Shown here piece by piece: positions 1 to 29,500 of a stretch of DNA of 29,500 bases. Within the stretch, counting starts at the first letter, position 1. Each line of letters begins with the position of its first letter. This stretch comes from a virus. The notes under the pieces are model-generated. The model was not told the origin of the DNA, did not search any database, and saw only the letters and a list, made by a program, of their open reading frames with translations. The stretch is from positions 1 through 29,500 of the IMG/VR virus record IMGVR_UViG_3300027279_000008; one strand, written 5' to 3'. Both the position numbers and the translations under genes were made by a program.

Positions 1-37
1 TGGAAAAATTTGTGCATATAATGCACACAAATTTCCA
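1..37. repeat. Long imperfect palindrome, copy L1
   Basis: The left arm begins TGGAAA and runs to TGTGCAT. The right arm mirrors it from ATGCAC to TTTCCA, around a 3-nt centre at 18-20. As a hairpin it gives about 17 pairs with two offset 2-nt bulges: AA in the left arm and AC in the right arm. A further copy lies at 112-148, and copies in the reverse orientation lie at 10455-10491 and 10564-10600. The copy at 29381-29417 is this same element seen again through the terminal redundancy. It follows the last late gene, so it could terminate that transcript, bind a protein, or both. Confidence 0.85.
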
Positions 38-70
38 TATAGTAAAAAGAGTTAGGGGCGCCTCATTACT

Positions 71-88
71 TTGATTATTTCTAATCAA
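71..88. repeat. Short inverted repeat
   Basis: TTGATTA (71-77) and TAATCAA (82-88) are perfect inverted repeats separated by TTTC. It sits midway between the two long palindromes. Seven A/T-rich pairs make a weak hairpin, so a protein-binding site is as likely as an RNA structure. Confidence 0.45.
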
Positions 89-111
89 GTGATTGTAGCC
101 TTGTAAATATA

Positions 112-148
112 TGGAAAAATTTGTGCAGCCTATGCACAAAAATTTCCA
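112..148. repeat. Long imperfect palindrome, copy L2
   Basis: Same element as at 1-37, starting 111 bp later. TGGAAA/TTTCCA and TTTGTGCA/TGCACAAA are conserved; the centre is changed (GCC in place of the A/T centre) and an AA·AA mismatch replaces the bulges. Its right flank, CAACTAATTTTTTAA, matches the reverse complement of the left flanks of the copies at 10455 and 10564, so the homology extends beyond the palindrome. Confidence 0.85.
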
Positions 149-174
149 ACTAATTTTTTAAAAAAATATTCAGT

Positions 175-188
175 CTATTTCTTTGGCC
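175..188. repeat. 14-bp sequence shared by both control regions
   Basis: CTATTTCTTTGGCC occurs here and at 10613-10626. In each case it lies just downstream of a pair of long palindromes and upstream of a TATAAT promoter. The match suggests the two control regions share common ancestry or a common binding site. Confidence 0.55.
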
Positions 189-318
189 ACTTGGAAATTT
201 TAGAACATAAGGACATAATTTTTCCTATTGATTTTTTTCTTTTATATATATCACAAAAAGATTAAAAAATAAGCCGTTACTACTTTTACTATTAATTGAA
301 TACCTAAAAGTATTAGAC

Positions 319-361
319 TGAAAAAAAATTTTTTTTCAATGCACTTTTTTATTAAAAAGTG
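319..361. promoter_or_regulatory. Two adjacent palindromes abutting a promoter
   Basis: Bases 319-338 read TGAAAAAAAATTTTTTTTCA, a perfect 20-bp palindrome. Bases 342-349 (CACTTTTT) pair with 354-361 (AAAAAGTG) across a 4-base centre. Both lie immediately upstream of the -35 element at 363. A8/T8 tracts are intrinsically bent, so this could be an upstream activating or operator region. It is also a possible bidirectional terminator for transcripts entering from the left. Confidence 0.5.
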
Positions 362-362
362 A

Positions 363-391
363 TGTACAAAATAAAAAAAAATGACTATAAT
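363..391 (+). promoter_or_regulatory. Promoter for the structured RNA
   Basis: The -35 is TGTACA (363-368; 4 of 6 matches to TTGACA). The -10 is a perfect TATAAT (386-391), and the spacer is exactly 17 bp. Initiation would fall about 398-400, only 2-4 nt before the first base (402) of the long closing helix of the downstream RNA. The agreement between promoter position and structure start supports both calls. Confidence 0.7.
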
Positions 392-397
392 AATAAT

Positions 398-575
398 ATA
401 TGAAGTGGATGTTCGAGGTAAAAAAAGGAATAGAGAAGGAAAAAAAGAAAATAGCTCGACTAAAAGACTGTCCTAATAAACTTATAAGCTTATTAGGAGT
501 TAAAAAGACTCCACAAATGCGGGCTATTTTCCATCCTCCTCTATTCCTCAACCTCGAACGCCCGCTTCTTTTTTC
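398..575 (+). ncRNA. Putative structured phage RNA, ~175 nt
   Basis: The RNA is inferred from base pairing read by hand. P1 joins 402-419 to 551-568: 18 positions with one A·C mismatch and two G·U pairs. P2 joins 426-435 to 539-548 (10 pairs) and continues after an A·C mismatch with 437-440/534-537. P3 joins 447-458 to 520-531 (12 pairs). The two internal loops between P1/P2 and P2/P3 are the same: six A (420-425 and 441-446) opposite CA (549-550 and 532-533). The apical domain holds a hairpin, 472-479 with 490-497, extended by 467-469/498-500. A U-run (569-574) follows P1 directly and acts as terminator. No known family was recognised. Phage packaging RNA, a 6S-like decoy or an anti-defence RNA are possibilities, not conclusions. 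A reading frame on the same bases has no ribosome binding site. Confidence 0.7.
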
Positions 576-582
576 TCTTTTT
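551..582 (+). terminator. Intrinsic terminator of the structured RNA
   Basis: The 3' strand of helix P1 (551-568), GC-rich at its base, is followed by TTTTTTCTCTTTTT. The whole long hairpin therefore doubles as a rho-independent terminator, giving an RNA whose 5' and 3' ends are paired together. Confidence 0.65.
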
Positions 583-627
583 GATTTAAACTTTTTTTTA
601 GTAAAAGAGAAAAGTTATGCCAATTTT

Positions 628-657
628 TTGCAAATTTGTACAAAATAACAGTACTAT
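628..657 (+). promoter_or_regulatory. Possible promoter for the replication gene
   Basis: TTGCAA (628-633, 4/6) and TACTAT (652-657, 4/6) are separated by 18 bp. Initiation would fall near 664, just before the AGGAGGT ribosome binding site at 667-673. The 12-mer TGTACAAAATAA at 637-648 also occurs at 363-374 over the -35 of the RNA promoter, so both may share a regulator. The match is weak; read-through from the RNA promoter is the alternative. Confidence 0.35.
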
Positions 658-678
658 TAATACCATAGGAGGTAATAC

Positions 679-3600
679 ATGATTAAAGCTTCACAAATTC
701 AATTTAATGTATACTCAAATAAAAGTGTATTAAAGCCTATAAGGCAAATGTCCTTACAGGAATTTATTTATCTACATAAAAAATTACAAGATCCATTCAT
801 TGATGAGGATACTCCACAAATTCTTATTAATATATTAAGAGATTTAAAAGTAAGTAATCAAGTTATTGAACAAATATTCAAAATAGCAAGTTCTAGATCT
901 TTCTTATTAAAAGAACGAATTGAACTTAAAAAAGATCTTCCAGCTATTATTGCTTCTACATTAAATGATCGAACTGTTCCAATGGATCAATGTGTATATA
1001 GTGGCTACATTATTATTGACATTGATTATAGTGGCCCAACTAAAAAAGAAGATTTAGGAGAGGAAGAGGCTACTAATATAAAATCTTGTCTAAAATCTTT
1101 TCAGTCTCTTTTACAAGAATATTTATCAGAAGATGAGTATAAGGCTTTATTAATTTCTTTTATAAGTCCAACTGGCACAGGATTAAAATTATTATTTGCT
1201 GCTGACTTTGAAGAAAATAAATACAATCCTGAATTAGTGCAAGCTTTTTATAAAAATTTAGAAAAGGCCATTCTTTTATGGAAAACTAAAAATAATATTC
1301 CTTTTGATTTTTCAATTGATATAGCCACTAAAAATATCAATAGATTATGTTTTATTTTATTTACAGATGGTATTGAATTACATAATTATGAAATAATTAA
1401 TAAAGAGTATTATTTTGACATTAAGCCACTTAAAATGAATGTTTATAAAAACTTAATTGAAAAATCACAAATTTTAACTTATGAAGAACAAAAAGAATTA
1501 AAGGAAATTGAAGATAGAAGCCTAAGAAGATTACAAGAATTTTATATATTAGCCTCTAAAAGATTTCCTAATAGATTAAGTTTTGAGAGAGGCAATAGAA
1601 ATAATTCAATTTATTTTTATTCAATCTTAGTTTATTCTTATGATAAAATACATAACAAAAGGCCTACTCCAATTGAGGAAGTAGTAGAAATTTGTACACA
1701 AATCATGGAAAGAATTGGAAGTTTAGACCATACATTAAGAGATGATGAAATTAAACGAACAGTTGAAAGTGCTAAAAATTCTGTTGAACGTTATGGAATA
1801 CTTCATGAAGATATTCGAGATTTCTGTAAGGGATATAAGCCAATGAGGACTAATTCTGTAGAAATAAAATTAGATACAATTGAAACTAAAAATGGATATA
1901 TTTTCTTAAAATACAATAGTATTGAAGAATTCCAAGATTTCTTAAATAAATTAGAATCTAAACTTAATAAAACAAATCTAAAAAAATTCATAAATAAAAT
2001 TTTATCTTTATATTTTGAAGAAGTGCCGCATATTTGTGTAGAAGATAATTCAGTTTATACTTATTATAAAGTTGAAGGAGCTTTTTGTATTCCATATAAT
2101 GACCCAAGAACATTGAGATTTCAATCTACAAAAGCTGAAGCTATAAAAATGAATATCCTTAAGTATATTGAAAATAGAATATTTTTTGAAAATATGCCTG
2201 AGGACGAGGCCGAAACAGCTTGTGAAGTTTTTAAAGAATTTATTATTGAATATTTAACTCCTCAAAAGATTAAAGATTACTTATCTTCCAGTCGCTGGAT
2301 TAAAGAAATTCCATCAGATAAGTTATTACATTGTTTTACAAATGTCAATACACATACACATTTTTATCCATTAACAAAAGAATATTTTATTGTTGTATCA
2401 GAAAAAGATAAAACAATACAATTAAAACATTATACTGAATTTGAAGAGCGACTTATTTTATCTCAAAAAAGAACATTTCCTTTTGAATATATTACAAGAA
2501 ATTTATCTGAAGATTCAAAAAAAACATATATGAATAAAATAAAAGAAATTATACAAAATATAAATTCTAATAAAATCTCATTAGATGATTTAAAAAACAA
2601 TACCTATCAAGGGAAATTAGCTTCTTTATTATTCTTTGGAGAACTTAATCCTGACAATAAAGAATTTGAACAAATTTTAAAATTTCTTGGATTTAGTGCC
2701 TGCCCATCCACTACTCTTCCTAACAAATTGATTATATTTAAAGATATTGCCTCTACAATTCATGATGGAGCCCAAGGAGGAACTGGAAAATCTACATTTA
2801 TTAAGATTTTTTATGAGCCTTATATTCCATTTTCTCCATTAAATTCGATATCTCCAAAAGGCTTTCCATTAAGTAATTTAAAAACAGAAGATATGGCTTG
2901 GATTGGATTAGATACAACAGAATCTACAAATGCTATTTTTCCATTGATTAAAAATATAGAGAGTAATGAGCCTATATTTAAAGAAGAAAAATTTAAAAAT
3001 CAAGAAGTGATTAGTTTAGAAGAAAATCCAAAAAGAGTAATTCTTATTGGGAATCACGAATTACAATTACCAATGGATTCTACAATTTCGAGAAAAATTG
3101 TTGTAGTAGAAGTTTTTGGATTATTAAGAAAATATCATTCACAATTTTCTGAATTTAAAAATTTAAAAAATACATATACTTTAAAAGTTTTATCTGTTGA
3201 GGAGTGGCTTAAAGGATTTACTTTCTTCTTTTCTTCAATAAAATATTTTCTTAATAATATTGAGGAGTATAAAGGAAATGGAATTAATGAATTACTACAG
3301 CCTATGAGTAGAACATTAATTCAAACTAATATTAAGCATTCTAAAGGATTTATAAGTCTAAAAAGAGCTGAAGAAAAGAAAATTTTAGAACTTATTCCTC
3401 ACATAAAAGCTTTGATTTATGAAAAATATAATTTTAATAAAGAAAATGCTAAAGCTATTAGCCAAAATAAAATTGAAGCCGACATAGTTCCAACTAATTT
3501 TTCTCTTTCAAATATGATTTTAATCATTAAAGAAATGGCTAAAAAACGATCTGAAGGCCTAATGTTTTTAGGACAAGATGAAATCTATATAGAGGCTATA

Positions 3601-4572
3601 AAAGAATTTTTACAAGATCCTTTAAAGAAATTAAAAAATTATACCTCAAGTGATATTTTATCTAAATTAAAAGAAGAAGATCAACAAATTGAAAGAGAAC
3701 TAAGTGTATTACAATCAAATAAAGGAGAAGGATGGGCCACTTCACTTGAAGAAAAATTATTCTTAGAAGCTGGAGCCATAAAAGAAGGCAATTCAACATA
3801 CTACTTTGATTTTCCAATTTATTCAAGATTAAAAATATTAGTATCAGCATTTTCCGAATATTTTGAACATGACACTTATGTATTTGATGAATTATTAAGA
3901 TCCAACTCTGGACGATCTGAATCTCGTTTTATTACATTGATGTTATATCTATATGGAAAAAAACATAAATTAAATATTTTAAACAAAGAAGAAAAAGGAA
4001 AAATCATATATAAATTTATAAGTGAATTCATCAAAAGCTTCTGGCCAACTGTTTTAGAGTCTAAAGAAAGAAGACAATTCTTTATGGCTTATTTATTAAA
4101 AAATTTTGATTTAGATTATTTGGAACGATATTTAGATTTAATTAAAAATTTAATTCATCCTTCTGGCCAACAAACTAAGGAAGAGCTTCCTGAATCTATT
4201 AAAAAAGAATTAGAAGACTTAGAAAAATTTTTTACCAATGATATAAATAATGAGAAAAAAGAGAGCCTCTTAATTACAAAAGAGCCTATAGAACAAAAAA
4301 ATGAATTTAGTGCGTCTTCAATTAATGATAAAATAGAAATCAAAGAAGAAAGAACTTTTCTACTAAAAGAGACTCCAGATGAAGAAGCCAAAAAAAAAGG
4401 AGTCTTAACTGATAAAGAAATAGAACAAATTCTTCAAGAAATTGAGGAAAAGAAGAAAAAGAGAAAAATGAGAATTGTAAAAAGAGTACGAGACCCAGAA
4501 ACAGGAAAAGTAATAGAAACAATAGTTTTGGATGAATTAGATTGGAAATATAATAAAGATTCAAATTCATAA
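679..4572 (+). CDS. Primase-polymerase/SF3 helicase replication protein
   Basis: This 1297-residue protein probably primes and unwinds phage DNA. The N-terminal third resembles the VirE_N/BT4734-like archaeo-eukaryotic primase family: IIIDID at 111-116, SPTGTG at 163-168, and a DIATKNINRLCF stretch at 214-225. A P-loop GGTGKST lies at 700-706. About 95 residues further on, a motif resembling SF3 motif C (ILIGNHE) is followed by a DSTISRK arginine-finger-like segment, as in D5/SF3 helicases. The charged C-terminal tail (about 1200-1297) is rich in Lys and Glu. AGGAGGT six bases before the ATG fixes the start. No separate DNA polymerase, ligase or clamp gene is visible, so this is the core replication factor. 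At nearly 1300 residues it is long for a phage PrimPol-helicase. Domain assignments are by motif only. Confidence 0.82.
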   Translation: MIKASQIQFNVYSNKSVLKPIRQMSLQEFIYLHKKLQDPFIDEDTPQILINILRDLKVSNQVIEQIFKIASSRSFLLKERIELKKDLPAIIASTLNDRTVPMDQCVYSGYIIIDIDYSGPTKKEDLGEEEATNIKSCLKSFQSLLQEYLSEDEYKALLISFISPTGTGLKLLFAADFEENKYNPELVQAFYKNLEKAILLWKTKNNIPFDFSIDIATKNINRLCFILFTDGIELHNYEIINKEYYFDIKPLKMNVYKNLIEKSQILTYEEQKELKEIEDRSLRRLQEFYILASKRFPNRLSFERGNRNNSIYFYSILVYSYDKIHNKRPTPIEEVVEICTQIMERIGSLDHTLRDDEIKRTVESAKNSVERYGILHEDIRDFCKGYKPMRTNSVEIKLDTIETKNGYIFLKYNSIEEFQDFLNKLESKLNKTNLKKFINKILSLYFEEVPHICVEDNSVYTYYKVEGAFCIPYNDPRTLRFQSTKAEAIKMNILKYIENRIFFENMPEDEAETACEVFKEFIIEYLTPQKIKDYLSSSRWIKEIPSDKLLHCFTNVNTHTHFYPLTKEYFIVVSEKDKTIQLKHYTEFEERLILSQKRTFPFEYITRNLSEDSKKTYMNKIKEIIQNINSNKISLDDLKNNTYQGKLASLLFFGELNPDNKEFEQILKFLGFSACPSTTLPNKLIIFKDIASTIHDGAQGGTGKSTFIKIFYEPYIPFSPLNSISPKGFPLSNLKTEDMAWIGLDTTESTNAIFPLIKNIESNEPIFKEEKFKNQEVISLEENPKRVILIGNHELQLPMDSTISRKIVVVEVFGLLRKYHSQFSEFKNLKNTYTLKVLSVEEWLKGFTFFFSSIKYFLNNIEEYKGNGINELLQPMSRTLIQTNIKHSKGFISLKRAEEKKILELIPHIKALIYEKYNFNKENAKAISQNKIEADIVPTNFSLSNMILIIKEMAKKRSEGLMFLGQDEIYIEAIKEFLQDPLKKLKNYTSSDILSKLKEEDQQIERELSVLQSNKGEGWATSLEEKLFLEAGAIKEGNSTYYFDFPIYSRLKILVSAFSEYFEHDTYVFDELLRSNSGRSESRFITLMLYLYGKKHKLNILNKEEKGKIIYKFISEFIKSFWPTVLESKERRQFFMAYLLKNFDLDYLERYLDLIKNLIHPSGQQTKEELPESIKKELEDLEKFFTNDINNEKKESLLITKEPIEQKNEFSASSINDKIEIKEERTFLLKETPDEEAKKKGVLTDKEIEQILQEIEEKKKKRKMRIVKRVRDPETGKVIETIVLDELDWKYNKDSNS

Positions 4573-4606
4573 TAAAAATGTACTAATTAATAAAAAGGAG
4601 ATAACT

Positions 4607-4867
4607 ATGGATACAAAACAAATCAATTTAGAAGAGCTGAATACAATTGTAGAAGAACTTGAAAGTAGGCCAAAACACCAAACAGAGTTTAGCAAAGAAG
4701 ATATTAAACTGTATTGTGAGATCTTAAAAGCCGCCTTACATTTTGATTCTTCTCCATTAAATATAGAATTACTTCCTAAATTAGAGGAGTCTTATTTGAA
4801 TTTTTCTCAAAGAGTATTTAGGCATTATAAAATTCGTTTCTATGGAACTATTTTTGAGCGTGAATAA
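4607..4867 (+). CDS. Hypothetical protein, 86 aa
   Basis: AAAAGGAG seven bases upstream makes the ATG convincing, and the gene sits 34 bp after the replication gene in the same direction. The protein is acidic at the N-terminus (about 1-30) with a more basic, aromatic C-terminus (RVFRHYKIRFYG). There are no membrane segments, signal peptide or recognised motif. As part of the early operon it may act on replication or host takeover, but nothing in the sequence says so. Confidence 0.72.
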   Translation: MDTKQINLEELNTIVEELESRPKHQTEFSKEDIKLYCEILKAALHFDSSPLNIELLPKLEESYLNFSQRVFRHYKIRFYGTIFERE

Positions 4868-4881
4868 ACAGGAGAATCATT

Positions 4882-5058
4882 ATGGCGGCCGCTTCACAAA
4901 ATAAATATATTTGTATCAAAACAAAGTATGTTAAGAGAGACTCGAGGCAGCCTTATCAAAAGACTTTATGCCTCTCATCTTATACAAATGATAAAAAAAT
5001 AGATCTCTCAGCTTTTTATCCTTCTAGTAAAAAATCTAAAAAAAGGAGAACAATATGA
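4882..5058 (+). CDS. Small basic hypothetical protein, 58 aa
   Basis: An unbroken 58-codon frame runs from an ATG preceded by CAGGAG at a 7-8 base spacing. Its TGA overlaps the next gene's ATG (ATGA), which supports translational coupling. The protein starts MAAAS, ends KKSKKRRTI, and has many Lys/Arg plus two Cys (residues 11 and 30), so it may bind nucleic acid. The first codons are unusually GC-rich and include GCGGCCGC. It was found by reading the 187-bp gap between its neighbours. No family recognised. Confidence 0.68.
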   Translation: MAAASQNKYICIKTKYVKRDSRQPYQKTLCLSSYTNDKKIDLSAFYPSSKKSKKRRTI

Positions 5059-5270
5059 TTACAACAGTAAACGAATTACAAGTAAAAAGACTTAACGAAT
5101 GGTACGAAAATCTGTCATTTAGCCAAAAGCGAGAATTTTTAAAACACTGGAGAGAGGCCTTTGCGAAAGCTCCAAATGGCGACTACTCTATGATTATAGA
5201 ATTCATGGACGCTTATTTATTAGAAAAATTTGTAAATGGAGAATTAGATTATATTAAAGGAATAAAATAA
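5055..5270 (+). CDS. Hypothetical protein, 71 aa
   Basis: The start overlaps the preceding stop by four bases and follows an AAAAGGAG site. The product is a small, probably helical protein with Trp and aromatic residues in the first half (NEWYENLSFSQKREFLKHW) and an acidic second half. No motif, membrane segment or signal is visible. Its place among small early genes suggests an accessory role; function unknown. Confidence 0.72.
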   Translation: MITTVNELQVKRLNEWYENLSFSQKREFLKHWREAFAKAPNGDYSMIIEFMDAYLLEKFVNGELDYIKGIK

Positions 5271-5279
5271 GGAGCTTCT

Positions 5280-5471
5280 ATGAAATATAAGCGATTAGGA
5301 TATAGGCATGATCTTAAAGAACAAGAAGAACTCTATGATGAAGTAATGGAAGAAATAGGACATCAAATAGATGTCCGTCTTCCTTCTTTTAATGAGAAAA
5401 AAGTTAAAAAGAATAAAAAACAGAAAAAACATAAGAATCCTAATATAAAGGAGGAACATAATGATTTTTAG
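5280..5471 (+). CDS. Lysine-rich hypothetical protein, 63 aa
   Basis: AAGGAG lies five bases before the ATG and the gene follows its neighbour after 9 bp. The N-terminal half is mixed charge; residues 40-57 are almost all Lys, Asn, Gln and His, giving a disordered polybasic tail of the kind that contacts DNA or RNA. The 3' end overlaps the kinase-like gene by 11 bases and carries that gene's ribosome binding site, so the C-terminal residues are constrained by it. Function unknown. Confidence 0.65.
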   Translation: MKYKRLGYRHDLKEQEELYDEVMEEIGHQIDVRLPSFNEKKVKKNKKQKKHKNPNIKEEHNDF

Positions 5472-6144
5472 AAAAAAGGAAATCCGTAAAATTAAAATCA
5501 TTTGTGATAAAAAATGTGTAGATAGAGAATTAAACGATTACTCTTTATTATTTTACTCAGACTTGATAAATACATTGTATGGAAAACGAAAATATTTATA
5601 TTTATGGGACAAGTCTTTGAAAATTCCTGAAGTACATCCTACTTTTAAAGATAAAATTGAAATTTGTAATGAATTATTATTTGAAGAACTTCCAGATTTT
5701 CTTTTTGAAGAGCTTAAATTAAAAAAAGTTATAATTTTAGAAGGGCCAAATAAAGTAGGAAAGACTACAATAATCCATAAACTAAAAAATAAGAAAATTT
5801 TTAATCCAAATATTTTGTTTAGATCTCATACATTACGAAAAAATCCTAAATTTTATCCATTATCTCATTATGTAAGCGAACAAATCTTTGATTATGCTTT
5901 GGCCTATAATGACTTAACTTTATTAGATCGTATTGGATATTTTTCTTCTATGGCATATAGGCCTATGCATAGAAGGAATGAATATTTTCAAATATTGGAA
6001 AAAGTCAAAAATCATATTTATGTATTATTGCCATACAATTATTTAGAGGCTTATCCAGAAAATGAGGAACTCTATAAAGAATATAAATATTTAGCTGAAA
6101 GAATGAATCTACGAGTTATAGACAAATATGCAATTAAATCATAA
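5461..6144 (+). CDS. P-loop nucleotide kinase-like protein (thymidylate kinase-like)
   Basis: The 227-residue protein has a P-loop at 94-103 (EGPNKVGKTT) and an LLDRIGYFSS segment with Asp156-Arg157. These correspond to the nucleotide-binding loop and DR/S region of thymidylate or deoxynucleoside monophosphate kinases. It would phosphorylate a nucleotide to supply DNA synthesis. The usual lid arginines are not clear, so substrate is unassigned and 5'-end (polynucleotide) kinase activity is an alternative. In family members the P-loop is close to the N-terminus; here about 93 residues precede it. That extension is real, because AAGGAGG precedes this ATG at the right distance. It has no recognised fold. 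Confidence 0.62.
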   Translation: MIFRKKEIRKIKIICDKKCVDRELNDYSLLFYSDLINTLYGKRKYLYLWDKSLKIPEVHPTFKDKIEICNELLFEELPDFLFEELKLKKVIILEGPNKVGKTTIIHKLKNKKIFNPNILFRSHTLRKNPKFYPLSHYVSEQIFDYALAYNDLTLLDRIGYFSSMAYRPMHRRNEYFQILEKVKNHIYVLLPYNYLEAYPENEELYKEYKYLAERMNLRVIDKYAIKS

Positions 6145-6235
6145 AAAAGGAGAAAATTTATATGTTTGATAATATTTTAGCGCTTATAGGCTAAACTATG
6201 AAGTTCTAATAAAACTATAATAAAAGGAGTTGCTT

Positions 6236-6580
6236 ATGAATAAAATTTACATTAAGATTACAGTTTACAAAAACTTAGACACCTTGATTAAACTAATCAA
6301 AGAAAGATTAGACGAGGATAACGTGCCACAAAAGATTAGAACTTTTGAGGCCTTAAAACATCTACTTAAAATGACTTTAAATTTAAATGTGCGGCAAGTA
6401 AGTGTAGTAAAGAAGGAAGGAACTAAAGATTATACTGCTTTTTGTAGAGTTGAAAACTCTTCTCCATTTATTTACATAATAGATCCGTATGTAGTTAAAA
6501 AAGTTCATTTTGGAGTTAGAGAAGAATCTACTGAAGATATTATAAAACAATATATGTATAGATCTAAAAGTAAAGTATAA
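6236..6580 (+). CDS. Hypothetical protein, 114 aa
   Basis: The start is placed at the ATG at 6236 because AAAAGGAG (6223-6229) is six bases upstream; a TTG at 6230 would overlap that site. The protein is soluble, with a helical N-terminal half and a second half rich in beta-prone residues (AFCRVENSSPFIYIIDPYVV) ending in a basic RSKSKV tail. No family recognised. A 10-codon minicistron and untranslated bases (6145-6235) separate it from the kinase-like gene. Confidence 0.7.
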   Translation: MNKIYIKITVYKNLDTLIKLIKERLDEDNVPQKIRTFEALKHLLKMTLNLNVRQVSVVKKEGTKDYTAFCRVENSSPFIYIIDPYVVKKVHFGVREESTEDIIKQYMYRSKSKV

Positions 6581-6600
6581 GCACAATAGAAGGAGCCACT

Positions 6601-6969
6601 ATGAGCCTAAAATTTGATATAATTAGGGATCAAGTGTATGATGGAGCCTTAGATGTATTTCTAAGGCCTACTCTTCAGCTTAAAATTTTACAAATGAATG
6701 ATATTAATAAAGCATTTAAGGAATTTACTCCTCAAGGATTCAGGCCTAAAAAGATTAAGTATTACAATGTTCTATATGAAAATGAAATTATAAATGTGAT
6801 ATGTTTTTCTTATTATAAGCACACGCTTAATCTTAGATTTATTTTATCTTATTATGCTTATGGACGAAAATTTCATATTCATTACGAAGGTTACAATACT
6901 GTAGAATTTTATAAGACTATTTTAAAGAGAATTAAAGGAAACTCAAAGTATGTGGAGGCCCTTGGATGA
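6601..6969 (+). CDS. Hypothetical protein, 122 aa
   Basis: AAGGAG is five bases before the ATG, and the stop overlaps the next start (ATGA). The sequence is rich in Tyr, Phe and Ile with alternating hydrophobic residues, suggesting a small beta-rich soluble domain. There is no signal peptide, P-loop or metal-binding cluster. It is translationally coupled to the following unknown gene, so the two may act together. Confidence 0.72.
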   Translation: MSLKFDIIRDQVYDGALDVFLRPTLQLKILQMNDINKAFKEFTPQGFRPKKIKYYNVLYENEIINVICFSYYKHTLNLRFILSYYAYGRKFHIHYEGYNTVEFYKTILKRIKGNSKYVEALG

Positions 6970-7508
6970 AAAAAAAATTTGTAAAAAATTATTACTACTT
7001 TATTGAATTTTTATCTAATATAGACAATCATTTGTATATAGCGGACATTACTTTTAAGCCACTGATGGAGCCTAATTTTCAAGTATTAAATCTAAAGAAA
7101 ATTGAAAGTACGGATATAGGACTAATATATCATTTTGAATACTTTACAGTCTTTGCTTCAAATGAAATATTAGAGGCTAATGTTAAATTAGACTATCCTA
7201 CTTTATTAATGGATGATAGAACAATGGAGGCTTATTTAAAAATTTCTGTTGATTTTTTATCTTTTCAAGAAATTTATTCAAGATTAGTCCTTCCAAAAAT
7301 TTGTCATGGCTTATATTATTATAATGAGCACGCCACACATTCTTTGATCTTAGATATTACAAATATATCAAGATGGCAAAAAATTTTTAGAATTTTTAAA
7401 AATGTGAAAAAAGGGCCACATTTATTGCATTTTTGTACAATTTTACATTACTATTATAAATACTATAATTTAAGGAAGGAGGAACTCAATGATACCAATT
7501 TACCTTAA
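6966..7508 (+). CDS. Hypothetical protein, 180 aa
   Basis: GGAGG within the 3' end of the preceding gene serves this ATG, with a four-base stop/start overlap. The protein is aromatic-rich, has no transmembrane segment, and contains a His/Tyr-rich stretch near 115-125 (HGLYYYNEHATHS) that could bind a metal but matches no motif I know. Its last 20 bases overlap the membrane-protein gene. Function unknown. Confidence 0.7.
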   Translation: MKKKFVKNYYYFIEFLSNIDNHLYIADITFKPLMEPNFQVLNLKKIESTDIGLIYHFEYFTVFASNEILEANVKLDYPTLLMDDRTMEAYLKISVDFLSFQEIYSRLVLPKICHGLYYYNEHATHSLILDITNISRWQKIFRIFKNVKKGPHLLHFCTILHYYYKYYNLRKEELNDTNLP

Positions 7509-7956
7509 ATTTTTATTGATTAAGTTTACTTATTACTTTTACACATTTTTCACAAAGGAATATAAGAATGCTGTAATGGCTAATATTAATCTTTTTCTAT
7601 TTACAATATCATTCTTTATATTGAAAAATCAATTGTTAAGTACAGTCTTTGCCACTTTAAGTGTATTTTTTGCTATAAAGATTTTAATCTTATGGATTTT
7701 AGATTTTATCTTAGATAAGCAATTCACAGTTGGCCTATATAAATATATGTCTTTAGGAGCTGATATATGGATTTTATTTATCTCAGTCTCAATGATTAAA
7801 GTACTGTTACAAGTATTAGAGCTTCCAGAAGAACAGAAAGAACTATTAGAAAAATCAAAAAGGCAATTAAGTGAGTCTATAGTAGATATGTATATTGAAT
7901 TCGCTCGCTTAATTTCTAAAGTTGTAGGTAAAGACGTCCTTCAAAGGAGATTATAA
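7489..7956 (+). CDS. Multi-pass membrane protein, 155 aa
   Basis: An AAGGAGG site directly upstream supports the ATG. Hydrophobic segments at about 33-46, 50-75 and 90-110 predict a small inner-membrane protein, followed by a charged helical C-terminal domain (about 112-155). Candidate roles are an early membrane-acting protein (superinfection exclusion, membrane anchoring of replication) or a holin-like protein. Its position among early genes and its long cytoplasm-like tail argue against a simple holin. No family recognised. Confidence 0.72.
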   Translation: MIPIYLKFLLIKFTYYFYTFFTKEYKNAVMANINLFLFTISFFILKNQLLSTVFATLSVFFAIKILILWILDFILDKQFTVGLYKYMSLGADIWILFISVSMIKVLLQVLELPEEQKELLEKSKRQLSESIVDMYIEFARLISKVVGKDVLQRRL

Positions 7957-8718
7957 ATGATTTTATTAGAAATCACAGGAAAAAAATACTTATCATTTTC
8001 TTTTATTAATCATTTTTTGTATGATAAGGAAGATTGGGCTCGGACTTATATTTATAAGGAAGAGCCTTCTTCCACTGTGACTAAGTTTTTAATTATTGGA
8101 AAATTAATCGAGCGTATATTTTATAGAGTAAAAGAATTTAATGATGGAGATCCAATTGTTCTAACAAAGCAATCTTTAGATTTTTTTCTTTGTGATTTAA
8201 TAGCCACAGAAAATTTAGATATTGGAAATGTATCTGTGACTTTTGATAGATCAAAATGGAATATAGAACGTATTGATTATGCTGATATGAAATTTATCCA
8301 AAGAGCAGTGGACTTCCTATTAGAGCATTTTAGAGATTCTAAATTAATTTATCAGTATAGATTACAAGTAGATTTTTTAGGATACCCTTTCATAGGATTT
8401 ATAGATTATATTAATGCTGATACTAATGAATTATATGAATTAAAAACATCTATTGGAAAATTTGACAATATAATGAATAAAAAATTTGAATATTACAAAA
8501 GACAAATCATATTGTATAATATGCTCGAATTTAAGTATAATTCTAAATTTTTCAATAAGTCACATTTGATTTTAGTGGCTAATGATAGAATTGAAAAAAT
8601 AGAAATTCACTTTGATAAAAATGAAATCAATGAAATTAGTACTTATTTTGAAAATACAATCAAAGAAATGGAGCAATATGTTTTAGATTTAATTCAAAAT
8701 AAAGGAGCGGCTGTATGA
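7957..8718 (+). CDS. RecB/Cas4-like PD-(D/E)XK nuclease
   Basis: The 253-residue protein shows the core of a PD-(D/E)XK nuclease: Asp150 in GFIDYI, then E161-L-K163 in YELKTS, then the RecB/Cas4-type Q-x3-Y motif at Gln183/Tyr187 (RQIILYN). Such enzymes degrade DNA ends in a metal-dependent way. In phages they serve as recombination exonucleases or process replication intermediates. The four cysteines of iron-sulfur Cas4 proteins are absent. AAAGGAG six bases upstream fixes the start, and the stop overlaps the small-terminase candidate (ATGA). Its position next to the terminase genes suggests a role in concatemer processing, which is inference. Confidence 0.78.
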   Translation: MILLEITGKKYLSFSFINHFLYDKEDWARTYIYKEEPSSTVTKFLIIGKLIERIFYRVKEFNDGDPIVLTKQSLDFFLCDLIATENLDIGNVSVTFDRSKWNIERIDYADMKFIQRAVDFLLEHFRDSKLIYQYRLQVDFLGYPFIGFIDYINADTNELYELKTSIGKFDNIMNKKFEYYKRQIILYNMLEFKYNSKFFNKSHLILVANDRIEKIEIHFDKNEINEISTYFENTIKEMEQYVLDLIQNKGAAV

Positions 8719-9080
8719 ATAAACAAGAGGCTAAAGAAATTTTTGAACTATTTAAAAAAGGACTATCTATTGAAGATGCGTTATTTTATTATTATAAAAA
8801 TAGAGAAAAAGCTCAACGAATAAGGATGGAATTCTATCAAGAATTAGTTGATTTACAAGAACTAGCGCTTATTGAAAGATATATAGAACTAAGAGATAAA
8901 TTAAGTGCTATTTCAGAATCAAGAGGAGATATGAGGGCCATTGCTTACGAATTAAATTTAATTGATAAATCAAAATTTGATGTAGAGACCTTACAAAGAG
9001 GCAGAGATAAATCTTTAGAAGATAAAATTAAGCTTCAAAGATTTTTATTAGAAGGAAAGTTGTATGGAGAGAACAAATAA
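8715..9080 (+). CDS. Probable terminase small subunit
   Basis: This 121-residue, strongly helical protein overlaps the large terminase gene by 17 bases. Its N-terminus has a helix-turn-helix-like stretch (about 3-30, around GLSIEDALFYYY) followed by a long charged helical region (35-120). This is the layout of TerS proteins, which recognise phage DNA and hand it to TerL. No conserved TerS signature was recognised, so the call rests on size, helical composition and position directly before TerL. Confidence 0.55.
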   Translation: MNKQEAKEIFELFKKGLSIEDALFYYYKNREKAQRIRMEFYQELVDLQELALIERYIELRDKLSAISESRGDMRAIAYELNLIDKSKFDVETLQRGRDKSLEDKIKLQRFLLEGKLYGENK

Positions 9081-10392
9081 GGCTATACAATTATTTAAGC
9101 AACAAAGAAAAGAATTTATTGCCCATTTAGTTCATACTCGTGATAGATATTTTCCTAATTTTCAATTTTTTAAGCCGCACAAACGATTTGTATTCGCTTT
9201 TTGTAGAGCTTTATTAACTCAACAACATCTCCTGATTAATTGTCCTCCAAGAATAGGAAAAACTGAAACTTTTAGATTATTAGTAATTGCAAGTCTAACC
9301 TTTCCTAATTTTAAAGATTTAAAAATTTTATATGTTTGTTATAGTGATGATTTAGCGGCTAATTTTAGTAATTTAATCAAAAGAGTGTTAGAAGAAGATT
9401 ATGAATTGATAGAAGGAAAAGGAAAACAAAATGAATTACAAATCGCCGCTACGAATAATTATTTATACTCAAGAGGAATAGGAGGCTCAATTACTGGTCG
9501 CGGCTTTGACATAATAATAATCGATGATTTATACAAAGGATGGGACGATGTTCGTAATCCAAAGTATACTCAAAAATTAATTGATTTCTATCAAGTTGGA
9601 TTAGTTACGAGATTAAATAATCCTCAATATGGAAGTATTTTTTGTATTATGACAAGATGGACTAAGCAAGATTTTTGTAATTATTTAGTTAAAGAACAGG
9701 ATTTCAAAAATATTAAAATTCCAGCTTTAAATAAAAATCAAGAAAGTAATTTTCATCCATTTAAAACTACGGAAGATTTTTTAAGAATTAAAGAACAAAT
9801 AGGAGCACTTGAATTTGAATCTTTATATCAGCAAAATCCATTAGAATCTATTGAGACTTATTTAACAAAAGAAGAATTAAATATAATAGATCCAGAAGAA
9901 GTGCCAGCTTCTCCAGATGTATCTTTTTGTATCATTGATACTACTTATAAAGCTAATTCTTCTTCAGACTTCTTTGCATTGATTTTATATTACAAAAAAG
10001 ACAATAAAATTTATTTAGTTGAAGCGCTACAAAAGAAATTAACAGCAAAAGAACAAGAAATTTTTATACTTGATTATCTCAAATCAAAGAATGTATATTA
10101 TGTATTTGTGGAAGAGGCAGGCCATGGAAATTATTTAATTCAAAAATACAAATTTCGTGGCCTTAAGCCTAAAAATAAAAATAAAGAAGGTCGATTTTTG
10201 GAGGCTATTCCAATTATAAAGCAAAAATTATATATTCCAAGAAATCAAAAGTTAATCATTGATTATTTAATTACATACCCTAATGTCCAAAATGACGACT
10301 TAATTGATTGTGTATCATATTTAGCACAAGTAGAGATAGCCTCTCCAAATAGGAAGGTAGTACTCAATAGAAGTATAGAGAACTTTTTATAA
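9064..10392 (+). CDS. terL: Terminase large subunit
   Basis: This is the packaging motor ATPase and nuclease. The Walker A is PPRIGKTE (61-68), and Walker B is a run of Ile ending in Asp154-Asp155. The RNase H-like nuclease half supplies Asp292 (FCIIDTTYK), Glu350 (VFVEE) and Asp411/Asp412/Asp415 (NDDLID). At 442 residues it is a normal, compact TerL. It is the last gene of the first unit, followed by palindromic terminator-like sequence. The portal follows after a 365-bp control region, so packaging and head genes are adjacent but separately promoted. Confidence 0.93.
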   Translation: MERTNKAIQLFKQQRKEFIAHLVHTRDRYFPNFQFFKPHKRFVFAFCRALLTQQHLLINCPPRIGKTETFRLLVIASLTFPNFKDLKILYVCYSDDLAANFSNLIKRVLEEDYELIEGKGKQNELQIAATNNYLYSRGIGGSITGRGFDIIIIDDLYKGWDDVRNPKYTQKLIDFYQVGLVTRLNNPQYGSIFCIMTRWTKQDFCNYLVKEQDFKNIKIPALNKNQESNFHPFKTTEDFLRIKEQIGALEFESLYQQNPLESIETYLTKEELNIIDPEEVPASPDVSFCIIDTTYKANSSSDFFALILYYKKDNKIYLVEALQKKLTAKEQEIFILDYLKSKNVYYVFVEEAGHGNYLIQKYKFRGLKPKNKNKEGRFLEAIPIIKQKLYIPRNQKLIIDYLITYPNVQNDDLIDCVSYLAQVEIASPNRKVVLNRSIENFL

Positions 10393-10442
10393 ATCCAATA
10401 TAGAAAGTTCTAAAGTGCCAAAGAAATAGTGTATTTAATCCT

Positions 10443-10509
10443 TAAAAAATTAGTTGGAAATTTGTGTGCATACAATGCACAAATTTTTCCATATATTTTT
10501 AGGCTATTT
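10443..10509. repeat. 67-bp direct repeat, copy R1, with long palindrome
   Basis: The palindrome at 10455-10491 has arms TGGAAATTTGTG...CAAATTTTTCCA. It is followed by TATATTTTTAGG, so on the + strand it resembles a rho-independent terminator for the terL unit. TTTTTAGGCTATT at 10496-10508 can also pair with AATAGCCTAAAAA at 10545-10557. The sequence is identical to copy R2. Confidence 0.85.
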
Positions 10510-10551
10510 ATTAGTCCATTCTACTTGATTAAACAATATAAAGGAATAGCC

Positions 10552-10618
10552 TAAAAAATTAGTTGGAAATTTGTGTGCATACAATGCACAAATTTTTCCA
10601 TATATTTTTAGGCTATTT
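10552..10618. repeat. 67-bp direct repeat, copy R2, with long palindrome
   Basis: Identical to R1 and 109 bp downstream; its palindrome lies at 10564-10600. Here the symmetry extends outward: AATAGCCTAAAAA (10545-10557) and TTTTTAGGCTATT (10605-10617) are perfect 13-bp outer arms, giving a ~73-bp interrupted dyad that could form a cruciform or a long RNA hairpin. Confidence 0.85.
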
Positions 10619-10705
10619 CTTTGGCCCTTTAATACTTTTTTGTCCTAAATACATAAAAAATTCCTAATATATTTTGATTTTTTTGAACATCGGATAAAAA
10701 AAGAG

Positions 10706-10734
10706 TAAACTTTTTTCCTTTTTTGTATTATAAT
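10706..10734 (+). promoter_or_regulatory. Promoter for the late (head-tail) unit
   Basis: A perfect TATAAT -10 (10729-10734) lies 17 bp downstream of a weak -35, TAAACT (10706-10711, 3/6). Initiation near 10741 would leave a leader of only about 17-29 bases before the portal start. A weak -35 with a perfect -10 suggests help from an activator or a phage-altered polymerase, which is inference. Confidence 0.5.
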
Positions 10735-10757
10735 ATATATATAGCGATAGAAAGGAA

Positions 10758-11894
10758 ATGGGCTTATACATGAATTTTTTTATATTTAGAAAGCCTAAAC
10801 AAGAGGAAATCCAGAAGAAAAGTATTACGGCCTCTTCAACTAACTTGATTAGAAAGATAGTAAGTCCTAAAATCACAGATTTTTGGGCTACTAGAAATAA
10901 ATTTTTAGAACTTTTAAATAATAACAATTTCTATGCTAATTTGGCTTTTAGGATTAGACAATCTTTTTTATCAAATGATTATATTGTAAGTGCTACTACT
11001 AATCAAGCTCAACAATTTATTGATCAAAATTTGCTAAACATTAAAGAATTAGTTTATTATTTAGAACGTGACGGCTTTGCTATTTATGATTTAAAAACTT
11101 CTACATTTATTGATATTTTCAATAAAAAAATAAAAAACATTGAGCGCTTAGACAATGGATTTTTTAACATTGAATTAGATTATAAAGAAAAGCTCAACAA
11201 TGTATATGTATTTTCTTATACATTAATTGGAAGGCTCTTACAAAATCAATTTGATTATACAGATCTACATAATTGTGTACCACTATTTGAACGATTAGAA
11301 CGGCTTGAAAGTATTTTAGCTATAATTACTGAGATTTTAGGACATCCAATTCAAATTTTCAGATTAACTGAATCTGATAGAGATAATTTGATTGAAGTAT
11401 TAGAAAATGGCCAATACAAATTAGGAGATGTACTTTTATTAGAAAAAGATTCTAATTATGAAATTAAATCAATTAAAGTTGAAAATGTACAAATTTTATT
11501 AGATCAAAAGTTAGAGATTTTAAAATTATTAAGTGCCACAATTGGACTTCCAATTTATCTTTTAGGCTATCCTGAATTGATGTCCAATAGAGCGACTGCT
11601 ACTGAAATGTTAGAACAAATTAGAGTTTCAACAAATCAAGAAGTATATTCTATAAAAAATAATTTGAAAGACTTTTATTATTGGCTGCTTAAAAATAATA
11701 GCATCATCATTGACTACAATGATTTAAAAATTAATTACAGAGTTGAGACTAAATATTTAATAGAAGAAAAAATGAATATTTTATTTAAATTGTATGAACT
11801 TGGCGCTATATCTTTGGAGACTTTTCTCTTTCATATTAATTCAATTGATATTAATGTAGAGCAAGAAATTAAAAAAATAGGAGAATCTTTATGA
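10758..11894 (+). CDS. Portal protein
   Basis: The 12-subunit ring of this protein sits at the capsid vertex through which DNA enters and leaves. The best evidence is the segment around residues 262-285, GLPIYLLGYPELMSNRAT, typical of portals (the iGiP..lLG...). It is followed by a helical region that contacts TerL or the head interior. At 378 residues it is on the short side. Start choice is uncertain: AAAGGA (10751-10756) is too close to the ATG at 10758 and rather far from the one at 10770, which would give a portal-like MNFFIF start. It overlaps the protease/scaffold gene by four bases. No C-terminal extra domain is seen. Confidence 0.82.
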   Translation: MGLYMNFFIFRKPKQEEIQKKSITASSTNLIRKIVSPKITDFWATRNKFLELLNNNNFYANLAFRIRQSFLSNDYIVSATTNQAQQFIDQNLLNIKELVYYLERDGFAIYDLKTSTFIDIFNKKIKNIERLDNGFFNIELDYKEKLNNVYVFSYTLIGRLLQNQFDYTDLHNCVPLFERLERLESILAIITEILGHPIQIFRLTESDRDNLIEVLENGQYKLGDVLLLEKDSNYEIKSIKVENVQILLDQKLEILKLLSATIGLPIYLLGYPELMSNRATATEMLEQIRVSTNQEVYSIKNNLKDFYYWLLKNNSIIIDYNDLKINYRVETKYLIEEKMNILFKLYELGAISLETFLFHINSIDINVEQEIKKIGESL

Positions 11895-12922
11895 AGTTTT
11901 ATGTGCCAATACTTCCATTTAGACGTTATATGAATTTTACGGATGAGAACACTTTAAAAACTATAAAAGTATTTGTAGATGAAACAATCTTAGATGAGAC
12001 TTATAGGCATAATCCAAAGCTTAAAGATATTTTAGTTTATACAGCTCATACTTATAATGAAGGAGTAAAAAGAAAAGTTATTGGAAGAGTATTAGATATT
12101 TTAGTGGCGACTAATAAGTTAAATCAAGAAAGAGAAGTCTTACTTTATGTTGATGTTCCTGAAGAGGATTTAAAAGAATTATTTGAAGATGGAAAAATTG
12201 AAATTACAGATTTAGTGGCTTCAGTTGAATTAAAAAATAATATAATTGATGGAGTAGCTATTAATATAAAAGGAAAATTTGAGCCACGTTATAAGAATGC
12301 TAACGCAATTAAAAATTTAAATAATTACTACAATATCAAAACATTAGAACAATTTTTATATAATGATTTAGCTTATATTGCAAGTAGTCCTACAAAACAG
12401 GAGAAAATTATGACTTTTGAAGAAGTTAAAGAATTTGTAAAAAATTACAATATAGATCCAATCCAATTATATGGAGAGGATTTATTTACTATTGAAATAG
12501 AAAACGATAAAATTCAAGTAAAATCTAAATATCCATCCGTTTCTTATACTTTATCCAAGAAATTCGAGGCCCTACAAAATGATAGAAGCATCTTACAATC
12601 TATGATTAAAGAGAAAGAAGAGCTTATTAATAAGTATAAATCTGAAATTAAGAGATATAAAGTGCCTGAAATTAAGAAAATCATAGAAGATAAGATCTAC
12701 AAGAATGGAAATGATGTAATTAAAAAAGTATATGAGCAAGAAAAAGATGTATTAGATATTTTAATGACTAATTTAATTGAATCTAAGTATGATGAGTCTA
12801 ATAAAGAAAGTCTAAATGTAATTTTAGAAGATGTATCTTCAACTTTACAAAAATTAAGTACAAAATATGAACAAGCTGAGAAAACTCAGCAACAAAATAA
12901 TGTTGAAAAAAAATACTTTTAA
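11891..12922 (+). CDS. Prohead protease-scaffold (DUF2213-like)
   Basis: The N-terminal half (about 35-135) resembles DUF2213-type phage head proteases: a His-containing segment (YTAHTYNEG, His53), a GRVLDILV strand, a VDVPEEDLKELFEDGK stretch and a VASVEL strand with Ser111. It would cleave capsid and scaffold proteins during maturation, but catalytic residues are not confidently assigned. The C-terminal half (174-343) is charged and coiled-coil-like (around 225-265), as in scaffolds. The position between portal and decoration/capsid genes matches the portal-DUF2213-DUF2190-capsid order known in other phages. An internal start at codon 174 would make the scaffold part separately. Confidence 0.68.
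   Translation: MKFYVPILPFRRYMNFTDENTLKTIKVFVDETILDETYRHNPKLKDILVYTAHTYNEGVKRKVIGRVLDILVATNKLNQEREVLLYVDVPEEDLKELFEDGKIEITDLVASVELKNNIIDGVAINIKGKFEPRYKNANAIKNLNNYYNIKTLEQFLYNDLAYIASSPTKQEKIMTFEEVKEFVKNYNIDPIQLYGEDLFTIEIENDKIQVKSKYPSVSYTLSKKFEALQNDRSILQSMIKEKEELINKYKSEIKRYKVPEIKKIIEDKIYKNGNDVIKKVYEQEKDVLDILMTNLIESKYDESNKESLNVILEDVSSTLQKLSTKYEQAEKTQQQNNVEKKYF
12410..12922 (+). CDS. Nested in-frame scaffold protein, 170 aa
   Basis: Within the protease-scaffold gene, CAGGAG (12398-12403) stands six bases before an in-frame ATG at 12410 (codon 174). This would yield only the coiled-coil C-terminal part, MTFEEVKEFVKNYNIDP onward. Phage lambda makes its scaffold Nu3 in the same way from within protease gene C. 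The spacing and quality of the site match the phage's genuine starts, but it has not been shown to be used. Confidence 0.62.
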   Translation: MTFEEVKEFVKNYNIDPIQLYGEDLFTIEIENDKIQVKSKYPSVSYTLSKKFEALQNDRSILQSMIKEKEELINKYKSEIKRYKVPEIKKIIEDKIYKNGNDVIKKVYEQEKDVLDILMTNLIESKYDESNKESLNVILEDVSSTLQKLSTKYEQAEKTQQQNNVEKKYF

Positions 12923-12937
12923 AAAGGAGGAACTTAT

Positions 12938-13264
12938 ATGGCAATTTTAAGAAGTGCTTTAAGTAGTGCAAAATTAATTAATTACGGATTAGCGGCTGAT
13001 GTGGCCAAAGGAGATGTACTACAAATCAATGATGTTGTTGGAATAGCCTTACAATCTGGAACAGTTGGAGAAGTTATTCCTGTAGTTATTGAGGCCGACA
13101 TAGTAGAATGGCCTTGCGATCTTGGTAATTATTCAGCTGGCGAGGCTGTATACTTAAATACTTCTACTAAAAAAGTTAATAAAGTTAATACAGGAATTCC
13201 AGTAGGCTATGTATATGAATCTAAGCAAAATGCTACAACAATTGATATTGTATTTAAACAATAG
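12938..13264 (+). CDS. Capsid decoration protein (DUF2190-like)
   Basis: This 108-residue protein shows the GDV-x-x-I-x-DVVGIAL ... VPVVIEAD ... AGEAVYLN ... IPVGYVYE pattern of DUF2190 proteins. These are small beta-rich proteins found before phage capsid genes and thought to bind the outside of the mature shell as cement. AAAAGGAGG before the ATG is one of the strongest sites in the window, consistent with a protein needed in hundreds of copies. It lies directly before the major capsid gene. Confidence 0.75.
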   Translation: MAILRSALSSAKLINYGLAADVAKGDVLQINDVVGIALQSGTVGEVIPVVIEADIVEWPCDLGNYSAGEAVYLNTSTKKVNKVNTGIPVGYVYESKQNATTIDIVFKQ

Positions 13265-13285
13265 GTAAATTAAGGAGGAATATTT

Positions 13286-14332
13286 ATGAACAGAATAAAT
13301 GAAATTTTTGAAGCTGGGTATAAGTTATATAATAAAGATAAGGCCTCAATCATTTTGGAGAATTTATTGTCTGAAAGTGAGCTAAACAGAAAAAAAGCTT
13401 TAATGAATGTAAAAAGTGCTTTTGTATTTCCATATTACCTAAAAAAATATAAGAAAGCTGGACTTGAATTATCTGCTTTCGTATCTGATAAAGATATTTA
13501 TGAATTTAAATTAGCCGTTAGTGAGGCTTTAGTTGAGGCTGAGGCTATTGATGATAGATTAGGAGTTCTATTTAGTGAAAGAGAAGTTCCTTTTGAAACA
13601 AGCACAGTTTCTACTCCAGTTATTGATGGAAAAGGAATTACTATAACAGATATCACAAAAGGAAATAGAATAAAATTCTCTAATATAACTGGCACTGAAG
13701 CTAAAATCAATATGATTGAATTAGCAACAGGAATTGAGGCTAAGATTGATTTATTAAGAAGTGGAAATTATGCCGCTTTCTTAGATATTCTACAATTACA
13801 TAGAGTAAAATTATTTAATAGCAAATATGAAAAATTAGGAAAATTAATTAAGCAAGTAGCTGAACAAAGAGCCTCTTCTGGAGATCAAGTATTATATGAT
13901 ACAACTGGCGCCACACCAACTGAAAAAGATATTAACACACTCAATGACGCTGTGATAAAATTAAAAAATGATAACAGAGATCTAGTTGGAAATATAACTG
14001 AGGCTGTATTGTTAATTCCATCTAATGCTCAATTATTACAAAGAGTAAGAGTAGCCTTAAATACAATTACTCCAATTCCTGGAATAACTTCTTCTGTATT
14101 TATTGGAACATATCCAATACAAGTAATTGATACTAATCAAATTGAATGGGATAACAATAATACGGCTTATTTAGTAGTTCCAGGATTATTTAATAAGTTG
14201 TATGTAGCAATTAATGATGATACAGCTGAAAGTTTAAATGTACAACATTTTACAGTAAGCTGGGCTACAAGAATTAAATTTGGCGCTGGTATACTAAATA
14301 AAAATCAAGTATTGAAAGTGAATTTCGCATAA
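13286..14332 (+). CDS. Major capsid protein
   Basis: The 348-residue product has the size and position of an HK97-fold shell protein: after portal, protease/scaffold and decoration genes, behind a strong AAGGAGG site. The C-terminal half contains typical shell-protein elements: VLLIPSNAQLLQRV, FIGTYPIQVIDTN, and a terminal FTVSWATRIKFGAGILN segment, as seen in DUF2184-like capsid proteins. The first ~70 residues may be an N-arm or a part removed during maturation, but no cleavage site can be placed. The family name is less certain than the role. Confidence 0.8.
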   Translation: MNRINEIFEAGYKLYNKDKASIILENLLSESELNRKKALMNVKSAFVFPYYLKKYKKAGLELSAFVSDKDIYEFKLAVSEALVEAEAIDDRLGVLFSEREVPFETSTVSTPVIDGKGITITDITKGNRIKFSNITGTEAKINMIELATGIEAKIDLLRSGNYAAFLDILQLHRVKLFNSKYEKLGKLIKQVAEQRASSGDQVLYDTTGATPTEKDINTLNDAVIKLKNDNRDLVGNITEAVLLIPSNAQLLQRVRVALNTITPIPGITSSVFIGTYPIQVIDTNQIEWDNNNTAYLVVPGLFNKLYVAINDDTAESLNVQHFTVSWATRIKFGAGILNKNQVLKVNFA

Positions 14333-14333
14333 T

Positions 14334-14855
14334 ATGAAAGTTGAAGAATTTAAGAGGCTTTTACAAAATTTAAATGCCGATATTTCTCAAATTTATAAAG
14401 GCAGTAGTAGTATTCAAAGAATTTCTGAATACGAATATACTACTGCCGATACTCTCTCTACCTCTGATTATTTACTCATTGATTCTATTGAATGGCCTCT
14501 TAAAATAACAGAAATTAATGGAAACATTTTAAAAGTAGCTCTAAATATTGAAACGACTTTGTTTCCAATTAATGATATTAAAGAATATTACTATGTAAAT
14601 TCTGATTATTATATATATGAATGGATCTTGTATAAAAAAGCCAAAGCAATTGAGAAGAATTATATAATTTCTTTAGAAGAGGCTTTTGAATTGATCCAAG
14701 ATGAGAGATATAAAGTAGCTTTGATTCATGGAATCAATGTTAAGTCTCCATTTATTGAAATTGATGGAGTGACTATCTCTAAAAGAAAGCATATTAATTA
14801 TTCTTTGCATGAAGAATATTTAAAGGATAAAGTATGGCACAAGTGGCTCTTTTAA
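14334..14855 (+). CDS. Probable head-tail connector (adaptor), 173 aa
   Basis: This gene starts one base after the capsid stop and lacks a clear ribosome binding site, so it is probably translated by coupling with the capsid gene. Its place right after the capsid gene is where the adaptor that binds under the portal is normally encoded. The sequence is mixed alpha/beta with an N-terminal helix and a charged C-terminus; no family recognised. It overlaps the next gene by 22 bases. Confidence 0.55.
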   Translation: MKVEEFKRLLQNLNADISQIYKGSSSIQRISEYEYTTADTLSTSDYLLIDSIEWPLKITEINGNILKVALNIETTLFPINDIKEYYYVNSDYYIYEWILYKKAKAIEKNYIISLEEAFELIQDERYKVALIHGINVKSPFIEIDGVTISKRKHINYSLHEEYLKDKVWHKWLF

Positions 14856-15133
14856 AGAAGTTAGTTGCAATTAATGAAATTACTAAAACAGCAACTGAAA
14901 AAACTCATTTGATTTTTATCTTAGATTATAAAGAAAGAAATGATCTCAAAACTCATTCTCTTTATAAATTTGAAGAACATGAATATTATAGAGAATTTCT
15001 CATTAATGTAGTAAGTGATAAAATAGAGCCACAATTAAAAGATTTTATAGTTTTTAATAATCATAAGTTTAAGATACTTTCTACAGAACGAACATTTGGA
15101 AAGCTTTTTAAGGTGATATGTGGCTATGACTAA
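14834..15133 (+). CDS. Probable head-closure (stopper) protein, 99 aa
   Basis: The small beta-rich protein ends with FIVFNNHKFKILSTERTFGKLFKVICGYD, a pattern resembling stopper proteins of the SPP1 gp16 type that close the portal channel. Position supports this: second gene after the capsid, before a completion protein. AAGGA seven bases upstream serves the ATG. The assignment depends mostly on gene order. Confidence 0.5.
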   Translation: MAQVALLKKLVAINEITKTATEKTHLIFILDYKERNDLKTHSLYKFEEHEYYREFLINVVSDKIEPQLKDFIVFNNHKFKILSTERTFGKLFKVICGYD

Positions 15134-15497
15134 ATTAAATAAAAATCAATTAAATGAAGTGGCAATAAAATTAAGATATTATTCTTTATTTGAAGCTCCT
15201 ACTCCTCCAATACTTACAGGAAAATTAAGGGCTTCTGATTTCCATGTAGTAGATGAGGCCACTCAATCTATTTATGTAGGACATCTAGTTCCTTATGCTA
15301 AAAGATGGCATGATGGAAGAGCCGTAGAATCCAAAGAAGAAAAAAGAAGCCCTACAGACTGGGTAAAAGGGCCCGTATCTAAACAAGCTGGAAATGTAGG
15401 AGATCATTGGATTGAGTCTAAAATACCTTTGATTTTAAAGGATATAGCCGAAAAGATAACTATAAATATTTTAAAAGAGGCCACTAAAAATGCATAA
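15126..15497 (+). CDS. HK97 gp10-like tail completion protein
   Basis: The 123-residue protein contains the segment VGHLVPYAKRWHDG (51-64), then SPTDWVKGP and VGDHWIESKI, typical of HK97 gp10-like/minor tail completion proteins that join heads to tails. The ATG at 15126 is preferred over a GTG at 15120 because AAGGTGAT (15110-15117) is eight bases away. It overlaps both neighbours by eight bases, as is normal in this module. Confidence 0.68.
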   Translation: MTKLNKNQLNEVAIKLRYYSLFEAPTPPILTGKLRASDFHVVDEATQSIYVGHLVPYAKRWHDGRAVESKEEKRSPTDWVKGPVSKQAGNVGDHWIESKIPLILKDIAEKITINILKEATKNA

Positions 15498-15837
15498 ATT
15501 ACAAAAATTTTTATTATATATTCAAAGTAAAAAGCCTCATTTAAAGATTGTATTCTATAATTTATTTGACAATGATGGCTATCAAAATTATATTTTATTT
15601 AAGCCTACTTCATTTAATATGTGTTACGGAAAAAATGAAACATATATTGTATTTGTTTATTTTGATTATACTGATGATGTTTTAATGCTGCAACATTATA
15701 AGGATTTACTACAAGTTATAAATCCAGATAGGCAGCTATTGGAATATGATTCTGAAGAATTCTTAATTGAAGAATTATCTGGACTAAATTTTGATAAAGG
15801 AAAAATTTATTTTAATTTAAAATTAAAATTTAAATAA
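15490..15837 (+). CDS. Probable tail terminator protein, 115 aa
   Basis: Located between the gp10-like gene and the tail tube gene, where siphophages encode the protein that caps the finished tail tube. The sequence is an alpha/beta mix with strongly hydrophobic strands (NETYIVFVYFDYTDDVL, KIYFNLKLKFK) and a helix around 72-85, compatible with the terminator fold of lambda gpU. Direct sequence similarity was not recognised. Confidence 0.55.
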   Translation: MHKLQKFLLYIQSKKPHLKIVFYNLFDNDGYQNYILFKPTSFNMCYGKNETYIVFVYFDYTDDVLMLQHYKDLLQVINPDRQLLEYDSEEFLIEELSGLNFDKGKIYFNLKLKFK

Positions 15838-15848
15838 AGGAGGAATAT

Positions 15849-16661
15849 ATGATATTTTACAATCCAATATTAGGAAACTCAATTATAGGAGATGGAGATA
15901 AATTATCCTTAGGAGCCTGTCAATTATACTATGGAGATTTAAATCCTTTACAATTAACAGGAACAGTGGCTGTAGATGCAAGTGATTTAACTCATATAGT
16001 TGGTACAGGAACTAGTTTTACAAGTGAATTGAGAGAAGGAGATGTAATTTCTTTTTCCACTCTAAGTGGCTCTACATATTACAGAGTAGTAACAATTGTT
16101 GATAATACAAATTTGTTTTTAGATAAAAATGCTCCTTCATCTTTAAGTGGAAGTAATTATTATAAAATACGAGCTTTAGATTTAGGAAAAACAAGCGATG
16201 TTTCTGTAAAAATTAAATTTGGAAAGACTGATTTAAAATCAATTCAGACTGGAGACAACCCAGCCGATAGAGTTGTAACTTCTTATGAATGTACCGTTGA
16301 AACAGAAATATTAGAGCCTTCTGTAGAAAGATTAATTAAAGTATTGTCAGGATTTGAAGGAGTATGGAATCCAAGTACTGTAAATTATAAAAATCTATTT
16401 GTATATTTACCTTTAGGAGCACGTGATTCTGATACCGCAAAGCCTCTTCACTTATTTGCTATCAAAGAGGGAGAAGTAAAATATGATGCTCCATATCATT
16501 GGACGTTTGTTAAAGCTTGTCCTGAAGTTGATGCAGAAGTAAAATTTAATGCTTCAGATCAAAGAGCCTTTAAAGTGATGTTCTATTGTTATCCAGTAGA
16601 GATGACTGTTAATGGAAAAACAGTTAAGGTACTTAATTATGTTGGAGATCTTACTCCATAA
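15849..16661 (+). CDS. Major tail tube protein with inserted domain
   Basis: The 270-residue protein follows a strong AAAGGAGG site and occupies the tail tube position. Residues 37-107 form a distinct module (VGTGTSF, LREGDVISF, YRVVTIVDNTNLFL) of a type that recurs in phage structural proteins: a GTGT-f-x-GD-x-I pattern followed by strands. It looks like an insertion in the tube fold. The remaining parts (1-36 and 108-270) are beta-rich, ending MTVNGKTVKVLNYVGDL. The 3' end overlaps the following small membrane-protein gene. Confidence 0.76.
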   Translation: MIFYNPILGNSIIGDGDKLSLGACQLYYGDLNPLQLTGTVAVDASDLTHIVGTGTSFTSELREGDVISFSTLSGSTYYRVVTIVDNTNLFLDKNAPSSLSGSNYYKIRALDLGKTSDVSVKIKFGKTDLKSIQTGDNPADRVVTSYECTVETEILEPSVERLIKVLSGFEGVWNPSTVNYKNLFVYLPLGARDSDTAKPLHLFAIKEGEVKYDAPYHWTFVKACPEVDAEVKFNASDQRAFKVMFYCYPVEMTVNGKTVKVLNYVGDLTP

Positions 16662-16842
16662 AGTTAAATTTAAATTGATTTATTTAGGAGCAGTGGCATT
16701 ATTATGTGCCGCTGCCATTTATATTTATTTAGCTATTAATAAAAGAGAACGGCTCATTAAAAAATTAAATAACGGAACTAACAATGAAAAGATTAATTAT
16801 AATAGTGATATTGATTTTATTCGTGAGCAGTTGCAGAAGTAA
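16639..16842 (+). CDS. Small single-span membrane protein, lysis candidate
   Basis: A longer start at 16612 is possible, but AAGG at 16627-16630 favours the ATG at 16639, giving 67 residues. One transmembrane segment (about 12-33, rich in Leu and Ala) is followed by a basic NKRERLIKK stretch and a short polar tail. It overlaps the tail tube gene by 23 bases and the downstream lipoprotein gene by 59 bases. A short holin, antiholin or a reduced inner-membrane spanin would fit. The tail is too short for a typical Rz. Confidence 0.5.
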   Translation: MLEILLHKVKFKLIYLGAVALLCAAAIYIYLAINKRERLIKKLNNGTNNEKINYNSDIDFIREQLQK

Positions 16843-17167
16843 TACTGAGCTTATTAGAGTAAAAGATAAGAATTTACGGAGATTATGTACTGAGTTATAT
16901 CAAACAAAGAAAGAAATAGCCGACTGTATTGCAGATAGATATACATTATTTATGGACATTTTAAATGGCACTAATAAAGAAGTCTCTTTGATTAAAAAAG
17001 AAAGATTGGACTTATATACAATTATTGAAACTTATGAAATTTGTTATTCTAATAAAAGATTTTGTGAATACATTGAAGTTCCAAAAAATGAAAAACATTT
17101 TATTATAAAAGCTGCTGAAATTGGCCTATATATTTTTATAGGATATATCATAAAAGGAGGAATTTAA
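16784..17167 (+). CDS. Unimolecular spanin-like lipoprotein
   Basis: The N-terminus is a lipoprotein signal: MKR, a hydrophobic run, then the lipobox VSSC with Cys17 as the lipidated residue. The C-terminus (about 104-127) is a second hydrophobic segment around GLYIFIGYII. A lipid anchor in the outer membrane plus a C-terminal inner-membrane segment is the architecture of u-spanins such as T1 gp11, which fuse the two membranes at lysis; the length (127) is also similar. The middle carries four further Cys. It begins inside the preceding gene with only a weak ribosome site, suggesting coupling. Location inside the tail cluster is unusual. Alternative: a surface lipoprotein blocking superinfection. 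Confidence 0.62.
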   Translation: MKRLIIIVILILFVSSCRSNTELIRVKDKNLRRLCTELYQTKKEIADCIADRYTLFMDILNGTNKEVSLIKKERLDLYTIIETYEICYSNKRFCEYIEVPKNEKHFIIKAAEIGLYIFIGYIIKGGI

Positions 17168-17171
17168 ACTT

Positions 17172-17624
17172 ATGAAAAAATTACAATTAAACATTGCTAA
17201 AGAAAATGAGAAAAGATTAGCCACAATGTTAGAAGTAATCGATACAGATGGGCCTAAAGAAATTTCTATTTATGTAAATACTCCAACTCCTGAAAGATTA
17301 AAATCGCTTTCAGATATTGCTGATAAATCAAAGGAGTTGATGGAGCAATTTGAAGATTTACAAGAAAAAATTGAAAAAGCGGCAACAGAAGAAGAGAGGG
17401 CTAATTTAGGAAAAATATTAACAGATCTTTCTGTAAAAATGAATGAATTGAATATCAAGTCTTTACAAATTCAAGTAAAAAACTTTGATACTTTAGTTCC
17501 ATACTTAGAATACATATTCTCTGTAAATTCCTATGCAGAAGAGCTTATAAAAGTAATTAGTGATAAGTTCTTAGAATTATTAAACAAAGAAGAGGTAAAA
17601 AAAAAGGAGAAGAGGATAAAGTGA
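17172..17624 (+). CDS. Tail assembly chaperone, short form (gpG-like)
   Basis: In siphophages the two frames just before the tape measure encode chaperones that coat the tape-measure protein during tail assembly. This 150-residue helical protein is highly charged, with coiled-coil potential around 48-100, and fits the short form. AAAGGAGG precedes its ATG. Near the 3' end it contains an A AAA AAG slippery sequence in the correct frame, followed by the next gene in the -1 frame. Identity rests on position and frameshift arrangement. Confidence 0.72.
   Translation: MKKLQLNIAKENEKRLATMLEVIDTDGPKEISIYVNTPTPERLKSLSDIADKSKELMEQFEDLQEKIEKAATEEERANLGKILTDLSVKMNELNIKSLQIQVKNFDTLVPYLEYIFSVNSYAEELIKVISDKFLELLNKEEVKKKEKRIK
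17600..17606 (+). promoter_or_regulatory. -1 programmed frameshift site in tail chaperone genes
   Basis: A run of nine A (17597-17605) ends in A AAA AAG positioned on the zero-frame codons AAA AAG. This is the most slippery bacterial heptamer known, as in E. coli dnaX. Slipping back one base continues in the frame of the next gene with no stop, giving a fusion of about 262 residues (145 from the first frame, 117 from the second). This mirrors lambda G/GT. Confidence 0.72.
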
Positions 17625-17959
17625 TGAATTCTCTTCTTTTTGATTACTATGAATGGAAATTAAGAAAATATTTTCCTTATTTGAAGTTTCCTTTGAATAA
17701 GTATGCTTTTCATTATTATTCATTATTATTAGAAATCATTGAGTTGAATGAAGAGAAAAAAGAAATTATAAATAATCCAAACATTGATAGAAAGGATAAA
17801 GAGCGCTTAATTAATAAAATCAATAGCCAAATAGATGGGCTAATTTATACAAGAGTAGAAAAGGCGCCTCGATACCAAAATAGTTCATCTATATTTGATT
17901 ATATAGCTGAGCAATATAAGAAATATGTAAATCAAAATGGAGAAATAAGAAATGGCTGA
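17624..17959 (+). CDS. Tail assembly chaperone, C-terminal (T-like) part
   Basis: This 111-residue frame is in the -1 frame relative to the preceding gene and is open back through the slippery site, so it probably exists mainly as the C-terminal part of a frameshift product. Independent initiation at the ATG overlapping the upstream TGA, with AGAGG eight bases before it, remains possible. The helical, Tyr/Lys-rich sequence has no recognised motif. It overlaps the tape-measure start by eight bases, the usual place for this domain. Confidence 0.68.
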   Translation: MNSLLFDYYEWKLRKYFPYLKFPLNKYAFHYYSLLLEIIELNEEKKEIINNPNIDRKDKERLINKINSQIDGLIYTRVEKAPRYQNSSSIFDYIAEQYKKYVNQNGEIRNG

Positions 17960-20900
17960 GATGCATGAGGCTATAGTACGAATTAAGATTGATATTTCTC
18001 AAGCAGAAAAAGCCTCACAGCAATTAAAGTCTAATATTCAATCTATAGAAAAAGAATCAAAAAATCTTTCTAAGTCATTTGACATTAAAGATCAAGTAGA
18101 GAATGGAACGGCCGCTTTAAAAGAAGCTACAATTGCTACAATTGAATTTGGAAAGACTACTTTTAATGTAACTCGTTCTCTTTTAAGAGCGTATGCAGAC
18201 CTTCAGAATACTTTAAATAATTTAACTGTTGTTTATTCACTATTAGGAGGAAATAAAGTAATTTTAGGACTTACATATTCTTATGTACGATCACAATTCT
18301 TTGATGTTTTAGTGGCTCCAATTGAAGAAATATCAAAAGTAGTAGCCAACGCTTCTTTAAATATAGCTAAAGAATTTAAAAATTTAGGAGTATCCGTTTA
18401 TACGTCTTTTGTACAAGAAGTAATTCCAAATTTTAGACGAATTCCAAGTATTTTAAGAGCAAATCAACAAATTATAAATACTGAGCTCTCTAATTTAATT
18501 AAATCACAAAAAGTACAATTTATTTCTGAAGAGATTATAACTCAACAATTACGAAATATCACTAATTTATTTAGAACTAACTTTGTTCCAAAGTGGATTA
18601 ATGAAATTAAAAATTTAAATCGATTAACAAGAGCCGAATTTTCATTATTCTCTGACGCCTTATCAGAAGATAGTTTAGCTAAATCTTTATTATCACAACA
18701 AAGACAAGTCTCTTTGGCCTTTTCACAAATAAAGGCCACTTTAATCAGAGAAATAGGAGATGAGCGCGACTTATTATTAAGATTTTTGATTAATTTACAA
18801 TTATTCAGTGCAAGATTAAGAACACTATTTGTAGCTAATTTTGATGCAATTGAAGGATATTTAAGAGTATTTCCAGGCCTCACGACTTTTAATACAATTT
18901 TTAGCAATATTAATAACATTTTTCTTCAAAATATACTTAATTTTATTTCTACAGGCTCCATACAATTTAGAGAGGCCTTAATTAGAGTATTTACATTCAC
19001 TCCAACATTGATTACAAGTATTATTTCGGATTTAAGTGGCTCTATCTTTTTATTTTTTAATTTATTAAGAACTACACTTATAAATCAATATGCTCAAAGT
19101 GGCATGTTTATTGGATTATCTTATAGAATTACTACTGATTTACAAAGTATTTTTGAAATAATTTCTTTAAGTTTTTTAAGATTAACATTATTAATTGAAT
19201 CTTCAGTTCTTAGATTAGCGTCTTTAACAAAAAATCAAATTGGAAATATTTTTACAGCCGCTGTTCCAACTTTACGAGATACCTTTTCTAAGGTACTTAC
19301 TTTTATTAATATAGTATTATTACAATTAAGAATTCAATTAATACAAGGAAGTATTGTTTTAGAGAATACAATTAGTTCAGTTTTATTAAGACTTATAAAT
19401 CAAATAAGTAGTAGATTAAGTACATTATTACCATCAAGAAATTTATCATTTATACAAGTATTTTTTAGATCTCTAAGCGGCGCCTTTTTAGCAGGATTAC
19501 AAACTTACTTGATTAGTATAAATCAATTAGTTATAACTTTTTTTACAACTTTTAGAAGTATCATATTTGGAGAATTTAAGGCGGCTTTTATAAATGCTTT
19601 AAATTTCTTAAATACTTACTTTATTAGTGATTTTAAAAATATTCTTTCAGTAGTTAATACAATAATTTTAAGTTTTCAAAATATTCTATTACGATTAGGG
19701 CAAAGCCTCACGGCCTTAAATATTCCAATCAATTTAGTTGGAAATAGCCTCTCATTAGTTAGAAGTCTTTTAATTAATTTTGAAAATTTAATAGGAAATA
19801 TCTCTAATAAAATTAATGTATCTTTAATAGCTTTAAATGCAAACTTAACAAGAGAAAACTTAGTGAATGTTTGGAATCAAAGTGGAGCGGCGCTTAGAAG
19901 ATTTGGAGATGATTTACTTTATACAATTAATAAGTACACTGGCTTAGTTGATTTTGTGAAAAATACTTCTAATGTTTTTATTAATACAGGACAAAATGTG
20001 TCTAATGTTTTATCTACTACTTTTAGAAGTACTTTATCAATTTTAGGAGAAGTTGGAAAAAATATTTTTACTTTAACTGGAGCCTTTTTAGAATTTAGTA
20101 AAATTACTAGCGCTTTATTTAGTGGCAGTTTATTTACTGAATTTAAACAAAAATTCGCTCAAGCCATTTCATCTACTATTGCAGGAGGACTTGGACTTTT
20201 AGGATTATATAAAATTAATGAATTTAAACAAGAATTGATTTTAGTAGGAGATGAAATAAATAGAATTGCAATTGCAATGAGTAATTTTGTTGGAGGATTA
20301 GAAAATGCTCAAATACTGATATCTAAAGTTTTACAATATTCAGCCGAAAATCCTTTACTTGATTCAGATCAATTAATTAAAGCGACTAAATTATTATTAA
20401 ACTATGGAATAGCCGCTGAAGAATTAGTAGAAAGGACTAAAGAAGTAGCACAAGTTGCTTCAGCGGTAGGAGTATCAGTAGAAGATGTATCTAGGATTTA
20501 TGGACAAGTTGTAAGTAAAGGAAGATTACAATTAGAAGAATTATATCAATTTGCTGAAAGAGGAATTCCTATAATGGCTACTTTTTCTAAAATGTTAGGA
20601 GCCTCTACATCTGAATTCCAACAAATGATTAAAGAAGGAAAAATTACTGCAGAGGTATTTAAGGATTTATTCAATCAATTAGCAAATGGCGCTGAGTATT
20701 ATGGAGGAGTATTAGAAAGACAAAGTCAAACTGTAACTGGACTAATGCAAGGAGTTAGAGATAACTTACAGATAATCAAAATGAGTATAGGCGCCATTTT
20801 AGGAGATTTAGCTCGTCCATTTGCTGAAATTACTATACAAATTACAGATTTTATTAGAGGACTTGTTTTAATTTTAAAAGATTTATATTTCTCTTTAGGA

Positions 20901-23582
20901 GAGGGATCTAGAAGATTCTTAGGAATGATTGGAACATTAATGAGTTGGGGCTTTACCTTAATTTCTGTATATATGTCAATTTCATGGTTGGTAAGAGGGC
21001 TAAAAATCTTGATTTCATTATTTCCATTTATATTTTATCATATTAAAAATATTATAAGCGCCTTTTTATCTTTGATAGGAGTTAAGCAATTATACATTGT
21101 ACAACAAGTTCAGGAAATATGGAATAATCAAGCGTTAGGAACTTCTTATCAAAGAATATTGATTATATTAAGAACTTTAATTATACAATATGGAATATTA
21201 CTTTCAACAATGGCTTTAATTGCCGCCGCTCTTTCTGCTATAGTTTATATTATTTATAAATATATTGAAGCCCAAAAGCAACAAGTTGATGCTATAAAAG
21301 AATTTATCAATAGTTCTAAAGACTTAGAAAATGTAAAATTAAGATATATTGGATTAACTGAAGCGCAAATTGATTATATTAATCAATTAAAAGAGAGTAA
21401 AAAAGCTGAACAATTAGCCTTAGCCTCTAAAAATAATTTACAAAATTCTTTAAAATTATTAACTAAAGGATTTGAAGAGGTTGTGGCTCAAAGTAAAGAG
21501 GCTCAATCTCAATTGATTAAAGTTAATGCAATAAAAATTAATAGAGATTTAGTTTCATTTACGTTCAATCCAACAGTTATTAAATCAACGTTAGATAAAG
21601 TTCTATTCTGGGTAGTAGTAGTTGGACTTACTATAAAAAATGTAATAATGTTCTCATTCAATACGATAGGAACAATTGCACGAGGTACATTTGATTCTAT
21701 AGTTAATATAGCGCAAGGAGTAGTACAAGTCATTTTGAAAGTGGCTGTCGCAATGAAGGAGGCTCTAACTGGAAATATTGCAGCCGCTAAACAAGCTACA
21801 AAAGAGTTATTAGATGCTATTACAAATACAGGAACTAATGCTTCTAATATTTTATCTGCTATTGTAAAATCTATTGTTCTTGATTTTAAATCAATTTATA
21901 CAAATGCGTTAATTGACGCTAATAATATGTTTAGTGAATTTAAAGTAAATTCTCAACAAATGGATATTAAGCCTCAAATTTCTCCACAAGATTTAGATAA
22001 ACTTAAAGAAAAAGTTAAAGAAAAAGTTGAAGAAATTTCAGAAGAACACATTATAGAAATTTCTTTACAACTTAATGAACAAACTGTACAAAATATAAAA
22101 GAATTATTGGATAAAACATTTGTTTCTTTAAAAGCGTTCAATTTAATATCATTTAGTACTAGTGAAGAAGGCCTTTCACAATTAACTGATAAAGCATTTG
22201 ATTTTTTAGGAATAGCTGATAGTATAAAAGATAAATTAGTTCTCATAAATGAACAATTAAGTGGAGTATCTGAAGGAAGTGAGGCTTTTCAAGCTTTATC
22301 TAATGAAGCTTCTAATTTACGTAGGCAATTAAATTCTTTAAAGGAGACATTTGGAAAATCTTTTGGATATGTTATACAATCATTGGTAAAAGGATTAGAA
22401 AATTTATTTCAATCTATACAAACAAAAATGAGAGTATTAAGGGAAGTAATGCAACGACAACAAGAATGGATTAATTATCTATATAATAATTTATTGGAAG
22501 CTACTACAAATTATTATAGTAATTTAATAGAAAAAAATAGAGACGCTCACAAAAAAATGTTAGAAGATATTCGAAATTTTTATGATGAGCTTAAATTTCT
22601 AGGAGACGAAGAGTATCAAAGGAGAAAGGAATTAATCGAAGAGGAATATAATTTAAAGAAACAACAATTAGAACAGGAATTACAAGATAGATTAGCACAA
22701 AATGAGGCTTTAAGTTTAACTTCTTATGAACGAATGGTAAATGAAGCGATTATTCTTCAAGATTATCACAATCAATTAGAACAGTTAGAAAGAGAAAAAG
22801 AAGAAAAACTTAAACAACTTAGAGATGAAATAAGACAACAAAATCTTAAAAAAGAAACAGAATATTTAAATCAATTAGCACAACAACATGGAATTTTTGA
22901 TGCAGAAAAATGGAAATATTTAAGTAATGAAGAAAAGAGAAAATTAATAGAACAAAAACTCAAAGAAGATGAAGCAAAAAAAGAGCAACAATTACAACAA
23001 CAAAAATTAAATGAAGAAAAACGTATAAAGAAAGAAAAAGCTACAGCTGATTATATGTTTACATTAGCAGAATTTAATATGAATAAAATGCTGTCTTTAA
23101 TGAATTTAAGAGTACAATTAGCATTAGCAATGGCAAGTATAGCTGCAGGTATGGCAATGGCCGCTGCTCAGACTGGTATATTTGCTTTTATATTTATTCC
23201 TACTTTATTAGCCTTAGGAGCTATGGTATATAATAATATTATGAGGGCTATGGGCATGGTAGCAGCTGTGCCTCCTCCTCCACCTCCTAGAGAATTAGCG
23301 TTACAAGAAGGAGGATACATTGATAGTAATCAAAGAAGAGAGACTTATGATAATATTCCAGCAAGAGTACAAGCTGGAGAATTTGTAATTAATAGAGAAA
23401 AAACTAAAATGTTGTATAATGCTATCGATAATATTGCTTTAGGTAATGAAGGATCTAAAGAAAAATCTATAAATATTCAATTTGCTCCTAATAGTATTTA
23501 TATTCAAGGAGTAGTTGACGATAATTTAATTAATACTATAAGTGTAAAAATCACTGATAGAATAAGGACGGCGCTAATATGA
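17952..23582 (+). CDS. Tape measure protein
   Basis: The 1876-residue protein sets tail length and is probably ejected into the cell during infection. Residues ~50-740 are hydrophobic, low in charge and quasi-repetitive. Residues ~750-960 form the conserved tape-measure domain, with segments such as SAENPLLDSDQL and YQFAERGIPIMATF. A hydrophobic region (about 983-1100) is likely membrane-active. A Gln/Glu/Lys-rich coiled coil spans about 1500-1700, followed by an Ala/Met-rich hydrophobic segment, a run of six Pro, and the C-terminal GEFVIN motif near 1810. It uses nearly a fifth of the genome and predicts a tail of well over 200 nm at roughly 1.5 Å per residue. No peptidase or lysozyme domain was recognised. 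Confidence 0.9.
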   Translation: MAEMHEAIVRIKIDISQAEKASQQLKSNIQSIEKESKNLSKSFDIKDQVENGTAALKEATIATIEFGKTTFNVTRSLLRAYADLQNTLNNLTVVYSLLGGNKVILGLTYSYVRSQFFDVLVAPIEEISKVVANASLNIAKEFKNLGVSVYTSFVQEVIPNFRRIPSILRANQQIINTELSNLIKSQKVQFISEEIITQQLRNITNLFRTNFVPKWINEIKNLNRLTRAEFSLFSDALSEDSLAKSLLSQQRQVSLAFSQIKATLIREIGDERDLLLRFLINLQLFSARLRTLFVANFDAIEGYLRVFPGLTTFNTIFSNINNIFLQNILNFISTGSIQFREALIRVFTFTPTLITSIISDLSGSIFLFFNLLRTTLINQYAQSGMFIGLSYRITTDLQSIFEIISLSFLRLTLLIESSVLRLASLTKNQIGNIFTAAVPTLRDTFSKVLTFINIVLLQLRIQLIQGSIVLENTISSVLLRLINQISSRLSTLLPSRNLSFIQVFFRSLSGAFLAGLQTYLISINQLVITFFTTFRSIIFGEFKAAFINALNFLNTYFISDFKNILSVVNTIILSFQNILLRLGQSLTALNIPINLVGNSLSLVRSLLINFENLIGNISNKINVSLIALNANLTRENLVNVWNQSGAALRRFGDDLLYTINKYTGLVDFVKNTSNVFINTGQNVSNVLSTTFRSTLSILGEVGKNIFTLTGAFLEFSKITSALFSGSLFTEFKQKFAQAISSTIAGGLGLLGLYKINEFKQELILVGDEINRIAIAMSNFVGGLENAQILISKVLQYSAENPLLDSDQLIKATKLLLNYGIAAEELVERTKEVAQVASAVGVSVEDVSRIYGQVVSKGRLQLEELYQFAERGIPIMATFSKMLGASTSEFQQMIKEGKITAEVFKDLFNQLANGAEYYGGVLERQSQTVTGLMQGVRDNLQIIKMSIGAILGDLARPFAEITIQITDFIRGLVLILKDLYFSLGEGSRRFLGMIGTLMSWGFTLISVYMSISWLVRGLKILISLFPFIFYHIKNIISAFLSLIGVKQLYIVQQVQEIWNNQALGTSYQRILIILRTLIIQYGILLSTMALIAAALSAIVYIIYKYIEAQKQQVDAIKEFINSSKDLENVKLRYIGLTEAQIDYINQLKESKKAEQLALASKNNLQNSLKLLTKGFEEVVAQSKEAQSQLIKVNAIKINRDLVSFTFNPTVIKSTLDKVLFWVVVVGLTIKNVIMFSFNTIGTIARGTFDSIVNIAQGVVQVILKVAVAMKEALTGNIAAAKQATKELLDAITNTGTNASNILSAIVKSIVLDFKSIYTNALIDANNMFSEFKVNSQQMDIKPQISPQDLDKLKEKVKEKVEEISEEHIIEISLQLNEQTVQNIKELLDKTFVSLKAFNLISFSTSEEGLSQLTDKAFDFLGIADSIKDKLVLINEQLSGVSEGSEAFQALSNEASNLRRQLNSLKETFGKSFGYVIQSLVKGLENLFQSIQTKMRVLREVMQRQQEWINYLYNNLLEATTNYYSNLIEKNRDAHKKMLEDIRNFYDELKFLGDEEYQRRKELIEEEYNLKKQQLEQELQDRLAQNEALSLTSYERMVNEAIILQDYHNQLEQLEREKEEKLKQLRDEIRQQNLKKETEYLNQLAQQHGIFDAEKWKYLSNEEKRKLIEQKLKEDEAKKEQQLQQQKLNEEKRIKKEKATADYMFTLAEFNMNKMLSLMNLRVQLALAMASIAAGMAMAAAQTGIFAFIFIPTLLALGAMVYNNIMRAMGMVAAVPPPPPPRELALQEGGYIDSNQRRETYDNIPARVQAGEFVINREKTKMLYNAIDNIALGNEGSKEKSINIQFAPNSIYIQGVVDDNLINTISVKITDRIRTALI

Positions 23583-24364
23583 AGATAAAATTTTTTAATA
23601 ATAGAAATGAAACATTAGATTTAAGTTCAATAACAACGGCGTATTTAGTAAATTATGATGATGTAGATAAAGATATAAGCTTTGTTCCTGTTTATGGGAC
23701 GGATAGAATCAATGTGTTAGGAAAAGATACAATTAAGCAAAGACAAATAGAATTAAATATCTCTTTAGTGGCTATGAATGATTATGATTTTAGAGTAGTA
23801 GTTAATGATATTTACAGCTTCTTTACAGCGGATAGATGTTATATCTTAGATGAACATAATAATATTTATGCTGAAGTAAAATTACAATCAATTAAAAAGT
23901 TTTTTAGCCTAAGTGGAAATGAATATAGGTATACGGAGTTAAAATTAATTTTAGTCGCCTTAGATGGGATGTTCTTTGATTATAATCCAATAATAATTAC
24001 ACGATCTTATGTTAATACACGATTTTTTACTGCTCCTACAATTAATATTCCTCAATTTGATACATATCCAATAATTAAGATTAAATCTTTAGTGAATAGA
24101 TTTAATTATATCAAAATTATTGGAGAGGCTCAAATATTAGAAATTGATACGAGTGGCTATAATTTAGGAGATATTTTAGTAATAGATGGAATGGAAAGTA
24201 AAATTTATTTAGAGAAGAATAATAATCAAGTTGATATTTCTACACAAGTGGCACGAGGCGGCTTTATTAGATTGAAAAAAGGCACTAATAATTTGAATTT
24301 TTATTTTAATATTGCAAGTAATTTTAATTTAACAATAGAATATAGGAATAGATATATTATATGA
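23579..24364 (+). CDS. Distal tail protein (Dit-like)
   Basis: Directly after the tape measure, with a four-base overlap, lies a 261-residue beta-rich protein. The first half (about 1-130) reads like the ring-forming N-domain of Dit/siphovirus tail-component proteins, including KQRQIELNISL and a FFTADRCYILDE segment. The second half (135-261) resembles a galectin-like beta domain. Dit forms the hexameric hub linking tube and tip. The call depends on gene order and fold-like pattern. Confidence 0.68.
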   Translation: MKIKFFNNRNETLDLSSITTAYLVNYDDVDKDISFVPVYGTDRINVLGKDTIKQRQIELNISLVAMNDYDFRVVVNDIYSFFTADRCYILDEHNNIYAEVKLQSIKKFFSLSGNEYRYTELKLILVALDGMFFDYNPIIITRSYVNTRFFTAPTINIPQFDTYPIIKIKSLVNRFNYIKIIGEAQILEIDTSGYNLGDILVIDGMESKIYLEKNNNQVDISTQVARGGFIRLKKGTNNLNFYFNIASNFNLTIEYRNRYII

Positions 24365-25950
24365 TAAGAAAGTATAAAATACTAAGAGAAAATGTATTAA
24401 GACAAGTTGTAAAATTCCCTCAAACTCGATTAATCACTTTAGAAGAGAGTGATATATCATTATATGGAATTACTGGAGAAAGAGCTATAACATTCATTGG
24501 AGGCGGCTACAATTTTACAATCAAAGAGGCTACATTCACACTTGATACTTATGGAAGTAATTCAGCTGAAGTGACTTTAAGTAAAACTGTAGATATTGAG
24601 ATTCCAGCAGGAACTTATTTAGGTATAGCCGTCAAAAATGAGCCTCTATACTTAGGATATGTGTATGAGAGCTATGATATTAATAATCAAAAAGAAATAA
24701 AATTAAAGTGTAAAGGACTAATTGAGAAATTTAAAGATGTAGGAATTTCTAAAAATTATGTAAGTGGCACGACTGTAAAGGATATAATCAAAGATATTTG
24801 TACACAAGTGGCTATTGAATATCCTATTCTAAAAGTTAAAGAGGCTAATTTTAATGTAAGTAGTAATTATGCTATTCCTATTTCATTACAAATTGATAAA
24901 AAGAATGCCTTTAAAATGATTGAAGCACTTGCAAATGCTATTAATTGTTATGTGTATATTGATGGATTAGGAAATATTCATTTAAAAGAAAAAAATACGG
25001 GTATTGAGGATATAATTTTCTCTGAAAAGCAATTAGTGGAGCTTAAATTAGATATGGAGAACGTTTATAATCATATTTATGTGAAAAGACAGGCTCCAAA
25101 AGGAACTGGACAGACTGGATGGACTATTCCAGCTGGATTTCCTTTGTCAGATCGAGCAAGTATTAATGCTTATGGAATAAAACAAAAAGACTTAATGGTG
25201 CCTGAATATTTTGATGATGCTACTTGTTCTGAAATAGGAAGAAATTTCTTAAATGAGTATAAGCGGCCAAAATACAAAGGAGAGGCTCAAAAAGTTCCAT
25301 TGGATAAAATAAGAAAAATTGGAAATTATAAAATCGTATCATTGTATAATGAATTATTTGAAGTAGCCACTGAATTTGATGATTTAAATCAATTGATTTA
25401 TGATAACAATGATACTACAGCGACTCAGACTATTACTACAACTGATTATATTAGTGGAAGTGGCTCATTACAAGTTGAATTAACAGCTCCATCACAAAAG
25501 ATGTATTATGTAGATTTAGGAGGAGAATATTTTATCAATGCTCTTTACGTTTATGCTAAAATAGAAGATTTACTTAATCAAGGAAGAAATTTTAATTTTA
25601 AAGTAATTTATGGATTAAATGCTCCTAATGAACATGAAATAGCCACCATAATTAATAGTTATAGATTTTCTTTGTATAAAATTGGAATTCCAACTACTTT
25701 AATAAGATTTATAGGAATTCAATTGAATGATAATAAATTAAGTATGAGAGTATTTTTTGATAAGTTATATTTTAAATATTTAGGATGGCAACATTTTAAT
25801 ATGTTTTGTAAAAAAATCAGGTATAGATTAAGTAATAGAGAAAATTATTGTGAATTAACTTTTGATAGAGAAGAAGCTAAAATTGAGAATTTTATAAAAG
25901 GAATGATTTCAGAAGGAGAAATTATAAAAATTTTATTAGAAAGGAGATAA
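24361..25950 (+). CDS. Tail tip hub protein (Tal/gp27-like)
   Basis: The 529-residue protein overlaps the Dit-like gene by four bases. Its N-terminal ~320 residues show features of tail hubs of the gp27 type: alternating beta strands, VSGTTVKDIIKDICTQV (about 138-154), and FKMIEALANAINCYVYIDGLGNIHLKE (about 182-208). The C-terminal part (about 345-480) looks like a separate beta-sandwich that could bind carbohydrate or fibres. No lysozyme or peptidase motif was recognised. Confidence 0.68.
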   Translation: MIRKYKILRENVLRQVVKFPQTRLITLEESDISLYGITGERAITFIGGGYNFTIKEATFTLDTYGSNSAEVTLSKTVDIEIPAGTYLGIAVKNEPLYLGYVYESYDINNQKEIKLKCKGLIEKFKDVGISKNYVSGTTVKDIIKDICTQVAIEYPILKVKEANFNVSSNYAIPISLQIDKKNAFKMIEALANAINCYVYIDGLGNIHLKEKNTGIEDIIFSEKQLVELKLDMENVYNHIYVKRQAPKGTGQTGWTIPAGFPLSDRASINAYGIKQKDLMVPEYFDDATCSEIGRNFLNEYKRPKYKGEAQKVPLDKIRKIGNYKIVSLYNELFEVATEFDDLNQLIYDNNDTTATQTITTTDYISGSGSLQVELTAPSQKMYYVDLGGEYFINALYVYAKIEDLLNQGRNFNFKVIYGLNAPNEHEIATIINSYRFSLYKIGIPTTLIRFIGIQLNDNKLSMRVFFDKLYFKYLGWQHFNMFCKKIRYRLSNRENYCELTFDREEAKIENFIKGMISEGEIIKILLERR

Positions 25951-25953
25951 TGT

Positions 25954-26808
25954 ATGAGAGCTGTAAAGAAAACTTTTAGATTTAATCCATTTAATGGAAG
26001 TTTATATCAAACTTTATTAACTGAAATTTACACAGTAAGATATATAGAGGAAGCAAATTTATTTGGAGTTAAATTGAAAGAGGCTCCACTTGTTGGAACT
26101 TCTATACAAGTAAAAGATGTTAATACAAATACTTATTTTGTAGAAGTTTCTTTTGGTACTCCTCCACAACAAGGAGAATTTAGAGTTGATTATTATAATC
26201 CATCTAATGATCCATTATATAAAGGAACTGGATATATTGAATTTAATTCAGCAGATCAAAATAAAGTTGTGGAAATAAAGTATTATGGAGCTGGAGAGTA
26301 TGGAGATTTTTCTGAATTTCCAATAGGAACTATTATTTTGATTTATAGTAATAATTTACCAGATGGATTTATATTCTTAAATGGAGGAGTTTTAAGTAAA
26401 ACTGATTTTTACGAATTATGGCAATTTGCACAAGATAACAATCTTGTTTCAACTGCAACAAGCCAAGTAGGCCTTTTTATAGACTTAGAAGCTATTGACC
26501 CTACAACTTATCCAAAGAAATTTAGATTGCCAGATTTTAAAGGAGCTTTTTTAAGAATTACTGGAACAAATTCAGAGTACACGCAGTACAATGGTAATTC
26601 TCTTGGAAGTTTTGATTTTGATAAATTTAGAAGTCATAATCATACATACGTGGATAGATGGTGGGATGTATGGGGCTTTTCAGAGATAGGAAACGCTTAT
26701 TATTTTCCTCATATTTTTATGTATGAAGAACTTTCTACATCAGATACTGGCAGTGATGAAACGGCTCCATTTAGAATTTCAGTAAATGCCGCTATAAAAT
26801 ATGAATAA
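25954..26808 (+). CDS. Tail fibre with phage collar domain
   Basis: Residues ~122-284 carry the tail collar signature: FPIGTIILIYS (122-132), DGFIFLNGG, then RLPDFKGAFLR (191-201), and S-H-N-H (227-230). The His-x-His pair binds metal along the axis of trimeric fibres. The N-terminal ~120 residues probably attach to the tail tip. This is the likely receptor-binding protein and would sit at the end of the tail. AAAGGAG nine bases upstream fixes the start. Confidence 0.8.
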   Translation: MRAVKKTFRFNPFNGSLYQTLLTEIYTVRYIEEANLFGVKLKEAPLVGTSIQVKDVNTNTYFVEVSFGTPPQQGEFRVDYYNPSNDPLYKGTGYIEFNSADQNKVVEIKYYGAGEYGDFSEFPIGTIILIYSNNLPDGFIFLNGGVLSKTDFYELWQFAQDNNLVSTATSQVGLFIDLEAIDPTTYPKKFRLPDFKGAFLRITGTNSEYTQYNGNSLGSFDFDKFRSHNHTYVDRWWDVWGFSEIGNAYYFPHIFMYEELSTSDTGSDETAPFRISVNAAIKYE

Positions 26809-26820
26809 TTGGAGGCTTTT

Positions 26821-27567
26821 ATGAATTATAAAATAATATACATTTATGATAAAGATACAAAAGAATACAAAGGTCAAGAGGTAGCTCCTTTTATACGAGG
26901 TCAATACATAATGCCAATGTATTGTACTGAAATTGCTCCTGATTTTTCTTTATTACAACAAAATCAATGTTTTGTTTTTAATGAACAAGAGCAAAAATGG
27001 AGCATAGTTCCAGATTATAGAGGCACTACTTTATATCATAAAGAAACTAAACAGGAATTTGTGATAAATGAAATTAATAAACTTCCAGAAGAGTATACTG
27101 AATACACAACTAAAAATCCAAAAGATGTTTATGAAGATATAAACTTTCTCTATTATAATGAAGAAATAAAGGACTGGGATTTTGATTTCAATATTCTTTA
27201 TGAAAGAGTGAGACAAAATATAACTGTCATACGAGAAAAAAAGATAACAGCTCCATTTTTTTATAATGGATATGATTTTGATGGAAGGCCTATTGATATT
27301 ATAAATATAGAACAAGCTATGAAAGGAATGCAAATGGCCAATCTTACAACAATTGAATGGAGGGCTCATGGTAATCAAGATGTAGTCCTAACAATAGATG
27401 ATTTAAATAATATGTATGCTATATGGCTTGAAAGAAAACAAAAATGTTATAAAGCATCTTTTATTTTTAAAGATAGTTTAATGAATAAAACGAAACAAGA
27501 GCTTATTGATTTATTAGATTTAACTAAGGGTGAAGTAGAATTTGTAAATATTTACAATACATTATAA
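26821..27567 (+). CDS. Tail fibre-associated protein (DUF4376-like)
   Basis: The N-terminal part (about 1-80) reads like tail-fibre assembly or attachment proteins (YDKDTKEYKGQ, WSIVPDYRGTTLYHKET). The C-terminal part resembles DUF4376: a helix with repeated Arg/Glu, FFYNGYDFDGRPIDI, then TTIEWRAHGNQDVVLTIDDL. It follows the collar fibre gene, so it may help that fibre fold or attach. The ATG at 26821 is chosen over a TTG at 26809 because GGAGG (26811-26815) lies five bases before it and would be inside the longer version. Confidence 0.68.
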   Translation: MNYKIIYIYDKDTKEYKGQEVAPFIRGQYIMPMYCTEIAPDFSLLQQNQCFVFNEQEQKWSIVPDYRGTTLYHKETKQEFVINEINKLPEEYTEYTTKNPKDVYEDINFLYYNEEIKDWDFDFNILYERVRQNITVIREKKITAPFFYNGYDFDGRPIDIINIEQAMKGMQMANLTTIEWRAHGNQDVVLTIDDLNNMYAIWLERKQKCYKASFIFKDSLMNKTKQELIDLLDLTKGEVEFVNIYNTL

Positions 27568-27580
27568 TAAGGAGAGGCTT

Positions 27581-27790
27581 ATGCCAAGAAAAACTAAAGT
27601 TGAAATTGATTTAGAAAAATCAAAAAAATTGCAATTACAGCCTCAAGTTGTACAACAAGTAAATTATGTACATAATGTGGCCGGCAAAATTGCTGGATTA
27701 AGACAATTATTTGAAGTAGATCCATTCAATTTTGATTTTACTTTATTTGATACTTATTTTCCAGAAGTATTTAATAATGGAGGCGCTTAA
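27581..27790 (+). CDS. Hypothetical protein, 69 aa
   Basis: The gene starts 13 bp after the DUF4376-like gene behind AAGGAG and ends one base into the next start (TAATGG). The protein has a basic N-terminus (MPRKTKVE), a Gln-rich centre and a Phe/Asp-rich C-terminus (DPFNFDFTLFDTYFPEVF). No membrane segment. It may be a small tail-tip or lysis accessory; unknown. Confidence 0.65.
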   Translation: MPRKTKVEIDLEKSKKLQLQPQVVQQVNYVHNVAGKIAGLRQLFEVDPFNFDFTLFDTYFPEVFNNGGA

Positions 27791-28116
27791 TGGAGAATGG
27801 AGATAAGACTAAAATCATTGAAGTTTTATTAAATGTAATAAAAGAAAATACGGCTGAATTAAAAGCTATTACTGAACAGATTAAATTATTTTTTCAAGAA
27901 CAAAAAACTTTAGATTTAATTTCTGGAAAGACTTTAGACGGAGTGCTTAATAAAATCAATAGAGTAGAGGAGGATATTGATACAATCAAAATAACAGTAG
28001 CAGAAATAAGAAAACAAATAGAAAGAAAGAATTTATTTTTAGAAATTGTAGTGGCCATATTGAGTATGACTATAGTCATTTTAAGTATCATAAAGTATGT
28101 AAAATTTGGAGGGTAA
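27790..28116 (+). CDS. Holin-associated membrane protein (XhlA-like)
   Basis: A coiled-coil-like N-terminal region (about 1-80, regularly spaced Ile/Leu with Glu/Lys) is followed by a single C-terminal transmembrane segment (about 82-103) and a short KYVKFGG tail. This is the layout of XhlA-type proteins that act with holins at the inner membrane. It directly precedes a two-span holin candidate, supporting a lysis role. Similarity is by architecture only. Confidence 0.58.
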   Translation: MENGDKTKIIEVLLNVIKENTAELKAITEQIKLFFQEQKTLDLISGKTLDGVLNKINRVEEDIDTIKITVAEIRKQIERKNLFLEIVVAILSMTIVILSIIKYVKFGG

Positions 28117-28120
28117 ATGT

Positions 28121-28369
28121 ATGAAATTTTATAGTAGAAAATTTTTGATTGTTATTTTAAATTATAGCATAGCCGCCATATTGGCTTATTTTAATAAGAT
28201 TGATTCTTTATATTTTGCTGTCATAATTTTAGTCACTTCCATTTGTTATTTGTTTATTGAAGGAACAATTGATTTTAAAGCAATTAAAAAATTAGAATTA
28301 AATTCTATCAAGTATGAATTAAAGGAGGAACAAAATGGAGACTCTACAAGAAATAATGAAGGAGCTTGA
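28121..28369 (+). CDS. Holin candidate, two transmembrane segments
   Basis: The ATG at 28121 is preferred because GGAGG (28108-28112) is eight bases upstream; a TTG at 28106 would swallow it. The 82-residue protein has two hydrophobic spans (about 8-24 and 29-48) and a charged C-terminal tail, as in class II holins. Holins open the inner membrane at lysis. No endolysin gene accompanies it. Confidence 0.58.
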   Translation: MKFYSRKFLIVILNYSIAAILAYFNKIDSLYFAVIILVTSICYLFIEGTIDFKAIKKLELNSIKYELKEEQNGDSTRNNEGA

Positions 28370-28460
28370 AATTATTTATAAGTATCAAAAAGAGATAAAG
28401 GAGAACATAAATGAAATTAAGCGACTTCAAGAAGACCTTAAAAGAGGCAATAGAGAATAA
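28335..28460 (+). CDS. 41-residue coiled-coil peptide gene
   Basis: AAAGGAGG stands six bases before an ATG inside the 3' end of the holin candidate. The frame runs 41 codons and overlaps the next gene's first 50 bases. The product starts METLQEIMKELEII and has Leu/Ile at heptad-like spacing with Glu/Lys between, predicting a short helix or coiled coil. The ribosome site is as strong as that of the capsid gene, which is the main reason for calling it. It could regulate lysis or couple translation. Confidence 0.55.
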   Translation: METLQEIMKELEIIYKYQKEIKENINEIKRLQEDLKRGNRE

Positions 28461-29004
28461 GGATATAAACAAAGCTTTGCAGCTCATAAATGAATTTTAT
28501 GATTTTAGATTAAATTTAATCAAAAGTCAATTATTTGAATATTTACAAAAAATAATAGCCGCCAATAATGTTCAAATTGAAGCTATTTTATCTGATATTG
28601 AATATTTATCTATTCAAAAAGATTTAGAATCTCGATTCAATTTATCTAAAGATAAAATGAAAGAGCTTGTATTAAAAAATCAATTAAAAGTCATTCATCC
28701 TTTGATTTTCACAGCTAAAAAGAAGTATTTATATTTTAATTATGAAAGGCCACTTAGACTTTATTATGCAAGAAAATTAAATACTTTAATCAAATTAAAG
28801 CAAGGATATTCAATTTATAGAGTATCAATACATAATACAAGTTGTCCTATTTGTAGTCAATATGAAGGCAAGTTTTTAGTGAATGGAAGTTCAAATATAC
28901 CTGATTCCTTAGATTTGAACGATCCAAAGAATAGGCCGCCATATCATTTTCATTGTAAGCATACATTGATTCCAGTTCCAAAGGATATATATGAATCAAT
29001 ATAG
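28411..29004 (+). CDS. MuF-like minor head protein
   Basis: The C-terminal third carries a cluster typical of Mu gpF/SPP1 gp7-type minor head proteins: Cys145-x-x-Cys148 in SCPICSQYEGKF, then PPYHFHCKH with His179, His181, Cys182 and His184, probably holding zinc. The N-terminal ~120 residues are helical. These proteins are packaged in small numbers in the head near the portal and may be ejected with the DNA. They are normally encoded beside the portal; here the gene is some 16.5 kb away, between lysis candidates and a nuclease. AAAGGAG precedes the ATG. Confidence 0.68.
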   Translation: MKLSDFKKTLKEAIENKDINKALQLINEFYDFRLNLIKSQLFEYLQKIIAANNVQIEAILSDIEYLSIQKDLESRFNLSKDKMKELVLKNQLKVIHPLIFTAKKKYLYFNYERPLRLYYARKLNTLIKLKQGYSIYRVSIHNTSCPICSQYEGKFLVNGSSNIPDSLDLNDPKNRPPYHFHCKHTLIPVPKDIYESI

Positions 29005-29353
29005 AAGAGGAAGAAATTTTGAGTATTGGATAATACGATATTTTGAGAGTTTAGGGTATTATTGTATAAGAAGTGCGGCCTCAAAAGGCAAATATGATCT
29101 AATTGCTATAAAAGATAGAAGTACATTCTTTTTGATACAAGCAAAAATCGCTCCAAAAGTGAGGAATACGTTATTTACTCAATTGAAAGAGATACAATTT
29201 TTAGAAGCCTTGTTGAACAGTGATTCAAAAAAACTTAAAAATATTGAAGAATTAAATTCCTTACAATCTTTTCATGAATTTAGTGCTCAATTTTATGAGA
29301 TTTTGATACTAAATATCAATAAGAAGAAATATTTTTTGGCTAATTTTGAGTAG
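28991..29353 (+). CDS. Hjc-like Holliday junction resolvase/nuclease
   Basis: The 120-residue protein opens RRGRNFEYWIIRYFESLGY, then has RSAASKGKYDLIAI and LIQAK. Glu11, Asp36 and Lys52, with Arg27, match the catalytic positions of archaeal Hjc-type resolvases, which cut four-way DNA junctions. The acidic residue normally two before the Lys is Gln50. Gln at this site is found in some relatives, but it may weaken or change activity. Such an enzyme would clear branched DNA before packaging. AAAGGA before the ATG and a 14-base overlap place it last in the late unit. Confidence 0.72.
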   Translation: MNQYRRGRNFEYWIIRYFESLGYYCIRSAASKGKYDLIAIKDRSTFFLIQAKIAPKVRNTLFTQLKEIQFLEALLNSDSKKLKNIEELNSLQSFHEFSAQFYEILILNINKKKYFLANFE

Positions 29354-29380
29354 CGGCCTTAAACTCCTTGAAAAAATATA

Positions 29381-29500
29381 TGGAAAAATTTGTGCATATA
29401 ATGCACACAAATTTCCATATAGTAAAAAGAGTTAGGGGCGCCTCATTACTTTGATTATTTCTAATCAAGTGATTGTAGCCTTGTAAATATATGGAAAAAT
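29381..29500. repeat. Terminal redundancy, identical to 1-120
   Basis: These 120 bases repeat the first 120 exactly, including palindrome L1 and the start of L2. The simplest reading is that the sequence closes into a circle of about 29,380 bp, as expected for circularly permuted phage DNA or an assembly wrapping round. A true direct terminal repeat is possible, and the real redundancy may be longer than the window shows. Confidence 0.92.

Follow-up and report, generated by a model that had tools for sequence, protein, structure and literature searches.

A predicted RNA rod between a promoter and a U-tract ahead of a phage primase-helicase gene: a candidate noncoding leader RNA

What is the strongly folding element that occupies the large gap ahead of the first gene of this phage, and on which strand and by what means could it act? 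The window, i.e. the whole stretch of DNA that was analysed (29,500 bases, GC 27%), is the record of one virus genome. Its bases 1-120 recur as an exact direct repeat at 29381-29500, and the genome is therefore circular or terminally redundant, and complete, with a unit length of 29,380 bp. Judged from its protein matches (large terminase, head decoration protein, tape-measure protein, Dit, tail collar and fibre-assembly proteins), it belongs to a siphovirus-like phage, whose large terminase matches an N-terminal ATPase and an RNaseH-like domain. Essentially all predicted genes lie on the + strand, from 679 to 29353, and most of them are preceded by a GGAG-type ribosome site. The element is located in a 700-nt gap ahead of the primase-helicase gene, 3' of two 37-bp palindromes:

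1-37 (also 29381-29417, in the terminal repeat), + strand: 37-bp palindrome, candidate protein-binding site upstream of the promoter
112-148, + strand: second copy of the 37-bp palindrome, 111 bp on
398-575, + strand: predicted structured noncoding RNA, rod with a branched apex (MFE, shuffles)
679-4572, + strand: primase-helicase-like replication gene, first gene after the RNA locus, 1,297 aa

The product of this gene displays a BT4734-like N-terminal domain (PF08800, 1.1e-5) and the Walker A motif GGTGKST.

An earlier note, made from the letters of this DNA, had proposed that 398-575 forms three helices of 17, 14 and 12 pairs, separated by two A6/CA internal loops and capped by hairpins, and had suggested thermodynamic folding as a check. 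Folding reproduced this architecture:

402-419, + strand: 5' arm of helix P1, 17 pairs with 551-568 and one AxC mismatch
420-425, + strand: first A6 internal loop, opposite CA at 549-550
426-440, + strand: 5' arm of helix P2, 14 pairs with 534-548, mismatch A436xC538
441-446, + strand: second A6 internal loop, opposite CA at 532-533
447-458, + strand: 5' arm of helix P3, 12 pairs with 520-531 (centroid and 60-80 C folds)
474-495, + strand: apical hairpin TAATAA(A)CT/AG(C)TTATTA (fold; also an inverted repeat)
496-512, + strand: apical hairpin GGAGTT-AAAAA-GACTCC (fold)
520-531, + strand: 3' arm of P3 (centroid and 60-80 C folds)
534-548, + strand: 3' arm of P2 (fold)
551-568, + strand: 3' arm of P1 (fold)

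P1 is composed of 402-408/562-568 and 410-419/551-560, which gives 18 positions when the AxC mismatch is counted with the 17 pairs, and P2 of 426-435/539-548 and 437-440/534-537. The 12 pairs of P3 found in the centroid are reduced to 11 in the MFE structure, where G458 goes to the small apical hairpin. The apex is a multiloop from which the two hairpins, 474-495 and 496-512, emerge.

The predicted stability of this fold is far outside what its composition would give. The MFE of 398-575 on the + strand is -67.6 kcal/mol compared with -31.6 +/- 4.0 for dinucleotide shuffles (z -9.07), and none of the 200 shuffles reached it. When all 180-nt windows of the genome were folded on both strands (mean -25.2, sd 6.9), the lowest + strand MFE was that of the RNA locus. 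Such a structured phage element is thus very unlikely to have arisen by chance, in agreement with the earlier note. In the same vein, among the genome's inverted repeats that match at 16 of 17 positions within about 200 nt, 402-418/552-568 is the richest in GC, and the stems reach 50% GC versus 27% genome-wide. In silico, the mean pair probabilities of the three helices at 80 C are still 0.91, 0.85 and 0.75, and the rod fold is unaltered when the RNA is lengthened to 720. According to these models, it is almost certain that the stretch adopts a long rod as RNA; the element is real, non-random and hitherto undescribed, and most likely represents a small noncoding phage RNA. The twin A6/CA loops are present as claimed, but A6 runs are frequent in this genome (94 of them on the + strand, or 3.2 per kb), and the pair is therefore less remarkable than it had been presented.

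The two ends of the rod are marked by predicted transcription signals, placed as for an RNA that starts and ends at its closing helix, which is what had been claimed for them:

363-391, + strand: sigma-70-type promoter TGTACA-17-TATAAT, PWM score 7.66, predicted start at about 397-399
569-582, + strand: U-tract TTTTTTCTCTTTTT, T6CTCT5 right after the last paired base of P1 (568), candidate intrinsic terminator

The promoter elements (TGTACA at 363-368, a 17-nt spacer and TATAAT at 386-391) end 10 nt upstream of the rod; initiation about 7 nt past 391 would fall at 398, four bases ahead of it. With a PWM score of 7.66, this promoter ranks 19 on the + strand and is the sole intergenic site in the top 25. 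The chance of such a placement is about 0.006 for nine fitting placements, and at least six T in seven follow a random base at 1.0% of positions (0.010); both figures are rough, and the site had been picked after being seen. An exact 12-bp repeat, TGTACAAAATAA, is found at 363-374, before the RNA, and again at 637-648, before the primase start; it is possibly a shared promoter element or a product of chance.

Which strand would be transcribed is not settled by the fold itself. The minus strand has an MFE of -74.9 kcal/mol, lower than that of the plus strand. The irregular helix positions on the plus strand are three U-G (406/564, 410/560 and 456/522) and two A-C (409/561 and 436/538), which become two wobbles and three A-C on the minus strand (plus A-C turning into G-U and plus U-G into A-C). 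With three wobbles versus two, and the better fold on the minus strand, the RNA strand cannot be told from wobble use; only the putative promoter and the U-tract favour the plus strand as the RNA strand. An antisense RNA, with accidental signals on the plus strand, would benefit from this higher stability, yet it is very unlikely: the minus strand has no comparable promoter close upstream (the best nearby scores 5.9, and one of 7.3 lies inside the primase gene), nor is its helix followed immediately by a U-run.

Could the plus strand encode a small leaderless protein instead? The ORF at 400-648 (+, 82 aa) has a length exceeded in only 0.05% of shuffles, and its ATG stands 2 nt past the predicted transcription start. 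However, it has no RBS and no match in Pfam, PHROG and phage searches, and its codon score is -0.09 bits per codon, whereas coding windows of this genome average 0.41 with a minimum of 0.01. With a codon usage below every coding window of the genome, the ORF was rejected as a coding one, and we regard this reading as highly improbable, in line with the earlier note, which saw no ribosome site for a protein. Its codon score is near the top of off-frame windows, and its lack of stops may result from the GC-richer, purine/pyrimidine-biased helices.

The folding of both strands, with helix irregularities that show no strand bias, would also suit an element acting as DNA, i.e. an imperfect inverted repeat that would serve, along with the palindromes upstream, as the hairpin or cruciform of a replication origin next to the primase-helicase gene. 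In addition, the element lies in the single large gap before the replication gene and near the paired 37-bp palindromes. This possibility leaves the promoter and the U-tract at the exact ends unexplained, and a simple cruciform would hardly have a branched apex or an inner region of 132 nt. Moreover, a comparable palindrome pair at 10453-10600 occurs without a rod. We consider a DNA element unlikely, though a serious competitor of the RNA readings. The palindrome, TGGAAAAATTTGTGCA-N4-ATGCACAMAAATTTCCA, is present in four copies that form two tandem pairs, the second being inverted:

10453-10491 and 10562-10600: inverted pair of the 37-bp palindrome, 109 bp apart, between terL and the next gene

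The palindromes, which have no match in viral contigs, are candidate operator, origin or partition sites. A second strongly folding intergenic region was observed at 10404-10638 (365 nt, z -8.2), and its strong fold can be traced to the repeated palindromes and to inverted repeats on either side.

The rod was then compared with known structured RNAs. No meaningful match to it was obtained in Rfam at gathering and permissive thresholds. Bacterial 6S RNA, which binds RNA polymerase and serves as a template for product RNA, was one of the models listed in the earlier note and resembles it by its long rod, similar length and paired ends. Nevertheless, 6S RNA contains a large single-stranded central bubble between the closing stem and the terminal loop (PMC4064990), whereas the phage rod has no large two-sided central bubble and its internal loops are just A6/CA. 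The covariance model RF00013 did not match the phage RNA while it detected controls including those of E. coli and B. subtilis, so the phage RNA does not group with 6S RNA. A packaging RNA of phi29 type fared no better. Here, the likeness (RF00044, PMC5340915) lies in the length, in a hairpin-branched apex on a paired-end helix and in a position near the map end. The model RF00044 gave no match, a weak test as pRNAs have only 12% sequence in common (PMC5340915). Furthermore, phi29-like genomes are linear and protein-capped and encode a packaging ATPase in place of a nuclease terminase, and neither feature occurs in this phage, which combines a nuclease-type large terminase with a circular or terminally redundant map (120-bp terminal direct repeat). 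In pRNAs, two loops of a three-way junction interlock between copies; the phage RNA has a branched apex, and no complementary pair was noticed by eye in its apical loops (UAAAAGACU and AAAAA). An RNA titrating CsrA/RsmA was also rejected, as every GGA (407, 427, 438 and 496) lies in a helix and none in loops.

Among the roles listed in the earlier note, control of the downstream replication gene suits the layout best. Promoter, rod, U-tract and replication gene follow one another on one strand, and the arrangement therefore fits a terminating leader RNA with read-through. Taking position as our only guide to function, we infer transcription, termination and read-through at the locus and tentatively favour, with a probability of roughly 0.45, a noncoding leader RNA of ~170 nt that terminates at its own rod and, by read-through, supplies the replication operon with transcripts. 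Initiation by the host RNA polymerase would take place at about 398 from the promoter at 363-391, and the emerging 3' arm would zip onto the 5' arm. The last pairs of P1, closing at the U-tract 569-582, would act as an intrinsic terminator and let go a stable rod with both ends paired. A minority of transcripts would read through and provide the mRNA of the primase-helicase gene (679) and the following genes, the RNA thereby metering early replication-gene expression, and the freed rod may additionally work in trans via its A-rich loops or apex. Folding did not reveal a competing antiterminator structure, and regulated read-through is therefore speculative.

Phage-encoded RNAs with a comparable position exist. 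In phage P4, CI RNA is a small leader RNA of the alpha replication operon, which is headed by a primase-helicase gene; it is complementary to its own leader and promotes termination. The RNA described here likewise lies ahead of a primase-helicase gene but differs in that no complementary leader target is seen. Antisense immunity RNAs of the P4 CI or P1 c4 type were rejected on the ground that the exposed loops have no complementary target in the phage leader. Elsewhere in the phage, the longest exact antisense matches are of 11-12 nt, mostly in A/T-rich tracts, and single-loop duplexes with phage targets are at chance level; the best target match of the whole apex reaches a borderline p of 0.03, uncorrected for the four segments tested. 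The short form of IsrK, from the Salmonella Gifsy-1 prophage, stops at the terminator of the RNA itself, and transcripts that start at the same promoter but read through serve as mRNA of the downstream genes (PMC4825925). The same order of promoter, structured RNA, U-tract and same-strand gene is present in our phage. However, IsrK acts through base pairing with a known partner (PMC4825925), whereas a target for the phage RNA was not found, and no sequence relation between the two is known. In HK022, the structured putL RNA directly follows an early promoter of the phage and heads the early genes; put is ~70 nt long, consists of two stem-loops and suppresses termination (PMC9378689). In contrast, the RNA described here would measure ~170 nt, folds into a single rod whose apex is branched, and itself runs into a terminator-like U-tract.

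The leader reading competes mainly with that of a free-standing phage RNA acting in trans, unrelated to primase control and terminated nearly completely, whose A6/CA loops would bind a host or phage protein as a decoy, scaffold or anti-defence RNA. A stable RNA that acts in trans would require just such paired ends, terminator and thermal stability, and the TGTACAAAATAA repeat at 637 could mark a separate primase promoter. On the other hand, no other near-consensus promoter is found from 569 to 679, where the best site ahead of the primase start scores 5.6 versus 7.7 for the promoter at 363-391. Known protein-binding RNA families are unmatched and A6 runs are common in the genome, which makes this second reading possible but rather doubtful. 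It is quite unlikely that the rod represents a new class of phage architectural RNA, made early, bent and needed for infection, in which the two equivalent A6/CA loops would dock a dimeric phage or host protein.

Relatives of the locus were sought with 8-mers of the primase and terminase, terminase Walker B patterns and the primase Walker A motif, and also with gapped P1 arms, the palindrome and a tape-measure motif (viral contigs and genomes). No homologue of the RNA locus was found in the viral contigs, genomes, and phage and plasmid DNA searched, the latter two giving A-rich or weak matches only. The gapped P1-arm pattern had 32 matches, about the chance number, unrelated in sequence and fold. 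The sole close relative (contig L040) is 99% identical at the DNA level over 13906-28100 and ends short of the RNA locus, where covariation, along with conservation the usual proof of an RNA, would be sought. Most noncoding RNAs of uncultivated phages have yet to be mapped, as there are no families that they could be matched to, and this candidate is unusually clear-cut in the coincidence of its rod with a promoter and a terminator-like tract. If it is expressed, a phage lineage that has hardly any known relatives would gain an RNA switch or RNA product at its replication operon.

As to the host, the IVYWREL fraction of the phage proteins is 0.436 compared with 0.35-0.41 in other AT-rich viral contigs. 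Their charged-minus-polar bias is not high, and the IVYWREL value is therefore no more than a weak hint of a thermophilic host. Strong GGAG ribosome sites and a sigma-70-type promoter are atypical for Bacteroidota. The tape-measure protein (17952-23582) has a TMP_3 domain distantly common to Geofilum and Marinilabilia contigs (Bacteroidota), and its next relatives share about 27-36% identity with it across this domain.
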